Shown here piece by piece: positions 1 to 64,000 of a DNA stretch of 64,000 bases (position 1 is the first letter of the stretch; the number at the start of each line of letters is the position of its first letter). This DNA comes from Bordetella sp. LUAb4. GTDB lineage: Bacteria > Pseudomonadota > Gammaproteobacteria > Burkholderiales > Burkholderiaceae_B. The translations under genes were made by a program, and so were the position numbers. Below the pieces are notes generated by a model, which saw nothing but the letters and a program-made list of their open reading frames with translations, was not told the DNA's origin and did no database searches. The stretch spans positions 1 through 64,000 of the forward strand of contig NZ_JAHPZX010000004.1 in assembly GCF_021325795.1 (NCBI RefSeq), in the 5' to 3' direction.

Positions 1-394
1 CCAGCGCGTCGTAAGACAGGCGTACGGTAATCTTCTTATCCGACGGCAGCTTGGCATCGCGCCCTTCGCTGTACTGCCAGACGGGCTGGCCGGCGATATC
101 GAAGCAGGCCTTGGACGTGCCGGCGTCCACGCTCACCCTCTGCAATGCCTCTCCGGACAAGGCCGGCGTGTACTGGAAATTCAGCGTAGTGCTATTGAAA
201 AACCGCGGATCCTGCGATGACTCCAACTGCCCCAGGACATTATGCGTCCGCGCATCGACATACTGCGCCGCCACTCTCCCATCAACGCCACGGTTGTAGC
301 GCAGCGTACGCACGTCCAGCCCGCGATTGTCGCGGACAGTGATTTTCGGGGTGCCGGCGCATAGGGTAGCCATGGGCTGCGTTTCGAAATACAT
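1..394 (-). CDS. TccC/RHS-like insecticidal toxin complex protein, N-terminal part (runs off the window)
   Basis: A reading frame on the minus strand is open from an ATG at 394 (alternative ATG at 373) to the window edge, giving about 131 residues. The translation contains KITVRDNRGLDVRTLRYNR near residue 17, then SVDAGTSKACFDIAGQPVWQY. This layout (a DNR-x-L-x-VRTL opening followed by a DIAGQP/NLAGQ-type element) is what I know from the N-terminus of TccC/SepC-like C components of ABC toxin complexes, which form an RHS cocoon around a C-terminal toxic domain. The longer start gives the usual 15-20 residue lead before that motif. No strong ribosome binding site is seen at either start. The RHS core and the toxin tip lie outside the window, so the toxic activity is unknown. 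A different YD/RHS-repeat protein is possible. Confidence 0.62.
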   Translation of the reverse strand, partial: MYFETQPMATLCAGTPKITVRDNRGLDVRTLRYNRGVDGRVAAQYVDARTHNVLGQLESSQDPRFFNSTTLNFQYTPALSGEALQRVSVDAGTSKACFDIAGQPVWQYSEGRDAKLPSDKKITVRLSYDAL

Positions 395-514
395 GGAGTC
401 AAGCTTTCTATGTACCCGAAAGCGCGCACCGCACCTTTTGCGTTAGGGCGTTTTCATTTTGAATACCGGGGCGAGCGGGCGGTGCTTCGACGAGCCGCGC
501 TATTTCTTCAAGGC

Positions 515-653
515 GCCACCCACACCATCCCGCTCAAAGCGCCCAATAGGGCCGCCACCCACGCCACCCCGCTCAAAGCGCCGAATAAAGCCGCCCCCCA
601 CGCCATCCCACTCAAGCGGCCATCCGCACCATCTCCTTCAAAGCGCCCGATCC
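515..653. repeat. Four imperfect ~39-bp tandem repeats derived from the 3' end of ppsR
   Basis: Units begin at about 515, 554, 593 (shortened to 27 bp) and 620. The first two are 39 bp and nearly identical. Each full unit carries the string CTCAAAGCGCC or a close variant, which on the minus strand is the Ala-Leu-stop end of ppsR. The last unit actually contains the ppsR stop codon at 638-640. The array therefore looks like tandem duplication of the gene end into the downstream spacer. No protein or RNA role is seen. Confidence 0.75.
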
Positions 654-1468
654 AACCCCACTTCCTGCAGCACCGTCGTGGAAATCTCCTCGATGGACTT
701 GGTCGTGGTCGACAGCCAGTCGATCCCCGCCCGCCGCATCATGCGCTCGGCCTCCATCACCTCGTAGCGGCATTGCTCCAGCGACGCGTACTTGCTGTTG
801 GGCCGCCGTTCATTGCGGACTTCAGCCAGACGGTCGGGCTGAATCGTCAGGCCGAACAGCTTGTCGCGGTAAGGCGCCAGGGTGGAGGGCAGGGTGCCGC
901 GCTCGAAATCGTCCGGAATCAAGGGGAAGTTGGCCGCCTTCACGGCGTACTGCATCGCCAGATACAGGCTGGTCGGCGTCTTGCCGCAACGGGACACGCC
1001 CACCAGAATCACGTCCGCCTCGGCCAGATTGGTGATGAACTGGCCGTCATCGTGCGAAAGGCTGAAATTGATGGCGTCGATCCGGTTGCGGTACTTTTCG
1101 CTATTGGCGGCCATGTGCGAACGGCCGATCGAGTGGCTGGACTTCAGCCCCAGCGCCTGCTCGATATGGCTTACAAACGTGCCAAACAGATCCAGAAAGA
1201 TACCGTTGGCCTGGCGCACCCGCGCCATGATCTCCGGATGCACCAGGGTGCTGAACACGATGGGTTGCATGCCGGTCTCAGCCGCGTTGCGGTCGATGCG
1301 CAGGGCGGCTTCCTCGGCTTTTTGCAGCGTGTCGACAAAAGGCAGCCGGATCTGGCGGAAATTGACTTCCTCGAACTGCGCCAGAACCGAATGGCTGAAG
1401 GTCTCGGCCGTAATGCCGGTGCTGTCCGAGACGATGTAGACAGTGCGTTCGGTAGGGGTTGTGGACAT
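638..1468 (-). CDS. ppsR: PEP synthase regulatory protein (bifunctional kinase/pyrophosphorylase, DUF299)
   Basis: A 276-residue protein of the PpsR/DUF299 family. These enzymes switch phosphoenolpyruvate synthase off by ADP-dependent phosphorylation of a threonine beside the catalytic histidine, and back on by phosphate-dependent dephosphorylation. The N-terminus VYIVSDSTGITAET and the P-loop-like GVSRCGKTPTS (about residues 157-167) are the family hallmarks. The ATG at 1468 is chosen because the family starts just before VYIVSDS; the open frame extends further upstream without conserved sequence. It is divergent from ppsA, its expected substrate, across a 161-bp spacer. The 3' end overlaps a small tandem repeat. 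Confidence 0.95.
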   Translation of the reverse strand: MSTTPTERTVYIVSDSTGITAETFSHSVLAQFEEVNFRQIRLPFVDTLQKAEEAALRIDRNAAETGMQPIVFSTLVHPEIMARVRQANGIFLDLFGTFVSHIEQALGLKSSHSIGRSHMAANSEKYRNRIDAINFSLSHDDGQFITNLAEADVILVGVSRCGKTPTSLYLAMQYAVKAANFPLIPDDFERGTLPSTLAPYRDKLFGLTIQPDRLAEVRNERRPNSKYASLEQCRYEVMEAERMMRRAGIDWLSTTTKSIEEISTTVLQEVGLDRAL

Positions 1469-1562
1469 ATGTAAAAAATTCCGACGGGGCTGGAGGTAAG
1501 GAGAAGCTGACCGGGTACAATCGGACCCCGATAAGTCACCCCAAAAAAGCGGTCCCAAGGCC

Positions 1563-1598
1563 AGTTTGGTCAGGGCGTATGGATGTCCTGACCAAACT
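1563..1598. promoter_or_regulatory. 12-bp perfect inverted repeat in the ppsR-ppsA spacer / ppsA leader
   Basis: AGTTTGGTCAGG (1563-1574) and CCTGACCAAACT (1587-1598) are exact reverse complements separated by 12 bases. The right arm ends 31 bases before the ppsA ATG at 1630 and does not cover the Shine-Dalgarno AAGGTGA at about 1618-1624. It has no U-tract, so it is more likely an operator or a 5'-UTR hairpin than a terminator. Confidence 0.6.
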
Positions 1599-1629
1599 CG
1601 CTTTCATTCCATTGTAAAAGGTGACTTCA

Positions 1630-3993
1630 ATGTCGTACGTCGTTTCTTTCGAGCAGCTCCGCATGACGGACGTGGACTCGGTAGGAGGTAAGAACGCTTC
1701 TCTCGGCGAAATGATCAGCCAGCTGGCCGGCGCGGGTGTCCGCGTGCCGGGCGGCTTCGCCACGACCGCCCAGGCCTTCCGCGACTTTCTCAAGTCGTCC
1801 GGCCTGGACAAGCGTATCGCCGATCGCCTGTCCACCCTGAATCCGGAAGACGTCCGTGAACTGGCCCTGGCCGGCGCGGAAATCCGTCAATGGCTGGTCG
1901 ATGAGCCGTTCTCGGCCGAATTCGAACAGCAGATCCGCGACGCCTTCGCCCAGCTCGACAGCGACGGCAAGGGCACCTTCGCCGTGCGTTCGTCGGCCAC
2001 CGCCGAGGATCTGCCGGACGCTTCCTTTGCCGGTCAGCAGGAAACCTTCCTCAACGTCGTCGGCATCGATGACGTGCTGGACAAGATCCGCCACGTGTTC
2101 GCGTCGCTGTATAACGACCGCGCCATCTCCTATCGCGTGCACAAGGGCTACGCCCACGCCGAAGTCGCGCTGTCGGCCGGCATCCAGCGCATGGTGCGCT
2201 CCGACAAGGGTAGCGCCGGCGTGGTCTTCACCATCGATACCGAATCCGGCTTCAAGGACGTGGTCTTCGTCACCTCGTCCTATGGCCTGGGTGAAACCGT
2301 GGTGCAGGGCGCCGTCAATCCGGACGAATTCTACGTCTTCAAGCCCACGCTGGAGCAGGGCCATTACCCCATCGTCGGCCGCCGCATCGGTTCCAAGCTG
2401 CTGAAGATGGAATTCGATCCCGAGCGTCCTGAAGGCCGCGCCGTGCGCACGGTCGACGTGCCGGTTTCGGAACGCAACCGCTATTCGCTGACCGACGAGG
2501 AAGTGGTCGAGCTGGCCCGCTACGCTGTCATCATCGAGAAGCACTACAAGCGCCCGATGGACATCGAGTGGGGGCGCGACGGCGTCGACGGCAAGATCTA
2601 CATCCTGCAGGCACGCCCGGAAACGGTGAAGTCGCAGCAATCGAACGCCGACGTGCAGCAGCGCTATCGCTTGAAGGCCACCGGCAAGGTGCTGGTCACC
2701 GGCCGCGCCATTGGCCAGAAGATCGGTTCAGGCCCGGTGCGCATCGTCGCCGACGTGTCGGAAATGGACAAGGTGCAGGCGGGCGACGTGCTGGTCACGG
2801 ACATGACCGATCCCAACTGGGAACCGGTGATGAAGCGTGCCTCGGCCATCGTCACCAACCGTGGCGGCCGTACCTGCCACGCCGCCATCATCGCCCGTGA
2901 ACTGGGCATTCCGGCCGTGGTCGGTTGCGCCACCGCCACCGACGACCTGAAGGAAGGCCAGTCGGTCACCGTGTCCTGCGCCGAAGGCGACGAAGGCCGC
3001 ATCTATGACGGCCTGATCGAAACCGAGGTCGAGGAAGTGCGCCGCGGTGAAATGCCGCCGATCGACGTCAAGATCATGATGAACGTCGGCAATCCGCAGC
3101 TGGCTTTCGACTTTGCCCAGATTCCCAATGAAGGCGTGGGCCTGGCACGTCTGGAATTCATCATCAACAACAACATCGGCATCCACCCCAAGGCGGTGCT
3201 GGATTATCCGAACGTGGACGGCGAGCTGAAGAAGGCCGTGGAATCGGCCGCGCGCGGCTACGCCAGCCCCCGTGCTTTCTTCGTCGAGAAGCTGGCCGAG
3301 GGTATCGCCACCATCGCTTCGGCGTTCTGGCCCAAGTCGGTCATCGTGCGCCTGTCGGACTTCAAATCGAACGAGTACCGCAAGCTGGTGGGCGGTTCGC
3401 GCTACGAGCCCGAGGAAGAGAACCCCATGCTGGGCTTCCGCGGCGCGTCGCGTTACATCGCCGAGGAGTTCGAAGACTGCTTCCGCATGGAATGCGAGGC
3501 GCTCAAGCGCGTGCGCAATGAAATGGGCCTGACCAACGTCGAGATCATGGTGCCCTTCGTCCGCACCGTCAGCCAGGCTGAACGCGTGGTGAACCTGCTG
3601 GGCAAGCATGGCCTGAAGCGGGGTGATAATGGCCTGCGCCTGATCATGATGTGCGAAGTGCCGTCCAACGCCATCCTGGCCGACGAATTCCTCAAGCACT
3701 TCGACGGCTTCTCGATCGGTTCGAACGACATGACTCAGCTGACCCTGGGCCTGGACCGCGATTCCGGCATGGAGCTGCTGGCCGTCGATTTCGATGAACG
3801 CGACGAAGCCGTCAAGTTCATGCTGCGCCGCGCCATCAAGGCTTGCCTGTCGGCTAACAAGTACGTGGGTATTTGCGGCCAGGGCCCCAGCGACCACCCG
3901 GACTTCGCGCAGTGGCTGAAGGACGAAGGCATCCTGTCGATGTCGCTGAACCCGGATACGGTGGTCGATACCTGGCAGCGTCTGGCGAAGTAA
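1630..3993 (+). CDS. ppsA: Phosphoenolpyruvate synthase (pyruvate, water dikinase)
   Basis: A 787-residue enzyme close to the usual ~790 residues. It converts pyruvate and ATP to PEP, AMP and phosphate for gluconeogenesis. It has the N-terminal ATP-binding domain ([12 protein letters not shown] near residue 17, later [21 protein letters not shown]), the phosphohistidine swivel domain with [14 protein letters not shown], and a C-terminal TIM-barrel PEP-binding domain ([16 protein letters not shown]). The catalytic histidine is His417, and Thr415 two residues before it is the expected PpsR target. ATG 1630 has AAGGTGA at correct spacing; a GTG nine bases upstream is in frame but overlaps that site. 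It is followed by a clear rho-independent terminator. Confidence 0.97.
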
Positions 3994-4078
3994 TTCGCTG
4001 CGGCGACAGGCTGCGGGGCTTTTTCCGTCATTAAAGAAAAGCAGTAGAAGAAATCCAGTAATAAAGCAGTAAACGGAA

Positions 4079-4109
4079 GGCCGTTCCCTTGATGGGGAAC
4101 GGCCTTTTT
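4079..4109 (+). terminator. Rho-independent terminator after ppsA
   Basis: GGCCGTTCCC (4079-4088) pairs perfectly with GGGAACGGCC (4095-4104) across a six-base loop and is followed by TTTTT. It lies 85 bp after the ppsA stop codon and ends the transcript before the accessory genes. Confidence 0.92.
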
Positions 4110-4276
4110 GTTTCGTTTCGCACTGCTATCACGCAACTGCCTTGCGCTCGCGTGCAGTCAAGTATCCGGCCGATGTGTCGGAATTTTCTTATGTCAGTGC
4201 CAATGCTTGCGTTAGAGAATTTGCGCCAAAGGAATCGCGCCAGCATTCCTATCCGACGAGGAGCTCCGAGTCCGCA

Positions 4277-4801
4277 ATGAATATTTTTCTCTTACGACGC
4301 TTCGCTGTTCTGTTTCTGACTGGATTAGTACTGCCGCTGGCTGGTTGCTCTGATCCCAATCAGAGTAATCCGTCCGAATTGGCTGGCTACAACTACACGG
4401 ACTCTTATATTGCAATATTTAGCGTCAGTAATGAAGGTCAAAGGCTCGAGGCGGGGGGCTCGAATATTTATCCGAAAAAACCAGGTGAACAACGTTCCGA
4501 AAGCGGGGGTGCGTGCTGTATCGGCGTTCCTGTTCATTGGCGGCCAGACATGCGGCTCGTCGTGAGGTGGCGACGAGATACTAAACCCTACGATGACGAC
4601 AGGAGCGGCGATCAATGGCTTGTCGCAATAACCAAGGTCCCCCCATATGGAACACATACCTACGGATTCTGGGTGCATTTTCTGCCCGACGACCGTATAC
4701 GTGTGCAGATCCAGGATGATCCTGCGATGCCTGTCAAACCCGCCGATGACGACCCTTACATAGTGCAGGGCGTAGTGGAACAAAAGGTAAATCCGAAATA
4801 G
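4277..4801 (+). CDS. DUF3304-like lipoprotein, probable immunity partner of the adjacent phospholipase effector
   Basis: A 174-residue predicted lipoprotein. The N-terminus MNIFLLRRF is followed by a hydrophobic stretch and the lipobox LAGC with Cys24, so it should be lipidated and face the periplasm. The body (YTDSYIAIFSVSN..., SGGACCIGVP, later YGFWVHFLPDDRIRVQI) resembles the DUF3304 family as I recall it; this was not searched. The ATG at 4277 is chosen because it gives the signal peptide; the frame is open upstream from 4142. It ends 12 bp before the Tle1-like gene, consistent with an operon. Known Tle1-type effectors are paired with periplasmic or lipoprotein immunity proteins, hence the inferred role. 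Base composition is AT-richer than the flanking housekeeping genes. Confidence 0.72.
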   Translation: MNIFLLRRFAVLFLTGLVLPLAGCSDPNQSNPSELAGYNYTDSYIAIFSVSNEGQRLEAGGSNIYPKKPGEQRSESGGACCIGVPVHWRPDMRLVVRWRRDTKPYDDDRSGDQWLVAITKVPPYGTHTYGFWVHFLPDDRIRVQIQDDPAMPVKPADDDPYIVQGVVEQKVNPK

Positions 4802-4813
4802 GAAGAGTGCGCT

Positions 4814-7108
4814 ATGAGCGTAATTAGTTGGCCCGACTCGTTCGACGAGCACGGGCGTTTGTCCGAGGGTGAACACTGCCGCGCGATTGGTAGAGGTATG
4901 CTGGATGAGAAGCCAGGCTGTCCTCAGATACTGCATGTAAACCTTTTCTTCGATGGAACCAATAATAATCTGCACTGGGATATAAAGAGCGCAGATAAGC
5001 CTACACACACTAACGTCGCTAGGCTGTATCTTGCTTGTCCTAGAGATGCGTCAAAAGGGGTGTTTAGTGATTATATTCCCGGCGTTGGTACCCCGTTCCC
5101 AGAAATCGGCGAAGACGAGTTCACGAGCCAGGGAAAGGCGTTCGCAAAAGGCTTCGGTATGCGTGTCGCCTGGGGCTACACGCGCGTTTTGAATGCTTTG
5201 TATACGGCGATCACCGAGCGCAAATTGCTGGAAGATAAAGATGCCCGCGAGCTATGTTCATTGATGGATAGCAACGCTTCAGCATCCAATCACGCACTCG
5301 GAATTCTCGATGAGGTGAAGACCGCAAGAAATTACTACGGCTACCAATTGGACGCTACGCTGGCCCGCCTGCATGCGGAGCTGTCGGTGAATCAAAAAAG
5401 AAATAGCGGCCCTGGCGGTGAGCTTTACCGGTCGATCCAAAAAGTCTGGATCAACGTTATCGGATTTTCACGTGGCGCAGCCAGCGCACGCGTATTTGTC
5501 AACCGTCTCATTAATAGGTGGGCACCGGGAGGTTTGATTGCCGGCGCCATCCGCTATGAGGTTAACTTTCTGGGTCTGATGGACACCGTGGCTTCTGTCG
5601 GTTTTCCCGACAGCACCACCGCTGCGTCCAATCTGGATGTGTTTGATGGCCACTGGGTATGGACAGCGAATGGCGCGCTTGATGTTCCACCATCAGTCAG
5701 GAAATGCGTGCATTTTTTTTCTATACACGAGCAGCGGATGAGTTTTCCGCTCGATTCGATTCGGGATGGAAATTCCTATCCTGGTAAGGAGCAGATCAGG
5801 AAGGAAGTGGCCTATCCCGGCGTGCATTCGGATGTGGGCGGCGGCTATCCGATTGGTGGGCAGGGCAAGTCCCGCGAGGGCGAAGGTAGCAAGCTCAGTC
5901 AAATCCCGCTGCACAATATGTATGTAGAAGCGCTGAAGGCGGGGGTGCCGCTATCCGTGAGAACCCAAAGAACACCCCTTTCCAAGATCGTCGAGCAGGA
6001 TTTCCGGATCTCTCCATCAGTCGTCCAAGCCTTCAACGATTGGCTTTCCACCGTCAATCAAACTCCCCTCGATAGCGTAGAAACCGCCCTCCAAATCGGC
6101 ATGAGCCAGTCTCTCGCCTGGCGCACACTGCGCGCGGATATCGGCAGTACTCACAACTACATTACGGCGCAGGAATTCTTCCGCTGCGCTCCCGAGGATC
6201 CGCTCACTCCCTACGCGATGGAAGTGGTTTTATCCAGCGATTCGCCGGAAGCGTCCAAATTGGAAGAGCTGAAGCATGAGAAAGACGTACTTTTGATGCA
6301 ACTGATGGAAGAAATCGCGACGGGTAAAGGGCACGATGCGCAGCAAAGTACCGCCGATGCGATCAAGAAAATCGATACGGAAATCCTCGAAGCGGCGGCA
6401 GGGCGGGGCAGTCGGCCCGGAGAAGGGCCGGACGACATTACCATCAACGACAAGACCGACCTTCTGGAAGCAGCGGAAGAATTCCGTCTGCTGCTTGCGT
6501 ACTTGCGTCCGCAACAGCGATCGAATCTGCAGGTGTACTGGGCCACGGTCCCCGCGGTCGCCGACGAACTGGGTCTGGATGCGCTGAAGAGGTACATCCA
6601 GAACGAGCCCACCCGCCGTTTCCTGACCGTGGCGCGAGCGGACGTTGGCACCCATCCAAGGCATGGATCGAAGACCGCGTGGATGATAGATAGCGATGTT
6701 GCAATGCAGTTGAGCGGCCTCATGGCCCCATACATGCCCATATGGGATTTTCTGCTGACGCCGCGCGAAGGGATGCTCCCGTTTCTGCTCAGAAACACGT
6801 CCGATCAGGCGGTTCGCGCGCTGTCTCTGGCGGTCGTTCGCCTGATGGATGATTATGTCCACGACAGCCGGGCCTGGTTCCGGGTGCCTTACTTTCACGA
6901 GTACGCACCCGGCGGCTTCGGCTGGCCTCGTACCTTTTTCGTCGGAAAGGATAATCGCGTACGTAATCTAGGCCTCGATGAAAATGCCAACGCGGTCGCC
7001 GACAAACGGGAAGGTGAAGAATACTTGGACCTCAGGCGATTCCTTGACGCTTCGAAAGCGCCGCATATCAACGTCGATCTCACTGGCCTGCAGGCCATGC
7101 GCTTTTAG
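4814..7108 (+). CDS. Tle1-like type VI secretion phospholipase effector (DUF2235)
   Basis: A 764-residue DUF2235 protein. The N-terminal part has LFFDGTNNN near residues 41-49, the catalytic nucleophile elbow GFSRGAA with Ser219, and PGVHSDVGGGY at residues 335-345, the expected catalytic Asp/His region. These motifs are typical of Tle1 phospholipase effectors, alpha/beta hydrolases delivered by the type VI secretion system that attack membrane lipids of rival cells. The C-terminal ~350 residues are charged and helical and have no motif I recognise; they may carry the delivery or membrane-binding part. There is no vgrG, PAAR or chaperone gene nearby, so it would be an orphan effector. It follows the DUF3304-like lipoprotein by 12 bp. 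Delivery by a type VI system is inference. Confidence 0.85.
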   Translation: MSVISWPDSFDEHGRLSEGEHCRAIGRGMLDEKPGCPQILHVNLFFDGTNNNLHWDIKSADKPTHTNVARLYLACPRDASKGVFSDYIPGVGTPFPEIGEDEFTSQGKAFAKGFGMRVAWGYTRVLNALYTAITERKLLEDKDARELCSLMDSNASASNHALGILDEVKTARNYYGYQLDATLARLHAELSVNQKRNSGPGGELYRSIQKVWINVIGFSRGAASARVFVNRLINRWAPGGLIAGAIRYEVNFLGLMDTVASVGFPDSTTAASNLDVFDGHWVWTANGALDVPPSVRKCVHFFSIHEQRMSFPLDSIRDGNSYPGKEQIRKEVAYPGVHSDVGGGYPIGGQGKSREGEGSKLSQIPLHNMYVEALKAGVPLSVRTQRTPLSKIVEQDFRISPSVVQAFNDWLSTVNQTPLDSVETALQIGMSQSLAWRTLRADIGSTHNYITAQEFFRCAPEDPLTPYAMEVVLSSDSPEASKLEELKHEKDVLLMQLMEEIATGKGHDAQQSTADAIKKIDTEILEAAAGRGSRPGEGPDDITINDKTDLLEAAEEFRLLLAYLRPQQRSNLQVYWATVPAVADELGLDALKRYIQNEPTRRFLTVARADVGTHPRHGSKTAWMIDSDVAMQLSGLMAPYMPIWDFLLTPREGMLPFLLRNTSDQAVRALSLAVVRLMDDYVHDSRAWFRVPYFHEYAPGGFGWPRTFFVGKDNRVRNLGLDENANAVADKREGEEYLDLRRFLDASKAPHINVDLTGLQAMRF

Positions 7109-7130
7109 ACGCATTTTTTGATCCCTTGCC

Positions 7131-7163
7131 CTAAATAGTCCGGACGGTGTCCGGACTATTTAG
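7131..7163. terminator. 15-bp perfect inverted repeat between convergent genes
   Basis: CTAAATAGTCCGGAC (7131-7145) and GTCCGGACTATTTAG (7149-7163) pair perfectly across a 3-base loop. It lies 23 bp after the effector gene and 95 bp before the convergent ada end. The base of the stem is A/T-rich but there is no run of T after either arm, so it may be a bidirectional transcript end or a protein-binding site. Confidence 0.6.
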
Positions 7164-7257
7164 TCGGTCTGGAGCGCGTCCAAACCGTAGCGCAGTATCG
7201 TTGTCCGCCATTTATTGCCCGGTCTTTTGTCTTTTTCCGGTTTTTTCCGTCTTAGTC

Positions 7258-8100
7258 TTATTTAGCCGTGGCTTCGCGCGTGATCAGCTCCAGCTTGCGC
7301 GCGACACCCCAGCGGTAGCCCGCCAGTGCGCCGCTCTGGCGCACCACGCGATGGCAGGGAATCACCAGCGCCAGCGGGTTGGTGGCGCAGGCGCGCGCCA
7401 CCGCGCGCACGGCGGACGGCGCGCCGATACGCTGCGCCAGTTCGGTATAGGTGATCGTCGTGCCGGGCGGGATGGCGCGCAGGGCTTGCCAGACGCGCTG
7501 CTGGAAGGCGGTGCCGCGTACGTCCAGCGGCAGGTCCAGCCCCTGCGCCGGGTTCTCGACGAAACCGACCACGGCCGCCACCCAGTGCTTGAATTCGTCG
7601 TCCGCGCCTTCCAGCGTGGCCTGCGGATAGCGGTCCTGCAGCTCCCGCACCAACACCGGAGCGTCGTCACCCAAGGCAATTTCACAGATACCCTTGGCGG
7701 TGGCCGCCACCAGCAGGGCACCCAGCGCGCACTGGGCCACGGCGAAGCGGATGTCCAGGCCGACGCCACCCCGGCGGCGTTCCGTGGGCGTCATGCCCAG
7801 CATGGCGGTGGTGTTTTCGTAGAAGCGGCCACTGGAATTGAAGCCGGCGTCGTACAGCGCTTGGGTAATGCTGGCGCCCTGGTCCAGTTCGCGCCGGGCC
7901 CGCGCCGCGCGCACGGCGGTGGCGTAGGCCTTGGGCGTAATGCCGGTCATGGACTTGAAGACGCGGTGGAAGTGGAAGCGGCTCAGGCCGGCTTGCTCGG
8001 CCAGGGCCGCCAGATCCGGCATATCGCCCGCCTCCATGGCGCGGCAGGCCTGTTCGACCAGGGCGGCATGGCGGGGGACGGGCAGGGCGTTGTCGTTCAT
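7258..8100 (-). CDS. ada: Ada-type regulator / O6-methylguanine-DNA methyltransferase lacking the zinc N-domain
   Basis: A 280-residue protein with an AraC-type helix-turn-helix region first (about residues 10-110, LSRFHFHRVFKSMTGITPKAY) and a methyltransferase domain second (about 115-275) with the acceptor motif IPCHRV, Cys249. It should remove methyl groups from O6-methylguanine by suicidal transfer to Cys249. Classical Ada (about 350 residues) starts with a zinc-binding domain whose Cys takes up a methyl group from phosphotriesters and turns the protein into an activator. That domain is absent, so the switch must differ or be lost. ATG 8100 has AAGGAG nine bases upstream. Confidence 0.9.
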   Translation of the reverse strand: MNDNALPVPRHAALVEQACRAMEAGDMPDLAALAEQAGLSRFHFHRVFKSMTGITPKAYATAVRAARARRELDQGASITQALYDAGFNSSGRFYENTTAMLGMTPTERRRGGVGLDIRFAVAQCALGALLVAATAKGICEIALGDDAPVLVRELQDRYPQATLEGADDEFKHWVAAVVGFVENPAQGLDLPLDVRGTAFQQRVWQALRAIPPGTTITYTELAQRIGAPSAVRAVARACATNPLALVIPCHRVVRQSGALAGYRWGVARKLELITREATAK

Positions 8101-8186
8101 GGTTGAACTCCTTGCGGGCGCATGATGTTGCGCGATGGACTCATCTTCGCAAATGGCGTCCGCCCCCGTCACTCCGCTTATTGCGT

Positions 8187-8921
8187 TCAGGCCGCCAGCG
8201 GCGCGCGGGCGGCGTAGAGCTGAAGGAAGCGCCGCAGCAGGCTGGCCGACTCCGGCGTCTCGCGCAGGTCGCCGGCCACCTTCCCGGCATCGATTTCCTC
8301 CCGGGCATAAAACTCGGCGTACTGGCTCAGGTGCTCGTGCATGAAATCCACCGCGAATTCCGGGTGGAATTGGGTGGACACGATGGTGGGGGACAAGCGC
8401 AGCAGTTGGCGGCCGTCCATGGCCGACGTCGCCAGCACCTGGGCGCCCGGCGGCAGGTCGACCACCGTCTGTTCATGCATGGTCTGCACCGGGAATGCGC
8501 GCGGCAGGCCGTCCAGCAAGGGATCGTCGGCCACGCATTGAAGCTGGCGGGTGCCGATTTCCCGTCCGGCGGGGTTGTAGTCGACCCGGCCGCCCAAGGC
8601 ATGCGCCAGCAATTGGTGCCCGTAACAGATGCCGAACATGGGCAGCTCGTCCTGGGCGGCCTGACGCAGCCAATCCGCCGTTTCCTCGCCCCAGGGCGCG
8701 CGGTCCGTCACGTTGGCGGGCGAACCGGTGATCAGCGCGGCGCGGTAATGCCGCGGTGCATCAGGCCGTTCGCCCAGGTGCACCGCCACCACCTTGACGT
8801 CGGCATCGTCCAGGCCGGCCGCCTTCTGCATGAAGGCGGCATAACCGCCAAAGCGCTGCGTGAGGCTGGCATTGGGGTCGCCGGTGTGCAGGATGAGAAC
8901 GGGAAGAGCGGAGCGGTCCAT
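8187..8921 (-). CDS. Class I glutamine amidotransferase-like protein
   Basis: A 244-residue stand-alone class I glutamine amidotransferase of the GMP-synthase-subunit-like type. The nucleophile elbow is GICYGHQLLA with Cys99, and the partner residues are in QFHPEF (His186 and Glu188), so the catalytic triad is intact. Substrate and acceptor are unknown; relatives act on glutamine-like peptides or gamma-glutamyl compounds. ATG 8921 is used because the family starts with a VLILHTGDP-type strand; the open frame upstream is low-complexity. It lies 86 bp upstream of ada on the same strand, possibly co-transcribed. Confidence 0.85.
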   Translation of the reverse strand: MDRSALPVLILHTGDPNASLTQRFGGYAAFMQKAAGLDDADVKVVAVHLGERPDAPRHYRAALITGSPANVTDRAPWGEETADWLRQAAQDELPMFGICYGHQLLAHALGGRVDYNPAGREIGTRQLQCVADDPLLDGLPRAFPVQTMHEQTVVDLPPGAQVLATSAMDGRQLLRLSPTIVSTQFHPEFAVDFMHEHLSQYAEFYAREEIDAGKVAGDLRETPESASLLRRFLQLYAARAPLAA

Positions 8922-9232
8922 GATAGGTTTACGTGGTGGCAAGTGGCAAAAGAAGCGGTAAGGGAGCGGTAAAGGAGCGATCACCGGCGTGGAAAAAGGA
9001 ACGGCAAAGGGCAACGGCAAGAGCAACGGCAAAAGCAACGTAACAGCAAGGCAACCGAGCCGAAACGTCAGCCCATGTGGCGGTAACACTGCGCTTACCT
9101 TGATAGCCTTATCAAGTCAACGACATGATAATCCAGTCATTAGAACGAGGCCCACAGGGATTAGCCCAAAATCGTACAATCGCTGTCGACCATGCCTGCG
9201 CCTGGTCTCGATGTCTCGCGGAGAACATAACT
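8922..9232. other. Divergent intergenic region between the amidotransferase and nfeD
   Basis: No gene is seen. Around 8950-9045 the plus strand is purine-rich with a loose short repeat (GGCAACGGCAA and variants). The nfeD-proximal part holds a palindrome at 9099-9116 and an AT-rich TGATAAT at 9126-9132 that could be a -10 element. Confidence 0.5.
9099..9116. promoter_or_regulatory. Palindromic operator-like site upstream of nfeD
   Basis: CTTGATA (9099-9105) and TATCAAG (9110-9116) are exact inverted arms with a 4-base spacer, lying 117 bp before the nfeD ATG. It sits just upstream of the -10-like TGATAAT, a position suited to a transcription factor. The regulator is unknown. Confidence 0.45.
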
Positions 9233-9670
9233 ATGTGGATCTGGTTCGGATTGGCCGTCCTCGCGCTGATCGGGGAAATCGCCAACGGGACCACCTTTTA
9301 TCTATTGCTGGTGGCTGTTGGGCTGGCGGCGGGTGGTTTGGCCGCGCTAGCCGGTCTGAATATCGAAGCGCAGCTGTTGATCTGCTGCGGCATCGCGCTG
9401 GCGGGATTGTTCATCCTGCGGCGTACCGGGGTATTAAAAAAACGTGAAGTGGACGCCACGCGCAATGCCGATGTCAATCTGGACATCGGCGGCGTGTTGC
9501 GCGTCGACGCCTGGGAAGCCGGCGGCACCGCGCGCGCACAATATCGCGGCGCCAGTTGGCAAGTGGAGCTGGCGCCTGGTTACTCCCCCCAAAGCGGTGA
9601 ATTCGTGATCACGGCGGTACGCGGTAGCAGCTTGATCGTCGCGCCGCGTCCGCTCGTGGCGCGATCCTGA
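9233..9670 (+). CDS. NfeD family membrane protein
   Basis: A 145-residue short NfeD protein: two or three N-terminal membrane segments (WIWFGLAVLALIGEIANGTTFYLLLVAVGLAAGGLAAL and a further one) and a C-terminal OB-fold-like domain of about 70 residues (GVLRVDAWEAGGTARAQYRGASWQVEL). Short NfeD proteins act with SPFH/stomatin-type proteins in membrane quality control and lipid microdomains. The SPFH partner is encoded 44 bp downstream. ATG 9233 has GGAGAA at good spacing. Confidence 0.9.
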   Translation: MWIWFGLAVLALIGEIANGTTFYLLLVAVGLAAGGLAALAGLNIEAQLLICCGIALAGLFILRRTGVLKKREVDATRNADVNLDIGGVLRVDAWEAGGTARAQYRGASWQVELAPGYSPQSGEFVITAVRGSSLIVAPRPLVARS

Positions 9671-9714
9671 ACTCGATCCTGAACTCTCTGCCCGGTATTC
9701 ATAAGGTGCTGACC

Positions 9715-10638
9715 ATGCTTGATCCTTCCTCCATCGTCCTGATCGTCCTGGTGCTGCTGGTGATCCTCATCATCGTGCGGGCGATTGCCATCGTGCCCCA
9801 GCAACATGCCTGGGTGGTCGAGCGGTTAGGCAAGTTCGACCGAGTGCTGTCGCCAGGGGCGGGCTTCGTGATTCCGTTCGTCGAACGCGTGTCCTACAAG
9901 CATTCGCTCAAGGAAATTCCGCTGGACGTACCCAGCCAGGTTTGCATCACGCGGGACAACACGCAGTTGCAGGTCGACGGTGTGCTTTATTTCCAGGTCA
10001 CCGATCCGATGCGTGCCTCCTACGGTTCGTCCAACTATATTTCCGCCATCACCCAGTTGTCGCAGACGACGCTGCGTTCGGTCATCGGCAAGCTGGAATT
10101 GGACCGCACGTTCGAAGAGCGCGAATTCATCAACACCACCATCGTGGCGTCGCTGGATGAAGCGGCCTTGAACTGGGGCGTCAAGGTCTTGCGCTACGAG
10201 ATCAAGGATCTGACCCCGCCCAATGAAATCCTGCGCGCCATGCAGGCCCAGATTACCGCCGAACGGGAAAAACGCGCACTGATCGCGGCCTCCGAGGGCC
10301 GGCGCCAGGAGCAGATCAACATCGCCACCGGCGAGCGCGAAGCGGCGATCGCCCGCTCCGAAGGGGAAAAGCAGGCGCAGATCAACCAGGCGCAGGGCGA
10401 AGCGGCCGCGGTGCTGGCCATCGCCGAGGCCACGTCCAAGGCCATCACCCAGGTGGCCGAAGCCGTGCGCCAGCCCGGCGGCATGGAGGCTGTCAACCTG
10501 AAGGTGGCGGAGCGGTACGTGGAGGCGTTTGGCAACGTTGCCAAGCAGGGCAATACCTTGATCTTGCCGGCCAATGTGGCGGACATGGGCAGCATGGTCG
10601 CCACCGCCATGTCCATCGTCAAAGCGGCGCCCCGCTAG
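9715..10638 (+). CDS. qmcA: SPFH/stomatin-like membrane protease-associated protein
   Basis: A 307-residue QmcA-type SPFH protein. It has one N-terminal membrane segment (residues 3-25), the SPFH/Band 7 domain (about 27-190, VPQQHAWVVERLGKFDRVLSPG...), and a long charged coiled-coil region (about 190-250, EREKRALIAASEGRRQEQIN then Glu/Ala/Gln-rich heptads). Such proteins form membrane oligomers that modulate FtsH and organise lipid domains. Together with NfeD it forms a standard pair. ATG 9715 follows AAGGTG by 6 bases. The first cyclase-like gene starts only 24 bp downstream, so transcription may run on into the six-gene array. Confidence 0.93.
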   Translation: MLDPSSIVLIVLVLLVILIIVRAIAIVPQQHAWVVERLGKFDRVLSPGAGFVIPFVERVSYKHSLKEIPLDVPSQVCITRDNTQLQVDGVLYFQVTDPMRASYGSSNYISAITQLSQTTLRSVIGKLELDRTFEEREFINTTIVASLDEAALNWGVKVLRYEIKDLTPPNEILRAMQAQITAEREKRALIAASEGRRQEQINIATGEREAAIARSEGEKQAQINQAQGEAAAVLAIAEATSKAITQVAEAVRQPGGMEAVNLKVAERYVEAFGNVAKQGNTLILPANVADMGSMVATAMSIVKAAPR

Positions 10639-10662
10639 GGCTGCGGCCGCGCGCGGACGAAC

Positions 10663-11811
10663 ATGCTCGGAGTCACCACGCTATTCATTGTGATGGGCTT
10701 GGCCAGCCTGCTCATGTTGGGCGTGCTGGGTTCGCTTACGCGCAGCGGAATCACTGGCGTCAAGGCTTGTATCCAGGCGTCCTTCACCACCGCGACAGGG
10801 ATATTGCTGATCGCCGCCCAGCCGGTCTTGCCGGCCATCGTCGGCGTCATCGTCGCCAATATGCTGATGGGCCTGGGCATGGTCATGTACTTCGTGGCGG
10901 TGCGGCAGTTCTTCGACCGGCCCCTGCCTGTGATCAACCTGGCCTTGGTGCTGTTGGTGGAGCTGATCGGGCTGGTGCTGCTGTGGTACGTCTGGCGCGA
11001 CTTCACCAGCCGCGTCGTGCTCGTGTCCGCCATCTATTCAGCCTTGGCGGCGGCTGTGGGGATTACCGTGCTGCGCGAGCGGCCGTATCACCGGCCGGCT
11101 TATCCCTATATGTTCACGGTGGGCGTGTCGATGTTCGTGGCGGTGGGCTACGCCGTGCGGGCGGTGGTCTATCTGCTGCGCATCGACAGCGTCGAATCGC
11201 TGGCCCAGTCTTCGCCCGTGCAGATCGCCTTTCTGGTAGTGGGCATCATGGCGCTGCCGGGCATGACATTGGCGATGATCCTGATGATCCACGATCGCAT
11301 GCTGTCCGAGCGCGAGACCGAGGTGAATACCGATTATCTGACTGGGGTGCTGTCGCGCAAGGCGTGGTGGCTGCTGGCGGAAAAAATCGTGGCCCGTGCC
11401 GCGCGCAATGACCAGAGGCTTTCCCTGCTGATGCTGGACATCGACCGCTTCAAGCAGATCAACGACACGTACGGCCACCTGCTGGGCGATGCGGTGCTGC
11501 AGCATTTCGGTACCACGGCCGTGGAAGTGCTACCCGACGAAGACATCGTGGGGCGGATTGGTGGCGAGGAGTTCGCCGTGCTTTTCCCGGACACCCGCAT
11601 CGATGCGGCGCTGTTCGCCAGCGACAAACTGCTGCATTTCGTGCGGGGATGCTCATGCAACTACGGCAGTTGGTCCATCGGCTACACGTTCAGTGGCGGC
11701 CTGGTGGAATGGGATGGGGAAGAAAGCGCGCAGGCGATGGCCCAGCGCGCCGATCAGGCCTTGTACGCCGCCAAGGATGGCGGCAGGGATCGCATCGTGG
11801 CACATCGCTAA
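10663..11811 (+). CDS. Membrane diguanylate cyclase, array member 1 (intact GGEEF, no I-site)
   Basis: A 382-residue protein. Residues 1 to about 205 form six or seven membrane segments with family motifs RSGITGVKA, VRQFF, WYVWRDF, RPAYPYMF and HDRML. Residues about 215-380 are a GGDEF domain. The active-site elements are canonical: DIDRFKQINDTYGH with GD following, and GGEEF at 300-304. It should make cyclic-di-GMP from two GTP. The inhibitory RxxD site that usually sits five residues before GGEEF is absent (PDED at that position), so product feedback through it is not expected. It is the only array member with an intact catalytic motif. It starts 24 bp after qmcA with a weak ribosome binding site, suggesting coupling. 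Confidence 0.92.
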   Translation: MLGVTTLFIVMGLASLLMLGVLGSLTRSGITGVKACIQASFTTATGILLIAAQPVLPAIVGVIVANMLMGLGMVMYFVAVRQFFDRPLPVINLALVLLVELIGLVLLWYVWRDFTSRVVLVSAIYSALAAAVGITVLRERPYHRPAYPYMFTVGVSMFVAVGYAVRAVVYLLRIDSVESLAQSSPVQIAFLVVGIMALPGMTLAMILMIHDRMLSERETEVNTDYLTGVLSRKAWWLLAEKIVARAARNDQRLSLLMLDIDRFKQINDTYGHLLGDAVLQHFGTTAVEVLPDEDIVGRIGGEEFAVLFPDTRIDAALFASDKLLHFVRGCSCNYGSWSIGYTFSGGLVEWDGEESAQAMAQRADQALYAAKDGGRDRIVAHR

Positions 11812-11835
11812 GCGATCTGGGGGAGAACTGGCGGA

Positions 11836-13002
11836 ATGATCAGCCCCACGATCATGATGATCATCGCGATGCTGGCCTGCATGCTCATGCTGGGGGCCAT
11901 GGGGACGCTGTCGCATACGGGCACGCCGGGGGTGCTGGCCTGCCTGCGCGCCACGGCGTTGACGGTCATTTCGATCTTTCTTCTTGCGTCGCAGCCCCTG
12001 CTGCCGCCGCTGATAGGCGTCGTGGTGGGCAATACCCTGGGGGGCGCCGCGACGACGCTGTACCTGGTTGCGGCATTGCAGTTTTTCGGCCGCCCCGTGC
12101 CCGCGCGGGGCCTGGTGGCTATCGTCCTGCTGGAGGCCGCCGGACTGGCGATCTTCTGGTACGTCTGGCGCGATTTCGCCATCAGGATCGTCATCATCTC
12201 GGTGATGCATTGCACATTGACGGCCGCGATTGCCGTCAACGCCTGGCGCTACCGCCCGCTGAACCGGCCTGCCTATCCCTATATGTTCATGCTGGGGATG
12301 GCGGCGCTGCAGGCAGTCGCCCATGCCGTGCGCGCGGTGGTTTACCTGCTGCGCCTGGACAATATCGACGCCTTGCACCAGATGTCGCCTCTTCACATGG
12401 TGTTCCTGTCGGTGGATCTGGTAACCCTGCCTGGCCTGACGCTGGGCATGATCATCATGGTGCATGACCGCATGCTGTCCGTCCGCGAGCTCGAGGTTGG
12501 CATGGACAGCTCGACCGGTGCGCTGTCGCGCAAGGCGTGGTGGCTGCTGGCGGAAAAAACCGTGGTCCGCGCCACCCGCAACAATCAGCGGTTCTGTGTG
12601 CTGGTGCTGGAGATCGATCGTTTCCTGCAGATCAACCAGACGTACGGGCGGCTGCTTGCGGAGGCGGTACTGCAGCATTTCGCCGCGCTGGCGGCCGACG
12701 TGCTGCGCGAAGAGGATCTCATCGGGCGCATCGACGGTGAGAAATTCGCCATCCTCTATCCCGATATCCGCCTGGATGCCGCGCACTCCGTCAGCGAAAA
12801 CCTGTTGCAGGCGGTGCGGGAAAACGCTTGTGCGTATGGCAATTGGTCCATCGGCTACACCTTCAGCGCCGGCCTGGTGCAATGGGACGGGCGGGAAAGC
12901 GCGCAAGAGGTGACTGAACGCGCCGAACAGGCGCTCTATCGTGCCAGCGCAGGCGGTCGTGATCGCATCGTGGCGCAACGACAACTCCAGGGGGCTGGAT
13001 AA
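11836..13002 (+). CDS. Membrane GGDEF-like protein, array member 2 (degenerate DGEKF, RxxD kept)
   Basis: A 388-residue paralogue of the preceding gene with the same layout: multi-pass N-terminus, then a GGDEF-like domain. The signature is DGEKF at residues 300-304 instead of GGEEF. Other catalytic positions are also altered: EIDRF instead of DIDRF, and YGRLLAE where the active enzyme has YGHLLGD. Cyclase activity is therefore very unlikely. The sequence REED at 291-294 matches the RxxD inhibitory site with the usual five-residue spacing, so it may bind cyclic-di-GMP as a receptor. It starts 24 bp after member 1 with GGGGGAGA upstream and ends 3 bp before member 3. Confidence 0.9.
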   Translation: MISPTIMMIIAMLACMLMLGAMGTLSHTGTPGVLACLRATALTVISIFLLASQPLLPPLIGVVVGNTLGGAATTLYLVAALQFFGRPVPARGLVAIVLLEAAGLAIFWYVWRDFAIRIVIISVMHCTLTAAIAVNAWRYRPLNRPAYPYMFMLGMAALQAVAHAVRAVVYLLRLDNIDALHQMSPLHMVFLSVDLVTLPGLTLGMIIMVHDRMLSVRELEVGMDSSTGALSRKAWWLLAEKTVVRATRNNQRFCVLVLEIDRFLQINQTYGRLLAEAVLQHFAALAADVLREEDLIGRIDGEKFAILYPDIRLDAAHSVSENLLQAVRENACAYGNWSIGYTFSAGLVQWDGRESAQEVTERAEQALYRASAGGRDRIVAQRQLQGAG

Positions 13003-13005
13003 GCC

Positions 13006-14166
13006 ATGCCGACACCCGCGCTTTTGTTGGCCTCTTCGGCCTTCGTCTGCCTGTTGATGATAGGGGTGCTGTGGTCGCTCGCGCGCAACAACATTCCGGG
13101 CGTCAAGGCCTGTGCGTTGTCCGCGCTGCTGTTCTGCGGTTCCGTCTTCATGCTGGCGGGGCAGCCCTACCTGCCCTGGTGGCTGGGCATCATCGTCGCC
13201 AACACCATGCTGGGCGCCGCCATGGTGATGTATTTTGTCGCGATGCGGCAGTTTTTCGGCCGCCCCGTGTCGGTCGTGGCCCTGATCGTCGTGATCGTGC
13301 TGGAAGTCGCGGGACTGATTGTGTTCTGGTGCGTCTGGCGCGATTTCGGTATTCGCATCGTGATCGTGTCCGGCCTGATCAGTGGCATGGCCTGCGCCAC
13401 GGCGGCGACCGTTGTGCGGTACCGGCCCCTGCACCGTCCGGCCTATCCCTACATGCTGGCGCTAAGCATGTTGATGCTGCTGGCGGTGATCCACGCCGTG
13501 CGCGTGACTTTCTATCTGCTGAACCTGGATCCTGTCCAGTCGGTAGGGCAGTCGTCGGTGTTTCAGACGATCTTTCTTTCGGTTGGGCTGTTGGCCAGGC
13601 CCGGGCTGATCCTGGCCATGATCCTGATGGCCTATGACCGCATGTTGAGCGAACGTGAGACCGAAGCCAACACCGATGCGCTGACGGGTGTTCTGTCGCG
13701 CAAGGCGTGGTGGCTGATGGCCGGAAAAACCGTAGCCGGTGCTGCCCGCAATGCCAAGCGGCTGTCCGTGTTGGTGCTCGATATCGACCGATTCGCGCAC
13801 GTCAACGAGACGTATGGCCCGCAGTTGGGCGATGCCGTACTGCGGCATTTCGCGGGACTGGCGACCAACGTCTTGCGGCAAGAGGATTTGATCGGACGCA
13901 TAGGCGGCGAAAAATTCGCCGTTCTTTTCCCTGACACCCCCATCGATGCCGCGCGGCTGGCCAGCGAGAAATTGCTGCAGGCGGTGCGCGGCGAAGCCTG
14001 CATCCACGGCAGTTGGTCCATCGGCTATGTATTCAGCGCCGGGCTGGTGCAGTGGGACGGCCAGGAAAGCGCGCAGGCCTTGGTGGAACGCGCCCATCTG
14101 GCGTTGGCGGCGGCCAAGCGCGGCGGGCGGGATCGTATCGTGACACAGGGCGAAGCCGAAGTTTGA
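13006..14166 (+). CDS. Membrane GGDEF-like protein, array member 3 (degenerate GGEKF, RxxD kept)
   Basis: A 386-residue paralogue starting MPTPALLL. The membrane part spans about residues 1-205 with ARNNIPGVKA, MRQFFGRP, WCVWRDF and RPAYPYM. The GGDEF-like domain has GGEKF at 300-304, with Lys where the second acidic residue should be, and FAHVNETYGPQLGD instead of FKQINDTYGHLLGD, so catalysis is doubtful. RQED at 291-294 is an RxxD site. The stop of member 2 is 3 bp upstream. Its start region is almost identical to that of member 5, pointing to duplication of a two-gene block. Confidence 0.9.
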   Translation: MPTPALLLASSAFVCLLMIGVLWSLARNNIPGVKACALSALLFCGSVFMLAGQPYLPWWLGIIVANTMLGAAMVMYFVAMRQFFGRPVSVVALIVVIVLEVAGLIVFWCVWRDFGIRIVIVSGLISGMACATAATVVRYRPLHRPAYPYMLALSMLMLLAVIHAVRVTFYLLNLDPVQSVGQSSVFQTIFLSVGLLARPGLILAMILMAYDRMLSERETEANTDALTGVLSRKAWWLMAGKTVAGAARNAKRLSVLVLDIDRFAHVNETYGPQLGDAVLRHFAGLATNVLRQEDLIGRIGGEKFAVLFPDTPIDAARLASEKLLQAVRGEACIHGSWSIGYVFSAGLVQWDGQESAQALVERAHLALAAAKRGGRDRIVTQGEAEV

Positions 14167-14183
14167 ACCGGAGCTAAGAAAAC

Positions 14184-14882
14184 ATGCCTACACCTACCCT
14201 ATGGCTCATCATCGCTGTATCCATCTGCACCTTGATGACGGGTGTATTGTTCTCCCTCTACCGCAGTGGTATCGCGGGTGTCAAGACCAGCGCCTGGGCG
14301 GACGCCGTCAGCTTGATCGGCGTCTCGTTCAATATGTCGATGCCGCTGAATCCGCTGATCCCGTGGCTGCCGTTCAATCTGTTGGGCAATACGCTGTTCG
14401 GTATCGGCATGATATTGACGTTCGCGGGCGTGCGGCAGTTCTTTCGTTTGCGCGTGCCGTGGGTGGCGTTGGGGGTGCTGGCGGTGGCGTATGTCGTGCC
14501 CTTGATCCTGCTCTGGTATGTTTGGCCGAACTGGCCTCTTCGCACGGCCATCGTTTCCGGGACGCGAGGCGTGGTGTCACTGATCATCGCGGCGACGGTG
14601 CTGCGGTATCGGCCCAGGGATCGCGGGGCGTTTCCCTATCTCTTCATGGCGGTGATGGCGATCGGCCTGGGCCTGACGCTGACGTGGCGCTCCGCGATGT
14701 ACCTGTTCGGTGTGGACACGATCCAGACGCTGCAAACGCCGTCCACGATCCAGAATATCTATTTCATCCTGGGCCTGATAACGTGGCCCGGCTCGCAACT
14801 TGGCGTCGTCATGATGATTCACGACCGTTTGCTGGAACAAGGCGGCAGGAAAGTCCGGCTGGGAAAGCGGCCGTTACCGTGA
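14184..14882 (+). CDS. Membrane sensor-domain protein without GGDEF, array member 4
   Basis: A 232-residue protein consisting only of the multi-pass domain shared by the array: SLYRSGIAGVK, VRQFF, WYVWPNW, RGAFPYLF, and the end motif MMIHDRLLEQ followed by a short basic tail. It stops where its paralogues enter the GGDEF domain. Only 49 bp separate its stop from the next start, so there is no hidden GGDEF remnant. It has GGAG 12 bases before its ATG. Its closest relative in the window is member 6. It could pair with its full-length neighbours as a sensing subunit or modulator, which is inference. Confidence 0.85.
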   Translation: MPTPTLWLIIAVSICTLMTGVLFSLYRSGIAGVKTSAWADAVSLIGVSFNMSMPLNPLIPWLPFNLLGNTLFGIGMILTFAGVRQFFRLRVPWVALGVLAVAYVVPLILLWYVWPNWPLRTAIVSGTRGVVSLIIAATVLRYRPRDRGAFPYLFMAVMAIGLGLTLTWRSAMYLFGVDTIQTLQTPSTIQNIYFILGLITWPGSQLGVVMMIHDRLLEQGGRKVRLGKRPLP

Positions 14883-14931
14883 CCGTGGTCGCAGCGTGGT
14901 CTTGCGTCAATCAAGGGGAGCTGGATAAGCC

Positions 14932-16095
14932 ATGCCGACACCCGCGCTATTGATGGCGGCCACGGCCGTGGTCGACCTGCTGATGATAGGGGTGCTGTGG
15001 TCGCTCGCGCGCAATAACATCCCGGGGGTCAAGGCCTGCGCCTTGTCCGCGGGGTTATCCAGCATCTCCATCTTCATGCTCGCGGGGCAGCCTTACCTGC
15101 CGGGGCTGATCGGCATCGTCTGCGCCAACACCATGCTGGGCGCCGCCATGGCGCTGTATCTCGTCGCGCTGTGCCAATTCTTCAACCGCCCCGTGCCGGC
15201 CGTGCCTCTGATCTTGGTCATCGCGCTGGAAATGATCGGACTGATATTGTTCTGGTACGCCTGGCGCGATCTCGGTATCCGCATCGTGATCGTGTCAGGC
15301 GTGCTCAGTGGCCTGGCCTGCGCTTCGGCGGCGGTCGTCCTGCACAATCGGCCGCTGCACCGCCCGGCCTATTCCTATGGGTTCACGCTGGGCGTGGCGA
15401 TGCTGGTGGCAGTGGTCCACGCGGTGCGTGCGACCACCTATCTGCTTGACCTGGACCCCATCGAGTCGATGGCGCAGTCGTCGATGTTCCAGACGGTGTT
15501 TTTGTCCGTCGGCCTGTTGGCCACGCCTGGGCTGATCCTGGCGATGATACTCATGGCATACGACCGCATGTTGAGCGAGCGCGAGACCGAAGCCAATACC
15601 GATGCCCTGACGGGCGTGCTGTCGCGCAAGGCCTGGTGGCTGCTGGCCCGGAAAACCGTTGCCGGCGCCACCCGTAACGCCAAACGCTTGTCCTTGCTGT
15701 TGCTCGACATCGACCGCTTCGCGCACGTCAACGAGACGTACGGCCCGCAGTTGGGCGATGCGGTGCTGCGGCATTTCGCGGCACTGGCAACCGATGTCCT
15801 GCGGGAAGAGGATTTGATCGGGCGCGTCGATGGCGAAAAGTTCGCCGTTCTCTTTCCCGATACGCCTATGGATATCGCGTTGCGGGCCAGCGATAAGTTG
15901 CTGCGCGCGGTGCGCGGCGAAGCATGCACCCACGGCAACTGGTCCATCGGCTACGCCTTCAGCGCCGGTCTGGTGCAATGGGATGGCCGGGAGAACGCGC
16001 AAGCCTTCATGGAACGCGCCCATCTGGCGCTGGCAGCCGCCAAGGAGGACGGACGAGATCGCATCGTGGCGCATTGCTCGAATTTGAACGATTGA
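14932..16095 (+). CDS. Membrane GGDEF-like protein, array member 5 (degenerate DGEKF, RxxD kept)
   Basis: A 387-residue paralogue starting MPTPALLM. The N-terminal membrane domain has ARNNIPGVKA, WYAWRDL and RPAYSYGF. The GGDEF-like domain has DGEKF at 300-304 and FAHVNETYGPQLGD, both unlike active cyclases, but keeps DIDRF and an RxxD site, REED, at 291-294. It most closely matches member 3. The leader (a G-run, CTGGATAAGCC, then ATGCCGACACCCGCGCT) is shared with member 3, including non-coding bases, which indicates a fairly recent duplication. Confidence 0.9.
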   Translation: MPTPALLMAATAVVDLLMIGVLWSLARNNIPGVKACALSAGLSSISIFMLAGQPYLPGLIGIVCANTMLGAAMALYLVALCQFFNRPVPAVPLILVIALEMIGLILFWYAWRDLGIRIVIVSGVLSGLACASAAVVLHNRPLHRPAYSYGFTLGVAMLVAVVHAVRATTYLLDLDPIESMAQSSMFQTVFLSVGLLATPGLILAMILMAYDRMLSERETEANTDALTGVLSRKAWWLLARKTVAGATRNAKRLSLLLLDIDRFAHVNETYGPQLGDAVLRHFAALATDVLREEDLIGRVDGEKFAVLFPDTPMDIALRASDKLLRAVRGEACTHGNWSIGYAFSAGLVQWDGRENAQAFMERAHLALAAAKEDGRDRIVAHCSNLND

Positions 16096-16112
16096 AACGG
16101 GGAGAGAAGATC

Positions 16113-16820
16113 GTGCCTACACCAACCTTGTGGCTCATCGTCGTACTAGTCATCTGCCTGCTGATGATGGGCGTGACGTTTTCGCTGTACCGCACTGGCA
16201 TCGCCGGCGTGAAGATGTGTGCCTGGGCCGCGGCGGTGTCTTGTGTCGGGGTGGCATTCAACACCGCGATACCCCTGTACCCGAACTTGCCGCTGGGACT
16301 CGTGGGAAGCACGTTGTTCGGCATCGGCATGCCGCTTTCCTTCGTCGGCCTGCGGCAATTCTTTGGCTTGAGCGTGCCTTGGCGGTCCCTGGTCGTGTTG
16401 ACGGTGGCGTATGTGACCGTGCTGGTCCTGTACTACTACGTCTGGCCGCAGTGGGCCACGCGCACGGCTACCGTATCGGCCCTGCGTGGCCTGATGTCGA
16501 TCCTGGTCGCCATTCTGGTATTGCGCCGCCGGCCCCGGCACCGCCCGGCTTATCCCTACTGGTTCACCGTGGTGATGGCGGCCGGGCTCGGCCTGATGCA
16601 CACGTGGCGGGCCAGCGTGTATTTCCTGCGGCTGGATTCGATCAATGCCTTGTCACAGGGGTCGACGGTGCAGAACATCTACTTCGTCGTGGGCCTGGTG
16701 ACGTTGCCTGGCGTGCTGCTCGGCATCATCATGATGATCCATGACCGGATGCTGGACCAACGCGCCAACAAGGCCCGCGTGGAGCGGCACAATGCGAGCC
16801 TGGACGCACGCGGCGGCTGA
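16113..16820 (+). CDS. Membrane sensor-domain protein without GGDEF, array member 6
   Basis: A 235-residue protein made only of the array's membrane domain, starting with GTG in MPTPTLWLI context. It has SLYRTGIAGVK, LRQFFGLSVPW, YYVWPQW, RPAYPYWF and MMIHDRMLDQ. The GTG at 16113 is chosen because the preceding GGGGAGAGAAG is a good ribosome binding site and the resulting N-terminus matches member 4. It ends 28 bp before the convergent smpB gene. With member 5 it mirrors the member 3-member 4 pair. Confidence 0.85.
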   Translation: MPTPTLWLIVVLVICLLMMGVTFSLYRTGIAGVKMCAWAAAVSCVGVAFNTAIPLYPNLPLGLVGSTLFGIGMPLSFVGLRQFFGLSVPWRSLVVLTVAYVTVLVLYYYVWPQWATRTATVSALRGLMSILVAILVLRRRPRHRPAYPYWFTVVMAAGLGLMHTWRASVYFLRLDSINALSQGSTVQNIYFVVGLVTLPGVLLGIIMMIHDRMLDQRANKARVERHNASLDARGG

Positions 16821-16848
16821 TTTCGGCACGCGGCTGCCGACCTTGCCG

Positions 16849-17316
16849 TCAGTCGTCGCGGCGGGCGTTACGCGTGTCGTGCTTCATCAAGCGTTCCTTC
16901 TCGCGCGCCCAGTCCTTGTCGCGCGAGGTGTCCCGCTTGTCGTGCAGCTTCTTGCCGCGCCCCAGCGCGAAGTCCAGCTTGATGCGGCCGTTCTTGTAGT
17001 GCAGATTCAGCGGCACCAGCGCGTAGCCGCGTTGCTCCACCTTGCCGATCAACTTGCTGATTTCCTCGGCCTTGAGCAGCAGTTTGCGCGTGCGCGTGGC
17101 GTCCGGATGGACGTGCGTGGAGGCGGTCGGCAAAGGGCTGACGTGCATGTTCAGGAGAAACAATTCGCCATTGCGCACGATGACGTGGCTGTCGGCCAAT
17201 TGCACCCGGTTGTCACGGATCGACTTGACCTCCCAGCCCTCCAGGACCAGGCCGGCTTCGTAGCGGTCCTCGATGAAGTACTCGTGGCTTGCTTTGCGAT
17301 TATCAATGATGCTCAT
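16849..17316 (-). CDS. smpB: SsrA-binding protein
   Basis: A 155-residue SmpB, the usual length. It binds transfer-messenger RNA and brings it to stalled ribosomes for trans-translation. The conserved start MSIIDNRKA-x-HEYFI, the core [11 protein letters not shown] and [12 protein letters not shown], and the basic C-terminal tail ([11 protein letters not shown] then [11 protein letters not shown]) are all present. ATG 17316 gives the family N-terminus; a GTG five codons upstream is the alternative. It is divergent from ratA across 68 bp. Confidence 0.97.
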
Positions 17317-17384
17317 GGGGGTCCGGCGCATGCCGGCGCGTATAGCCGGTAAAATCCTGTCATTCTAGCCATTTGCGATAGTCG

Positions 17385-17819
17385 ATGCACAAAGTCCAAA
17401 GAACCGTCCTCGTGCCATACAGCGACGCCCAGATGTTCGAGCTGGTGGCCGGGGTGGAAAAATACCCTGAATTCATGCCTTGGTGCGGCGGTGCCGAAGT
17501 TCGTTCCCGTGACGAGCATGGCATGGAGGCATCCATCGTGATCAGCTTCGCCGGACTGAAGCAGCGTTTCAGTACCCGGAACAAGCACGATTTTCCAAAA
17601 CAGATCGACCTGGAGCTGGTCGACGGGCCGTTTTCCATGCTGGTGGGCCATTGGTACTTCCAGGCACTGTCGCCGGATGCCTGCAAGGTGTTGTTCACCA
17701 TGGAATACGAGTTCTCCAACCGTGCGTTGGAGATGGTGGTGGGGCCGGTGTTCAACCGTATCGCCACCAGCTTCATCGACTCCTTCACCAAGCGGGCTCA
17801 GGTGGTTTACGGTGAATAA
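17385..17819 (+). CDS. ratA: RatA-like START/coenzyme Q-binding (COQ10 family) protein
   Basis: A 144-residue single-domain SRPBCC/START protein of the RatA-COQ10 type, with VPYSDAQMFELVAGVEKYPEFMPWC at the N-terminus and a C-terminal helix ending SFTKRAQVVYG. Members bind a hydrophobic ligand such as ubiquinone; in E. coli RatA has also been described as a ribosome association toxin, a role that remains debated. It sits next to smpB and overlaps rnfH, a common gene order in proteobacteria. Confidence 0.92.
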   Translation: MHKVQRTVLVPYSDAQMFELVAGVEKYPEFMPWCGGAEVRSRDEHGMEASIVISFAGLKQRFSTRNKHDFPKQIDLELVDGPFSMLVGHWYFQALSPDACKVLFTMEYEFSNRALEMVVGPVFNRIATSFIDSFTKRAQVVYGE

Positions 17820-18228
17820 GCCGGAGCCGGGCGCCGCTGCCGCTGCCGACGCCGGCAAGCCAGGCGCGGTGCCGCCGCTTTCCGAGCCGGTCCCGTCCGG
17901 GCCGTCGCTGTCCATCCAGGTCTGCCAGGTCTGGCCGGGGCGCGTCTGGCAGGTCAGGCTGGTGCTGCCGGCCGGGACCAGCGTGGCCCAGGCCCTGGCG
18001 GCGAGCGGGTACGCACAGGCTTTCGCCGGCCAGGACCCCTGGGAGCACGGCGTCGGCATCTACGGCCACGCCGTGCGGGCGGAAGACGTCCTGCGCGATG
18101 GCGACCGGGTGGAAATCTATCGGCCGTTGACCTTCGATCCCATGGAATCGCGGCGCCGCCGGGCCGCCCATCGCGGGCGCAAGATGCCCGTCGCGCGGCC
18201 GCAGCGCACCCCCAAGGCACGTCGCTGA
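17812..18228 (+). CDS. rnfH: RnfH family protein (UPF0125)
   Basis: A 138-residue RnfH/RatB protein with a ubiquitin-like beta-grasp core (about 28-110: SIQVCQVWPGRVWQVRLVLPAG ... HAVRAEDVLRDGDRVEIYRPLTFDPMESRRRRA), an Ala/Pro-rich N-terminal extension and a basic tail. The hallmark IYRPLTFDPM is present. The GTG at 17812 overlaps the last codons of ratA by 8 bp, indicating translational coupling. The function of the family is unclear. Confidence 0.88.
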   Translation: MNKPEPGAAAAADAGKPGAVPPLSEPVPSGPSLSIQVCQVWPGRVWQVRLVLPAGTSVAQALAASGYAQAFAGQDPWEHGVGIYGHAVRAEDVLRDGDRVEIYRPLTFDPMESRRRRAAHRGRKMPVARPQRTPKARR

Positions 18229-18292
18229 AAGTCATCCGGACAGCAGTCCGGCGTCACGCGCCAGCTTATGCTGTCTCTCATTCGATCGCTAT

Positions 18293-18308
18293 TTGACGTT
18301 AACGTCAA
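18293..18308. promoter_or_regulatory. Palindromic operator 1, LiuR-like
   Basis: TTGACGTTAACGTCAA is a perfect 16-bp palindrome. It closely resembles the LiuR (MerR family) consensus known for branched-chain amino acid degradation genes in proteobacteria, of the form TTTACGTnnACGTnAA. It stands upstream of a valine-degradation operon, which fits. Confidence 0.75.
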
Positions 18309-18335
18309 CGTGAGTCAAATTATGCGGTTTGACGG

Positions 18336-18351
18336 TTGACGTTAACGTCAA
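18336..18351. promoter_or_regulatory. Palindromic operator 2, LiuR-like
   Basis: A second exact copy of TTGACGTTAACGTCAA. Its centre is 43 bp from that of the first, about four helical turns, so two dimers would bind on the same face. A TAATAT at 18371-18376 could be the -10 box of the promoter it controls. No gene for the regulator is seen in the window. Confidence 0.75.
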
Positions 18352-18437
18352 CGTAAAGGCGAAGCTGGCGTAATATTCCAGCGTCACATTCCAACGTAAA
18401 AATGCAGCGTGGCCACAAGCCGCCAGAGGAGACAAAC

Positions 18438-19598
18438 GTGGACATGGATCTCACCGAGGAACAGCAGGCTTACGCCCAGGCGGCACGTGAATTCGCCCAG
18501 GGCGAGCTGGCGCCGCATGCGGCCCGCTGGGATGCCGAGGGGATTTTCCCCAAGGAGGTCTTCCACAAGGCGGGCGAGCTGGGCTTTTGCGGCCTGTACG
18601 CCAGCGCGGATATCGGTGGCCTGGAGCTGCCCCGGCTGGATGCCACCCTGGTGTTCGAGGAAATGGCGGCCGTCGACCCGTCCACCACCGCATTCCTGAC
18701 CATCCACAATATGGCCACCTGGATGGTGGGCAATTGGGGCAGCCCGCGCGTGCGGGCGCAATGGGGCGAGGCGCTGTCTTCCGGTGCCAAGCTGGCGTCG
18801 TACTGCCTGACCGAGCCCGGCTCGGGTTCCGACGCGGCGTCGCTGCGCACCTCCGCCACGGAGACGCCGGACGGCGCCCATTACGTCCTGAACGGCGCCA
18901 AGGCCTTCATCTCGGGTGGCGGCGATACCGATCTGCTGATCGTCATGGCGCGTACGGGCGGCAGTGGCGCCGGCGGCGTCAGCGCTTTCGCCGTGCCGGC
19001 CGATACCGCGGGCATCACCTACGGGCGCAAGGAAGACAAGATGGGCTGGAACAGCCAGTCCACGCGCGCCATCACCTTCGAGAACGTGCGGGTGCCGGCC
19101 GACCATATGCTGGGCGAGCCGGGGCAGGGCTTCAAATTGGCCATGAAGGGCTTGGACGGCGGCCGCATCAATATCGCCACCTGCTCGGTGGGCGCGGCCC
19201 AGGGCGCACTGGACGCCGCCCGCCGCTATATGTTGGAGCGCCAGCAGTTCGGCACGCGCCTGGCCGAGTTCCAGGCGCTGCAGTTCAAGCTGGCCGACAT
19301 GGCGACTCACCTGGTGGCGGCGCGTCAGATGGTGCGCCTGGCCGCCTGCAAGCTGGACGCGGGCGTGGCCGACGCCGGCACCTATTGCGCCATGGCCAAG
19401 CGCTTCGCCACCGACATGGGTTTCCAGATCTGCCTGGACGCGCAGCAGATACATGGTGGTTACGGATATTTGCGGGACTATCCTCTGGAGCGTCTGGTGC
19501 GCGATACTCGCGTGCACCAGATTCTGGAAGGGACCAACGAGATCATGCGTGTGATCGTGGCCCGCCAGCTGTTGGAAAAAGGAGCTGAACTACGATGA
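18438..19598 (+). CDS. Acyl-CoA dehydrogenase, probably isobutyryl-CoA dehydrogenase
   Basis: A 386-residue FAD-dependent acyl-CoA dehydrogenase. It shows YCLTEPGSGSDAASL (about 122-136), WNSQSTRAITFENVRVP and the C-terminal QIHGGYGYLRDYPLERLVRD followed by ILEGTNEIMR, with Glu364 the likely catalytic base. Its place directly before a 3-hydroxyisobutyryl-CoA hydrolase and near 3-hydroxyisobutyrate dehydrogenase points to valine degradation (isobutyryl-CoA to methacrylyl-CoA). The GTG at 18438 is preceded by AGAGGAGA at good spacing; an ATG two codons later is possible. It overlaps the next gene by 4 bp. Two LiuR-like operators stand upstream. Confidence 0.9.
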   Translation: MDMDLTEEQQAYAQAAREFAQGELAPHAARWDAEGIFPKEVFHKAGELGFCGLYASADIGGLELPRLDATLVFEEMAAVDPSTTAFLTIHNMATWMVGNWGSPRVRAQWGEALSSGAKLASYCLTEPGSGSDAASLRTSATETPDGAHYVLNGAKAFISGGGDTDLLIVMARTGGSGAGGVSAFAVPADTAGITYGRKEDKMGWNSQSTRAITFENVRVPADHMLGEPGQGFKLAMKGLDGGRINIATCSVGAAQGALDAARRYMLERQQFGTRLAEFQALQFKLADMATHLVAARQMVRLAACKLDAGVADAGTYCAMAKRFATDMGFQICLDAQQIHGGYGYLRDYPLERLVRDTRVHQILEGTNEIMRVIVARQLLEKGAELR

Positions 19599-20770
19599 GC
19601 GATTCCGTGTTGTATGAGGAACGCGCGACCCGCAATGGCATGAAGATAGGGGTGGCGACGCTGAATGCGCCGCAGACCCTGAATGGTTTGTCGCTGGACA
19701 TGGCGCGCAGCCTGACCCACCGGCTCAACGAATGGGCCCAGGATCCGGACGTGGCGCTGGTCCTGCTGCAGGGCGCCGGCGACAAGGCTTTCTGTGCCGG
19801 TGGCGATCTGCACGGGCTGTACCGCAGCATGCGCGAGACGGCCGGGCAGGGCGCTTGGGCCAATGTCTATGCGCGGGAGTTTTTCGAAGTCGAATACCGG
19901 CTCGATTATCAGATCCATGCCTACCCCAAGCCGATTCTGTGCTGGGGCCATGGCTATGTGATGGGCGGCGGCATCGGCTTGATGATGGGCGCCAGCCACC
20001 GGGTGGTCAGCGAGCATTCGCGCCTGGGCATGCCGGAAGTGTCGATCGGCCTGTTCCCGGACGTCGGTGGCAGCTGGCTGCTCAATCGCATGCCGGGCAG
20101 CACCGGGTTGTTCCTGGCCTTGACCGGCGCGCAACTGAATACGTCCGACGCCTTTTTTGCCGGCCTGGCGGATTTCCATGTGCGTCATGCGGACTGGCCG
20201 GCGCTGGTCGAATCCCTGCTGGATCAGCCCTGGGCGGGTGCCCGCGGTGGCGCCAGCACGGGGACGGAGGGGTCTTTCGCGCCGCGCTCGATCAACGATG
20301 GCCTGCTGCGCCGCGCGTTGATCGCGCTGGAGCCCAGCGAGACGCTGGAGCCGGGTCCGTTGCGCCAGCATTCCTACATGATCAACAACCTGTGCTCGGG
20401 GACTCGGCTGGATGAAATCCATGCCGAGGTGGCGGCATTGGCGGATCACGCCGATCCCTGGCTGGCGAAGGCCGCCAAGACCATGCTGGCTGGGTCGCCG
20501 GGGACGGTGCGCCTGGCGTTCACCTTGCAACAACGCCTGCGCCAGCGTTCGCTGGACGATGTCTTCCGCGCGGAGTATGTCGCGGCGCTGGTGGCCGCGG
20601 CGCATGGCGATTTCGCCGAGGGCATACGCGCGTTGTTGATCGACAAGGACCGGCAGCCACGCTGGCAGCCGGCCACGCTGGCGCAAGCCAGCGAGGTCTG
20701 GGTACAGAAGTTCTTCGAAGAACCCTGGCCTTCGCATATCCCTCATCCCTTGGCGGATCTGGGGACTTGA
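19595..20770 (+). CDS. 3-hydroxyisobutyryl-CoA hydrolase (enoyl-CoA hydratase superfamily)
   Basis: A 391-residue protein of the crotonase fold. The oxyanion-hole segments are GDKAFCAGGDL and GHGYVMGGGIGLMMG, followed by MPEVSIGLFPDVGGSW, which is typical of 3-hydroxyisobutyryl-CoA hydrolases. The length, near 390 rather than 260 residues, also fits that subfamily. It should release 3-hydroxyisobutyrate from its CoA ester in valine breakdown. It is translationally coupled to the acyl-CoA dehydrogenase by an ATGA overlap, and the next enzyme of the path is encoded 295 bp downstream. Confidence 0.92.
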   Translation: MSDSVLYEERATRNGMKIGVATLNAPQTLNGLSLDMARSLTHRLNEWAQDPDVALVLLQGAGDKAFCAGGDLHGLYRSMRETAGQGAWANVYAREFFEVEYRLDYQIHAYPKPILCWGHGYVMGGGIGLMMGASHRVVSEHSRLGMPEVSIGLFPDVGGSWLLNRMPGSTGLFLALTGAQLNTSDAFFAGLADFHVRHADWPALVESLLDQPWAGARGGASTGTEGSFAPRSINDGLLRRALIALEPSETLEPGPLRQHSYMINNLCSGTRLDEIHAEVAALADHADPWLAKAAKTMLAGSPGTVRLAFTLQQRLRQRSLDDVFRAEYVAALVAAAHGDFAEGIRALLIDKDRQPRWQPATLAQASEVWVQKFFEEPWPSHIPHPLADLGT

Positions 20771-20781
20771 TGGGATAGGCC

Positions 20782-21002
20782 CGTCGAGGCAGTGATGTGA
20801 GGGCTCTGAAAAGGGAGTTCCTTCAGGGCTTTCCATGCAGGGCAATGGTGTAAGGAACCTTAAAGAGGAAATTTCTTTCGGGGCTTGTCCTTCGAGGCAG
20901 TGATGTCAGGCCATTTGAAAAGGGAGTTCCTTCAGCGGCTTTCTCTTCAAGGCAGTGGTGTAAGGCACGGATGAAGGGAAAGTCCCTTTAGGGATTTTTC
21001 CT
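20782..21002 (+). repeat. Four ~55-bp tandem repeats with a conserved small hairpin
   Basis: Units lie at about 20782-20833, 20834-20889, 20890-20944 and 20945-21002. Units 1 and 3 are nearly identical; 2 and 4 are more diverged. Shared parts are GAGGCAGTGATGT or variants, then a hairpin, then a T-rich end. The hairpin arms change together: AAGG/CCTT in units 1 and 3, AAAGA/TCTTT in unit 2 and AAGGGA/TCCCTT in unit 4. The last unit ends in a T-run and could act as a weak terminator. The array fills the spacer between the hydrolase gene and mmsB. Confidence 0.7.
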
Positions 21003-21065
21003 TTTTATCAAGCCTCTCGCTGAAGAGACGATTCTAAAAAGCAATGCCATCCAGGAGACAAAAAC

Positions 21066-21953
21066 ATGAGCAAGATCGCTTTCATCGGGTTGGGCAATAT
21101 GGGCGGGCCGATGGCCTTGAACCTGATCAAGAGCGGGCATGACCTGACGGTCTTCGACTTGGTGCCTGCAAGCATCCAGGCCGCCCAGGCAGCGGGCGCG
21201 CATGCCGCGGCCTCGGCGCGCGACGCGGTGGCCGGCGCCGAGGTGGTGATTTCCATGCTGCCGGCCAGCCAGCACGTGGAAAAGCTGTATCTGGGCGATG
21301 ACCTGCTGCAGGCCATCGATGCGTCCGCGCTGGTGATCGAATGCAGCACCATCGCCCCGGACAGCGCGCGTAGAGTGGCGGCGGCGGCCCAAGCTCGAGG
21401 CATTGCGATGATCGATGCACCCGTGTCGGGTGGCACGGGCGGCGCGATAGCGGGCACGCTGACGTTCATCGTCGGCGGTGATGCGGATGCGCTGGAGCGT
21501 GGCCGGCCTTTCCTGGAAAAGATGGGCAAGAACATCTTCCATGCCGGCGCGGCCGGTGCTGGCCAGGTCGCCAAGATCTGCAACAACATGCTGTTGGGGA
21601 TCCTGATGGCCGGCACGTCGGAAGCCCTGGCCTTGGGCGTGGCCAATGGCCTGGATCCCGCGGTGCTGTCCGACATCATCGCCAAGAGTTCGGGTCGCAA
21701 CTGGGCGACTGAACTCTATAACCCCTGGCCGGGCGTCATGCCGCAGGCGCCGGCTTCCAAGGAATATGCCGGCGGCTTCGGTACCGACCTGATGCTCAAG
21801 GACCTGGGCCTGGCCGCCGAAGCGGCGCTGTCGACGCGCTCGGCCACGCCTTTGGGCGAACTGGCACGCAATCTGTACGCTCTGCACAGCGCGGGCGGGC
21901 ACGGCAAGCTGGACTTCTCCAGCATCGTGAAGCTGTATCAGCCGAAGCAGTAG
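21066..21953 (+). CDS. mmsB: 3-hydroxyisobutyrate dehydrogenase
   Basis: A 295-residue NAD-dependent beta-hydroxyacid dehydrogenase. The Rossmann motif FIGLGNMGGPMA is at residues 6-17, the substrate site DAPVSGGTGGA near 119-129, and GAGQVAKICNNMLLG holds the catalytic Lys. It oxidises 3-hydroxyisobutyrate to methylmalonate semialdehyde in valine degradation. The ribosome binding site AGGAGA precedes the ATG. It lies downstream of the two preceding valine genes, separated from them by a repeat array. Confidence 0.95.
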   Translation: MSKIAFIGLGNMGGPMALNLIKSGHDLTVFDLVPASIQAAQAAGAHAAASARDAVAGAEVVISMLPASQHVEKLYLGDDLLQAIDASALVIECSTIAPDSARRVAAAAQARGIAMIDAPVSGGTGGAIAGTLTFIVGGDADALERGRPFLEKMGKNIFHAGAAGAGQVAKICNNMLLGILMAGTSEALALGVANGLDPAVLSDIIAKSSGRNWATELYNPWPGVMPQAPASKEYAGGFGTDLMLKDLGLAAEAALSTRSATPLGELARNLYALHSAGGHGKLDFSSIVKLYQPKQ

Positions 21954-21978
21954 ACCCGTCGCGGGTCGCCGGCGACGC

Positions 21979-22007
21979 AAGGCCGCTGCATTGATAGCGG
22001 CGGCCTT
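21979..22007 (+). terminator. Possible terminator hairpin after mmsB
   Basis: AAGGCCGC (21979-21986) can pair with GCGGCCTT (22000-22007). The sequence after it is only partly T-rich, so termination is uncertain. It begins 26 bp after the mmsB stop. Confidence 0.4.
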
Positions 22008-22210
22008 GTCGTCCTTATCGGACAAGCCCACAGGCGTGAATCACCTGTTCTTTACGACATCGTTCCGACAATCCACGCTGCTCTGTGCTACAGCGGCGAC
22101 GGGAACGGTGGCGCGAGGAGGGTGCCAAGCGTTCTTTCCGTCACGCTGCATGACGGCGTTTCGACGCGAAGCGGGTAGTATCGCTGCGTGCCAACTTCCC
22201 GTCATTTGCC

Positions 22211-22900
22211 ATGCCGTCCAAGGAACATCATCGAATTTTCCGCAGCAACTGGCTGCGCGCCGCCGTCCTGGGGGCCAATGACGGCATCGTGTCCACGGCC
22301 AGCTTGATCGCTGGCGTGGCAGCCGCGGCCGGGGGCCAGCATGTGATTCTCACCGCGGGCCTGTCCGGCCTGATCGCCGGCTCCTTGTCCATGGCAGCGG
22401 GCGAATACGTGTCCGTCAAGTCGCAGTCCGATGTCGAGCATGCCGATCTGCGCCTGGAGCAGCGTTCGCTCAAGGGCAATTCGGCGGTGGAGCTGGAGGA
22501 GTTGACCGAGATCTACATCGGCCGCGGCCTGACGCGGGAACTGGCCGACCAGGTCGCCCGCGCCCTGACGGCGCACGATGCGCTGGACGCGCATGCACGC
22601 GACGAACTGGGTATTTCGGTGAGCAGCCGCGCGCAACCGGTGCAGGCCGCGTTCGCGTCAGCCTGTAGTTTCGCCGGGGGTGCGTTGCTACCGCTGCTGC
22701 TGGCGTTGGTCTTGCCCACGCCTTGGCTGTTGCGCGGCGTGATCGTCGGTTCGGTGGCCGGCCTGGCTTTGTTGGGCGTGGTGGCCGCCTGGGCCGGCGG
22801 CGCCCCCAAGGGCATCGCCGCCCTGCGTGTAACCGTACTCGGCTCCCTGGCCATGGCCATCACAGCCAGTGTCGGCGCGCTGTTCGGCGGCTCGGCGTAG
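22211..22900 (+). CDS. VIT1/CCC1 family membrane protein
   Basis: A 229-residue protein of the VIT1/CCC1 (nodulin-21-like) family, divalent metal (iron or manganese) transporters. The family signature SNWLRAAVLGANDGIVSTASLI at the N-terminus and GLIAGSLSMAAGEYVSVKSQSD are clear, followed by a charged cytoplasmic segment (about 85-130) and three C-terminal membrane segments. The Met/Gly/Glu pattern of the first two segments is typical of the transport path. It is a single-gene unit; metal specificity cannot be read from the sequence. Confidence 0.92.
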   Translation: MPSKEHHRIFRSNWLRAAVLGANDGIVSTASLIAGVAAAAGGQHVILTAGLSGLIAGSLSMAAGEYVSVKSQSDVEHADLRLEQRSLKGNSAVELEELTEIYIGRGLTRELADQVARALTAHDALDAHARDELGISVSSRAQPVQAAFASACSFAGGALLPLLLALVLPTPWLLRGVIVGSVAGLALLGVVAAWAGGAPKGIAALRVTVLGSLAMAITASVGALFGGSA

Positions 22901-23034
22901 GGGGAGGCCTGGAACCGGCCGACCTGTCTGACCGCGGGGGATTTTCCCTCTTCCTATGCCTCGGTTTTTATCAGAAAAGCACCTCGGATCAGCGTGCGGA
23001 CGGGGACAGGCGACGGCCAGGGGTCGTGCAAGTG

Positions 23035-24162
23035 TCAGGTGAACGAATAGGGTAGCGGTCGTACATCGATCGCCGCGCCGTCGACGGCGCCCAGCCGCAG
23101 GCCGCCGGTTTCCAGCGCTGACAGCGTCGTTTCGAACAGGATGGCGGCGTCCGTCGCACCCGCGGCGTCGACCACCCGGCCGCAGGGCTCGTTCGGCTGG
23201 GCCGCATCGTAGACATCCGTGCCGGGGGCCACGTCGGCTGCCGCGACACCCGTGACGACGCCATAGGCCATGCGGCGCTTCACGGTTCCGCGGTAATGGC
23301 TGCGCGCCACGACTTCCTGGCCCGGGTAGCAGCCCTTGGTGAAGCTGACCCCGCCGATCAAGTCCAGGTTGACGGTCTGCGGGATAAACATATCCTGGGT
23401 GGAGGTGCCCACCCACGGTACTCCCGCAGCCAGATCGGCGGCGCGGCTATGGTCGGCATCCCCCAGCGCCAGGCACTTCAGCAGCGCGCCATCGGGCGAT
23501 TCCAGGCGATCGAGTTGCGCGTCGCTGGCAATCCACCACCAGCGGGTGGCCGTCGCGTCGGCGCCGGGCGCCGCGATCCACGTGCCGCTGGGCAGATTGG
23601 TCCGCTGCCAGGCGGTGCGCGGCAGTTCGCCGCCGGCGGCACGGCCCAGGGCGTCGATATCGGTCGCGTCCCAGACGGCGGCCACGCGCAGCGACGACAC
23701 CGCTATCTTGGCCTTGGCGCGCAGCACGAACATGCTCAGGCGCTTGGCCAGCGCGGCCGCGACGTCCGCGCGCACCAGGGCATGGAATACCGCCGGCGCG
23801 GGAACGGCCGCCGCGCCCGGCGCAACCACCGCGGCACCAGCGGCACCAGCGGCACCAGCGGCACCAGCGGCACCAGCGGCACCAGCGGCACCAGCGGCAC
23901 CAGCGGTCGCCGGAGCGTGAACCTCGGCTCCTTCCGCTTCGCGCCACATCACCATGGTCGCCAGCAGGCGCCCCTTGGCGGTGCAATAGCCGGCCAGGGC
24001 GGCCCGCGTACTGTCCAGCCCGGTCAGGTCCTGGGTCAACTGGCCGTGCAGGAAAGAAATGGCGTCGGCGCCACTGGCGCTGATCACTTGCAGGTCGGGC
24101 AAGGGGGCGCAACGCGCTATGCCCTGCGCGGAATCGGGGATGGCTTCGAAAAATGCGTGCAT
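23035..24162 (-). CDS. ygfZ: YgfZ-like folate-binding iron-sulfur cluster protein with a Gly-Ala-Ala repeat
   Basis: A 375-residue YgfZ/GcvT-like tetrahydrofolate-binding protein needed for repair or assembly of certain Fe-S enzymes. The diagnostic motif KGCYPGQE is present with Cys278. The N-terminal HGQLTQDLTGLD and CTAKGRLLATM are also typical. Between the first beta-strands and the rest of the domain, around residues 87-112, is an unusual Gly-Ala-Ala repeat encoded by eight exact copies of a 9-bp unit. It is divergent from mltG. Confidence 0.92.
   Translation of the reverse strand: MHAFFEAIPDSAQGIARCAPLPDLQVISASGADAISFLHGQLTQDLTGLDSTRAALAGYCTAKGRLLATMVMWREAEGAEVHAPATAGAAGAAGAAGAAGAAGAAGAAGAAVVAPGAAAVPAPAVFHALVRADVAAALAKRLSMFVLRAKAKIAVSSLRVAAVWDATDIDALGRAAGGELPRTAWQRTNLPSGTWIAAPGADATATRWWWIASDAQLDRLESPDGALLKCLALGDADHSRAADLAAGVPWVGTSTQDMFIPQTVNLDLIGGVSFTKGCYPGQEVVARSHYRGTVKRRMAYGVVTGVAAADVAPGTDVYDAAQPNEPCGRVVDAAGATDAAILFETTLSALETGGLRLGAVDGAAIDVRPLPYSFT
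23831..23902. repeat. Eight exact 9-bp repeats inside ygfZ
   Basis: GCGGCACCA is repeated eight times without error. On the coding strand it gives in-frame Gly-Ala-Ala triplets in the ygfZ protein. As the unit is a multiple of three, copy-number change would lengthen or shorten the linker without breaking the frame. Confidence 0.95.
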
Positions 24163-24323
24163 GATTTCGGCGATGGCGATCGGACGGGTGTTTCGTCTGA
24201 AACAAAAGACTGGCGGAAGCGGACATGATACCCGCCGCCGGCCGGGCGGCAGGAACGCGCCATCCAGATACCCGCTCTCATCCGGGCGGCAGCGGCGCGC
24301 AATCCATTAAACTCCCAAGTCTG

Positions 24324-25343
24324 ATGATGAAGCGATCGATTTACTATTTCCTGATATGCCTGCTCCTCGTAGTGGTGGCCCTGGCCGCCGCCTGCGGAGG
24401 CGCCTGGTTATGGATGAACCAGCCGTTGCGGATGGCGTCCGACCGGGTCGACTTCGTGGTCGATCCAGGCTCCAGCCCGCGTGGCGTGGCGCATGCGGCC
24501 AACACGGCCGGGATCACCCTCTGGGAGGATGGTTTCGTCTGGATGGCCCGGCTCAGCGGACGCGACAAGCTGATCAAGGCGGGCGGCTACGAGGCCATAC
24601 GCGGCGATACGCCCTGGCTGCTGCTGGAACGCCTGGCGCGCGGCGACGTCAACCAGCGCCAGGTGACCTTCGTGGAGGGCTGGAGCTACAAGCAGATCCG
24701 CCAGGCCTTGCGCGACAATCCGGATATCAAGCAGACCTTGGCCGGCGTCGATGACGCCGAGATCCTGCGCCGACTGGGGTCCAGCGCATCCAGCATGGAA
24801 GGGCTGGTGTTTCCCGATACCTATCTGTTCACGCCCGGCAGCAGCGACTTCGACATCATCCGCCGCGGCTATCAGGAAGGCCAGCGCATCCTGGCGCAGA
24901 CCTGGGACAAGCGCGTGCCCAACGCGCCGGTCACGACGCCTTACGAGGCCTTGGTCCTGGCTTCCATCATCGAAAAGGAAACCGGGCACGGACCGGACCG
25001 CACCCGCGTGGCGGGCGTGTTCGCCAACCGTCTCAAGGAAAACATGCCTTTGCAGACCGACCCCACCGTCATCTACGGCATGGGCGATAACTACGAAGGC
25101 AAGCTGCGCAAGCGCGATCTGCAGACCGACACGCCGTGGAATACCTACACGCGCGCCGGCCTGCCGCCCACGCCCATCGCCAGCCCCGGCCGCCTGGCGC
25201 TATTGGCGGCGGTGCAGCCGGAGCAGCACAAGTATCTTTATTTTGTTTCGCGCGGCAATGGCACCAGCGAGTTTTCCGTCAACCTGACGGAACACAACCG
25301 CAACGTGTCGCGCTATATCCTGGGACGCGATCGACAGCAATGA
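24324..25343 (+). CDS. mltG: Endolytic murein transglycosylase
   Basis: A 339-residue MltG/YceG. An N-terminal membrane anchor (residues 5-28) is followed by a LysM-like region and the YceG catalytic domain. The catalytic glutamate is in ASIIEKETG, and [23 protein letters not shown] and [20 protein letters not shown] are conserved. It cuts nascent peptidoglycan strands at the inner membrane. Two adjacent ATG codons (24324, 24327) are possible starts. Its stop overlaps the tmk start (ATGA), forming the common mltG-tmk-holB cluster. Confidence 0.95.
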
Positions 25344-26014
25344 CCACAAGGGGACGATTCCTGACGCTGGAAGGCGTAGATGGCGCCGGCAAAAGTACGC
25401 ACGTGCAGTGGCTGGCTGACGAATTACGCCGCGCCGGCCTGACCGTACGCGTGACGCGCGAGCCGGGCGGTACCGATCTGGGCGAAAAACTGCGCGATCT
25501 GGTGCTGCACGAAGCCATGGGGCTGGACGCCGAGACCCTGCTGATGTTCGCGGGCCGTTGCGAACACCTGCGCCAGGTCATCGAACCGGCTTTGGCGCAG
25601 GGGGAATGGGTCCTGTGCGATCGCTTCACTGATGCCACTTATGCCTACCAGGGCGGCGGCCGTGAGCTGGGCGCCGAGCGCATCGCCGTGCTCGAATCCT
25701 GGATGCGGCCGGCCCTGCAGCCGGACCGCACCTGGCTGTTCGACGTGCCGCTGGAAGTGGCGCGCGCGCGCCTGGCGGATGCCCGCACGCCGGATCGTTT
25801 CGAACGCGAAGGCGCGGCGTTCTTTCAGCGTACGCGCGACGCCTATCACGCCCGCGCGCGCCAGCATCCGGAGCGCATCCGCGTGATCGATAGCAGCCGT
25901 CCGCTCGATGCGGTGCGCGAACAACTGCGCGACGAAGTGCGCGCGCTGCTGGATGTCCGTTCGGATGCCCGTTCAGATGCCAGTTCGGATGCTCGTCTGG
26001 ATGCGCGAACATGA
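25340..26014 (+). CDS. tmk: Thymidylate kinase
   Basis: A 224-residue dTMP kinase. The P-loop [10 protein letters not shown] is at residues 11-20, the DR-x motif in [17 protein letters not shown], and the lid in [12 protein letters not shown]. It phosphorylates dTMP to dTDP. The C-terminus carries an extra Asp-Ala-Arg/Ser-rich tail ([19 protein letters not shown]) encoded by a degenerate 12-bp repeat; normal family members end earlier, at about DEVRALL. It overlaps both neighbours by 4 bp. Confidence 0.96.
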
Positions 26015-27102
26015 GCGCCGCCGGATCCGCTGCCAAGCCCGCCAACGTCGCGCGTTTCCTGCCCTGGCAGGAAGACATCGCCCGCAGCTGGTTGCAGCAG
26101 GGCGAACGCTTCGCGCATGCGTGGCTGATCCACGGCCTGGCCGGGATCGGCAAGCTGCAGTTCGGCGCGGCGGCGGCGGCCAGCCTGCTGTGCGAGTCGC
26201 CGCGTGAGGGCCTGGCCTGCGGCGCCTGCCATGCCTGCACCTGGGTGGCCGCCGGCAATCATCCGGACCTGCGCCGCGTACGGCCGGAGGCCATCGCGCT
26301 GGAAGAGGGGGCCGAAGCCGCCGCCGAGTCGGGCGATGACCCCGTTGAAACCACTGCCACGGGTGGCAGCAGCAAGCGCGCGCCGTCCAAGGAAATCCGC
26401 ATCGACCAGTTGCGCGCCCTGGAGTCCTGGTTCAATACCGCGACCCATCGCGGCGGCTGGCGGGTAGCACTGATTTATCCGGCGCAGGCCATGAACGTGG
26501 TGTCCGCCAATGCCTTGCTGAAGGTGCTGGAGGAACCGCCGCCGCGAACCCTCTTCCTGCTGGTAGCGGACGCGCCCGACCGCCTGCTGCCTACGCTGCT
26601 GTCCCGTTGCCGGCGTTTGCCGCTGCCGACGCCAGCGCCCGAACAGGCGCGCGCGTGGTTGCAGTCGCAAGGGATCGACGACGCCGATGACTGGCTGGCA
26701 GCGGCAGGGGGCGCGCCGGTGGGTGCGCTGCGCCTTGCCCAATCGGGGGAATCCGCCTGTCCGGCGTGGCTGGAACAATTGCTGCTGCCGCTGTCCAGCG
26801 GCAAGGGTAGCGACATAGGTTCGCTGGCAGATCAGCTGGAGAAAATGCCCGCGGCCCAGTGGATAGATGCCTTGCAAAGGCTGTACGTCGACCTCATGTT
26901 GGCTGGAGCGGGCGCTGCGCCGCGTTACTTCCCCCGCCTGGCCGAACCGGTGGCGCGTACCGCCGCGCGGGCCCAGCCGGGGCGCCTGGCCGAGGCGGCG
27001 CGCTGGTTGACGCGCCAGCGCGCCCTGGCCGGGCATCCCTTGAATGCCAAATTGTTCGCCCACGCCGCACTACAGCGCGTGGTGCAATCCTGCCAGGCTT
27101 GA
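26011..27102 (+). CDS. holB: DNA polymerase III subunit delta prime
   Basis: A 363-residue clamp-loader delta-prime subunit. It has the AAA+ fold with a modified P-loop [10 protein letters not shown], the four-cysteine zinc site CGACHACTW with an upstream CE, and the SRC sensor in [11 protein letters not shown]. The [11 protein letters not shown] segment is strongly conserved. An acidic/Ser-rich insert lies around residues 95-130. It is translationally coupled to tmk by an ATGA overlap. Confidence 0.95.
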
Positions 27103-27150
27103 GCGGGCGGGAGCTTCAACACGTGTTTCACCTAGGCCTTACCGTTAACT

Positions 27151-27921
27151 ATGTACGTTGATTCCCACTGTCACCTGAATTTCCCTGAGCTGGCGGCCGA
27201 GTTGCCCGCCATTCTCGATCGCATGGCGCAGAACCAGGTGACGCATGCGCTGGTCGTCAGCGTCAACCTGCCGGAATGGCGTGGCTTGATGGATCTGGTG
27301 GCGCCACACCCCAATCTGTGGGCATCAGTGGGCGTGCATCCCGACTACGAGGACACACATGAGCCCACCGCGGAGGAACTGGCTGAACTGTCCCAGGACG
27401 CCAAGGTCGTGGCTATCGGGGAAACGGGTCTGGACTACTACCGCCTGAGCGAGCCGCTGGACTGGCAGCGCACCCGCTTTCGCACCCACATCCGGGCCGC
27501 GCGCGAGACCAATCTGCCATTGATCATCCACACCCGCAGCTCGGCCGAGGACACGCTGAAGCTGATGCGCGAGGAAAACGCGGCGCAGGCGGGTGGGGTG
27601 ATGCATTGCTTCACCGAGACCTGGGACGTGGCGCAGGCCGCCATCGACCAGAACTTCTATATTTCGCTATCCGGCATCGTCACGTTCAAGAACGCCACGC
27701 AGCTGCACGAAGTGGCAGCCAAGGTGCCCCTGGATCGCCTGCTGATCGAGACCGACTCGCCTTATCTGGCGCCGGTGCCGTATCGCGGCAAGGTCAACGA
27801 CCCGTCCAAGGTGATCCACGTGGCGGAGAAGATCGCCGACCTTAGAGGGATTCCGGTGGCGGATGTGGCGAAGGCTTCAACGGATAATTTTTTCAAATTA
27901 TTCAATAAGATAGTGAAGTAA
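27151..27921 (+). CDS. TatD family metal-dependent hydrolase (DNase)
   Basis: A 256-residue TatD/YcfH-type TIM-barrel hydrolase. Metal ligands are visible in DSHCHLN at the N-terminus, GETGLDYY, LIIHTRSS, VMHCFTE and ETDSPYLAPVPYRGK. Family members are 3'-5' exonucleases or tRNA-processing-like hydrolases. It is 48 bp after holB, a common neighbour. It does not belong to a Tat export operon here. Confidence 0.93.
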   Translation: MYVDSHCHLNFPELAAELPAILDRMAQNQVTHALVVSVNLPEWRGLMDLVAPHPNLWASVGVHPDYEDTHEPTAEELAELSQDAKVVAIGETGLDYYRLSEPLDWQRTRFRTHIRAARETNLPLIIHTRSSAEDTLKLMREENAAQAGGVMHCFTETWDVAQAAIDQNFYISLSGIVTFKNATQLHEVAAKVPLDRLLIETDSPYLAPVPYRGKVNDPSKVIHVAEKIADLRGIPVADVAKASTDNFFKLFNKIVK

Positions 27922-27962
27922 TCTAATGTCAATTCTTTAAAGTAAATTCGAGGTCTGCCGCC

Positions 27963-28856
27963 ATGAACCGCTACCGTACTACCTACCGAGTGGACCGCGC
28001 GCTTGCCGGGCTGGGGCTGACGTTGGCCTGCGCTTTTACCGCCGTGCCGCCGGCGCAGGCGGCACGGGCCGCCGATGTCTGGATCTACATCGTCAATGAC
28101 AACGTCGGCGACATGAAGGATTTGCTGGCGTCCGGCTGGGACCCCAATCAGAAGAGCAAGGGCCAGCCCGCCTTGATGCAGGCCGTGCGCGATGGGGCGT
28201 GGGGTGTTTTCGACGTGCTGGCCGCCGATCGCCGTACCGACGTGAACGCCGCCAACGGCAGCGATGAAACGCCGCTCATGTATCTGGCGCTGAAGGGCGA
28301 AACCAAGCGGGCGCAGGCCTTGATCGCACGGGGCGCCCAGGTCAACCGCCTGGGCTGGACGCCGCTGCACTACGCGGCATCCACCGGACAGGTGGAAACA
28401 GCCAAGCTGCTGCTATCCAAGCAGGCGATCGTCAATGCGCCGGGGCCGGATGGCACGACGCCGCTGATGATGGCCGGCCGCTCGGGCAATCAGCAGATGG
28501 CCCAGTTGCTGCTCAATGCAGGCGCCGACCCGACCAATCGCAGTTTGGCCGGGCTGAATGCCGCCGACTGGGCGCGCTCGGCGAAACAGGATACGCTGGC
28601 GCTGTGGCTGGATCAGGCGGCCAAGAACTATCACCCGGCGCGCGCGTCGACTTCGCCACCGGATGGCAACGCTGATTCAGCGGCAAATGCCGCGGCGCAG
28701 CCCCCATCACAACCGACGGGACAACCCGCGCCGTCGTCGGCACCGCCGACCGCTACGGCGCCGGCCGCCTCTCCCACGCCCGGCAATGACGGCCCCTCCT
28801 TGGGCGGCGTGTCCGGTGTCAGGCTGAATTCGTACGACGATCCGCCCAAGCGCTGA
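27963..28856 (+). CDS. Exported ankyrin-repeat protein
   Basis: A 297-residue protein with a signal peptide ending near AQAARA (about residue 37), then four or five ankyrin repeats between about residues 60 and 215 (for example ETPLMYLALKGETKRAQALIARGAQVN, GWTPLHYAASTGQVETAKLLLSKQAIVN). The C-terminal ~75 residues are Pro/Ala/Ser-rich and likely disordered. It is probably periplasmic and binds another protein. It follows the TatD-type gene by 41 bp; whether the two are functionally linked is unknown. Confidence 0.88.
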   Translation: MNRYRTTYRVDRALAGLGLTLACAFTAVPPAQAARAADVWIYIVNDNVGDMKDLLASGWDPNQKSKGQPALMQAVRDGAWGVFDVLAADRRTDVNAANGSDETPLMYLALKGETKRAQALIARGAQVNRLGWTPLHYAASTGQVETAKLLLSKQAIVNAPGPDGTTPLMMAGRSGNQQMAQLLLNAGADPTNRSLAGLNAADWARSAKQDTLALWLDQAAKNYHPARASTSPPDGNADSAANAAAQPPSQPTGQPAPSSAPPTATAPAASPTPGNDGPSLGGVSGVRLNSYDDPPKR

Positions 28857-28978
28857 CGCTAGATCCCCGATCACGGGTCCCGGTTCTCAGGTCCAAGGTC
28901 CGAGGCCCAAGACGCAAGGCCCGATCTTGACTCCGGATCGGGCCGCTCCGTCGGAAAACCTGAGATCCCGCCGGCCTC

Positions 28979-29347
28979 TCAGCGGGCAAACACGCTGTAT
29001 GCGCGCAGGCGATGCCCATCGGGGTCCAGGGCGGTAAACGTATAACCGAAGTCCATCTTCTCGGGCGACTGGGCGATCTCGATGCCCAGCTTCGTCCATT
29101 GCGCATGGGTGGCGTCCACCGCTGCTTCATCCGGCAGGGTGAAGCCGATCTCGCTGCCGCCCACTGGCGTGGCGGCGGGAATGACGGCCTGGCGTGTCCA
29201 TAATCCCAGCTTCAAGCCGCCGTCCAGCAGGAACAAATAGAAGGTGGGCGTGGCTTCGATGGGCGCCTTGCCCAGCACTTGCTCGTAGAAGCGCGCACTG
29301 CGTTCGGCGTTTTCGACGTACAGAATGATGTGATTGGGGTGAGTCAT
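28979..29347 (-). CDS. Glyoxalase/bleomycin resistance family protein
   Basis: A 122-residue vicinal oxygen chelate protein: HIILYVENAERSARFYEQVLGK at the N-terminus and FTALDPDGHRLRAYSV at the C-terminus. It has one beta-alpha-beta-beta-beta module pair, so it would act as a dimer. The substrate is unknown. The ATG at 29347 begins the fold directly. It lies 163 bp downstream of a WYL-type regulator on the same strand, and YafY-like regulators are often next to such genes. Confidence 0.88.
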   Translation of the reverse strand: MTHPNHIILYVENAERSARFYEQVLGKAPIEATPTFYLFLLDGGLKLGLWTRQAVIPAATPVGGSEIGFTLPDEAAVDATHAQWTKLGIEIAQSPEKMDFGYTFTALDPDGHRLRAYSVFAR

Positions 29348-29510
29348 GGTGGTTCCAGTCAGAACAGATCCGGCAGCGGCCCGCCTATCGGACCGTCCGT
29401 GTTCAAGAGCCGCCATGCTAAATGCACACACTGTCAATTTTTGTCAGTAGCAGATGTCAGTAGTAGATCCCAGGCATCCATCCGGGCGAGGCTTTTTCCA
29501 ACGCCAAGCC

Positions 29511-30203
29511 TCACGGCGTCACCGGAATCCCATGTTCCTCGCGCCATTGCTTCAGCAAGGCCAGCCGCCGTGCCGGGTAGCGTTCATCGATAGGCGTCAG
29601 TCCCATGATCCGGTCCACGCGGAAATGGCGGAGTGCGTCACGCCGTTCGCACCAGGCTCCCACCATGCGCATCGACTCGAAATAGCCCAGGACGAAGGGC
29701 CAGATGACCCGTTCACTTTCGCGCCCCTTTTCGTCGCGATAGCGGATGCTCACCTTGCGTTCCCGGCGTATGGCCTCGCGCAGCAGGGGCAGGTAGTCCT
29801 CGCCGCCAGCCAGCATATCGGCGGGCCCGATCAGCAACGCGCTGTCATGCAGGGACTGGCGCAGATCGGTGGGCAATACCGCCGCGATCTTGGCCAGCGC
29901 GTTCTGCGCGTCGCGCGCCAGGTCCGCGTCGGTGCGTTTCATCACCCAGCGGGCGCCCAGCATCAGCGCCTCCAGCTCACCCGCGGCAAACATCAGGGGC
30001 GGCAGCAGAAAGCCCGGCTGCAGGACATACCCCAGGCCCGGTTCGCCCTGGATATGCGCGCCCTGCGCCTGCAAGCTGGCGATGTCCCGATACAGCGTGC
30101 GCAGGCTGACTCCCAGTTCAGCGGCCAGCGCCTGGCCACTGACGGGGTGGCGATGGCGCCGCAGGCACTGCATCAATTCCAGCAATCGTTCGGCGCGTGA
30201 CAT
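29511..30203 (-). CDS. YafY-type HTH-WYL transcriptional regulator
   Basis: A 230-residue regulator with an N-terminal HTH_11 domain (SRAERLLELMQCLRRHRHPVSGQALAAELGVSLRTLYRDI, residues 2-42) and a C-terminal WYL-like ligand domain (RKVSIRYRDEKGRESERVIWPFVLGYFESMRMVGAW). It probably controls the glyoxalase-family gene downstream. The ATG at 30203 starts the HTH domain; the frame is open further upstream without conserved residues. Confidence 0.9.
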   Translation of the reverse strand: MSRAERLLELMQCLRRHRHPVSGQALAAELGVSLRTLYRDIASLQAQGAHIQGEPGLGYVLQPGFLLPPLMFAAGELEALMLGARWVMKRTDADLARDAQNALAKIAAVLPTDLRQSLHDSALLIGPADMLAGGEDYLPLLREAIRRERKVSIRYRDEKGRESERVIWPFVLGYFESMRMVGAWCERRDALRHFRVDRIMGLTPIDERYPARRLALLKQWREEHGIPVTP

Positions 30204-30542
30204 GGTGAAGGGAAGGGCGGAATGAGCGACACGCCATGCTGCCAGAAATTGGCAGCCAAGGGGTGGCGTCGAATGTGCCGTCGGGTCAGGCCTCCATCCA
30301 TCCTTGTCAGGGTGTCTTTCCGCATGTCTCCGGTCCTCCATGTTTGTCATTTTTACGCGGGGTTAACGGTCGGATGAGCCGTCAAAGAAGAAAGTTGCGC
30401 CGCCATGGATCCATATGGACCAAAAGGTCACTCAGCGGGGCACCTGAGTTAAGATGAATTCGGCTATGGCCCGCCCCAAGGCGCTCTTATGAGCACCCCA
30501 ATACGGGCTCAGCCACGTCCCCCAACAAGGAGGTTTACCCCC
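30204..30542. other. Intergenic region upstream of the amino-acid importer
   Basis: 339 bp without a convincing gene between the divergent YafY-type regulator and glnH. The glnH side ends in a strong Shine-Dalgarno AAGGAGGT at about 30528-30535. No clear sigma-70 or sigma-54 promoter was recognised. Confidence 0.5.
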
Positions 30543-31298
30543 ATGCTAAAACTCAAAATCGCGGCGACCCTGGCCGCGCTTTCCGTTACCTGCCTTGCCG
30601 CGACCACACCGGCCGTGGCGCAGTCGAGCAGGCAGCTAGTGGTCGCGACCGATACTGCCTTCGTGCCGTTCGAGTTCAAGCAGGGCAATACCTATACGGG
30701 CTTCGACGTCGACCTGTGGGCGGCCATTGCCAAGGAATTGAACCTGAACTACAAGCTCCAGCCCATGGATTTCAACGGCATCATCCCTGGCCTGCAGACC
30801 AAGAACATCGACGCGGCCCTGGCTGGCATCACCATCCGCGACGATCGCAAGGCGGTCATCGACTTTTCCGATCCCTACTACGAAAGCGGCCTGAGCATTC
30901 TGGTCGGCGAAAAGAACAGCGACATCAAGACCGCCCAGGACCTGAGCGGCAAGGACGTCGCCGTCAAGACGGGCACCTCCACCGTGGACTTCCTGAAGTC
31001 CCAAGTGCCGGGTGCCAAGCTCAAACTGTTCCCCAACATCGATAACGCCTATCTGGAGCTGGCCACCGGGCGCGTCGACGCGGCGGTGCACGATACGCCC
31101 AACGTTCAGTATTACGCCAACACCGCCGGCAAGGGCCGGGTCAAGGTGGCGGGTAACGTGAAGAGCGGGGAATTCTATGGCATCGCCTTCCCCAAGGGCA
31201 GCGATCTGGTTCCGCAGGTCAACAAGGCCTTGGCCACGCTCAAGGCCAATGGCACATACGACGCCATCTACGCCAAGTGGTTCGGCAAGAAGCCCTGA
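30543..31298 (+). CDS. glnH: Periplasmic amino-acid (glutamine-type) binding protein
   Basis: A 251-residue family 3 solute-binding protein. The signal peptide runs to about AVAQS (residue 27). The mature part opens [14 protein letters not shown] and has [16 protein letters not shown] and the conserved [13 protein letters not shown] and [15 protein letters not shown]. It delivers a polar amino acid, probably glutamine, to the GlnPQ permease encoded downstream. The ATG at 30543 follows AAGGAGGT; an in-frame upstream ATG at 30489 lacks such a site. Confidence 0.92.
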
Positions 31299-31450
31299 GC
31301 TTCGCGCCTTTCCTGCAGTACGGCCGTCGCGTTTCCTGTGTCTGATTTTTTCGAACAGACCGCGGCGGTTCCATTTCAAATCCGGCGCACGCCGGCGTCT
31401 CTTCGTCCGCGACCCTGCGTGGACGGAGGGTCGCGGCGTTGGCGCCTTCC

Positions 31451-32122
31451 ATGGGGATGCCTGTGAATTTCGATAGCTCCGTCATTTGGGATGCTTTGCC
31501 CAATCTGCTTGACGGTACGCTGATGACCGTCAAGATCACTTTCTGGGGTCTGCTCGGCGGCTTCATCCTGGGCGCGCTGGCGGGTGTCGCGCGCGCCTAC
31601 GGCGGCATGGTGTTGTCCGCGATTGCCCAAGTCTATGTGGCAGTCATCCGCGGCACGCCGATTGTCGTGCAAGTGATGTTCATCTATTTCGCCTTGCCTT
31701 TGTTGATCGATGGCTTGCGCGTGGACGCCGAGTTGGCCGCCATCGGGACACTGATGATCAACTCGGGCGCCTATATCGCGGAAATCGTGCGCGGTGCGCT
31801 GTTGTCGGTCAGTAAGGGCCTGAAGGAAGCGGGCCAGGCGATGGGCTTGCCGTTCCACAAGATCCTGACGCACATCATCGGGCCGGTGGCTGTCCGCCGG
31901 ATGATTCCACCGCTGGGCAATCAGTGCATCATCAGTCTCAAGGATTCGTCCTTGTTCATCGTGATCGGCGTAGCCGAGCTGACGCGGCAGGGCCAGGAAA
32001 TCATGGCCAGCAATTTCCGCGCGGTTGAAATCTGGTCCGCCGTGGCCGTCATCTACCTGATCCTCACGGGCCTGATCGCGCTGGCCCTGCGGATCGCTGA
32101 GAAAAGGATGCGCATACTATGA
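31451..32122 (+). CDS. glnP: Amino-acid ABC transporter permease (GlnP type)
   Basis: A 223-residue HisM/GlnP-type permease with about five membrane segments and the EAA loop [25 protein letters not shown]. Start choice is uncertain: ATG at 31451 or 31457, GTG at 31463, or a TTG at 31439 that has GGAGGG eight bases upstream. It follows glnH by about 150 bp and overlaps glnQ by 4 bp. Confidence 0.93.
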
Positions 32123-32847
32123 GCATGGTTGAATTCCAGAATGTCACGAAGCGGTTTGGCGACTCCACCGTATTGCGCGGCATCAGCCTGAACATCGACA
32201 GCGGCGAGGTCGTGGTGGTGGTGGGGCCTTCGGGCTCCGGCAAATCGACCTTCCTGCGCTGTATCAACGTGCTGGAGTCCATCGAGGACGGCGATTTGCT
32301 GGTCGATGGCCTGAGTGTCAAGGGCACGCCGGCCGAGATCCGCGAAATCCGCCGTGAAGCGGGCATGGTGTTCCAGCAGTTCAATCTGTTTCCCCAGCTC
32401 ACCGCGCTGGAAAACGTCATGTTCGGCCCCATTCATACGCGCGGCATGAGCCGTGATGAAGCACGCGCCGAAGCCGAGGCCTTGCTGGCCAAGGTGGGGC
32501 TGTCCGAGCGCATGGGGCATTACCCCTCCGAGCTGTCCGGCGGCCAGCAGCAACGGGTCGCCATCGCGCGTGCCCTGGCGATCAAGCCCAAGCTGATGCT
32601 GTTCGATGAGCCAACCTCGGCCCTGGATCCGGAGCTGCGGCACGAAGTGCTCAAGGTGATGCGCGATCTGGCGGAAGAGGGTATGACCATGGTGGTGGTG
32701 ACCCACGAGATGGAGTTCGCGCGCAAGGTGGGCAGCCGCCTGATCTTCATCGACGGTGGCCAGGTGGCGCATGATGGTCCGCCCCAGGACCTGCTGTCCA
32801 ATCCGCCCAGCCAGCGCTTGCGGGACTTCCTGCAGCACGTCAGCTGA
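32119..32847 (+). CDS. glnQ: Amino-acid ABC transporter ATP-binding protein (GlnQ type)
   Basis: A 242-residue polar amino acid ABC ATPase: Walker [11 protein letters not shown]-loop [11 protein letters not shown], signature LSGGQQQR, Walker [13 protein letters not shown] and the switch His in VVVTHEM. It powers import with GlnP. It overlaps glnP by 4 bp and is followed by a very strong terminator. Confidence 0.96.
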
Positions 32848-32891
32848 GCCGGCTTCGCGGCGGTGGCCATGCATGGCATGGCGCCGACGTG

Positions 32892-32932
32892 AAAAGGGGG
32901 GATCTCGTTGCGCGAGATCCCCCCTTTTTTTT
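32892..32932 (+). terminator. Strong rho-independent terminator after glnQ
   Basis: GGGGGGATCTCG (32896-32907) pairs perfectly with CGAGATCCCCCC (32913-32924) with a five-base loop, preceded by AAAA and followed by TTTTTTTT. Because of the A-tract it could also stop the convergent spoT transcript from the other side. Confidence 0.95.
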
Positions 32933-32939
32933 CGTGACA

Positions 32940-35237
32940 CTAGCCCTTCACACGCACGATCTTCTGCACCTGCGGCACATGCCGTATCGCACGGATGACC
33001 TGCGCCAGATGCTTGCGGCTGTCTACCTGCACCGTCAGGTGCAAGGACACCGTGGAGACCGCGTCGTCATGCATGGTGACGTGCACGATATTGGCGTCCG
33101 TTGCCGTGATCTCGGCGGCCAGGCGGCCCAGTACGCCCCGTTCATTGCGCGTGACGATGTCCAGCCGCGTCGACAGGTGTTTGGCGGTCTGGGCATCCCA
33201 GGCCACATTGATCCAGCGTTCCGGCTCCCGCGTGCGCTGCCGCATGGCGACAGGACAATCGGCGACGTGCACGACCAGTCCGTGGCCCAGCCGCATGCCG
33301 GCGATGATGGCGTCGCCGGGCAGCGGGCCGCAGCAAGGCGCCAACTGCACTGCCTGGCCCTCGTTGCCCTGAATCAGGATGGGGGCGGCGCGCGCCGCGG
33401 TGATCTCATCGACGACGCCCGCCGTGGTGGCCACCAGGTCATGCTCGGGCGCGAAGCGGCGTGCGACCACGGCGGCCAGCCGCTTGCCCAGGCCGATATC
33501 GGCGAGGATCTCGTCGCGCGACGCGGCGCCGGTGCTGCGCGCCAGTTTCTCCCAACTGGGATCGCTGGTCGCCGGCAGTTGCAGATGCAATTCCTGCAAG
33601 GCCTGGCTCAGCAGGCGCTCGCCGAACACCACCGACTCGGCGTATTTGACCGTGCGCAGGTAGTGGCGGATTTCCGAGCGCGCACGGCCGGTGCGCACAT
33701 AGTTGAGCCACTGTGCATTGGGCCGTGATGCCGGCGAGGTGACGATTTCCACCGTGTCGCCGCTGGCCAATTCAGTGCGCAGAGGCACGAATTCATTGTT
33801 GACCTTGGCCGCCACCGCCTGATTGCCGATGTCGGTGTGGATCGCGTAAGCGAAGTCCACCGGCGTCGCCCCGCGCGGCAACGAGATGATCTTGCCGTGC
33901 GGCGTGAAGACATAGACCGCATCGGGGAACAGGTCGACCTTGACGTGCTCGAGAAACTCGCCCGAGTCGCTGTTCTGGCTCTGGATGTCCAGCAGCGACT
34001 GCAGCCATTGGTGGGTGCGCTTCTGCAGGTCGTTGAGCGATACGTCCGTGCCCTTGTACAGCCAGTGCGAGGCCACGCCTTCCTCGGCCACGTGATGCAT
34101 GTCGCGCGTGCGGAACTGGAATTCCACGGGCGTGCCGTAGGGGCCCACCAAGGTGGTGTGCAAGGACTGATAGCCGTTCACCTTGGGAATGGCGATATAG
34201 TCCTTGAACTTGCCGGGTACCGGCCGGTAGAGCTGATGCAGCGTGCCCAGCGCCAGGTAGCATTCCGGCAGGGTATGGACGATGACGCGGAAGCCGTAGA
34301 TATCCAGTACTTCGGAAAACGTCTTCTTCTGATCGACCATCTTGCGATAGATGCCGTACAGCGTTTTCTCGCGGCCGGTCACTTCGGCTTCGATCCCTGC
34401 CGCCGGCAGCGCCGCGCGCACGGCGTCGGCAATCTTGGTGATCACTTCGCGCCGGTTGCCGCGCGCGGCCAGCACCGCCTTGTACAGCACCTGGTAGCGG
34501 TTCGGGTACATGGCGGCGAAGCACAGATCCTGCAATTCGCGGAATAGCAGGTTCAGGCCCAGCCGATGGGCGATGGGCGCGTAGATGTCCAGCGTTTCGC
34601 GGGCGATGCGGCGGCGCTTTTCGGGCGTCACCGCGTCCAGCGTGCGCATATTGTGGACACGATCCGCCAGCTTGATCAGGATGACGCGCACATCGCGCGC
34701 CATCGCCAGCAGCATCTTGCGGAAGCTCTCGGCCTGCTGTTCGGCCTTGGTGGCGAAGTCCAGCCGGTCCAGCTTGGACAGGCCGTCGACCAATTCCGCC
34801 ACTTCAGGGTTGAAGCGTTCGGCCAGTTCCGCCTTGGTGACGCCCTGGTCTTCGATGACGTCATGCAGCAGCGCCGCCGACAGCGCATTGGCGTCGAGCT
34901 TCCAGCCGGCACAGATTTCCGTGACGGCGATGGGGTGCGAGATATAAGGTGAACCGCTGGCGCGGAACTGCCCCAAATGGGCTTGATCGGCGAAGCGGTA
35001 GGCTTCGCGCACGCGCTCGACGTCTTTCTTTTCCAGATAGCCGCTGATGATTTCAGTCAGCGGGGCCAGCGACGCAACGGGAGACGCCGGTGCATCGACT
35101 GCCTCCTGGGCAGCCGCCTCGGCGGGCGAGGGCGGGGTCTTGCGATTTTTTTTACCAGGCCTGCGACCCAGGCGGGAACCCGCGCGTAGCGCGGCGAGCA
35201 GGCCGGTAGAAGCGTACTTCAGTCCGGGAAATGCCAT
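32940..35237 (-). CDS. spoT: Bifunctional (p)ppGpp synthetase/hydrolase
   Basis: A 765-residue RelA/SpoT homologue. Domains in order: HD hydrolase with LLHDVIEDQ near residues 124-132 (intact HD and ED), synthetase with REKTLYGIYRKM and DIYGFRVIVHT and GYQSLHTTL, TGS (VYVFTPHGKIISLPRGATPVDFAYAIHT) and a C-terminal ACT domain. The intact HD motif marks it as SpoT/Rel-like, able to break down the alarmone. ATG 35237 is preceded by GGGGGGTG; a GTG at 35246 is an alternative. It lies 22 bp after rpoZ and forms the gmk-rpoZ-spoT cluster, where all three genes link to guanine nucleotides. Confidence 0.96.
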   Translation of the reverse strand: MAFPGLKYASTGLLAALRAGSRLGRRPGKKNRKTPPSPAEAAAQEAVDAPASPVASLAPLTEIISGYLEKKDVERVREAYRFADQAHLGQFRASGSPYISHPIAVTEICAGWKLDANALSAALLHDVIEDQGVTKAELAERFNPEVAELVDGLSKLDRLDFATKAEQQAESFRKMLLAMARDVRVILIKLADRVHNMRTLDAVTPEKRRRIARETLDIYAPIAHRLGLNLLFRELQDLCFAAMYPNRYQVLYKAVLAARGNRREVITKIADAVRAALPAAGIEAEVTGREKTLYGIYRKMVDQKKTFSEVLDIYGFRVIVHTLPECYLALGTLHQLYRPVPGKFKDYIAIPKVNGYQSLHTTLVGPYGTPVEFQFRTRDMHHVAEEGVASHWLYKGTDVSLNDLQKRTHQWLQSLLDIQSQNSDSGEFLEHVKVDLFPDAVYVFTPHGKIISLPRGATPVDFAYAIHTDIGNQAVAAKVNNEFVPLRTELASGDTVEIVTSPASRPNAQWLNYVRTGRARSEIRHYLRTVKYAESVVFGERLLSQALQELHLQLPATSDPSWEKLARSTGAASRDEILADIGLGKRLAAVVARRFAPEHDLVATTAGVVDEITAARAAPILIQGNEGQAVQLAPCCGPLPGDAIIAGMRLGHGLVVHVADCPVAMRQRTREPERWINVAWDAQTAKHLSTRLDIVTRNERGVLGRLAAEITATDANIVHVTMHDDAVSTVSLHLTVQVDSRKHLAQVIRAIRHVPQVQKIVRVKG

Positions 35238-35259
35238 GCGAGCCACCCCCCGGATGAGA

Positions 35260-35463
35260 TCAGGTCGGGACTTTGCGCAGCATTTCGATGCCGGTCAGGC
35301 CGGAGGCGATCTCACGCAACGCGGTCACGGTGGGCTTGTCCTTGCTGTCCAGGCGCGGTGCGTGGCCTTGGGCCAATTCGCGCGCACGATACGTGGCGGC
35401 CAGGGTCAGCGTGAAACGGTTGGGGATCTGGTTCAAACAATCTTCAACGGTAATACGGGCCAT
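35260..35463 (-). CDS. rpoZ: RNA polymerase omega subunit
   Basis: A 67-residue omega subunit: [21 protein letters not shown] ... YRARELAQG is the family core. It helps assemble RNA polymerase and is part of a ppGpp-binding site in proteobacteria. The ATG at 35463 matches the conserved N-terminus. It lies between gmk and spoT on the same strand. Confidence 0.97.
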
Positions 35464-35551
35464 GAATGAGTCACCTGATACGTGCAAATAATGAAACCGC
35501 GTCGCCGGTTAGGGCGGGACGCGGCGGAGAGGCGTCTTTTGTGGTGCGTCT

Positions 35552-36184
35552 TTAGTGGGGTGCCGAGATGCCTAATTGCGAAAACAATTGGGCGTGTCGG
35601 ACAGCCTGCGAGGAAAAACGCAAGCGGGCCGCGCTGACGATTTGGACAAGCTGCAGCAGGGCCACGCTAAATTCTTGATTAATAATAACATATTCGCACT
35701 CGGGCGCATGGGCGATTTCCCCGCCGGCGCCCAGCAGGCGGCGCGCGATGACTTGGGGCTCGTCCTGGCCGCGTGCTTTCAGGCGTGCTTCCAATTCCTC
35801 GATGGACGGCGGCAGGATGAAAATGCCGATGGCCGCCGGGAAACGCTGGCGCACCTGGCGCGCGCCCTGCCAATCGATTTCGAGTAGCACGTCACGGCCC
35901 AAGCGTGTGGCGTCGTCGATGCGGTCGCGTGGCGTGCCGTAGAAATTGCCGTGCACTTCGGCCCATTCCAGCAACGCGTCCTGGTCGCGCAGGCGCATGA
36001 ATTCCTCTTGCGACACGAAGCGGTATTCGCGGCCGTCGACTTCACCGGGACGCGGGGCGCGGGTGGTGCAGGAAATGGACAGGCTGATGGTGGGGTCCTG
36101 CTTGAGCAGGGCGCTGACCAGGCTGGACTTGCCCGCGCCGCTGGGCGCGACAACCATGAAGACGTTGCCGTAAGTAGTGGACAT
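35552..36184 (-). CDS. gmk: Guanylate kinase
   Basis: A 210-residue guanylate kinase. The P-loop is APSGAGKSS (residues 13-21); the GMP-binding region is [23 protein letters not shown] and the FYGTPRD segment. It converts GMP to GDP. ATG 36184 gives the canonical N-terminus [11 protein letters not shown]. It is the first gene of gmk-rpoZ-spoT. Confidence 0.97.
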
Positions 36185-36294
36185 GGCGATATATAGGGGT
36201 GTGTGCCGGCTTTTGCCGGGATTGCCGAGTAGCGAAGGATACCAAATCGTCCTGCGCGGGAGTAGGATCGCGCAATCTTCCAAGGAGGCTTTGA

Positions 36295-37068
36295 ATGCAA
36301 GCGAATGACGAGCGTGGCAACGGCAAAGTGGCGGTGGTGACGGGAGCGGGGAGCGGCATAGGCCGGGCAGTCGCACTGCAACTGCTGGGAGAGGGCTACC
36401 AGGTGGTGCTGGCGGGGCGCCGCGCGGATGCCTTGGAAGCGACGCGCGCCGCCGCCGGCACGGCGGCGCAACGCGCGATCGCGGTGCCTACCGACGTTTG
36501 CGTGGAGGCCTCCGTGCGCGATCTATTCGACGTGGTGCAGAGCCGCTGCGGCCGTCTGGACGTGCTGTTCAATAACGCCGGGCGCGGTGCGCCGGCGGTG
36601 CCCATCGAGGACTTGCCGGTGGATGTCTGGCGTAACGTGGTCGATACCAACCTGACCGGCATGTTCCTGTGCGCGCAGGCGGCCATCCGCATCATGAAGG
36701 CGCAACAGCCGCAAGGCGGCCGCATCATCAACAACGGTTCGATTTCCGCCCATGCGCCGCGGCCGTATTCGATCGCCTACACGGCCACCAAGCATGCGGT
36801 GACGGGGCTGACCAAGTCGATTTCGCTGGATACCCGGCAGTACAACATTGCCTGCGGCCAGATCGATATCGGCAATGCCGCGACGGAAATGACGGATCGC
36901 ATGGTCAAGGGTGTGCTGCAGCCGGATCACTCGGTCCGCGCCGAGCCGCGCATGGACGTGCAACACGTGGCCCGGGCGGTGGGCTCGATGGCTGCACTGC
37001 CGCTGGACACCAACGTGCAGTTCATGACCATCATGGCCACCAACATGCCGTTCGTGGGACGCGGCTGA
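36295..37068 (+). CDS. Short-chain dehydrogenase/reductase
   Basis: A 257-residue classical SDR: cofactor motif [14 protein letters not shown] at residues 14-27, NNAGRG, and the catalytic Ser (NGSIS) with Tyr/Lys in YTATK. The Arg pattern after beta-2 (LAGRRADAL) suggests NADP. The substrate is unknown. A strong AAGGAGG precedes the ATG. It is divergent from gmk and ends before two stacked hairpins. Confidence 0.9.
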
Positions 37069-37081
37069 CAGGGGACATGAA

Positions 37082-37112
37082 CAGGCCCGATTTCCAAGAG
37101 AAATCGGGCCTG
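37082..37112 (+). terminator. Hairpin after the SDR gene (first of two)
   Basis: CAGGCCCGATTT (37082-37093) pairs perfectly with AAATCGGGCCTG (37101-37112). No T-run follows, so on its own it may stabilise the 3' end rather than terminate. Confidence 0.65.
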
Positions 37113-37140
37113 GAATCAGGCCTGGATATCGACGGGATGA

Positions 37141-37172
37141 AGGCTCGGTTTCCTTGGAAACCGAGCCTTTTT
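37141..37172 (+). terminator. Rho-independent terminator after the SDR gene (second of two)
   Basis: AGGCTCGGTTTCC (37141-37153) pairs perfectly with GGAAACCGAGCCT (37156-37168) and is followed by TTTTT. It lies just before the 3' end of the convergent NlpC/P60 gene. Confidence 0.92.
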
Positions 37173-37201
37173 CACACCACCAGCTATCCTGGACGGTGAA
37201 T

Positions 37202-37828
37202 TCAGCGGTTGGCGACCTGTACCTGCTGGTTCTCGCCAGGGCTCAGATAGCGCCGGGCGCCATTGAAGTGCTTGGCCCAGTACGACGTATCCAGATCATC
37301 GACGCGCACGGTCGCCCCGCGGGTGGGCGCATGCACGAACTGGTTGTCGCCAATGTAGATGCCGACGTGCGAGGTGCGGTAGCTGACCACTTTCTTGGCT
37401 TTCTTGCCCTTGCCCTTGCGGGAGGTCGTGGTGCTGCCGAAGAAGACCAGGTCGCCCGGCTGCAATTGGGCGACGCTGATGGGCTTGCCTTCGCTTTGCT
37501 GCGAAGCCGCATGGTGGGGCAACGCCACGCCAGCGACTTCCTTGAAGACGTAGGCGACCAGGCCGCTGCAGTCGAAGCCGCCATCCGAACCATCGCCGCC
37601 CCAGGAATAGGGCGTACCGATGGCGTCCAGCCCAGCTTCGACGACACGGTCGCGCAGGGTGGGAACGGTGGGGACATTATTGGGGGACAGGCCTTGCAGG
37701 TTACCGAGGGCCTCGGTAACGATCATGGCGTTCGCGGCGGCCGGAATCGCGGCCAAAGCGGCGATGGACAGGCAGGCTGCGGTCAACAGGGTACGGGGGA
37801 GAGATGCTCTTCTCGTCGGCGGCGTCAT
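37202..37828 (-). CDS. NlpC/P60 family peptidoglycan endopeptidase
   Basis: A 208-residue exported cysteine peptidase. The signal peptide covers about residues 1-34 (ends PAAANA). The NlpC/P60 domain follows with PYSWGGDGSDGGFDCSGLVAYVF (catalytic Cys), SHVGIYIGDNQFVHAPTRG (catalytic His and third residue), and a Lys/Gly-rich loop KGKGKKAKK in between. It should cut murein stem peptides in the periplasm. No lipobox is seen. Confidence 0.93.
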   Translation of the reverse strand: MTPPTRRASLPRTLLTAACLSIAALAAIPAAANAMIVTEALGNLQGLSPNNVPTVPTLRDRVVEAGLDAIGTPYSWGGDGSDGGFDCSGLVAYVFKEVAGVALPHHAASQQSEGKPISVAQLQPGDLVFFGSTTTSRKGKGKKAKKVVSYRTSHVGIYIGDNQFVHAPTRGATVRVDDLDTSYWAKHFNGARRYLSPGENQQVQVANR

Positions 37829-37888
37829 AACTTCACTTCAGAAAATGGAGTGCTAATGGCGTGGCTTCAACAACGTTCAAGCCGGCGA

Positions 37889-37980
37889 AGGTACTGAATT
37901 CGGGGTACTGCCAAGGGGGTACTGCTGGGTCGTACTGGTACTCGTCTTACCGGTGCTGCGGGGTACTGCGAGGGGTACTC
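37889..37980. repeat. Clustered GGGTACTG repeats upstream of the NlpC/P60 gene
   Basis: The string GGTACTG or GGGTACT(G/C) occurs at about 37889, 37903, 37918, 37961 and 37973, with a GTACTGGTACT in between. The spacing is irregular, so this may be a decayed minisatellite or a set of binding sites. It lies 60-150 bp upstream of the NlpC/P60 start codon. Confidence 0.55.
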
Positions 37981-38308
37981 GGGGACGTGCTCAGTGCATA
38001 CAGCCACTGTCAGGCACGAGACGTGAATCGCAATAAATTCAGCCTATGCAGCCGATACGAAATCACTAAGTGGGTCGGATTATATACCATTGAAAGATTG
38101 TTACGCTTATATTCTTATTCTGCGTACTTCAGGGATTTCCCGCGTATGTTCTGACAAGTGGCTGGCAAATAGGGGTCGGATTGTCATCAAAAGGACGTCT
38201 GAATTTAACGAAGTTGTCAGCTTGTTTCAGGGTTCCATGTAATTTCTTCCGAGATATTTCGGCGTTCATTTGTACTTTCGGGACTTTTCCGACACCGTAT
38301 GACCGGGC

Positions 38309-38333
38309 GGCGGAAGGCCCGTGGGCCTCCGCC
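38309..38333 (-). terminator. Hairpin after the TonB receptor gene
   Basis: GGCGGAAGGCCC (38309-38320) pairs with GGGCCTCCGCC (38323-38333) with one bulged base. It lies 17 bp beyond the stop of the minus-strand receptor gene. There is no T-run, so strength is uncertain. Confidence 0.5.
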
Positions 38334-38349
38334 TATGACGCCTGCTTAT

Positions 38350-40620
38350 TTAGAAACTGGCGCGCATGCCCACCATCACCGCCCGTCCGCCTTCCGGCGC
38401 CACGTCCCGCAGGACCGACGTGGCGTAGCGGATTTCCTGGTTGGTCAGGTTGATTCCCCTCAAGTAGGCCAGCCATTGCGTCTGGCCCACCTTGAAGGCG
38501 TAGCTGGCGTTGGCGTCGAGCCGGTAGTAGCCGGTCGTGGACGTGTCGTTGTCCGGCCGGCGATGTTGGGCGAAGGCCTTGGTCACCGACACGCCGGCGC
38601 CCCAGGGGCCGTAGGTGTAGTCCAGGCCCACGCCCAAGCGCAGCGGCGGAATGCGCGGCAGCGGCTCGCCGGTGTTGCTGTTGCGGGCGTGCGTGTAGTC
38701 GCCCGACAGGTTGAGGTCCAGCGCGTGACCGCCGCTTTCCAGCACGCGCATCGAGGTGTCCGCCTCGAAGCCGTAGAAGTCCGCGGGCACGGCGCGGTAA
38801 ACGGCCTGGGACAGGGCGTCGTCCGCGCCGGGCGGCACGATTGCGCCATCATCGTCGGCGAACAGGCCCGTATTGGCTTCGGTGATGTAGTTGCGGAAGT
38901 GCGTATAGAACACACCGAAGTTGCCCTTGTTGGGCCCATTCTTGTAGCGCAGTCCCAGATCGCCGGAATAGGAACGTTCCTTGTTCAGGCCGGGATCGCC
39001 GATCAGGTACTGGCCGGTGGCTTCGTGCGGCCCGTTGGCGTACAGCTCATAGAACGTCGGCGCGCGTTCGGTATAGGCGGCGTTGGCCGCCACGGACCAG
39101 CGGCTGTCCAGCTTGTAGATGGCGCCCAGGGCGAAGCTGCCCGCCGTGAAGTCGCGCTTGGCGGCGCCGAGGAAACGATCGTTGCCGCCGGCCGAGGGAT
39201 CGAGACGCGTGTATTCCAGGCGTCCGCCCGCGCTCAGCGTCAGGCGCTCGTTGACCTTCCATTCCTCCAGGGCGAACAGGGCGAAGTTGTTGGTGTCGGT
39301 CGAGGGCACCAAGGCCTCGTCGCCGAGCGCGGAGAACTGCGTCTGGCTGATCTGCAGGCCGATCGACCCGCTGACCGGACCCAGGTCGCGATGGCGCGCC
39401 TCGATGCGGGCTTCATAGCCACGGTTCTTGAAGATGGTACCGGTTTCGCCGTCGTCCACTTCCTTGTGCTGGTAGTCGGTGTAGGCGAAGTCCGCCTTCA
39501 TGCTTTTGAAGAAGCCGTCGAGGTCGCGGATTTCGCCGCTGGCACCGAAGCGGTTCTGGCGCATTTTCAGGCGCACGGAATCCTCGGCCACCGAGCCGTA
39601 GTCGGAATCGTAGCCGCTGTAGGACAGGCCGGCGTAGCCGCTGTCGCCGGTCCAGGACATGCCCACGCCACCGCCATGCACGCTGCCGTCGCTATTGGGC
39701 AGGTGATCGCGCGGACCATTGTCGCCGTCGTCGTTCTGGCCGCGGATGTTGCTGGAGTCCGCATAGCCGGGGATGCGCAGTTCGTGCGTCCTGCGGGTGT
39801 AGGCATCGGCGCGGATGGCGAATTTGCCGTCGCCGCCTTCCACCTGCACGGCACCGCTGCGGTCGTCGTTGGCGCCGCCCCAGTCGCCCTGGGCGGTGCC
39901 GTGGATGCCGTCGATGGGTTCTTTGGGAATGCGGTCGTCCAGCACGTTGACCACGCCGCCGACGGCATTGCCGCCGTAAAGCAGGGCGGCGGGGCCGCGG
40001 ATCACTTCAATGCGGCCGGCGCTGATGGGGTCGATCGGCACGGCGTGGTCGAACGACAGTGACGACGCGTCGACGGAACCCAGGCCGTTGTTCATGATGC
40101 GGATGCGGTCGCCGTCCAGGCCGCGGATGATGGGGCGTCCGACCATGGGGCCATAGGTGGTGGTCGACACACCGGGCAGGCCGTTGAGCGTCTGGCCCAG
40201 CGTCCCCTCGCGGCGCAGGTCGAGCGCCTTGCCTTCGAGGACGGACGTTGGCGACGTCAGCGCATCATTGCCCAGCGGATTGCCGGTGATGATGATCGGA
40301 GACAGGTCGGTGGTGGGCGAAGGAGTGGCTGAGGTAGTGGGCGAATTCGCGGGTGAATTCGTGGGTGAATTTTTCGGCGAGGTGGCGGATGACGTGGTGG
40401 TGCGTGCGGACGGCGCGGTGGCGGCGGCCGGGGCGGGTGCCGAGGCGGCGCCGGGCGCGCTTTGGGCCCAGGCCGCAGGCGAGACCCAGCACAGCGCCAG
40501 GGCTAGCGGAGTAAGGGCGCCGAGACGGCGGGTGGATTGCGCCAGGCGCACAGCGCGGCGCGCCGGCAGGGCGTGGGCGGTGGCGGTGGCGGATGAGAAG
40601 GGGGAGGGCACGAAGGACAT
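38350..40620 (-). CDS. znuD: TonB-dependent outer membrane receptor, ZnuD-like (probable zinc uptake)
   Basis: A 756-residue TonB-dependent receptor. A signal region runs to about AAWAQS, followed by an Ala/Pro then Ser/Thr/Asn/Pro-rich linker (about 60-105, with NSP repeats), the TonB box/plug (SPIIITGNPLG; RPIIRGLDGDRIRIMNNG; SFDHAVPIDPISAGRIEVIRGPAALLYGGNAVGGVVNVLDDRIP) and a 22-strand barrel ending in Phe. The plug sequence and the ERAPTFYELYANGPHEATGQY segment match ZnuD-type zinc receptors as I know them. The His/Asp-rich loop around HLPNSDGSVHGGG would suit metal capture. ATG 40620 is used; upstream in-frame starts are not ATG. Zinc specificity is inferred. Confidence 0.88.
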   Translation of the reverse strand: MSFVPSPFSSATATAHALPARRAVRLAQSTRRLGALTPLALALCWVSPAAWAQSAPGAASAPAPAAATAPSARTTTSSATSPKNSPTNSPANSPTTSATPSPTTDLSPIIITGNPLGNDALTSPTSVLEGKALDLRREGTLGQTLNGLPGVSTTTYGPMVGRPIIRGLDGDRIRIMNNGLGSVDASSLSFDHAVPIDPISAGRIEVIRGPAALLYGGNAVGGVVNVLDDRIPKEPIDGIHGTAQGDWGGANDDRSGAVQVEGGDGKFAIRADAYTRRTHELRIPGYADSSNIRGQNDDGDNGPRDHLPNSDGSVHGGGVGMSWTGDSGYAGLSYSGYDSDYGSVAEDSVRLKMRQNRFGASGEIRDLDGFFKSMKADFAYTDYQHKEVDDGETGTIFKNRGYEARIEARHRDLGPVSGSIGLQISQTQFSALGDEALVPSTDTNNFALFALEEWKVNERLTLSAGGRLEYTRLDPSAGGNDRFLGAAKRDFTAGSFALGAIYKLDSRWSVAANAAYTERAPTFYELYANGPHEATGQYLIGDPGLNKERSYSGDLGLRYKNGPNKGNFGVFYTHFRNYITEANTGLFADDDGAIVPPGADDALSQAVYRAVPADFYGFEADTSMRVLESGGHALDLNLSGDYTHARNSNTGEPLPRIPPLRLGVGLDYTYGPWGAGVSVTKAFAQHRRPDNDTSTTGYYRLDANASYAFKVGQTQWLAYLRGINLTNQEIRYATSVLRDVAPEGGRAVMVGMRASF

Positions 40621-40756
40621 GCGTGGATCCGCGGTAAATGAGCAAGCAGGTAAGAGGGCGCGGCGCAAGCAGCAGATCGCGCCAGCCTGGCCGGCTATTC
40701 ATTGCCGGGAAGGCTGGCGATCAGGCGCTGACGCCGAGTAAGACCGAGCTGCGTTC

Positions 40757-40931
40757 GACGGTGCCGGGTTAACGGGGTCGAGTTAGCGGGGCGAGTTGAC
40801 GGTGCCGGGTTAACGGGGTCGAGTTAGCGGGGCGAGTTGACGGTGCCGGGTTAACGGGGTCGAGTTAGCGGGGCGAGTTGACGGGGTCGAGTCAACGGTG
40901 CCGAGTTAACGGTGTCGAGTTAACGGTGCCG
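40757..40931. repeat. Three perfect 41-bp repeats plus decayed copies upstream of the receptor gene
   Basis: Exact copies lie at 40757-40797, 40798-40838 and 40839-40879; shorter, altered copies continue to about 40931. Each 41-bp unit itself is made of three related 13-14 bp parts starting GTTAAC, GTTAGC and GTTGAC followed by a G-rich segment. The array sits in the spacer between the small Cys/His protein gene and the receptor gene, about 140 bp upstream of the receptor start. Confidence 0.9.
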
Positions 40932-40942
40932 GAAGTGGGCTC

Positions 40943-41515
40943 TTACGCTTGCGCGGGCGGGGCGCGCGGCAGGATCCACGGGCTGCGCGCGAGCAGGGCG
41001 GGGCGCGGCGTAGGGACGACGTGGGGAAGCAGGGAGGGCGGCGGCAACGCCAGCAGCGGGGCCGGCGTTAGAACATGGTCGAGAACCTGCCACTCGTCGC
41101 AAGTGTGGCAATGGGCATCGGGACCTTGGCCGTCGTCATCGTCGGTCGCGGCAATCGCGGCATCCGCGTGATAGGCGGTATCGCCCGTGATTGAAGCGCT
41201 GTCGATGTTCGAAGCGATGTCGACGTTCGAAGCAGTGTGGACGTTCGAAGCGATGTCGACGTTAGAAGCAGTGTCGACGTTCGAAGCGATGTCGATGTTC
41301 GAAGCAATGTCGACGTTCGGCCTACCGGCTGCTTTCGAAGCGGTTCCCGTCGCCGTTTGCAGCGCGGCCAGCACGCGTAGCGGCGCGTGACCCAGGTGGG
41401 TCATCGCATGCAATGTGGCGCCGACCGGCGTGAGCACCAGCATCAGCACCGCCCAAGCCAGCAGCGCTGCATGGCAGCGCGCTAGCGGATGTGGACGGTG
41501 GCGTCGGGGCTTCAT
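40943..41515 (-). CDS. Small Cys/His-containing membrane-associated protein with hexapeptide repeats, upstream of the TonB receptor
   Basis: A 190-residue protein I do not firmly recognise. One N-terminal hydrophobic segment (AALLAWAVLMLVLTPVGA, about residues 16-33) is followed by HAMTHLGH, then a repeat of Asn-(Val/Ile)-Asp-Ile-Ala-Ser type (seven copies, about residues 66-107), an Asp-rich stretch, the cluster HCHTCDEWQVLDH, and a Pro-rich tail. The Cys/His cluster could bind metal; it resembles small proteins (DUF2946-like) found next to TonB receptors, but this is unverified. The ATG at 41515 is used; a GTG at 41572 would add 19 residues. It may be co-transcribed with the ZnuD-like gene. 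Confidence 0.65.
   Translation of the reverse strand: MKPRRHRPHPLARCHAALLAWAVLMLVLTPVGATLHAMTHLGHAPLRVLAALQTATGTASKAAGRPNVDIASNIDIASNVDTASNVDIASNVHTASNVDIASNIDSASITGDTAYHADAAIAATDDDDGQGPDAHCHTCDEWQVLDHVLTPAPLLALPPPSLLPHVVPTPRPALLARSPWILPRAPPAQA
41193..41318. repeat. Seven 18-bp in-frame repeats in the Cys/His protein gene
   Basis: The 18-bp unit GAAGCGATGTCGACGTTC and close variants repeat seven times without gaps, encoding Asn-Val-Asp-Ile-Ala-Ser-like hexapeptides on the minus strand. Differences between units are mostly single bases. The unit is a multiple of three and so can vary in number without frameshift. Confidence 0.93.
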
Positions 41516-41662
41516 TACGGGCACTGGAAGAGAAGACGGCGGGCGGTCGCGGCCGCTAAGCCGTAACGACACGGCAGGGAGCGGAAGGGAATCCCGATGT
41601 GTCCGGGCTTCAGCCGATGGCGTGAATGTCCATTAACAAGAAGCCAGGATCGTGAAATTTTC

Positions 41663-41680
41663 GTAATGATATATTATTTC
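41663..41680. promoter_or_regulatory. AT-rich imperfect palindrome, candidate Zur box
   Basis: GTAATGATATATTATTTC pairs at 7 of 9 positions around its centre and recalls the A/T-rich palindromes bound by Zur. It lies in the only AT-rich part of the spacer, 148 bp upstream of the Cys/His protein gene that precedes the ZnuD-like receptor. No experimental or database support. Confidence 0.4.
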
Positions 41681-41800
41681 ACTTCGCTTTGGGTCCTTAT
41701 ATCAGGGGTCCGTATTCCTGGCCCAAATCGCGGTTCAACACACTGACCACTGTCAGACCTGCATCAGATGCATCAGATGCGTCAGTTGGGGCGGATATCG

Positions 41801-41884
41801 CAGATACCGCAGATACCAGATACCAGATACCAGATAAGGCAGATACGGCAGATACGGCAGATACGGCAGATACGCCAGTTGCAC
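41801..41884. repeat. CAGATAC minisatellite
   Basis: A run of 7-bp (CAGATAC) and 9-bp (CAGATACGG) units, including three nearly exact 9-bp copies around 41840-41870. It lies about 220 bp upstream of the first bestrophin-like gene. Confidence 0.8.
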
Positions 41885-42107
41885 CAGATACGCCAGTTTC
41901 ACCAGATGCGTTGGCTGTGTCGCTGGCATGGCGTAGCAACGCTGCACAGCGACGCACGGCAGCTCTCCTGGCGCCTACAATGGCGCGGGCGGCGTACGCC
42001 AGCCGCCGGCCATGCCGACGCCCCGGGCGGTTCGCAACCCCGGGCGCGCCGGCGGGCATCCTTCTTCCTGGGTGGCCCGGCGCGGCTGCCCGTGTGGGTG
42101 TTCCTTC

Positions 42108-43031
42108 ATGATCGTTCGTCCCAAGACTACCTGGTTCCGGATGCTGTTCGTCTGGCACGGGTCGGTGCTCAATCGCATCCTGGCGCCGCTGTTCATCAAC
42201 TTCCTGCTGGGTCTGCTGGCGGTCTGGGGCGCGACCCATGCGGCGCATTTCTTTCCGCATTTGAATCCGGTGCCGTTTTCCCTGATCGGCGTGGCACTGG
42301 CGATCTTCGTCAGCTTTCGCAACAACGCCTGCTATGCGCGCTATTGGGAAGCTCGCATGCTGTGGGGCGGCATGAAGAACCAGGTGCGCGACTTCGCGCG
42401 TTTCGTCATCACGATTCCTGGCCTGCACAAGGACGACCCGCAAGTCACCCGGGCCCTGAATCTGATGGTGGCCTTCGTCTACACGCTCAAACACCAGCTG
42501 CGCGATACCGATCCGCGCGCCAACCTGGCGCGCCTGCTCGATGCGGATCTGGTTGAAGAGATCCTGCGGCGCGACTGCCGGCCGCAATACGTGCTGGAAT
42601 GCCTGCAGCAGCACTTGGTGGCGTGGCATGGCCAGGGACGCTATGGCGACATCCTGCTGGAATCGGGGCTGCGCAAGCTGGACACCTTGAATGGCGTGCT
42701 GGGCGGCTGTGAGCGCATACGCGGCACGCCCTTGCCCTATGCGTATGACGTGCTGCTGCATCGCACGACCTACTTCTACTGCGCACTGTTGCCCTTCGGC
42801 CTGGTTGGCAGCATAGGCGTGGCGACCCCGGTGATTTCCGTATTCATCGCGTACGCCTTCCTTGCCTGGCACGCCATCGCCAGCGAGCTGGAAGATCCCT
42901 TCGGCGAGGAGCCCAACGACCTGGCGTTGGCCGCGCTGGCGGTCGACGCTGAACGCGCGCTGCGCCAGGCCGTGGACGCGCCGGATATGCCGCCCCGCGT
43001 GCAACCGGACGGATGTTTCCGCTTGCGCTGA
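42108..43031 (+). CDS. Bestrophin-like (UPF0187) membrane protein, copy 1
   Basis: A 307-residue bestrophin family protein. Bacterial bestrophins form pentameric ion channels. Family features: IVRPKTTWFRMLFVWHGSVL at the start, two early membrane segments, SFRNNACYARYWEAR-x-LWG, and a later membrane pair ending before ASELEDPFGEEPNDLAL, a conserved acidic signature. ATG 42108 starts the family sequence. A close paralogue follows after 133 bp. Confidence 0.92.
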   Translation: MIVRPKTTWFRMLFVWHGSVLNRILAPLFINFLLGLLAVWGATHAAHFFPHLNPVPFSLIGVALAIFVSFRNNACYARYWEARMLWGGMKNQVRDFARFVITIPGLHKDDPQVTRALNLMVAFVYTLKHQLRDTDPRANLARLLDADLVEEILRRDCRPQYVLECLQQHLVAWHGQGRYGDILLESGLRKLDTLNGVLGGCERIRGTPLPYAYDVLLHRTTYFYCALLPFGLVGSIGVATPVISVFIAYAFLAWHAIASELEDPFGEEPNDLALAALAVDAERALRQAVDAPDMPPRVQPDGCFRLR

Positions 43032-43164
43032 CCCGGCCTGGCGCATTCACGGAAATTGGCACGCGCCAGATCGGAAACGTCTGATTCACCCCGGTAAGGG
43101 GCGATTCTATATTCGCGATTCCAGCCACAAGATTCGTGGTGTGGCCACTACGCGAGTTCATTCC

Positions 43165-44088
43165 ATGATCGTTCGTTCCAAGACGACTTGGATCAGACTG
43201 CTGTTTTCCCGGCACGGTTCAATGTTCAAGTACATTGCCGCGCCACTGAGCCTGAATCTGCTGCTGGCTCTGTTGGCGGTTTATGGGGAACACGTCGATC
43301 CCATTTGTTTCATGCACGTGAGCCCCATTCCTTTCTCGTTGATCGGGGTGGCGCTGGCGATATTCGTCGCTTTCCGCAATAACGTCTGCTATGCGCGCTT
43401 TTGGGAAGCGCGCACACTCTGGGGCACCATGAAGAACACGGCGCGCGATCTTGCGCGCTTCTTCATCACCGCACCGGATCTGCCCAAGGACGATCCTGGC
43501 GTCAAACGGGCCATCAACCTGCTGGCGGTCTTTCCTTACGCGCTCAAGCATCAGTTGCGTGGCACCGATCCACGTCCCAGCCTGACCCGCCTGTTGGACC
43601 AGGAACTGGCGCTGGATATCCTGCGGCGTGAATGCCGCGCGCAGTATGTGTTGGAGTTGCTGCAGCAACAGCTGGTGCAGTGGCATCGGGAGGGGCGTTA
43701 CGGGGACGTGCTGCTGACCGCCGGGCTGCAGCGACTGGACGTCCTGAGCGGCGTTCTCGGTGGCTGCGAACGGATACGGGGCACGCCGGTCCCTTACCCC
43801 TATGATGTGCTGCTGCATCGAACGACGCACGTCTACTGCGCCGTGCTGCCTTTCGGACTGGTCGGCAGCCTGAGCTGGGCCACGCCGTTCATTTCCGTGT
43901 TCATTGCGTATGCCTATCTGGCCTGGCACGCCATCGCGACGGAGCTGGAAGAGCCTTTCGGCGAAGAGCCCAACGATCTGGCCCTGGCGGCGATGGCGGT
44001 CGACACCGAACGCGCGCTGCGCCAGGCCGTCGACGCCGTCGTCCTGCCGGCGCGTTTGACGCCGGACCGGCAATTCAGGCTGCATTGA
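43165..44088 (+). CDS. Bestrophin-like (UPF0187) membrane protein, copy 2
   Basis: A 307-residue paralogue of the previous gene, equal in length and alignable over its whole length (IVRSKTTWIRLLFSRHGSM; AFRNNVCYARFWEARTLWG; ELEEPFGEEPNDLAL). The two differ mainly in the first membrane hairpin and in the helix following FFITAPDLPKDDPG. ATG 43165 is in the same TTCATTCCATGATCGTTCG-like context as copy 1, supporting tandem duplication. They could form mixed or separate channels. Confidence 0.92.
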   Translation: MIVRSKTTWIRLLFSRHGSMFKYIAAPLSLNLLLALLAVYGEHVDPICFMHVSPIPFSLIGVALAIFVAFRNNVCYARFWEARTLWGTMKNTARDLARFFITAPDLPKDDPGVKRAINLLAVFPYALKHQLRGTDPRPSLTRLLDQELALDILRRECRAQYVLELLQQQLVQWHREGRYGDVLLTAGLQRLDVLSGVLGGCERIRGTPVPYPYDVLLHRTTHVYCAVLPFGLVGSLSWATPFISVFIAYAYLAWHAIATELEEPFGEEPNDLALAAMAVDTERALRQAVDAVVLPARLTPDRQFRLH

Positions 44089-44136
44089 AGGACGCGCGCC
44101 GGCATAAGTACATAGTCACTCGGTATTTTTCCCTTG

Positions 44137-44182
44137 CGCCTCGCGCTGCAAGAATCCGCTCTTTAAGCGGACGCGCGAGGCG
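44137..44182 (+). promoter_or_regulatory. Leader hairpin that covers the metN Shine-Dalgarno sequence
   Basis: Outer stem CGCCTCGCGC (44137-44146) with GCGCGAGGCG (44173-44182), ten perfect pairs; inner stem CCGCT (44156-44160) with AGCGG (44166-44170). The right outer arm contains GAGG (44177-44180), which is the probable Shine-Dalgarno for the metN ATG at 44188. Folding would block translation, so this may be a translational control element. It does not match a riboswitch class I can name. Confidence 0.6.
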
Positions 44183-44187
44183 TATCG

Positions 44188-44985
44188 ATGACAGGCACGG
44201 TTTCCATTGCCGGCACGCAGGCCCTGATCCGGCTGGATGCGGTGAGCAAGTCCTTCAACGTGGACGGCGGCCGCTACGACGCGGTCAAGCAAGTGACGCT
44301 GGCGGTTCAGCGTGGCGATATCTACGGATTGATCGGTAAGAGCGGCGCCGGCAAGTCGACGCTGCTGCGTCTGATCAATCTGCTGGAGCGGCCCGATACG
44401 GGGACGGTGCAAGTCGATGGCGTTGCGCTGACATCCTTGTCCAAGCGCGACCTGCGCCGTGCGCGGCAGTCCATCGGCATGATCTTCCAGCAGTTCAATC
44501 TGCTGCAGAACCTGGACGTCTTCGAGAACGTCGCCTTGCCGTTGCGCGTGCACGGCGGCCGCGGCCGCGCGGCGATCGAGCAGCGCGTCGCCGAATGTCT
44601 CGACATCGTCGGGCTGCAAGAGAAAGCACGCGTCTATCCCGCGCAATTGTCCGGCGGGCAGAAACAGCGCGTGGCAATCGCGCGAGCGCTGGCCAGCGAA
44701 CCCGCCGTGCTGCTATGCGACGAGCCGACTTCGGCGCTGGACCCCGAAACCACCCGTTCCGTGCTGGCGGTGCTGCGCGACATCAACCGCCGCCTGGGCG
44801 TGACCATCGTCATCGTCACGCACGAATTGGCCGTGGTGCGCGCGCTATGCCGTCACGTGGGTGTGCTGGAGAACGGGCAGTTGATCGAGCAGGCCGAGAT
44901 CTCGCGCAATGGCGTGGCGCTGCAATCGGCGCTAGGTCGCGAGCTGGTGCGCGAGGCTTACCAACCCTATGAAGAGGTGGCCTGA
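44188..44985 (+). CDS. metN: Methionine-type ABC importer ATPase, without the NIL domain
   Basis: A 265-residue ABC ATPase: Walker A GKSGAGKST, Q-loop FQQFNLL, signature LSGGQKQR, Walker [17 protein letters not shown] and switch His in VIVTHEL. LIGKSGAGKSTLLRLINLLERPDTG is typical of MetN. E. coli MetN is about 340 residues and ends with a NIL/ACT domain through which internal methionine inhibits the pump; here the protein ends shortly after the ATPase fold, so that control is probably missing. It is followed immediately by the metI start (TGA-ATG). Confidence 0.92.
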   Translation: MTGTVSIAGTQALIRLDAVSKSFNVDGGRYDAVKQVTLAVQRGDIYGLIGKSGAGKSTLLRLINLLERPDTGTVQVDGVALTSLSKRDLRRARQSIGMIFQQFNLLQNLDVFENVALPLRVHGGRGRAAIEQRVAECLDIVGLQEKARVYPAQLSGGQKQRVAIARALASEPAVLLCDEPTSALDPETTRSVLAVLRDINRRLGVTIVIVTHELAVVRALCRHVGVLENGQLIEQAEISRNGVALQSALGRELVREAYQPYEEVA

Positions 44986-45648
44986 ATGTGGCAGACCTTG
45001 ATCGACCTGGCGCCTGAACTGCTGGTGGCGGTGGGGCAGACCTCCCTGATGCTGGGCATCGCCCTGGCGGCGTCGCTGCTGATCGGCGGACCGCTAGGCA
45101 TTCTGATCTTCCTGACGGGGCCGGACCAATCGCTGGCGCATCGTGGCGTGCACCGGGTCGTTGGCTGGATCGCCAATACCGTGCGTTCCTTTCCCTTCAT
45201 CATCCTGCTGGTGGCGCTGGTGCCCTTCACCCGCCTGGTGGTGGGAACGTCCATTGGTCCCGTGGCCGCGGCGGTGCCGCTGTCGTGCGCGGCGATTCCG
45301 TATTTCGCGCGGCTGGTCGAGCAATGCCTGCGCGAGGTGCCGCGCGGCGTGATCGAGGCGGCGCACGCGGCCGGCGCGTCGGAATGGCAGATCATCGTGC
45401 GGGTGTTGCTGGTGGAGGCGCGCTCGGGGCTGGTGCTGGCGACCACCGTGCTGGCGGTGAGCTTTCTTTCCTATTCCGCCGTGGCGGGCGTGGTGGGCGG
45501 GGGTGGCATCGGCGACCTGGCCATCCGCTATGGCTATTACCGCTTTCAGACCGACGTGATGGTCATCACCGTGGCGCTGCTGGTGGTGCTGGTGCAGATC
45601 ATTCAGTTCACGGGCAACACCATCGCGCGTCGCATCGACAAACGATGA
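44986..45648 (+). CDS. metI: Methionine-type ABC importer permease
   Basis: A 220-residue MetI-type permease with five membrane segments and the EAA loop EAAHAAGASEWQIIVRVLL. The RSFPFIILLVALVPFTRLVVGTSIGP region is typical. It begins directly after the metN stop codon and is followed by metQ after about 100 bp. Confidence 0.94.
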   Translation: MWQTLIDLAPELLVAVGQTSLMLGIALAASLLIGGPLGILIFLTGPDQSLAHRGVHRVVGWIANTVRSFPFIILLVALVPFTRLVVGTSIGPVAAAVPLSCAAIPYFARLVEQCLREVPRGVIEAAHAAGASEWQIIVRVLLVEARSGLVLATTVLAVSFLSYSAVAGVVGGGGIGDLAIRYGYYRFQTDVMVITVALLVVLVQIIQFTGNTIARRIDKR

Positions 45649-45746
45649 CTCTCTTTTGATGACCCGCTTTCAAGGCGGCGCTGTCCCTCCGCGGGCTGCC
45701 ACCGTCCTATCGGCCGCTAATGGCCATTCCTTCCTGGAGCATATGT

Positions 45747-46580
45747 ATGCGAGTCTTTATGCAAAGCCTGGCGCTGGCCGCCGTCGTGGTGGCCGGCCTG
45801 GCGGGACCTTACGCGCAAGCCGCCGACCCCGCGAAAAAGGAACTCGTGTTCGGTGCCACGGCGGGCCCCTACAGCGACCAGATCAAGCTGGGCATCAAGC
45901 CCATCCTGGAAAAACAGGGCTACTCCGTGAAGATCATCGAGTTCAATGACTATGTGCAGCCGAATTTCGCGCTGGCGCAGGGGGCCTTGGACGCCAATGT
46001 GTTCCAGCACGAGGTCTATCTGCGCAACTTTGCCAGCAAGAACAAGCTGGACCTGGTCGAGGCCATCAAGGTGCCGACGGCGCCCATCGCCATCTACAGC
46101 AAGAAGTACAAGGACGTGAAGTCCGCGCCTGATGGGGTCACCGTGGCCGTGCCCAACGATCCCACCAATCTCGCACGTGCCCTGGTGGTGCTGCAGCAGC
46201 TGAAGTGGATTACCGTCAAGCCGAACACGGATCCCATCACGGTGTCGGAGAAAGACATCGCCGAGAACATCAAGCACATCAAGCTGGTGCCCTTGGAAGC
46301 GGCCCAGTTGCCGCGGTCCCTGGACGATACGGATTTCTCTTTCATCAACGGCAATTTCGCGTTGGCGTCGGGCTTGAAGCTGACGTCGGCGCTGGCGTTG
46401 GAGGACACCACGCCGGTCTACCAGAACCTGGTGGCGGTACGTACAGCCGATTTGAACAAGCCCTTCGTCCAGGACATCATCGCCGCCTACAAGTCGCGCG
46501 AGTTTCTCGCTGTCACGGACAAGTCCTTCCAAGGGTTCGTGAAGACGGATTATCAGCGTGCGCTGGAGGCGAAGCAGTAA
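45747..46580 (+). CDS. metQ: MetQ/NlpA-type substrate-binding protein
   Basis: A 277-residue family 9 solute-binding protein with a signal peptide ending near AQAADP (residues 20-25). The mature part begins ELVFGATAGPYSDQIKLGIKPILEKQGY and has FNDYVQPNFALAQGALDANVFQHEVYL, typical of D/L-methionine binding proteins. No lipobox cysteine is seen, so it would be a soluble periplasmic protein rather than the lipoprotein known from E. coli. It is the third gene of the importer. Confidence 0.93.
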   Translation: MRVFMQSLALAAVVVAGLAGPYAQAADPAKKELVFGATAGPYSDQIKLGIKPILEKQGYSVKIIEFNDYVQPNFALAQGALDANVFQHEVYLRNFASKNKLDLVEAIKVPTAPIAIYSKKYKDVKSAPDGVTVAVPNDPTNLARALVVLQQLKWITVKPNTDPITVSEKDIAENIKHIKLVPLEAAQLPRSLDDTDFSFINGNFALASGLKLTSALALEDTTPVYQNLVAVRTADLNKPFVQDIIAAYKSREFLAVTDKSFQGFVKTDYQRALEAKQ

Positions 46581-46654
46581 ACCGCACGTGTCATGGCGTG
46601 GCGGGTGCAACGCGTCGCTCCGCATCGCACCACGCCGTGCCACCCCCTGTGACG

Positions 46655-47641
46655 CTACTCGATGTTCTGCGCCTGTTCGCGCATCTGTTCGATCAGCAGC
46701 TTCAAGTCCATGGCGGCGCGGGTGACTTCGACGTTGCCGGCCTTGGAGCCCAGGGTGTTGGCTTCGCGGTTCATTTCCTGGAACAGGAAGTCCAGGCGCT
46801 TGCCGGCGCTGCCGGTACTGCCGGGTTTGGCGGCCTTGCGGGAGCTGTCCTTGCCATTGCCGCTGCCAGCGCCGTTTTCCTTGCCGGCTTCACCCTTGCC
46901 GCCATCACCGAGAATGTGCGTCAGTTCGGCCAGATGGGAGCGCAGGCGGGCGAGCTCTTCAGCCACGTCGATGCGCAATGCGAACAGGGTAGCTTCCTGG
47001 GCCAGGCGTTCGCTCAGCTCGGTACCACTGATGTGGGCAAAACCACCAGGGAAGGCGGATTCGACGGTTTCACGTAGCTTGGTCGCAAGCTTTTCCCGAT
47101 GGTCGGCCAGCAATTGCGGCAGCAACTGTTCGACATCACCGACGATGCTTTCCATGCCGGTGGCGCATTCCCGCATGACGTCGGCCAGTCGCGCACCTTC
47201 ACGCGCCCGGGTGTCCTGCAACTGGGTCAGGGCCTGGCGGGCGGCTTCCATGCCGGCCGCGCCCCAAGCCTGAGGATCCATGGCGTCGTTATTGCGCTGG
47301 CCAGGCCAGTTGAAGAGTTCGGCCAGGCGCGGCGGCGCGATTTCGGGCAAGACCCGGCGGGCAGCTTCGAGCTGTTCGGACAGGGCTTGCAGCCAGGTCG
47401 GATCCAGACGCGGTACATCCGAATCGGCATTGCGGGTATAGCTGACGCGTACTTCTACCTTGCCACGGCCCAAACTGCCGGTAAGCAATTCACGCAAGGG
47501 CGATTCCAAATGACGCAGGTCGTCCGGCAGACGGAAATGCAGGTCGAGAAAACGGCTGTTCACGCTGCGGAATTCAAGCGCCACCGAACCTTGTTCGAGA
47601 TCGGCGCGGGCGCTGCCGAAAGCGGTCATGCTACGTATCAT
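46655..47641 (-). CDS. yicC: YicC family endoribonuclease with a glycine/lysine-rich insert
   Basis: A 328-residue YicC. It has MIRSMTAFG at the start (N-terminal YicC domain, about 1-155) and a C-terminal DUF1732 domain with RLDFLFQEMNREANTLGSKAGN. YicC proteins are a family of RNases that act on structured or small RNAs. Between THILGDGG and GSAGKRLDFL lies a low-complexity insert of about 35 residues (Gly, Lys, Ser, Ala), absent from typical YicC proteins of about 290 residues. It is divergent from rph. Confidence 0.93.
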   Translation of the reverse strand: MIRSMTAFGSARADLEQGSVALEFRSVNSRFLDLHFRLPDDLRHLESPLRELLTGSLGRGKVEVRVSYTRNADSDVPRLDPTWLQALSEQLEAARRVLPEIAPPRLAELFNWPGQRNNDAMDPQAWGAAGMEAARQALTQLQDTRAREGARLADVMRECATGMESIVGDVEQLLPQLLADHREKLATKLRETVESAFPGGFAHISGTELSERLAQEATLFALRIDVAEELARLRSHLAELTHILGDGGKGEAGKENGAGSGNGKDSSRKAAKPGSTGSAGKRLDFLFQEMNREANTLGSKAGNVEVTRAAMDLKLLIEQMREQAQNIE

Positions 47642-47829
47642 GTCGGTATATCCAGGGTTGATGCTGGCGCCCGCCTCCAAGGTGGGACAGGCGCATGGCC
47701 CGAGGATAACAGAGGGAAGCTCCAGTATTGGGAAGGGCCGAGGACTTGCGCAGGCCCCTGCACCGAGGCCCCTTTACAATGCCGGCCATCCCACAACGAC
47801 ATTCCGACCTTTCCACTGGAGCCGATCAC

Positions 47830-48567
47830 ATGACCACTACCGTTACGCCAGGCGCGCGCCCCTCCGGCCGCGCCGTCGACGAGCTGCGTCCTTTTTCCCT
47901 CGAGCGGGGATTCACGCGTTACGCCGAGGGGTCAGTGCTGGTCAAGGCCGGTAATACACATGTGCTGTGCACGGCCAGTGTGTTGGAGAAAGTGCCGCCT
48001 TTCCTGAAAGGTAAAGGTCAGGGTTGGGTTACCGCCGAGTACGGCATGCTCCCGCGCGCCACGCATACCCGTGGCGATCGTGAAGCCGCGCGGGGTAAAC
48101 AGTCCGGCCGCACTCAGGAAATCCAGCGCCTCATCGGCCGCAGCCTGCGGGCGGTCTTCGACATGACCTTGTTGGGCGAACGCACGCTGCATATCGACTG
48201 CGACGTCCTGCAAGCGGACGGCGGCACCCGCTGCGCCAGTATCACGGGTGCATGGGTGGCGGCGGCCGACGCCATTGCCTTGCTGACCAAGCGCGGCGAC
48301 TTGGCCGTCAATCCCTTGCGCGACCACGTCGCCGCGGTCTCGGTGGGCATGGTCGACGGGCGCCCGGTGCTGGACCTGGATTATGTCGAAGATTCCGCTT
48401 GCGATGCCGATGTCAACGTCGTCATGACCGGCGCCGGCCGTTTCATCGAAGTGCAGGGCACGGCCGAAGGCGTCACCTTCGATCGCGCGGAACTGGATAG
48501 CTTGCTGACCCTGGCCGAAAAAGGCATCGCGGGATTGGTCAAGGCGCAGAAGGAGGCGCTGGCCTGA
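47830..48567 (+). CDS. rph: Ribonuclease PH
   Basis: A 245-residue phosphorolytic exoribonuclease that trims tRNA 3' ends. It shows [49 protein letters not shown] (active site), [15 protein letters not shown] and [22 protein letters not shown] 47830 matches the family start. In many relatives rdgB and hemW follow directly; here they come only after about 4.3 kb of signalling genes. Confidence 0.96.
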
Positions 48568-48869
48568 TCGGGCGGATGATGGGGCGCTGACGAAGAAAGT
48601 TTGTTTGTTTTTTTTGGGGGGGCCCCAAGCCTCCATTTTTGGGCTAGCGCCCTAGTAGGCGCCGCCGGGGGAGTGCGGCGACGCCCGCTGATGATTATCC
48701 GCATCGACGCCGCCCTGAGCGTGCACCTCCCCATCTCGCAACAGACTCCAGATGCCCGCGTCGGCGGACGCGGCAGGCGATTCCGTCCCGCTGTGTCAAG
48801 GAATTGCCAAATATTGCCGGGATAATGGCTCACACGTCTCACCTCCAAGAGACATGGCAGCCATCTCTC
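48568..48869. other. Spacer after rph with REP-like element and AT-poor DNA
   Basis: No gene is supported. It contains a T-run and G-run, one copy of a dispersed repeat at 48611-48653, and in its last third the start region of the chemoreceptor (an alternative in-frame ATG is at 48825). Confidence 0.45.
48611..48653 (+). repeat. REP-like dispersed repeat, copy 1
   Basis: GGGGGGGCCCC near 48617-48627 followed about 12 bases later by the core TTTGGGCTAGCGCCC (48639-48653), which can fold into a small GGGC/GCCC hairpin. The same two-part layout recurs at three other sites in this window. It may also serve as the rph terminator region. Confidence 0.65.
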
Positions 48870-50519
48870 ATGCAAAACCGCTTGCGTATCAATACGGCTC
48901 TCTCGGCCGCCCTGGTCCTGTTCGTCCTTCTCTTCGTGGTTGCCGGCACCGGCGCCATTCTCATGCTGCGCGACACGCGGGCCTGGGTCGAAACCCTGGG
49001 ACGCGACCACATCGAACGATCGGGCGATCTCAACAACCTGGGTACGGCGGTGTTCCAGGCGCGTGCCGCGTTGACCGATGCCAAGACCTATATGGAAGGC
49101 GGCCGCATGGAAGATCGCGACCGTGAAGTGGCCAATGCGGAAAAGCTGCTGGCACAGGCACAGAAAGCTTTCGCCCGCTTGCGTGACGTTCCCTATACCG
49201 ATGCCGACAGCGCGCCGCTCTACGCCGCCGTGCTGAAGTCTTACGCGGACCTGGCCGACGGCTGCCTCAAACCCATGATCAAGGCCATCCAAGGTTGGAA
49301 TGGCATCGAGGTCAATCGTCTCAGCGACAAGGTGCTGGGTCCTGCATCGGCGGCATTCGTGAAGGCCGAAAGCACCTTCCAGGCCTACGCGCGCCAACGT
49401 GGTGCCGCCGCCGTCAGCGCGGTGGCCGAGTCGCAGAACACCGCGATTTACGCGGCATTGGCATTGGCGCTGGTCACGGTCGCGCTGGCCATCGGTATGC
49501 GCATCTTCTTTCATCGGGCGATGCTCAGGCCGCTGGACCGTGCAGGCCAGCATTTCGACAGCATTGCCAATGGCGACCTGACACAATCCGTACGCGCCGG
49601 CGGCACGAACGAAATCGGCGTGCTCTACACCGCCATGCGCCGCATGCAGGACGGCCTGACGGGTGCGGTTTCCAGTGTGCGTGGTGGTGTGGAGGCCATG
49701 CATGGCGGCGTGCATGACATTGCGCAGGCCTGTTCCGACATGTCCGATCGCAGCGCCGGCCAAGCGGCCGCCTTGCAGGAGGCCGCCGCCAGCATGTCCG
49801 AGTTGGCCGATACCGTACACGTCACTTCTGAAAACGCCTTGCAGGCAAGCCAGCAGTCCGAGCAGGCGGCCGATCTTGCGCAGCGGGGCGGTGCCGCGGT
49901 CGAGGCCGTGGTTGAGTCGATGCGGGACATCTCCACCAGCGCGCGGCGGATCGCGGAGATCGTGGGGGTGGTCGACGGCATTGCCTTCCAGACGAATATC
50001 CTGGCTTTGAATGCCGCGGTGGAAGCGGCCCGGGCGGGCGAGCAGGGGCGCGGTTTTGCCGTCGTCGCTGGGGAGGTGCGTGGCCTGGCGCAACGCAGCA
50101 GCGTGGCGGCGCGCGAGATACGCGATTTGATCCAGGAGTCGTCGGCGCGGGTGGATGCGGGCGTACGCCAGGTTGGTGTGGCGGGGCAGACGGTGCGCGA
50201 CATGCAGGACGCGGCGCATCGCGTGTCCGGCATCGTGCGCGAGATTTCGGGCGCGGCGGCCGCGCAGGCGCAGGGTGTGCAGGTGGTGAACGAAGCAGTC
50301 GGGAGAATCGAGATGACGACCCAGGAGACGGCTGCGTTGGTGCAGGACACCGCGACGTCGGCTGCGGCCTTGCGGGCGCAGGCCGAGCAGTTGCTCGATG
50401 CGGTTGCCGTGTTCCGGATCAATGACGGGGAGGGACGCATCGAGCTGGAGTCCGGTGTGGGGCCGGAGCGGGCCAGCCTTGCGGCGCCCGCGGTCGTCAT
50501 GGGGCTGGTGACTGCTTGA
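48870..50519 (+). CDS. Methyl-accepting chemotaxis protein
   Basis: A 549-residue chemoreceptor: cytoplasmic start, membrane segment 1 (about 8-31), a periplasmic four-helix-type sensor region (about 32-200), membrane segment 2 (about 201-220), HAMP (about 221-275), and the signalling domain with the conserved tip FQTNILALNAAVEAARAGEQGRGFAVVAGEVRGLAQRS. There is no C-terminal NWETF-type tether for methylation enzymes. The ligand is unknown. The start could also be the ATG at 48825. It is separated from the next gene by convergent repeats. Confidence 0.93.
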   Translation: MQNRLRINTALSAALVLFVLLFVVAGTGAILMLRDTRAWVETLGRDHIERSGDLNNLGTAVFQARAALTDAKTYMEGGRMEDRDREVANAEKLLAQAQKAFARLRDVPYTDADSAPLYAAVLKSYADLADGCLKPMIKAIQGWNGIEVNRLSDKVLGPASAAFVKAESTFQAYARQRGAAAVSAVAESQNTAIYAALALALVTVALAIGMRIFFHRAMLRPLDRAGQHFDSIANGDLTQSVRAGGTNEIGVLYTAMRRMQDGLTGAVSSVRGGVEAMHGGVHDIAQACSDMSDRSAGQAAALQEAAASMSELADTVHVTSENALQASQQSEQAADLAQRGGAAVEAVVESMRDISTSARRIAEIVGVVDGIAFQTNILALNAAVEAARAGEQGRGFAVVAGEVRGLAQRSSVAAREIRDLIQESSARVDAGVRQVGVAGQTVRDMQDAAHRVSGIVREISGAAAAQAQGVQVVNEAVGRIEMTTQETAALVQDTATSAAALRAQAEQLLDAVAVFRINDGEGRIELESGVGPERASLAAPAVVMGLVTA

Positions 50520-50556
50520 ATCGCCGTACGGATTCTTGAGAGATAGTTCTTAAAAA

Positions 50557-50598
50557 CGGGGGTAAACCCCCGCCGCCCCCGTGTTTGGGCTATCGCCC
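50557..50598 (+). repeat. REP-like dispersed repeat, copy 2
   Basis: CGGGGGTAAACCCCCG (50557-50572), a perfect hairpin, followed by the core TTTGGGCTATCGCCC (50584-50598). It lies 37 bp after the chemoreceptor stop and probably ends its transcript. Same orientation as copy 1, so the chemoreceptor gene is bracketed by direct copies. Confidence 0.75.
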
Positions 50599-50709
50599 TT
50601 ATGGCTACGGATGCGACTATTCGCGCGCTCGCGAGAAGCGTGGATGGCGCGTCACGGACATTTAGCAAAGTCGGCACACCGAGGTGGCCATTCGAGGGCG
50701 CAGCCAAAT

Positions 50710-50749
50710 GGGCGATAGCCCAAAAAAAGGGCGATGGGGTACCCCCATC
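50710..50749 (-). repeat. REP-like dispersed repeat, copy 3 (inverted)
   Basis: GGGCGATAGCCCAAA (50710-50724) is the exact reverse complement of the copy 2 core, followed by GATGGGGTACCCCCATC (50733-50749), a hairpin corresponding to the first part of the element. Copies 2 and 3 thus form a large inverted pair between two convergent genes. Confidence 0.75.
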
Positions 50750-50805
50750 ATCTAGAAAAACTCTGCAAAACAGCCCGGGCCGCCACCAAAAAAACGCAGA
50801 TAACG

Positions 50806-52665
50806 CTAATCCCGGATCACGCCGGCATACCGCTCCACCACCAGCGCGGCATTGCCATGCTTCACCTTGTGCTTCACCTGCGCGGCCGCCGACGCGATGT
50901 CTTCGGGCCGGATCCGGTCATAGGACGCCGGTTCCACCCGCAGGGCGCCAATGCCCAGCGTGACGAAGGGAAAGAAGCGCATCACCCCATGCCGGTCCTC
51001 CGCTTCGATACCACCAGAAGCACGGCCCGTATCGTCATATAGATCCCGCGCGCGCAGGTCGAATTGCGAGATGATGTTTTCCAGCCGGCGATGCCAGTCC
51101 GGACTCCGCATCAACACCACGAAATCGTCGCCCCCCACATGGCCGACGAAATCCCGCTGCGGGTCGCAGTGCTCGCGAATGATGTCCGCGCACAGCAGGA
51201 TCATGTCGTCGCCGCGCCAGTAGCCATAGACATCGTTGAACGGCTTGAAGTTGTTCAGGTCGCAGTAGCCGGTGACGAACTCCACGCCGCTTTCCAGCAG
51301 CGCGCCAATATGCTGGCTGATCGGTATATTGCCCGGCAGCGACGTCAGCGGATTGGCGTAGCGCGCGGCCTCGATGCGCATTTCGGTGACCGAACGCACC
51401 AGCGCTTCGCCGGTACCCAGCCCGTCGTAACCGCCGTCCCGCGTCACGATGAAACCATCGACCAGATAGCGCTGGTCTTGCGAAATCAGCACATGGCTCA
51501 ACTGATCGATGGAGGATTGCGCGTCCACCAGCACCGGTTCGCCATTCATGAACGTGGAACAAGGATCCCGGCCAAACAGCTCGCGGGTATAGCGCTGCGC
51601 ATACCGGTCCGTGAAATCGCGCCGATTGATGATGCCGACCGGGCGGTTGCCATCATCGACCACGGCCACCGCGTGCAGCGACTTGTGTTCCGCGAACAGG
51701 CGGTGCACGTCGTCATTGGTATGGCGGCCATGCGACACCGCCGGTGCATCCACGCGCAGCGCCGCCACGGTCGAACTGGTATTGCGCGCCGCGCCGACGC
51801 GCTGCGGCGCCCGTCGCGCCAGCATCTCTTTCACCTCGCCGGAGATGTCCGGCAGCGGCTCGACCTGGGGCCGGCCCAGGAACCAGCCTTGGGCGTAGCG
51901 CACGCCCAGGTCGCGCACGGCGGCCAGATCCTCGGCGTTCTCGATGCCTTCGGCCACGGTCGGCGTGCCATAGCACTGCGCCACCGCCAGAACGGCACGC
52001 ACCAGCTTCTGCTTGTGCTCGTCGGTGCTGATGCCGTCGAAGAAGTAGCGATCGATCTTGACCAGATCGGGCTGCACCTCGGCCCACAGCTGCAGGCTGG
52101 AATGGCCCACGCCATAATCGTCCAGCGCCACGCGCATCCCTTGGGCGCGCAGGCTGGCAAACGCTTCGGCCAGGGCGGCCATGTTCGGCGCGGCCGGATC
52201 ATGCTCCGTCAATTCGATGACGATGCGGCCGGGCTCCAAAGCCAGCCCGGCCAGGATGCGGGTGGCCATCTCGTCGCCCCAGATCGTCCAGAAATGGACC
52301 AGGGCGGAAGCCGACATGTTCACGAACAGGTAGCCGGCCGTATCCGAGGCCTGATTGTGGAAGGCCTGCAGGCCGATATGGGCACTGGCCAGTTCCAGTT
52401 GCGGATGCACGCCTTGGCGCCGCGCTTCGGAAAACAGGCGCTCCGGCATATGGAAGACCGTATCGGCCGGACCGCGGATCAGGCTCTCATGGCCGTAAAT
52501 CCGTCCTTGGGTCAGATCGACCACCGGCTGGAAATGCGCCGTCAGTCGTCTGCCGCGCAAAATGTCGCCGAGGGAAGCCGGCCCCAGGCGGGGCGCAGGA
52601 GTAAGCAGGCCAGCGACCGGAGAGGGGCCGGGGCCGGCGAGGGGGGTAGTACCGGAGACTAACAT
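50806..52665 (-). CDS. EAL-CBS-GGDEF cyclic-di-GMP signalling protein
   Basis: A 619-residue cytoplasmic protein. Domain order: EAL (about 35-275) with HESLIRG in the place of EAL, FVNMSASAL, ELTEHD, ALDDYGVGHSS, KIDRYFF, VAEGIEN and QGWFLGRP, so all major catalytic elements seem present; a CBS pair (about 310-435, DDVHRLFAEHKSLHAVAVVDDGNRPVGIINRRDF and a second copy); and GGDEF (about 445-600) with GGDDF at 511-515. The RxxD inhibitory site is not present (PQRD). It is likely a phosphodiesterase controlled by a nucleotide bound at the CBS pair; the state of the GGDDF domain is uncertain. Confidence 0.9.
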   Translation of the reverse strand: MLVSGTTPLAGPGPSPVAGLLTPAPRLGPASLGDILRGRRLTAHFQPVVDLTQGRIYGHESLIRGPADTVFHMPERLFSEARRQGVHPQLELASAHIGLQAFHNQASDTAGYLFVNMSASALVHFWTIWGDEMATRILAGLALEPGRIVIELTEHDPAAPNMAALAEAFASLRAQGMRVALDDYGVGHSSLQLWAEVQPDLVKIDRYFFDGISTDEHKQKLVRAVLAVAQCYGTPTVAEGIENAEDLAAVRDLGVRYAQGWFLGRPQVEPLPDISGEVKEMLARRAPQRVGAARNTSSTVAALRVDAPAVSHGRHTNDDVHRLFAEHKSLHAVAVVDDGNRPVGIINRRDFTDRYAQRYTRELFGRDPCSTFMNGEPVLVDAQSSIDQLSHVLISQDQRYLVDGFIVTRDGGYDGLGTGEALVRSVTEMRIEAARYANPLTSLPGNIPISQHIGALLESGVEFVTGYCDLNNFKPFNDVYGYWRGDDMILLCADIIREHCDPQRDFVGHVGGDDFVVLMRSPDWHRRLENIISQFDLRARDLYDDTGRASGGIEAEDRHGVMRFFPFVTLGIGALRVEPASYDRIRPEDIASAAAQVKHKVKHGNAALVVERYAGVIRD

Positions 52666-52841
52666 TCGGACGCTGCTTCAATGCGCAATGGCGCTATGGT
52701 GTGCCGGGAATGTTTCGTGAACGTTTCAGAGTGTGAATGGCCGGCCACGGCTCCGGCGGGCGATACACTACCATCACCTCGAAAAGACGGCATGCCAGAT
52801 TACATTTGTGCAGACTGCCAACAACGGCCTCGTTTACATCC

Positions 52842-53504
52842 ATGACAATGAATCTCCCCGCCCGCCCCGCGCCAAATCCTACAGCGGCCTCTGGCCAGCT
52901 ACCTTCCCGCGTCGTGCTGGCGTCCGGCAATGCGGGCAAGCTGCGCGAGTTTTCCGCCTTGTTCGCGCCCTTGGGCATGGCGCTGATTCCGCAGGGGCAA
53001 CTGGGGGTGCCGGATGCCGAAGAGCCCTACGGGACTTTCCTGGAAAACGCCCTGACGAAGGCGCGCCACGCCAGCCGCCTGACCGGCCTGCCGGCCATTG
53101 CCGATGACTCGGGCCTGTGCGTGGATGCCCTGGGCGGTGCGCCGGGCGTGTATTCGGCGCGCTATGCCAGCATGCACGGCGGGGAAAAGTCCGACGCCGC
53201 CAACAACGCCTTGCTGGTGCGTAACCTGGCAGGCCAGGCCAATCGCCGCGCCTGCTACGTCGCCTTGCTGGTGATGGTGCAGTCGGAACAGGATCCGCGT
53301 CCGCTGGTGGGCGAGGGCGTATGGTGGGGCGAAATGGTCGACATGCCGCGCGGCGATCACGGATTCGGCTACGATCCCTATTTCTATCTTCCGTCACAAG
53401 GGCAGACCGCGGCCGAACTGGATCCGGCCGAGAAGAACCGCCTGAGCCACCGCGCCCAGGCCCTGCGTCAATTGTTGGAGAAACTGCGGCCGGACATGGC
53501 CTGA
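52842..53504 (+). CDS. rdgB: Non-canonical purine NTP pyrophosphatase (RdgB/HAM1)
   Basis: A 220-residue house-cleaning enzyme that hydrolyses dITP, ITP and XTP. The motifs VVLASGNAGKLREF, GTFLENALTKARHA, ADDSGLCVDALGGAPGVYSARY and GFGYDPYFYLP are canonical. A second ATG two codons downstream (52848) is possible. hemW follows after 116 bp. rph, its usual upstream neighbour, lies on the other side of the chemoreceptor and EAL genes. Confidence 0.96.
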   Translation: MTMNLPARPAPNPTAASGQLPSRVVLASGNAGKLREFSALFAPLGMALIPQGQLGVPDAEEPYGTFLENALTKARHASRLTGLPAIADDSGLCVDALGGAPGVYSARYASMHGGEKSDAANNALLVRNLAGQANRRACYVALLVMVQSEQDPRPLVGEGVWWGEMVDMPRGDHGFGYDPYFYLPSQGQTAAELDPAEKNRLSHRAQALRQLLEKLRPDMA

Positions 53505-53620
53505 TACCGCCGCCATGGCCGTCGCCATTCCCGCAGCCTTGTCCGTAGCCTTGCCCATGGTTTTGCCAGTAGTTTCGCCTGCCCCCGCACCCGGCGCCTG
53601 AAAGCCGGATCGATTCGTTC

Positions 53621-54865
53621 ATGCCCATTTCCATACCCATCCGCAACGCCGACGCGCCCGCGCCGGCGCGCATCGTTGGCCTGCCCTCTGGCTTGTCCTC
53701 AGGCCGGTCCTCCGGCCTGAGCAGCCTGCCGCCGCTCTCTATATATGTGCACGTGCCCTGGTGCGTGCGCAAATGCCCCTATTGCGACTTCAACTCCCAT
53801 GCCGCCCCCTCGGGTGAAATGCCGGAGCGCGCCTATCTGGATGCGCTGCGCAGTGACCTGGAGCAGTCGCTGCCCTTGATCTGGGGACGCCAGGTCAACA
53901 CCGTGTTCATCGGCGGCGGCACGCCCAGCCTGCTGTCCGCCGCCGGACTGGACGAACTGTTGGCCATGCTGCGTGCCTGCCTGAACCTGTGGCCGGATGC
54001 GGAAATCACCATGGAGGCCAACCCCGGCACCGCCGAGGCGGGGCGTTTCAAGGATTACGCGGCCAGCGGCGTCAATCGCCTGTCGCTGGGCGTGCAAAGC
54101 TTCGACGACGCGCAACTGCACGCCCTGGGCCGCATCCATGATGCCGGCCAGGCCCGCGCCGCCATCGACATGGCCCAACGCGCTTTCGCCCGGGTCAATC
54201 TGGACCTGATGTTCGCCTTGCCCGGCCAGACGCTGGACGCCTGTAGGCTGGACGTGCGCGAGGCCATCGCCTTCGGCACCGAACACCTGTCGCTGTACCA
54301 CCTGACGATGGAGCCGAACACGGTCTTCGCCAAGTTCCCGCCGCAACTGCCGGACGACGACTTGTCGGCCGCCATGCAGGACGAGGTCGAAGCCTTGGCC
54401 GCCGGCGCCGGTTTGCAGCGCTACGAGGTGTCGGCCTACGCGCGTGAAGGTGCGCGCTGCCGCCACAATCTGAATTATTGGGAGTTCGGTGACTACCTGG
54501 GCATCGGTCCCGGGGCACACGGAAAACTGTCATTTCCAGACCGTATCGTGCGCCAGGCTCGCGTGCGCGGCCCCGATTCCTGGATGGCGCGGGCGCTGGC
54601 CCGCGACGGCAGCCACGTCGCGGAGTCGGTGGACGTGGGGCCGGACGACTTGCCTTTCGAATTCATGCTCAACGTCCTGCGCCTGAAAGCCGGCGTCCCG
54701 ACTTCGCACTTTTCCGAAAGAACCGGCTTGTCCCTGGCTGTCATCGCGCACCAATTGGAGGCAGCCACACAGCGCGGTTTACTAGACCCCGACCCTACGC
54801 GCCTGCGGGCCACGCCTCAAGGTTGGGCATTTTTGAATGACTTGCAGGAACTATTTTTGCGCTGA
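53621..54865 (+). CDS. hemW: Radical SAM family heme chaperone HemW
   Basis: A 414-residue radical SAM protein. The 4Fe-4S cluster motif CVRKCPYCDF (Cys48, Cys52, Cys55) is followed by FIGGGTPSLL and VNLDLMFALPGQT, typical of HemW, a chaperone that transfers heme, as opposed to the enzyme HemN. The extra HemN N-terminal region is absent. Residues 1-39 are a Ser/Gly/Leu-rich extension (SGLSSGRSSGLSS), so a later start cannot be excluded, but no other ATG precedes the domain. Confidence 0.94.
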   Translation: MPISIPIRNADAPAPARIVGLPSGLSSGRSSGLSSLPPLSIYVHVPWCVRKCPYCDFNSHAAPSGEMPERAYLDALRSDLEQSLPLIWGRQVNTVFIGGGTPSLLSAAGLDELLAMLRACLNLWPDAEITMEANPGTAEAGRFKDYAASGVNRLSLGVQSFDDAQLHALGRIHDAGQARAAIDMAQRAFARVNLDLMFALPGQTLDACRLDVREAIAFGTEHLSLYHLTMEPNTVFAKFPPQLPDDDLSAAMQDEVEALAAGAGLQRYEVSAYAREGARCRHNLNYWEFGDYLGIGPGAHGKLSFPDRIVRQARVRGPDSWMARALARDGSHVAESVDVGPDDLPFEFMLNVLRLKAGVPTSHFSERTGLSLAVIAHQLEAATQRGLLDPDPTRLRATPQGWAFLNDLQELFLR

Positions 54866-54916
54866 TGCACCATAATGGGACGCGCCATGCACCATTTTGG
54901 ACACCATCTTGGTGCA
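54866..54916 (+). promoter_or_regulatory. Three NtrC-like enhancer sites upstream of glnA
   Basis: The consensus TGCACCA-N3-TGGTGCA is met in part at 54866-54882 (perfect left half), 54888-54904 (perfect left half) and 54900-54916 (perfect right half, TGGTGCA). They lie about 50-100 bp upstream of the sigma-54 promoter, the normal position for phosphorylated NtrC. Confidence 0.8.
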
Positions 54917-54967
54917 TAGTTCAAAAATAGGCCTACGGGATAGCCAGGAGACTGCCATGCGGCATCT

Positions 54968-54983
54968 TGGCACGGATATTGCT
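54968..54983 (+). promoter_or_regulatory. Sigma-54 promoter of glnA
   Basis: TGGCACGGATATTGCT matches the consensus TGGCAC-N5-TTGCW exactly, with -24 at 54968-54973 and -12 at 54979-54982. It lies about 55 bp before the glnA ATG. With the NtrC sites it indicates induction under nitrogen limitation. Confidence 0.93.
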
Positions 54984-55038
54984 TTTGTTCCTATGCCAGT
55001 CGAGTTGCAGCACTCGACCTTTATCAAACGGAGATGAC

Positions 55039-56451
55039 ATGGCAAGCGAGAAAGAAGTCCTGAAACAGATTCAAGACCTGGAAGTCAAGTTCGTCGACTT
55101 CCGGTTCACCGACACCATGGGCCGTGAGCATCACGTGTCGGTGCCGTCCCATCAGGTCGACGAAGACAAGTTTGAAGGCGGCCATGCGTTCGACGGCTCG
55201 TCGATCCCGGGCTGGAAGGGCATCGAAGCTTCGGACATGCTGCTGATCCCGGACGCCTCGTCGGCCCGTATCGATCCGTTCATGGAAGAGACCACGCTGG
55301 TCCTGACCTGCGACGTCGTCGAACCCTCGGACATGAAGGGCTATGACCGCGATCCTCGCTCGCTGGCCAAGCGCGCTGAAGCCTATCTGAAGTCCTCCGG
55401 CCTGGGCGATACCGCCTTCTTTGGTCCGGAACCCGAATTCTTCGTGTTCGACGGCGTGACCTGGAACACCGACATGTCGGGCACGTTCGTCAAGATCAAG
55501 TCCGAAGAAGCGCCCTGGTCCACCGGCCTGGAATTCGAAGGCGGCAACCTGGGCCATCGTCCCCTGGTCAAGGGTGGCTACTTCCCCGTGCCCCCGGTCG
55601 ATTCCTTCCAGGACATGCGTTCGGAAATGTGCCTGCTGCTGGAGCAGCTGGGCGTGCCCGTCGAAGTGCACCACCATGAAGTGGCCGCGCCGGGCCAGCT
55701 GGAAATCGGTACCAAGTTCAGCACGCTGGTGCAGCGCGCCGACTGGAACCAGATCATGAAGTACGTGATCCACAACGTGGCCCATGCCTACGGCAAGACC
55801 GCCACCTTCATGCCCAAGCCCATCGTTGGCGACAACGGTTCCGGCATGCACGTGCACCAGTCGATCTGGAAGGACGGCCAGAACCTGTTCGCGGGCAACG
55901 GCTATGCCGGCCTGTCGGAATTCGCGCTGTACTACATCGGCGGCATCATCAAGCATGCCCGTGCCCTGAACGCCATCACCAACCCCGGCACCAACTCGTA
56001 CAAGCGTCTGGTTCCGCACTACGAAGCACCGGTCAAGCTGGCTTACTCGGCCCGCAACCGTTCGGCTTCGATCCGTATTCCCTACGTGGGCAACCCGAAG
56101 GGCCGCCGTATCGAAACCCGCTTCCCGGATCCCCTGGCCAACCCGTACCTGTGCTTCTCGGCCTTGATGATGGCCGGCCTGGACGGCGTCCAGAACAAGA
56201 TCCACCCCGGCGATCCGGCCGACAAGAACCTGTACGACCTGCCGCCGGAAGAAGACGCGAAGATCCCGACCGTTTGCGCGTCGCTGGATCAAGCGCTGGA
56301 AGCCCTGGACAAGGATCGCGAGTTCCTGACCCGTGGCGGCGTGTTCAGCAACGAAATGCTGGATGCCTACCTGGCGCTGAAGGAGCAGGAAGTGCAACGT
56401 CTGCGCATGACGACGCACCCGGTCGAATTCGACATGTACTACAGCCTGTAA
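55039..56451 (+). CDS. glnA: Glutamine synthetase type I
   Basis: A 470-residue GSI that makes glutamine from glutamate and ammonia with ATP. The motifs are [55 protein letters not shown] and RSASIRIP. The adenylylation site lies in [10 protein letters not shown] with Tyr399, so activity should be controlled by GlnE. ATG 55039 has GGAGATG before it. It is transcribed from the sigma-54 promoter and followed by ntrB and ntrC. Confidence 0.98.
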
Positions 56452-56547
56452 TCTCCTTGTTGTCCTGGAGGGCAGCCTCCTGTTAAGGCAAGGGCAGCGT
56501 ACCGCCAGCCGGTACGCTCGCCCGCGCCCTGGCGGGCGCAAATATCG

Positions 56548-57609
56548 ATGAACGTAGACGCCTTCGAACTTCTCGCCACTGCCGTCCTGCTGGTGGATGC
56601 GCAAGGCCACGTCGTATATGCCAACACGGCCGCGGAAGACTTGTTCAGCCGCTCGCGCCGGCAATTGACGGGGCATCCCGCGGCTTCGCTGTTCGATGAT
56701 CGCGAACAGGTGCAGTCGTCCATCGATCAAGGTATCAATGGCATATTCGCCGACGCGCGCCAGCTGTCTTCGCTGCGCCGTGGCGGTGAGTCGGTATCCG
56801 TGGTGGTCACCACGGTGTCGCTGACCGGGCAACCCTGGCCGGTGCTGTTGGAGGTACGCGAGATAGAACAACGCGTGCTGGCCGACCGCAATCATCGTCT
56901 CATCGATGAAATCGAGACCCATAGAGAACTGCTGCGCAATCTGGCCCATGAGGTGAAGAACCCTTTGGGTGGCCTGCGTGGCGCGGCACAGCTGCTGGAA
57001 GGGGAGTTGCCCGATCCATCACTGGTCGAATACACCCAAGTCATTATTTCCGAGGCCGATCGCCTGCAAGCGCTGGTCGATCGCCTGATCGGGCCGCAAC
57101 GCGTGCCCTTGAATGCCAAGCCGGTCAACATCCACGAAGTCTGCGAGCGCGTGAGCGCGCTGATCCAGGCCGAATTCCGCGAGGGTGTGTTCATCCTGCG
57201 GGACTACGATGCGTCCATGCCCGATGTGCCGGGCGACGCCGCGCGCCTGATGCAGGCCGTGCTGAACGTGGCGCGCAATGCCGCCCAGGAACTGGCCATC
57301 CAGGCGCCGGGCGACGATGTGCCGCCGCCGCAGATCACCCTGCGTACGCGGGTGGCGCGGCGTGTCATGCTGGCGCATCGGCAGCACCGCATGGCCCTGG
57401 TGCTTTCCATCATCGACAACGGTCCCGGCGTACCGGAACAGATCCGCGACCGCATTTTCCATCCGCTCGTCACCGCGCGTCCCGGCGGCACGGGCCTGGG
57501 CCTTAGCCTGGCGCAGGACTTCGTGCAGCAACACGGGGGCATTATCGAATTCGAATCACGTCCCAGGCATACGGAATTCCGCCTGGTGTTGCCGATGGAA
57601 CCCGCATGA
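56548..57609 (+). CDS. glnL: Nitrogen regulation sensor kinase NtrB
   Basis: A 353-residue NtrB: N-terminal PAS domain (about 3-110), H-box NLAHEVKNPLGGLRGAAQLL with His134, N-box RNAAQE, and G-boxes DNGPGVP and GGTGLGLSLA. It has no membrane segment, as expected for this PII-controlled kinase/phosphatase. It acts on NtrC, encoded directly downstream with a 4-bp overlap (ATGA). Confidence 0.95.
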   Translation: MNVDAFELLATAVLLVDAQGHVVYANTAAEDLFSRSRRQLTGHPAASLFDDREQVQSSIDQGINGIFADARQLSSLRRGGESVSVVVTTVSLTGQPWPVLLEVREIEQRVLADRNHRLIDEIETHRELLRNLAHEVKNPLGGLRGAAQLLEGELPDPSLVEYTQVIISEADRLQALVDRLIGPQRVPLNAKPVNIHEVCERVSALIQAEFREGVFILRDYDASMPDVPGDAARLMQAVLNVARNAAQELAIQAPGDDVPPPQITLRTRVARRVMLAHRQHRMALVLSIIDNGPGVPEQIRDRIFHPLVTARPGGTGLGLSLAQDFVQQHGGIIEFESRPRHTEFRLVLPMEPA

Positions 57610-59069
57610 AACCTGTTTGGATCGTAGATGACGACCAGGCCATCCGCTGGGTGCTTGAAAAAGCCCTCGCGCGGGCTGGCGTGACCACTCGCAGTTTTTC
57701 GCAAGCGGCCGATGTGCTGGCCGCCCTGGATAGCGAAACGCCCGCGACGCTGGTGTCCGACATCCGCATGCCCGGCGGCAGCGGCCTGGATCTGCTGCGC
57801 AAGATCAAGGACGGCCACCCGTCGCTGCCGGTGATCGTGATGACCGCGTTCGCCGACCTGGACAGTACCGTGTCGGCATTCCAGGGCGGTGCGTTCGACT
57901 ACCTGGCCAAGCCTTTCGACGTCAATGAAGCCGTGGCGCTGATCCAGCGCGCGGTGCAGGAAAACGCCGACGCGGATCTGGACCAGGCCGCGACGCCCAC
58001 CGAACCGGGCGCCGAGCGCTGGATGATGACGCAATCGTCGTCGACGTCCATGCAGGAGATTTTTCGCGCCATCGGCCGCCTGGCGCAGTCCAAGGTGACC
58101 GTGCTGATCACGGGCGAATCGGGTACCGGCAAGGAACTGGTGGCGCGGGCCCTGCATGGGCACGGCGCGCGCGCCAATGGTCCCTTCGTGGCGTTGAACG
58201 CGGCGGCGATTCCGCGCGATCTGCTCGAAGCCGAACTGTTCGGCCATGAGCGGGGCGCCTTCACGGGCGCCAACAATCTGCGGCGCGGACGCTTCGAGGA
58301 GGCCAACGGCGGCACGCTGTTCCTTGACGAAATCGGCGACATGCCCATCGAGCTGCAGACGCGCCTGCTGCGCGTGCTGGCCGAAGGCAGTTTTTATCGA
58401 GTCGGCGGCGCCCAGCCGGTGCGGGTGGACGTGCGTATCGTCGCCGCCACGCACCAGCCGCTGGAGCAGCGTGTCGAACAGGGCCTGTTCCGCGAGGACT
58501 TGTTCCACCGCTTGAACGTCATCCGCTTGCGCCTGCCGCCCTTGCGCGAACGTATCGAAGATATCCCGGCCCTGGCACAGCATTTCCTCACGGTCAGCGC
58601 GCGTGCGCTGGGCGTGCCGGCCAAGCGCCTGACGCCGGATGCGCTGGCGGTTCTTACGCGCTTCGACTTTCCGGGCAATGTGCGCCAGCTGGAGAACTTC
58701 TGCCACTGGTTGACCGTCATGGCCCCGGGGCAGACCATAGACCGGCAGGACTTGCCGCCGGAAATCCGCGCCATGGAGCAGCAGGGCCCGGGCGAGACTA
58801 TCGTGCGGGGGATCACCACCACGGCATCGGCGAGCACCGAGAGCGCCCCGCAAAGCTGGCAGGATTCCTTGCTGCGCGATGCGCAAAGCCGCCTGGATCG
58901 GGGCGAACCGGCCATCATGGCCACGCTCACGCGCCAGTTCGAACGTATCCTGCTGCAGACGGCGCTGGATGCCAGCCGCGGGCGGCGAGTCGAGGCCGCG
59001 TCCAGGCTGGGTATCGGGCGCAATACGATTACGCGGAAGTTGCGGGATCTGGGGATTGAAGACGAATGA
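57606..59069 (+). CDS. glnG: Nitrogen regulation response regulator NtrC
   Basis: A 487-residue NtrC: receiver domain (phosphorylated Asp52 in LVSDIRMPGGSG), AAA+ sigma-54 activation domain with GESGTGKELVA (Walker A), the GAFTGA loop that contacts sigma-54, and TLFLDEIGDMP (Walker B), and a C-terminal Fis-type HTH (AASRLGIGRNTITRKLRDL). It should activate glnA through the enhancer sites above. It overlaps ntrB by 4 bp. Confidence 0.97.
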   Translation: MKPVWIVDDDQAIRWVLEKALARAGVTTRSFSQAADVLAALDSETPATLVSDIRMPGGSGLDLLRKIKDGHPSLPVIVMTAFADLDSTVSAFQGGAFDYLAKPFDVNEAVALIQRAVQENADADLDQAATPTEPGAERWMMTQSSSTSMQEIFRAIGRLAQSKVTVLITGESGTGKELVARALHGHGARANGPFVALNAAAIPRDLLEAELFGHERGAFTGANNLRRGRFEEANGGTLFLDEIGDMPIELQTRLLRVLAEGSFYRVGGAQPVRVDVRIVAATHQPLEQRVEQGLFREDLFHRLNVIRLRLPPLRERIEDIPALAQHFLTVSARALGVPAKRLTPDALAVLTRFDFPGNVRQLENFCHWLTVMAPGQTIDRQDLPPEIRAMEQQGPGETIVRGITTTASASTESAPQSWQDSLLRDAQSRLDRGEPAIMATLTRQFERILLQTALDASRGRRVEAASRLGIGRNTITRKLRDLGIEDE

Positions 59070-59173
59070 GGGCTTAGGCCGGTGCCTTGGCTGATGCAGG
59101 GCCAGGGTTCGGTTGCGGCCGGTGCCTTGGCAGAGTCCGGTCTGAAGCAGGCATGGCGGTTCGGCCGTATCTA

Positions 59174-60175
59174 TTAAGCCAGCGCCGGCACGCCTTCCGT
59201 CAGGCTGACGCACAGGCGTTCCGATTCCAGCTTTTTCAACCACCACTTGAGCGCTTCGCCTTGTACCGGCGCGCGCCAGGCATAGAGCAGGCGTTCGCTG
59301 CCGAACTTCTGTTCCTGCGTGATTTTCTCCACCAATAGCCCTTGCGCCAGATACACCCCGGCCAAGGCGCGCGGGACGTATCCGCAACCCAAACCCCGGA
59401 TCTGCGCGTCGATCTTGCCCTGCATGGTGGGCATGACGATGCGCTGCTGCTGATCCAGCAGATTACGCGTGGCCGGCGGCAGGGCGCGCGCGGTGTCGGC
59501 CACGACCACGGCGCAATGCGCGGTGATTTCCGCGGGCGTCAGCGGATGATCCACATTCGCCAAGGGGTGATGCGGCGCCACGCAGAAGGCAAAGCGGGCC
59601 TCGCCCAAGGGCCGCGATTCATAACGTCCCGGAGGCGCCGTGGATGCATCGGCGCCTATCACCAGGTCAGCCCGGCCTGACGTCAGAACATCCCACGAAC
59701 CGCTCAATACTTCGCTGGAGAAGCGCAGCTTGGTGTCGCTGCCCAAAGCCTGGAACTCCTCGATCAGGTCGTAGATGGGACGCCACGCCACGATGGCGCC
59801 GACGGCGATGCGCAGCTCCAGCTCCCATCCGGTGGCGATGCGGCGCACTCGCCGCGCCAGGTCTTCCAGCGATTGCAGCACCACCCGGCCGTCCTCCAGC
59901 AGGGCGGTGCCCGCCGGCGTAAGTACCGCGCGGTGGCCGCTGCGGTCGAACAGCAGCACATCCAGCTTGTCTTCCAGGCGCCGCACTGCATAGGTGATGG
60001 CGGACGGCACTTTGTCCAGCTCGCGCGCGGCACGGGCGAAGCTGCCCGTGCGGGCGATGGCGTCCAGCATCACCAGCAATTCGGGGGTGATGGGCGGGCC
60101 GGTGGGGGCTTCAGGCGAAACGGAGTCGGGCAGGGGGCGGGCCATGGGGAGCTTGGATTCGATCAGCGATGTCAT
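59174..60175 (-). CDS. LysR family transcriptional regulator
   Basis: A 333-residue LysR-type regulator: winged HTH (ELLVMLDAIARTGSFARAARELDKVPSAITYAVRRLED, about 33-70) and a periplasmic-binding-like effector domain (LRIAVGAIVAWRPIYDLIEEFQ...). ATG 60175 is the first start, but a palindrome covers it, and ATG 60145 (323 residues) is a real alternative. It is divergent from a pirin gene, which it probably controls. Confidence 0.9.
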   Translation of the reverse strand: MTSLIESKLPMARPLPDSVSPEAPTGPPITPELLVMLDAIARTGSFARAARELDKVPSAITYAVRRLEDKLDVLLFDRSGHRAVLTPAGTALLEDGRVVLQSLEDLARRVRRIATGWELELRIAVGAIVAWRPIYDLIEEFQALGSDTKLRFSSEVLSGSWDVLTSGRADLVIGADASTAPPGRYESRPLGEARFAFCVAPHHPLANVDHPLTPAEITAHCAVVVADTARALPPATRNLLDQQQRIVMPTMQGKIDAQIRGLGCGYVPRALAGVYLAQGLLVEKITQEQKFGSERLLYAWRAPVQGEALKWWLKKLESERLCVSLTEGVPALA

Positions 60176-60191
60176 TCAAATTTATTGAATG
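60173..60191. promoter_or_regulatory. LysR-type palindrome in the regulator-pirin spacer
   Basis: CATTCAA (60173-60179) and TTGAATG (60185-60191) are perfect inverted arms with a 5-base A/T spacer, fitting the T-N11-A layout of LysR boxes. It overlaps the first possible start codon of the LysR gene and lies about 110 bp upstream of the pirin gene; autoregulation is likely. Confidence 0.65.
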
Positions 60192-60298
60192 ATGTCGTCA
60201 AACTGGCGCAGCCGCAAGCCCCCTCCCGAAGCCCAGAATACGTTCCATAGCAGCTCAACAACGAACTGAACGATTCAACGCAAACAGGAGTCATCGAC

Positions 60299-60997
60299 AT
60301 GCTTACCATCCGTCGCAGTGAAGAACGCGGTTACGCCGACCATGGCTGGCTCAAGAGCCATCACACTTTTTCCTTTGCCGACTACTACGATCGCAACCAC
60401 ATGGGCTTCGGTCCGCTGCGCGTGATCAACGATGACCATATCGGCGCCGGCCGCGGTTTTGGTACGCACGGCCACCGTGACATGGAAATCCTGACTTATG
60501 TGCTGGAAGGCGCCGTCGCCCACAAGGACAGCATGGGCAACGGTTCGACCATCCGCCCGGGCGATGTGCAAAGGATGAGCGCCGGCCGCGGCGTGCTGCA
60601 CTCGGAATTCAATCCGCAACCCGATGAAGGCACGCATCTGCTGCAGATCTGGATTGAACCCGATGTCACGGGTATCGTGCCGGAATACGAGGAAAAGCGT
60701 TTCGACGAGGTTGAAAAGCGTGGCCGCCTGCGCCTGGTGGCGTCGCCGGACGGTGCCGATGGTTCGGTGCGCATCCACCAGGACGCGCGTCTGTATGTCG
60801 GTCTGTTCGAGGAGACGGAGAAGGCCGAGCTGGCGTTGGCTGAAGGCCGTCGTGCCTGGGTCCATGTGGCACGCGGCAGTGTGACGGTCAACGATCAGGC
60901 GCTGAAGGCGGGCGACGCGCTGGCGGTCACCGACGAAACCCGGCTCGAATTCAGCCAAGGCGAGGGCGCCGAGGTGCTGGTGTTCGATCTGCCGTGA
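60299..60997 (+). CDS. Pirin family protein, YhhW-like
   Basis: A 232-residue bicupin with LKSHHTFSFADYYDRNHMGFGPLRVINDD and the metal site GFGTHGHRDMEI, and later HSEFNP. YhhW-type pirins bind iron and can show quercetin dioxygenase activity. The second cupin is shorter (VHVARGSVTVNDQALKAGDALAV). It is divergent from a LysR regulator and followed by a second pirin gene after a REP-like element. Confidence 0.92.
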   Translation: MLTIRRSEERGYADHGWLKSHHTFSFADYYDRNHMGFGPLRVINDDHIGAGRGFGTHGHRDMEILTYVLEGAVAHKDSMGNGSTIRPGDVQRMSAGRGVLHSEFNPQPDEGTHLLQIWIEPDVTGIVPEYEEKRFDEVEKRGRLRLVASPDGADGSVRIHQDARLYVGLFEETEKAELALAEGRRAWVHVARGSVTVNDQALKAGDALAVTDETRLEFSQGEGAEVLVFDLP

Positions 60998-61028
60998 TGC
61001 CGGGGTGTAGGAACCCGGGGGGGAGGTA

Positions 61029-61072
61029 AATGGGGGGAACCCCCATTCGCCTCCTTCTTTGGGCTAACGCCC
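61029..61072 (+). repeat. REP-like dispersed repeat, copy 4
   Basis: AATGGGGG (61029-61036) and CCCCCATT (61040-61047) form a hairpin, followed by the core TTTGGGCTAACGCCC (61058-61072). Layout and core are the same as at 48.6 and 50.6 kb. It lies 31 bp after the first pirin gene. Confidence 0.75.
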
Positions 61073-61219
61073 CAGTGGCCGCGTTTGCGCTTCGCCGCCG
61101 AGCGCCGAGCGGCGATGCCGCCGACTGCGCCTTGGCAATGCTCGACCTTTTATTCGACCTGCCGGCTGTGCCTCGGCACAGCGACACCTTCATCCGACCT
61201 ACTCGTATTGGAATCCGCC

Positions 61220-62128
61220 ATGTCCACTTTGTCCCAAGATCCGTCGTCCGCCATCGAAACCATCGTGGTGCCGCGCACCAGTGACCTGGGCGGTTTCGAA
61301 GTCCGGCGCGCGCTGCCGTCGATCCAGAAGCGCACGGTCGGTCCCTTCGTATTTCTCGACCAGATGGGACCGGCCTTGCTGGCGGCGGGCCACGGCATCG
61401 ATGTGCGTCCGCATCCGCATATCGGCCTGTCGACGGTGACCTATCTGTACGAGGGCGGCATCTTGCATCGGGACAGCGCGGGCCATGTGCAGACCATACT
61501 GCCGGGCGAAGTGAACTGGATGACGGCGGGTCGCGGCATCGTGCACTCCGAACGGTCGCCGGCGGAGAGTCGCGCGCACGAGCAGCGGATTACCGGCCTG
61601 CAAGCGTGGGTGGCCCTGCCGCGCGAACACGAGGAAACGGATCCTGGCTTCGTCCATTATGGCCGTGACGCCCAGGCCGTTGCGGAAGGTGAGGGCGTGC
61701 GGGCGCAGATCATTGCCGGGTCCTTGTTCGGGCAGACTTCCTCGGTACGGACCTTGTCGCCACTGTTCTTCGGCGACATCCAGATGGAGGCCGGGGCGCG
61801 GGTGCAATTGCCGGCTGAATACGAAGAGCGGGCGGCCTACGTCACCAGTGGGGCCGTGGAGATCGAAGGGCAGGTGCACGAGGCCGGCCGGCTGGTCGTG
61901 TTCGCGCCCGGTCGTCCGGTCGAGCTGAAGGCCCATGGCGCGACGCGCGTGGCCTTGCTCGGCGGCGAACCCCTGGATGGTCCCCGCCATGTATGGTGGA
62001 ACTTCGTTTCCAGCAACCCCGACCGTATCGCTCAGGCCCGTGAGGATTGGATGCGCGATCGCTTCGCCCAGACCGTGCCGGGCGATGAGACGGAGTTCAT
62101 CCCGGCGCCGGAACTCAAGCGGAGTTGA
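61220..62128 (+). CDS. Pirin family protein, second type
   Basis: A 302-residue pirin with RTVGPFVFLDQMGPALLAAGHGIDVRPHPHIGLSTVTYLYEGGILHRDSAG (first cupin with the HPHIG metal site) and HSERSP, then a second cupin and a C-terminal extension (WWNFVSSNPDRIAQAREDW). It is more like the larger PF02678/PF05726 pirins than like the neighbour at 60.3 kb. ATG 61220 starts the family sequence. Function is unknown in detail; members are iron-containing quercetinase-like or redox-responsive proteins. Confidence 0.9.
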   Translation: MSTLSQDPSSAIETIVVPRTSDLGGFEVRRALPSIQKRTVGPFVFLDQMGPALLAAGHGIDVRPHPHIGLSTVTYLYEGGILHRDSAGHVQTILPGEVNWMTAGRGIVHSERSPAESRAHEQRITGLQAWVALPREHEETDPGFVHYGRDAQAVAEGEGVRAQIIAGSLFGQTSSVRTLSPLFFGDIQMEAGARVQLPAEYEERAAYVTSGAVEIEGQVHEAGRLVVFAPGRPVELKAHGATRVALLGGEPLDGPRHVWWNFVSSNPDRIAQAREDWMRDRFAQTVPGDETEFIPAPELKRS

Positions 62129-62253
62129 TAGCGACGGTTGAAAGCCTGATCGCGCGGGGCGGTTATCGCAACCACCCCGCGCGCTTACCGATATGATGCG
62201 ATCTGGCCGGACCCGCAGGAGGCTCGGCGTCACAGAATATCGAGGAGACAACC

Positions 62254-63231
62254 ATGCTTTCTTTCGCTCGCGTTTCGGCTTATTGCGCAGCGTTGATGTG
62301 CGTCACGGCTACCGCCAGCGTGGCGCAGGCCGCCGGCTTTCCCACGCGGCCGATCACCTTCATCGTGCCGTACACGCCCGGCGGTACCACCGACATCGTG
62401 GCGCGGACGGTCAGCCAGAAGCTGGGCGAGAAATTCGGCCAGACCGTGATCGTGGAGAATCGTCCCGGCGCGGGCGGTAATATCGGCATGGAGGCCGTGG
62501 CCAAGGCGGCGCCCGATGGCTACACCATCGGCTTCGGTGCCATCTCCACCAACGCGCTGAATCCCTTCGTTTATCCGTCCATGCCCTTCGATCCCACCAA
62601 GGCCTTCACCGGCATCAGCATGCTGGGCACGTCGGCGGTGGTGATCGAGGTCGGCCCGCAAGTGCCCGTCAAGGACATCGCGGGTCTGGTCGACTACGCC
62701 AAGAAGCATCCGGGGCAGGGCTTCGGCACACCGGGCACGGGAACGTCCATGCATCTGGCCGGCATCATGTTCGACCAGGCGACGGGCGCGGGCATGCAGC
62801 ATGTGCCTTACAAGGGTAGCTCGCAGGCCATCAACGACTTGCTGGGCGGCCATATCAACATCCTGTTCGACAATCTGCCGGCATCGCTGCCGCATATCAA
62901 GGCGGGCAAGGTGCACGCCCTGGCGGTCACGGGCAATCAGCGATCGAGCGTCTTGCCGGACGTGCCGACGCTCAAGGAATTGGGCTATGCGGGCGCCGTC
63001 GTGGATCCCTGGTTCGCCGTCTACGGCCCCGCGGGCATGCCGGCCGACGTCACCCAGGCATTGAGCGAGGCCTTCCGCTGGGCCCTGGCACTGCCGGACG
63101 TCAAGGAGAAGCTGCTGGCCGCCGGCTTCAATCCCTACGGGTCGACGCCGCAAGAGGTCGACACGCTCAGCCGCAATGAATACGAGCGCTTCAAGGCGCT
63201 TTCGGCGAAGGTGTCGTTGAAGGCGGAATAA
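62254..63231 (+). CDS. Bug family (tripartite tricarboxylate) solute receptor
   Basis: A 325-residue periplasmic Bug receptor, a family greatly expanded in Bordetella and relatives. The signal peptide ends near AQAAGF (about residue 27). The mature protein has YPTRPI-like FPTRPITFIVPYTPGGTTDIVAR, VENRPGAGGNIG, FGTPGTGTSMHLAG and VPYKGSSQAINDLLGGHI, all family hallmarks. Ligands are usually small carboxylates. It stands alone with no permease genes, as is normal for Bug proteins. GAGGAGA precedes the ATG. Confidence 0.95.
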   Translation: MLSFARVSAYCAALMCVTATASVAQAAGFPTRPITFIVPYTPGGTTDIVARTVSQKLGEKFGQTVIVENRPGAGGNIGMEAVAKAAPDGYTIGFGAISTNALNPFVYPSMPFDPTKAFTGISMLGTSAVVIEVGPQVPVKDIAGLVDYAKKHPGQGFGTPGTGTSMHLAGIMFDQATGAGMQHVPYKGSSQAINDLLGGHINILFDNLPASLPHIKAGKVHALAVTGNQRSSVLPDVPTLKELGYAGAVVDPWFAVYGPAGMPADVTQALSEAFRWALALPDVKEKLLAAGFNPYGSTPQEVDTLSRNEYERFKALSAKVSLKAE

Positions 63232-63257
63232 CCGGCGGTCGCCGCACGCAGCGCCAC

Positions 63258-64000
63258 TCACCGGCCGCGCGCGTACGCCGCCGCGCGCCGTTCGGCGAGG
63301 GCTTCGCGGCGGATGAAATCCGCTACTCCGGCATCGGCGGGATGATGATGCAGGTTGTACGGGGTATTCCACTGCGCCAGCCGGCCATCGCGCATCACGC
63401 CGACGCGGTCGGCGATGGCAAAGGCCTCGGCCTGGTCGTGCGTCACCAGCAAAGCGGTGTGGCCGGTCTCCTTGAGAATGTCGCGCAACTCGAACGCCAG
63501 CCTTTCGCGCGCATCGGCATCCAGATTGGAGAAGGGCTCATCCAGTAGCAGCAGTTCGGGCGCGGGCGCCAGTGCGCGCGCCAAGGCCACGCGCTGCTGC
63601 TGCCCGCCGGACAGTTCATGGGGATAGCTGTCCGCCTGCGCACCCAGGCCGACCAGTTCCAGCATGTCGCGCACGCGTTGGCGCTGCTGTGTTTTCGGCA
63701 AGCGACGCAGGCCGAAGCTCACATTGCCCGTCACGTCCAGATGCGGGAACAGGGCATAGTCCTGGAACATCATGCCCACGCGGCGTGCCTGCGGTGCCAC
63801 GCTGGCGGTCGGGCTGGATAGTTCCGTGCCGTCCAGGCGGATGTGTCCGTGGCGCAGCGGCTCGAAGCCGGCGATGGCGCGCAGCACCGAGGTCTTGCCG
63901 CATCCGGACGGACCCAGCAGGCTGCCGATATGGCCACGCGCCAGCGTCAGGCTCAGTGCGTCGACGACGACGCGTGGGCCTTGCTCGGTGTCGTAGGCCA
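63258..64000 (-). CDS. ABC transporter ATP-binding protein, Fe3+/phosphonate/polyamine type (5' end outside the window)
   Basis: At least 247 residues, with the start beyond the window edge. Walker A GPSGCGKTS, Q-loop MFQDYALFPHLDV, signature LSGGQQQR, Walker B LLLLDEPFSNLDA and switch His in LLVTHDQAEAFAIADRVGVM are all present. The sequence ends soon after the ATPase fold (NTPYNLHHHPADAGVADFIRREALAERR), so the C-terminal TOBE domain of FbpC/PotA-type ATPases is missing. The substrate cannot be told without the permease genes. Confidence 0.92.
   Translation of the reverse strand, partial: AYDTEQGPRVVVDALSLTLARGHIGSLLGPSGCGKTSVLRAIAGFEPLRHGHIRLDGTELSSPTASVAPQARRVGMMFQDYALFPHLDVTGNVSFGLRRLPKTQQRQRVRDMLELVGLGAQADSYPHELSGGQQQRVALARALAPAPELLLLDEPFSNLDADARERLAFELRDILKETGHTALLVTHDQAEAFAIADRVGVMRDGRLAQWNTPYNLHHHPADAGVADFIRREALAERRAAAYARGR

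What the first reader, a model, noticed from the sequence alone, without database searches (positions are those of the whole stretch)
10663..16820. Six head-to-tail paralogues: a membrane-sensor array with only one intact cyclase
Six adjacent genes share one multi-pass membrane domain (motifs GVKA, RQFF, WxVWRDF, RPAYPY, HDRML). Four carry a GGDEF-type domain, two end before it. The motif read at the same residue (300) in each is GGEEF, DGEKF, GGEKF and DGEKF. Gene spacing is 3-49 bp, all on one strand. Such a set looks like one signalling module made by repeated duplication, with one enzyme and several receptors or modulators, rather than six independent cyclases. I know of no described system with this layout.
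Basis: partly seen in the sequence, partly recalled or inferred. Interest (0 to 1): 0.88.

Follow-up and report, generated by a model that had tools for sequence, protein, structure and literature searches.

The report
Tandem cyclase array with inactive copies
Six neighbouring genes in an Achromobacter-like bacterium arose by copying one membrane signalling enzyme; one copy keeps the enzyme's active site but has lost its product-inhibition site, while the others have lost the active site or the whole enzyme part yet are still conserved, which suggests one enzyme with evolved helper or receptor proteins.

Summary
Six same-strand genes, A-B-C-s1-D-s2 (10663-16820, gaps 3-49 bp), share one membrane domain, predicted to have seven helices. 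Only A has an intact diguanylate cyclase site (GGEEF); B, C and D have lost K332 and E371 (PleD numbering); s1 and s2 lack the GGDEF domain.

The array lies between nfeD-qmcA(SPFH) and smpB-ratA. In 23 of 35 non-array genomes read, this slot holds one intact copy. Arrays of 3-6 genes were found in 4 of the 6 held genomes of the genus and nowhere else among 268 held family genomes. The A, B, C/D and S (membrane-only) classes predate the four species. dN/dS is well below 1 in every pair tested, so the dead copies are kept.

New here: the A genes lost the product-inhibition site (R359 to P, 4 of 4; R in 47 of 48 non-array relatives), while 6 of 7 dead GGDEF copies keep its RxxD. I read this as one uninhibited cyclase plus inactive paralogues that probably bind c-di-GMP and pair with it. 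Binding and pairing are inferred. It is a new variant of a known kind: CdgI-like inactive GGDEF proteins in a paralogue array.

The parts
9233..9670 (+). nfeD-like gene (start uncertain; a longer frame opens at 9125), first gene of the conserved context
   Evidence: Pfam NfeD PF01957 E 7.9e-7; conserved upstream neighbour in relatives
9706..10638 (+). qmcA-like SPFH/Band_7 gene, 24 bp before the array
   Evidence: Pfam Band_7 E 1.5e-35 and Band_7_C E 3.8e-28; 87-99% identical neighbour in the 23 syntenic and 3 array-bearing relatives
10663..11811 (+). Gene A: seven-helix membrane domain + GGDEF domain with all catalytic residues checked; I-site Arg replaced by Pro (codon 11533-11535); GGEEF at 11560-11574
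11836..13002 (+). Gene B: same architecture, DGEKF; D327E, K332L, D344E, E371K, K442S; RxxD kept
13006..14166 (+). Gene C: same architecture, GGEKF; K332A, E371K; RxxD kept
14184..14882 (+). Gene s1: membrane domain only (S class)
14932..16095 (+). Gene D: same architecture, DGEKF; K332A, E371K; RxxD kept; paralogue of C, in a DNA repeat that begins 48 bp before both start codons
16113..16820 (+). Gene s2: membrane domain only (S class), GTG start
16849..17331 (-). smpB, convergent gene that bounds the array
   Evidence: Pfam SmpB E 3.9e-56; conserved position
17385..17819 (+). ratA-like gene (Polyketide_cyc family), second conserved downstream neighbour
   Evidence: Pfam PF03364 E 2.1e-35; the name ratA is recalled

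Best explanation
A single membrane-bound diguanylate cyclase next to nfeD-qmcA was duplicated in tandem in one lineage, and its two nucleotide sites were divided among the copies. SHOWN BY SEQUENCE: origin from one syntenic gene; A, B, C/D and S classes older than the four species; catalytic residues kept in A and lost in B, C and D; primary I-site Arg lost in A and RxxD kept in B, C and D; GGDEF domain lost in s1 and s2; purifying selection on the copies tested. INFERRED: A makes c-di-GMP without product inhibition through its own primary I-site; B, C and D make none, bind c-di-GMP through RxxD, and pair with A (and each other) through the shared seven-helix domain and stalk, so that they lower or tune A's output by taking up half of its obligate dimer, more so when c-di-GMP is bound; s1 and s2 pair through the membrane domain alone and add or mask signal input. 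The place next to an SPFH/NfeD pair suggests, without proof, that the complex sits in such a membrane domain.
For: Synteny nfeD-qmcA-[one DGC]-smpB-ratA in 23 of 35 non-array genomes read. Arrays in 4 of 6 genus genomes: A-B-C-s1-D-s2, A-C-s1-s2 (G005), A-B-D-s (G001), A-B-s (G002). Tree: A, B, C/D and S clades each spanning species, the non-A copies joined at 96/94, the two single-copy genus members outside all array genes. Residues: 48 of 48 non-array relatives intact at 18 of 19 positions, R359 in 47 of 48; A genes 4 of 4 with P at R359; seven dead copies: K332 lost 7 of 7, E371 lost 7 of 7, RxxD kept 6 of 7. dN/dS own versus G005, whole gene: A 0.16, C 0.21, s1 0.22, s2 0.17, upper 95% bounds 0.35 or less; C's dead GGDEF part 0.13 (0.07-0.22). 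[quoted passage not shown]
Against: No binding, activity, expression or interaction data. The arrays are one clade, so the reciprocal pattern is one evolutionary history, not four independent cases. RxxD retention in dead copies is not exceptional by itself: 15 of 27 near-invariant positions are kept in at least 6 of 7 (counted). The secondary I-site residue R390, R in 23 of 23 syntenic singles, is N, K, K in B, C, D and K in A, so the c-di-GMP site of the dead copies may be incomplete. G001's D copy has lost RxxD. G002's A copy has lost F331, K332 and three further positions invariant in all 48 relatives. B and D have no orthologue in the G005 array, so single copies are dispensable.
Confidence: 0.45

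Rival explanations
1. The dead GGDEF copies are independent c-di-GMP effectors (like PelD or PopA, recalled): they bind c-di-GMP by RxxD and act on other partners, without pairing with A; the cluster only co-expresses maker and readers.
For: RxxD kept in 6 of 7 dead copies; dead GGDEF domain of C under strong constraint.
Against: Does not explain the membrane-only S copies, nor why A lost its own I-site Arg (P in 4 of 4). R390 is not kept in B, C or D.
Confidence: 0.22
2. Signal diversification: the main driver is the membrane domain. Copies were kept because their seven-helix domains sense different cues or titrate the same cue, and the GGDEF remnants are only dimerisation parts.
For: S copies consist of the membrane domain only and are present in 4 of 4 array genomes. 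The membrane part evolves faster than the GGDEF part in C own-G005 (0.30 versus 0.13) and C versus D (0.43 versus 0.17).
Against: That difference is not special to dead copies: A own-G005 (0.21 versus 0.10) and the two single-copy genes (0.29 versus 0.21) go the same way, and B own-G001 goes the other way (0.39 versus 0.42). The dead GGDEF domain of C is tightly constrained, more than a passive remnant would need. No ligand is known.
Confidence: 0.16
3. Neutral or slowly decaying expansion: duplicates without selected function, on the way to loss.
For: Copy number varies 3-6; no B or D orthologue in G005, no C/D-class gene in G002, RxxD lost in G001 D; B and D comparisons have higher dN/dS (0.38-0.41), s2 against G001 0.48; array genes are less constrained than neighbours (qmcA 0.033, smpB 0.015).
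Against: No internal stops or frameshifts in the 17 array genes read (one search check; the one TGA flagged is the end stop of G005 s1); dN/dS upper 95% bounds below 0.69 in all 13 pairs and 0.35 or less in the four own-G005 whole genes; classes older than the four species.
Confidence: 0.09
4. Neofunctionalised GGDEF domains that bind another nucleotide (for example GTP or ppGpp) or a protein instead of c-di-GMP.
For: N335, R366 and R446 kept in 7 of 7 and E370 in 6 of 7 dead copies while K332 and E371 are lost; PleD structures with ppGpp and pppGpp exist (9g85, 9g86; titles seen).
Against: No positive sign of a new site; RxxD kept in 6 of 7.
Confidence: 0.08

Closest known systems
CdgI of Escherichia coli (PMC5635695, passages read)
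   Same: Degenerate A-site and intact I-site; shares its N-terminal domain with active DGCs; shown there to bind c-di-GMP, and its GGDEF domain to contact other GGDEF domains.
   Different: A single gene, with a MASE1 membrane domain (domain name recalled). Here dead copies, active copy and membrane-only copies are paralogues in one cluster, and the active copy lacks the I-site Arg.
Seven tandem PAS-GGDEF paralogues LIC_11125-LIC_11131 of Leptospira interrogans (PMC12943098, passages read)
   Same: Tandem array of DGC paralogues at one locus, with copy-number variation between serovars.
   Different: All seven are predicted catalytically intact there, with allosteric site (LIC_11127 and LIC_11131 showed no activity in tests); PAS sensor domain; no members without GGDEF mentioned in the passages seen.
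Single-copy membrane DGC in the nfeD-qmcA-smpB-ratA slot of the same family (this work)
   Same: Orthologous origin, same architecture and neighbours.
   Different: One copy, with catalytic site and RxxD intact in 23 of 23.
Inactive GGDEF receptors PelD and PopA (recalled, no paper read)
   Same: Dead GGDEF domain that binds c-di-GMP by RxxD.
   Different: Not known to me as tandem paralogues of an active cyclase; other N-terminal parts.

Membership tests
Diguanylate cyclase (GGDEF, PF00990) | GGDEF domain match | tested here: met
   A, B, C and D match PF00990 above its cut-off; s1 and s2 do not
Diguanylate cyclase, gene A | Catalytic residues D327, K332, N335, D344, GG(D/E)EF, K442, R446 | tested here: met
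   All present in A
Diguanylate cyclase, genes B, C and D | Catalytic residues D327, K332, N335, D344, GG(D/E)EF, K442, R446 | tested here: not met
   B, C, D fail at K332 and E371, B also at D327, D344 and K442
Diguanylate cyclase (GGDEF, PF00990) | c-di-GMP synthesis | not testable with these tools
   No assay
Inactive GGDEF c-di-GMP receptor (CdgI-like), genes B, C and D | Degenerate A-site | tested here: met
   B, C, D
Inactive GGDEF c-di-GMP receptor (CdgI-like), genes B, C and D | Primary I-site RxxD | tested here: met
   REED, RQED, REED in B, C, D; kept in 6 of 7 dead copies over four genomes
Inactive GGDEF c-di-GMP receptor (CdgI-like), genes B, C and D | Secondary I-site Arg (R390 of PleD) | tested here: not met
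   N, K, K in B, C, D; R in 1 of 7 dead copies
Inactive GGDEF c-di-GMP receptor (CdgI-like), genes B, C and D | c-di-GMP binding | not testable with these tools
   No assay
Known membrane sensor domains of DGCs (MASE1, MASE2, 7TMR-DISM) | Pfam match of the membrane domain above cut-off | tested here: not met
   No Pfam family above cut-off over the membrane part; s1 7TMR-DISM E 0.51, below its cut-off
Leptospira-type DGC paralogue array | Tandem array of catalytically intact GGDEF paralogues | tested here: not met
   Array yes, but one of six members intact

The most novel reading that the evidence does not exclude
Product inhibition moved in trans: a diguanylate cyclase whose own I-site was destroyed is fed back on by its catalytically dead, RxxD-bearing tandem paralogues in a mixed seven-helix membrane assembly, with membrane-only paralogues as further input subunits, possibly confined to an SPFH/NfeD membrane domain.
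Probability: 0.25. Interest if true: 0.82.

Novelty: new variant of a known kind. Interest (0 to 1): 0.6.

Why it matters
The role of inactive GGDEF proteins is often unclear. Here an active descendant, inactive descendants and domain-less descendants of one enzyme can be compared at one locus, with single-copy relatives as reference. If the copies act together, it is a compact natural case of splitting an enzyme's catalytic and regulatory sites between paralogues, and it can be tested with six small genes in a laboratory strain.

Tried and rejected
Chance similarity or an ORF artefact: rejected, E-values of 1e-35 or lower and arrays in other species. Mobile or plasmid-borne array: one 47-base match in one of 72,556 plasmid records; the array stays between the same neighbours in all four genomes. 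Pseudogenes: not supported, open frames and dN/dS. Known membrane domain: no Pfam match above cut-off, no PDB sequence match up to E 1, no PDB fold match at E 0.001 for the membrane model (best E 0.033, to seven-helix receptors). Terminators or promoters inside the array: terminator-like sites 13 against 6.9 (sd 3.1) in shuffles, all inside genes by coordinates; promoter-like 3 against 2.1; not informative. A link in print between diguanylate cyclases and SPFH plus NfeD: no paper held all three terms; flotillin plus diguanylate cyclase gave five papers, none on this topic by title and start of abstract. Other tandem DGC arrays in print: 9 papers listed; 6 listed; 15 of 121 listed, none on GGDEF proteins; only the Leptospira paper fitted. 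(listings only) gave nothing on this gene set.

Limits: dN/dS is Nei-Gojobori with codon bootstrap, not a likelihood model. Family and order searches scored only the best 7 to 15 first-look candidates per genome. Of the 36 non-array genomes with a match, loci of 35 were read (G023 was not fetched); the further genomes that matched only were not read. The trees used 10 of the 21 syntenic singles from outside the genus. PleD residue numbering was assigned by me from the motif pattern, from memory of PleD.
Full report
WHAT IS THERE. The window holds six head-to-tail genes on the + strand, A (10663-11811), B (11836-13002), C (13006-14166), s1 (14184-14882), D (14932-16095) and s2 (16113-16820, GTG start), with gaps of 24, 3, 17, 49 and 17 bp. 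All share a membrane domain of about 215 residues with 33 invariant columns among the six. Pfam finds GGDEF in A, B, C and D and no family above cut-off in the membrane part. In the whole genome, the search with A gave 21 matches at E 0.001: these six (E 1e-35 or better) and 15 others, nearly all confined to the GGDEF domain; one (C14, 27% identity, query 40-378) also covers membrane sequence. DNA repeats run in register through the array; C and D share a 300-nt repeat (80%) that begins 48 bp before both start codons, which fits duplication of a C-s unit. A GGAG- or GGGG-like stretch precedes B, C, s1, D and s2, less clearly A (read by eye).

CONTEXT. The array lies 24 bp after a qmcA-like SPFH gene that follows an nfeD-like gene, and ends 28 bp before convergent smpB, followed by a ratA-like gene. 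I read 48 relatives outside arrays, from 35 genomes. In 23 of these genomes the same slot holds one DGC of the same architecture (in one, G094, nfeD and qmcA are about 1.1 kb apart). For the other 25 of 48 relatives no qmcA or smpB match was found in the flank held. Among the 268 held genomes of the family, 75 have the domain at E 1e-20; two or more adjacent copies were listed only in four genomes, all of this genus (4 of 6) (11 candidates scored per genome). Of 399 genomes of the order, 18 had a match at E 1e-10, and none outside the genus listed adjacent copies (7 candidates scored per genome).

ARRAYS IN RELATIVES. G005 (Achromobacter sp. HZ34): A-C-s1-s2. G001 (A. aloeverae AVA-1): A-B-D-s. 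G002: A-B-s. G003 and G004: single gene. The tree of the membrane domain (29 rows) gives an A clade (bootstrap/SH-aLRT 100/99), a B clade (92/92), a C/D clade (100/99) and an S clade (100/100); B, C/D and S together are separated from A (96/94), with their order unresolved, and the two single-copy genus members fall outside all array genes (100/100). The GGDEF tree (23 rows) agrees: B with C/D 99/96, all array genes together 99/98; the A clade there has 91/88. So the classes are older than the four species, and G005 (B, D) and G002 (C/D) later lost some, if the tree is right.

RESIDUES. In the 48 non-array relatives, 18 of 19 catalytic or I-site positions are invariant and R359 is R in 47, G in one. 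In the four A genes R359 is P in 4 of 4, and D362 is D (own), D (G005), N (G001), E (G002); own, G005 and G001 keep the other 17 positions, but G002 A has F331L and K332Q and differs at three more positions that are invariant in the 48 relatives. In the seven dead GGDEF copies K332 and E371 are changed in 7 of 7, G368 in 6, D327 in 3 and D344 in 2; R359 and D362 are kept in 6 of 7, the exception being G001 D. Of 27 positions (26 invariant in the relatives plus R359), the two that changed most in the A clade are exactly the I-site pair (R359 kept 0 of 4, D362 2 of 4, all others at least 3 of 4); a blind draw of two of 27 would hit this pair once in 351 (my arithmetic; it treats positions as independent, and the A genes share ancestry). 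Against over-reading: 15 of the 27 positions are kept in at least 6 of 7 dead copies, so RxxD retention is not special by itself, and R390 of the secondary I-site is kept in only 1 of 7 dead copies and 1 of 4 A genes.

SELECTION. dN/dS (Nei-Gojobori, 95% codon bootstrap) for own versus G005: A 0.157 (0.101-0.227), C 0.210 (0.150-0.282), s1 0.219 (0.129-0.344), s2 0.174 (0.108-0.257). The catalytically dead GGDEF part of C has 0.130 (0.071-0.215), its membrane part 0.299 (0.202-0.442); the same direction is seen in A and in the single-copy pair. B and D against G001 or G002 give 0.38-0.41, upper bounds 0.49-0.52, for the whole gene; s2 against G002 and G001 gives 0.355 and 0.481 (upper 0.511 and 0.685). 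Neighbours are lower in own versus G005 (nfeD 0.081, qmcA 0.033, smpB 0.015, ratA 0.026, the next two genes 0.088 and 0.054). The check for internal stops or broken length flagged none of the 17 array genes. The dead copies are therefore constrained, more loosely for B and D.

STRUCTURE. AlphaFold2 gives seven long helices followed by a GGDEF domain for A (best of five models pLDDT 80.9, pTM 0.58; the other four 61.5-64.3; 14 sequences) and seven helices for s2, the last extending as a stalk (pLDDT 88.8, pTM 0.82; all five models 83.5 or more). Positive charges of s2 fall in the loops before helices 2, 4 and 6 and at the C-terminus, which fits N-terminus out and C-terminus in. The A model finds GGDEF structures (best 3ign E 1e-13). 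The s2 model finds no match at E 0.001 (best E 0.033).

HOW IT MOST LIKELY WORKS. GGDEF domains make c-di-GMP as dimers in which each half binds one GTP (stated in PMC5635695, passages read). A dead partner in a dimer with A would therefore lower synthesis. CdgI shows that an inactive GGDEF protein with an intact I-site can bind c-di-GMP and contact other GGDEF domains; its authors suggest that such contacts could be modulated by c-di-GMP (same passages). The reciprocal pattern here, enzyme without I-site Arg and dead copies with RxxD, is best read as a split of catalysis and product sensing between paralogues, with S copies as membrane-only partners. Co-directional close spacing suggests one transcript, not shown. 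Binding, pairing, sensing and placement in an SPFH membrane domain are inference. The main rival is that the dead copies act as separate effectors.

VERDICT. Real, conserved in four genomes, under selection, and found in one lineage only; an ordinary origin (tandem duplication of a syntenic DGC) with an unusual outcome. New variant of a known kind.

Noticed in passing
window 4814-7108 (+): 764-aa ORF in the lowest-GC stretch of the window (0.524 for 4001-6000) matches the catalytic domain of T6SS Tle1-like phospholipases (E 7e-29); described only.
   Followed up: no
window 50806-52665 (-): 619-aa EAL protein with CBS and a partial GGDEF match, a further c-di-GMP gene in the same window.
   Followed up: no
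window 32940-35246 (-): RelA/SpoT-type gene by Pfam.
   Followed up: no
window 7258-8172 (-): AraC-type HTH fused to a 6-O-methylguanine DNA methyltransferase domain (Ada-like), a neighbour also in several relatives.
   Followed up: no
window 16113-16820, model m7f9efb09a80f: Among the insignificant fold matches is a flotillin-associated rhodopsin (9r23, E 0.14, TM 0.53), another seven-helix protein tied to an SPFH protein by name. s2 shows no Lys in the membrane part of its last helix (by eye), so it is no rhodopsin by that sign. Possibly coincidence.
   Followed up: partly
L058 6530-7678 (G001 D copy): The one dead copy that lost RxxD shows P at R359, as the A genes do; gene conversion from A or a chance repeat was not tested.
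   Followed up: no
L063 (G094) 4061-6515: nfeD and qmcA are separated by about 1.1 kb in this genome.
   Followed up: no
L025 8001-9149 (HZ34 A copy): The motif HDRML reads HDSML, the one change at R212 among the 14 aligned array proteins.
   Followed up: no
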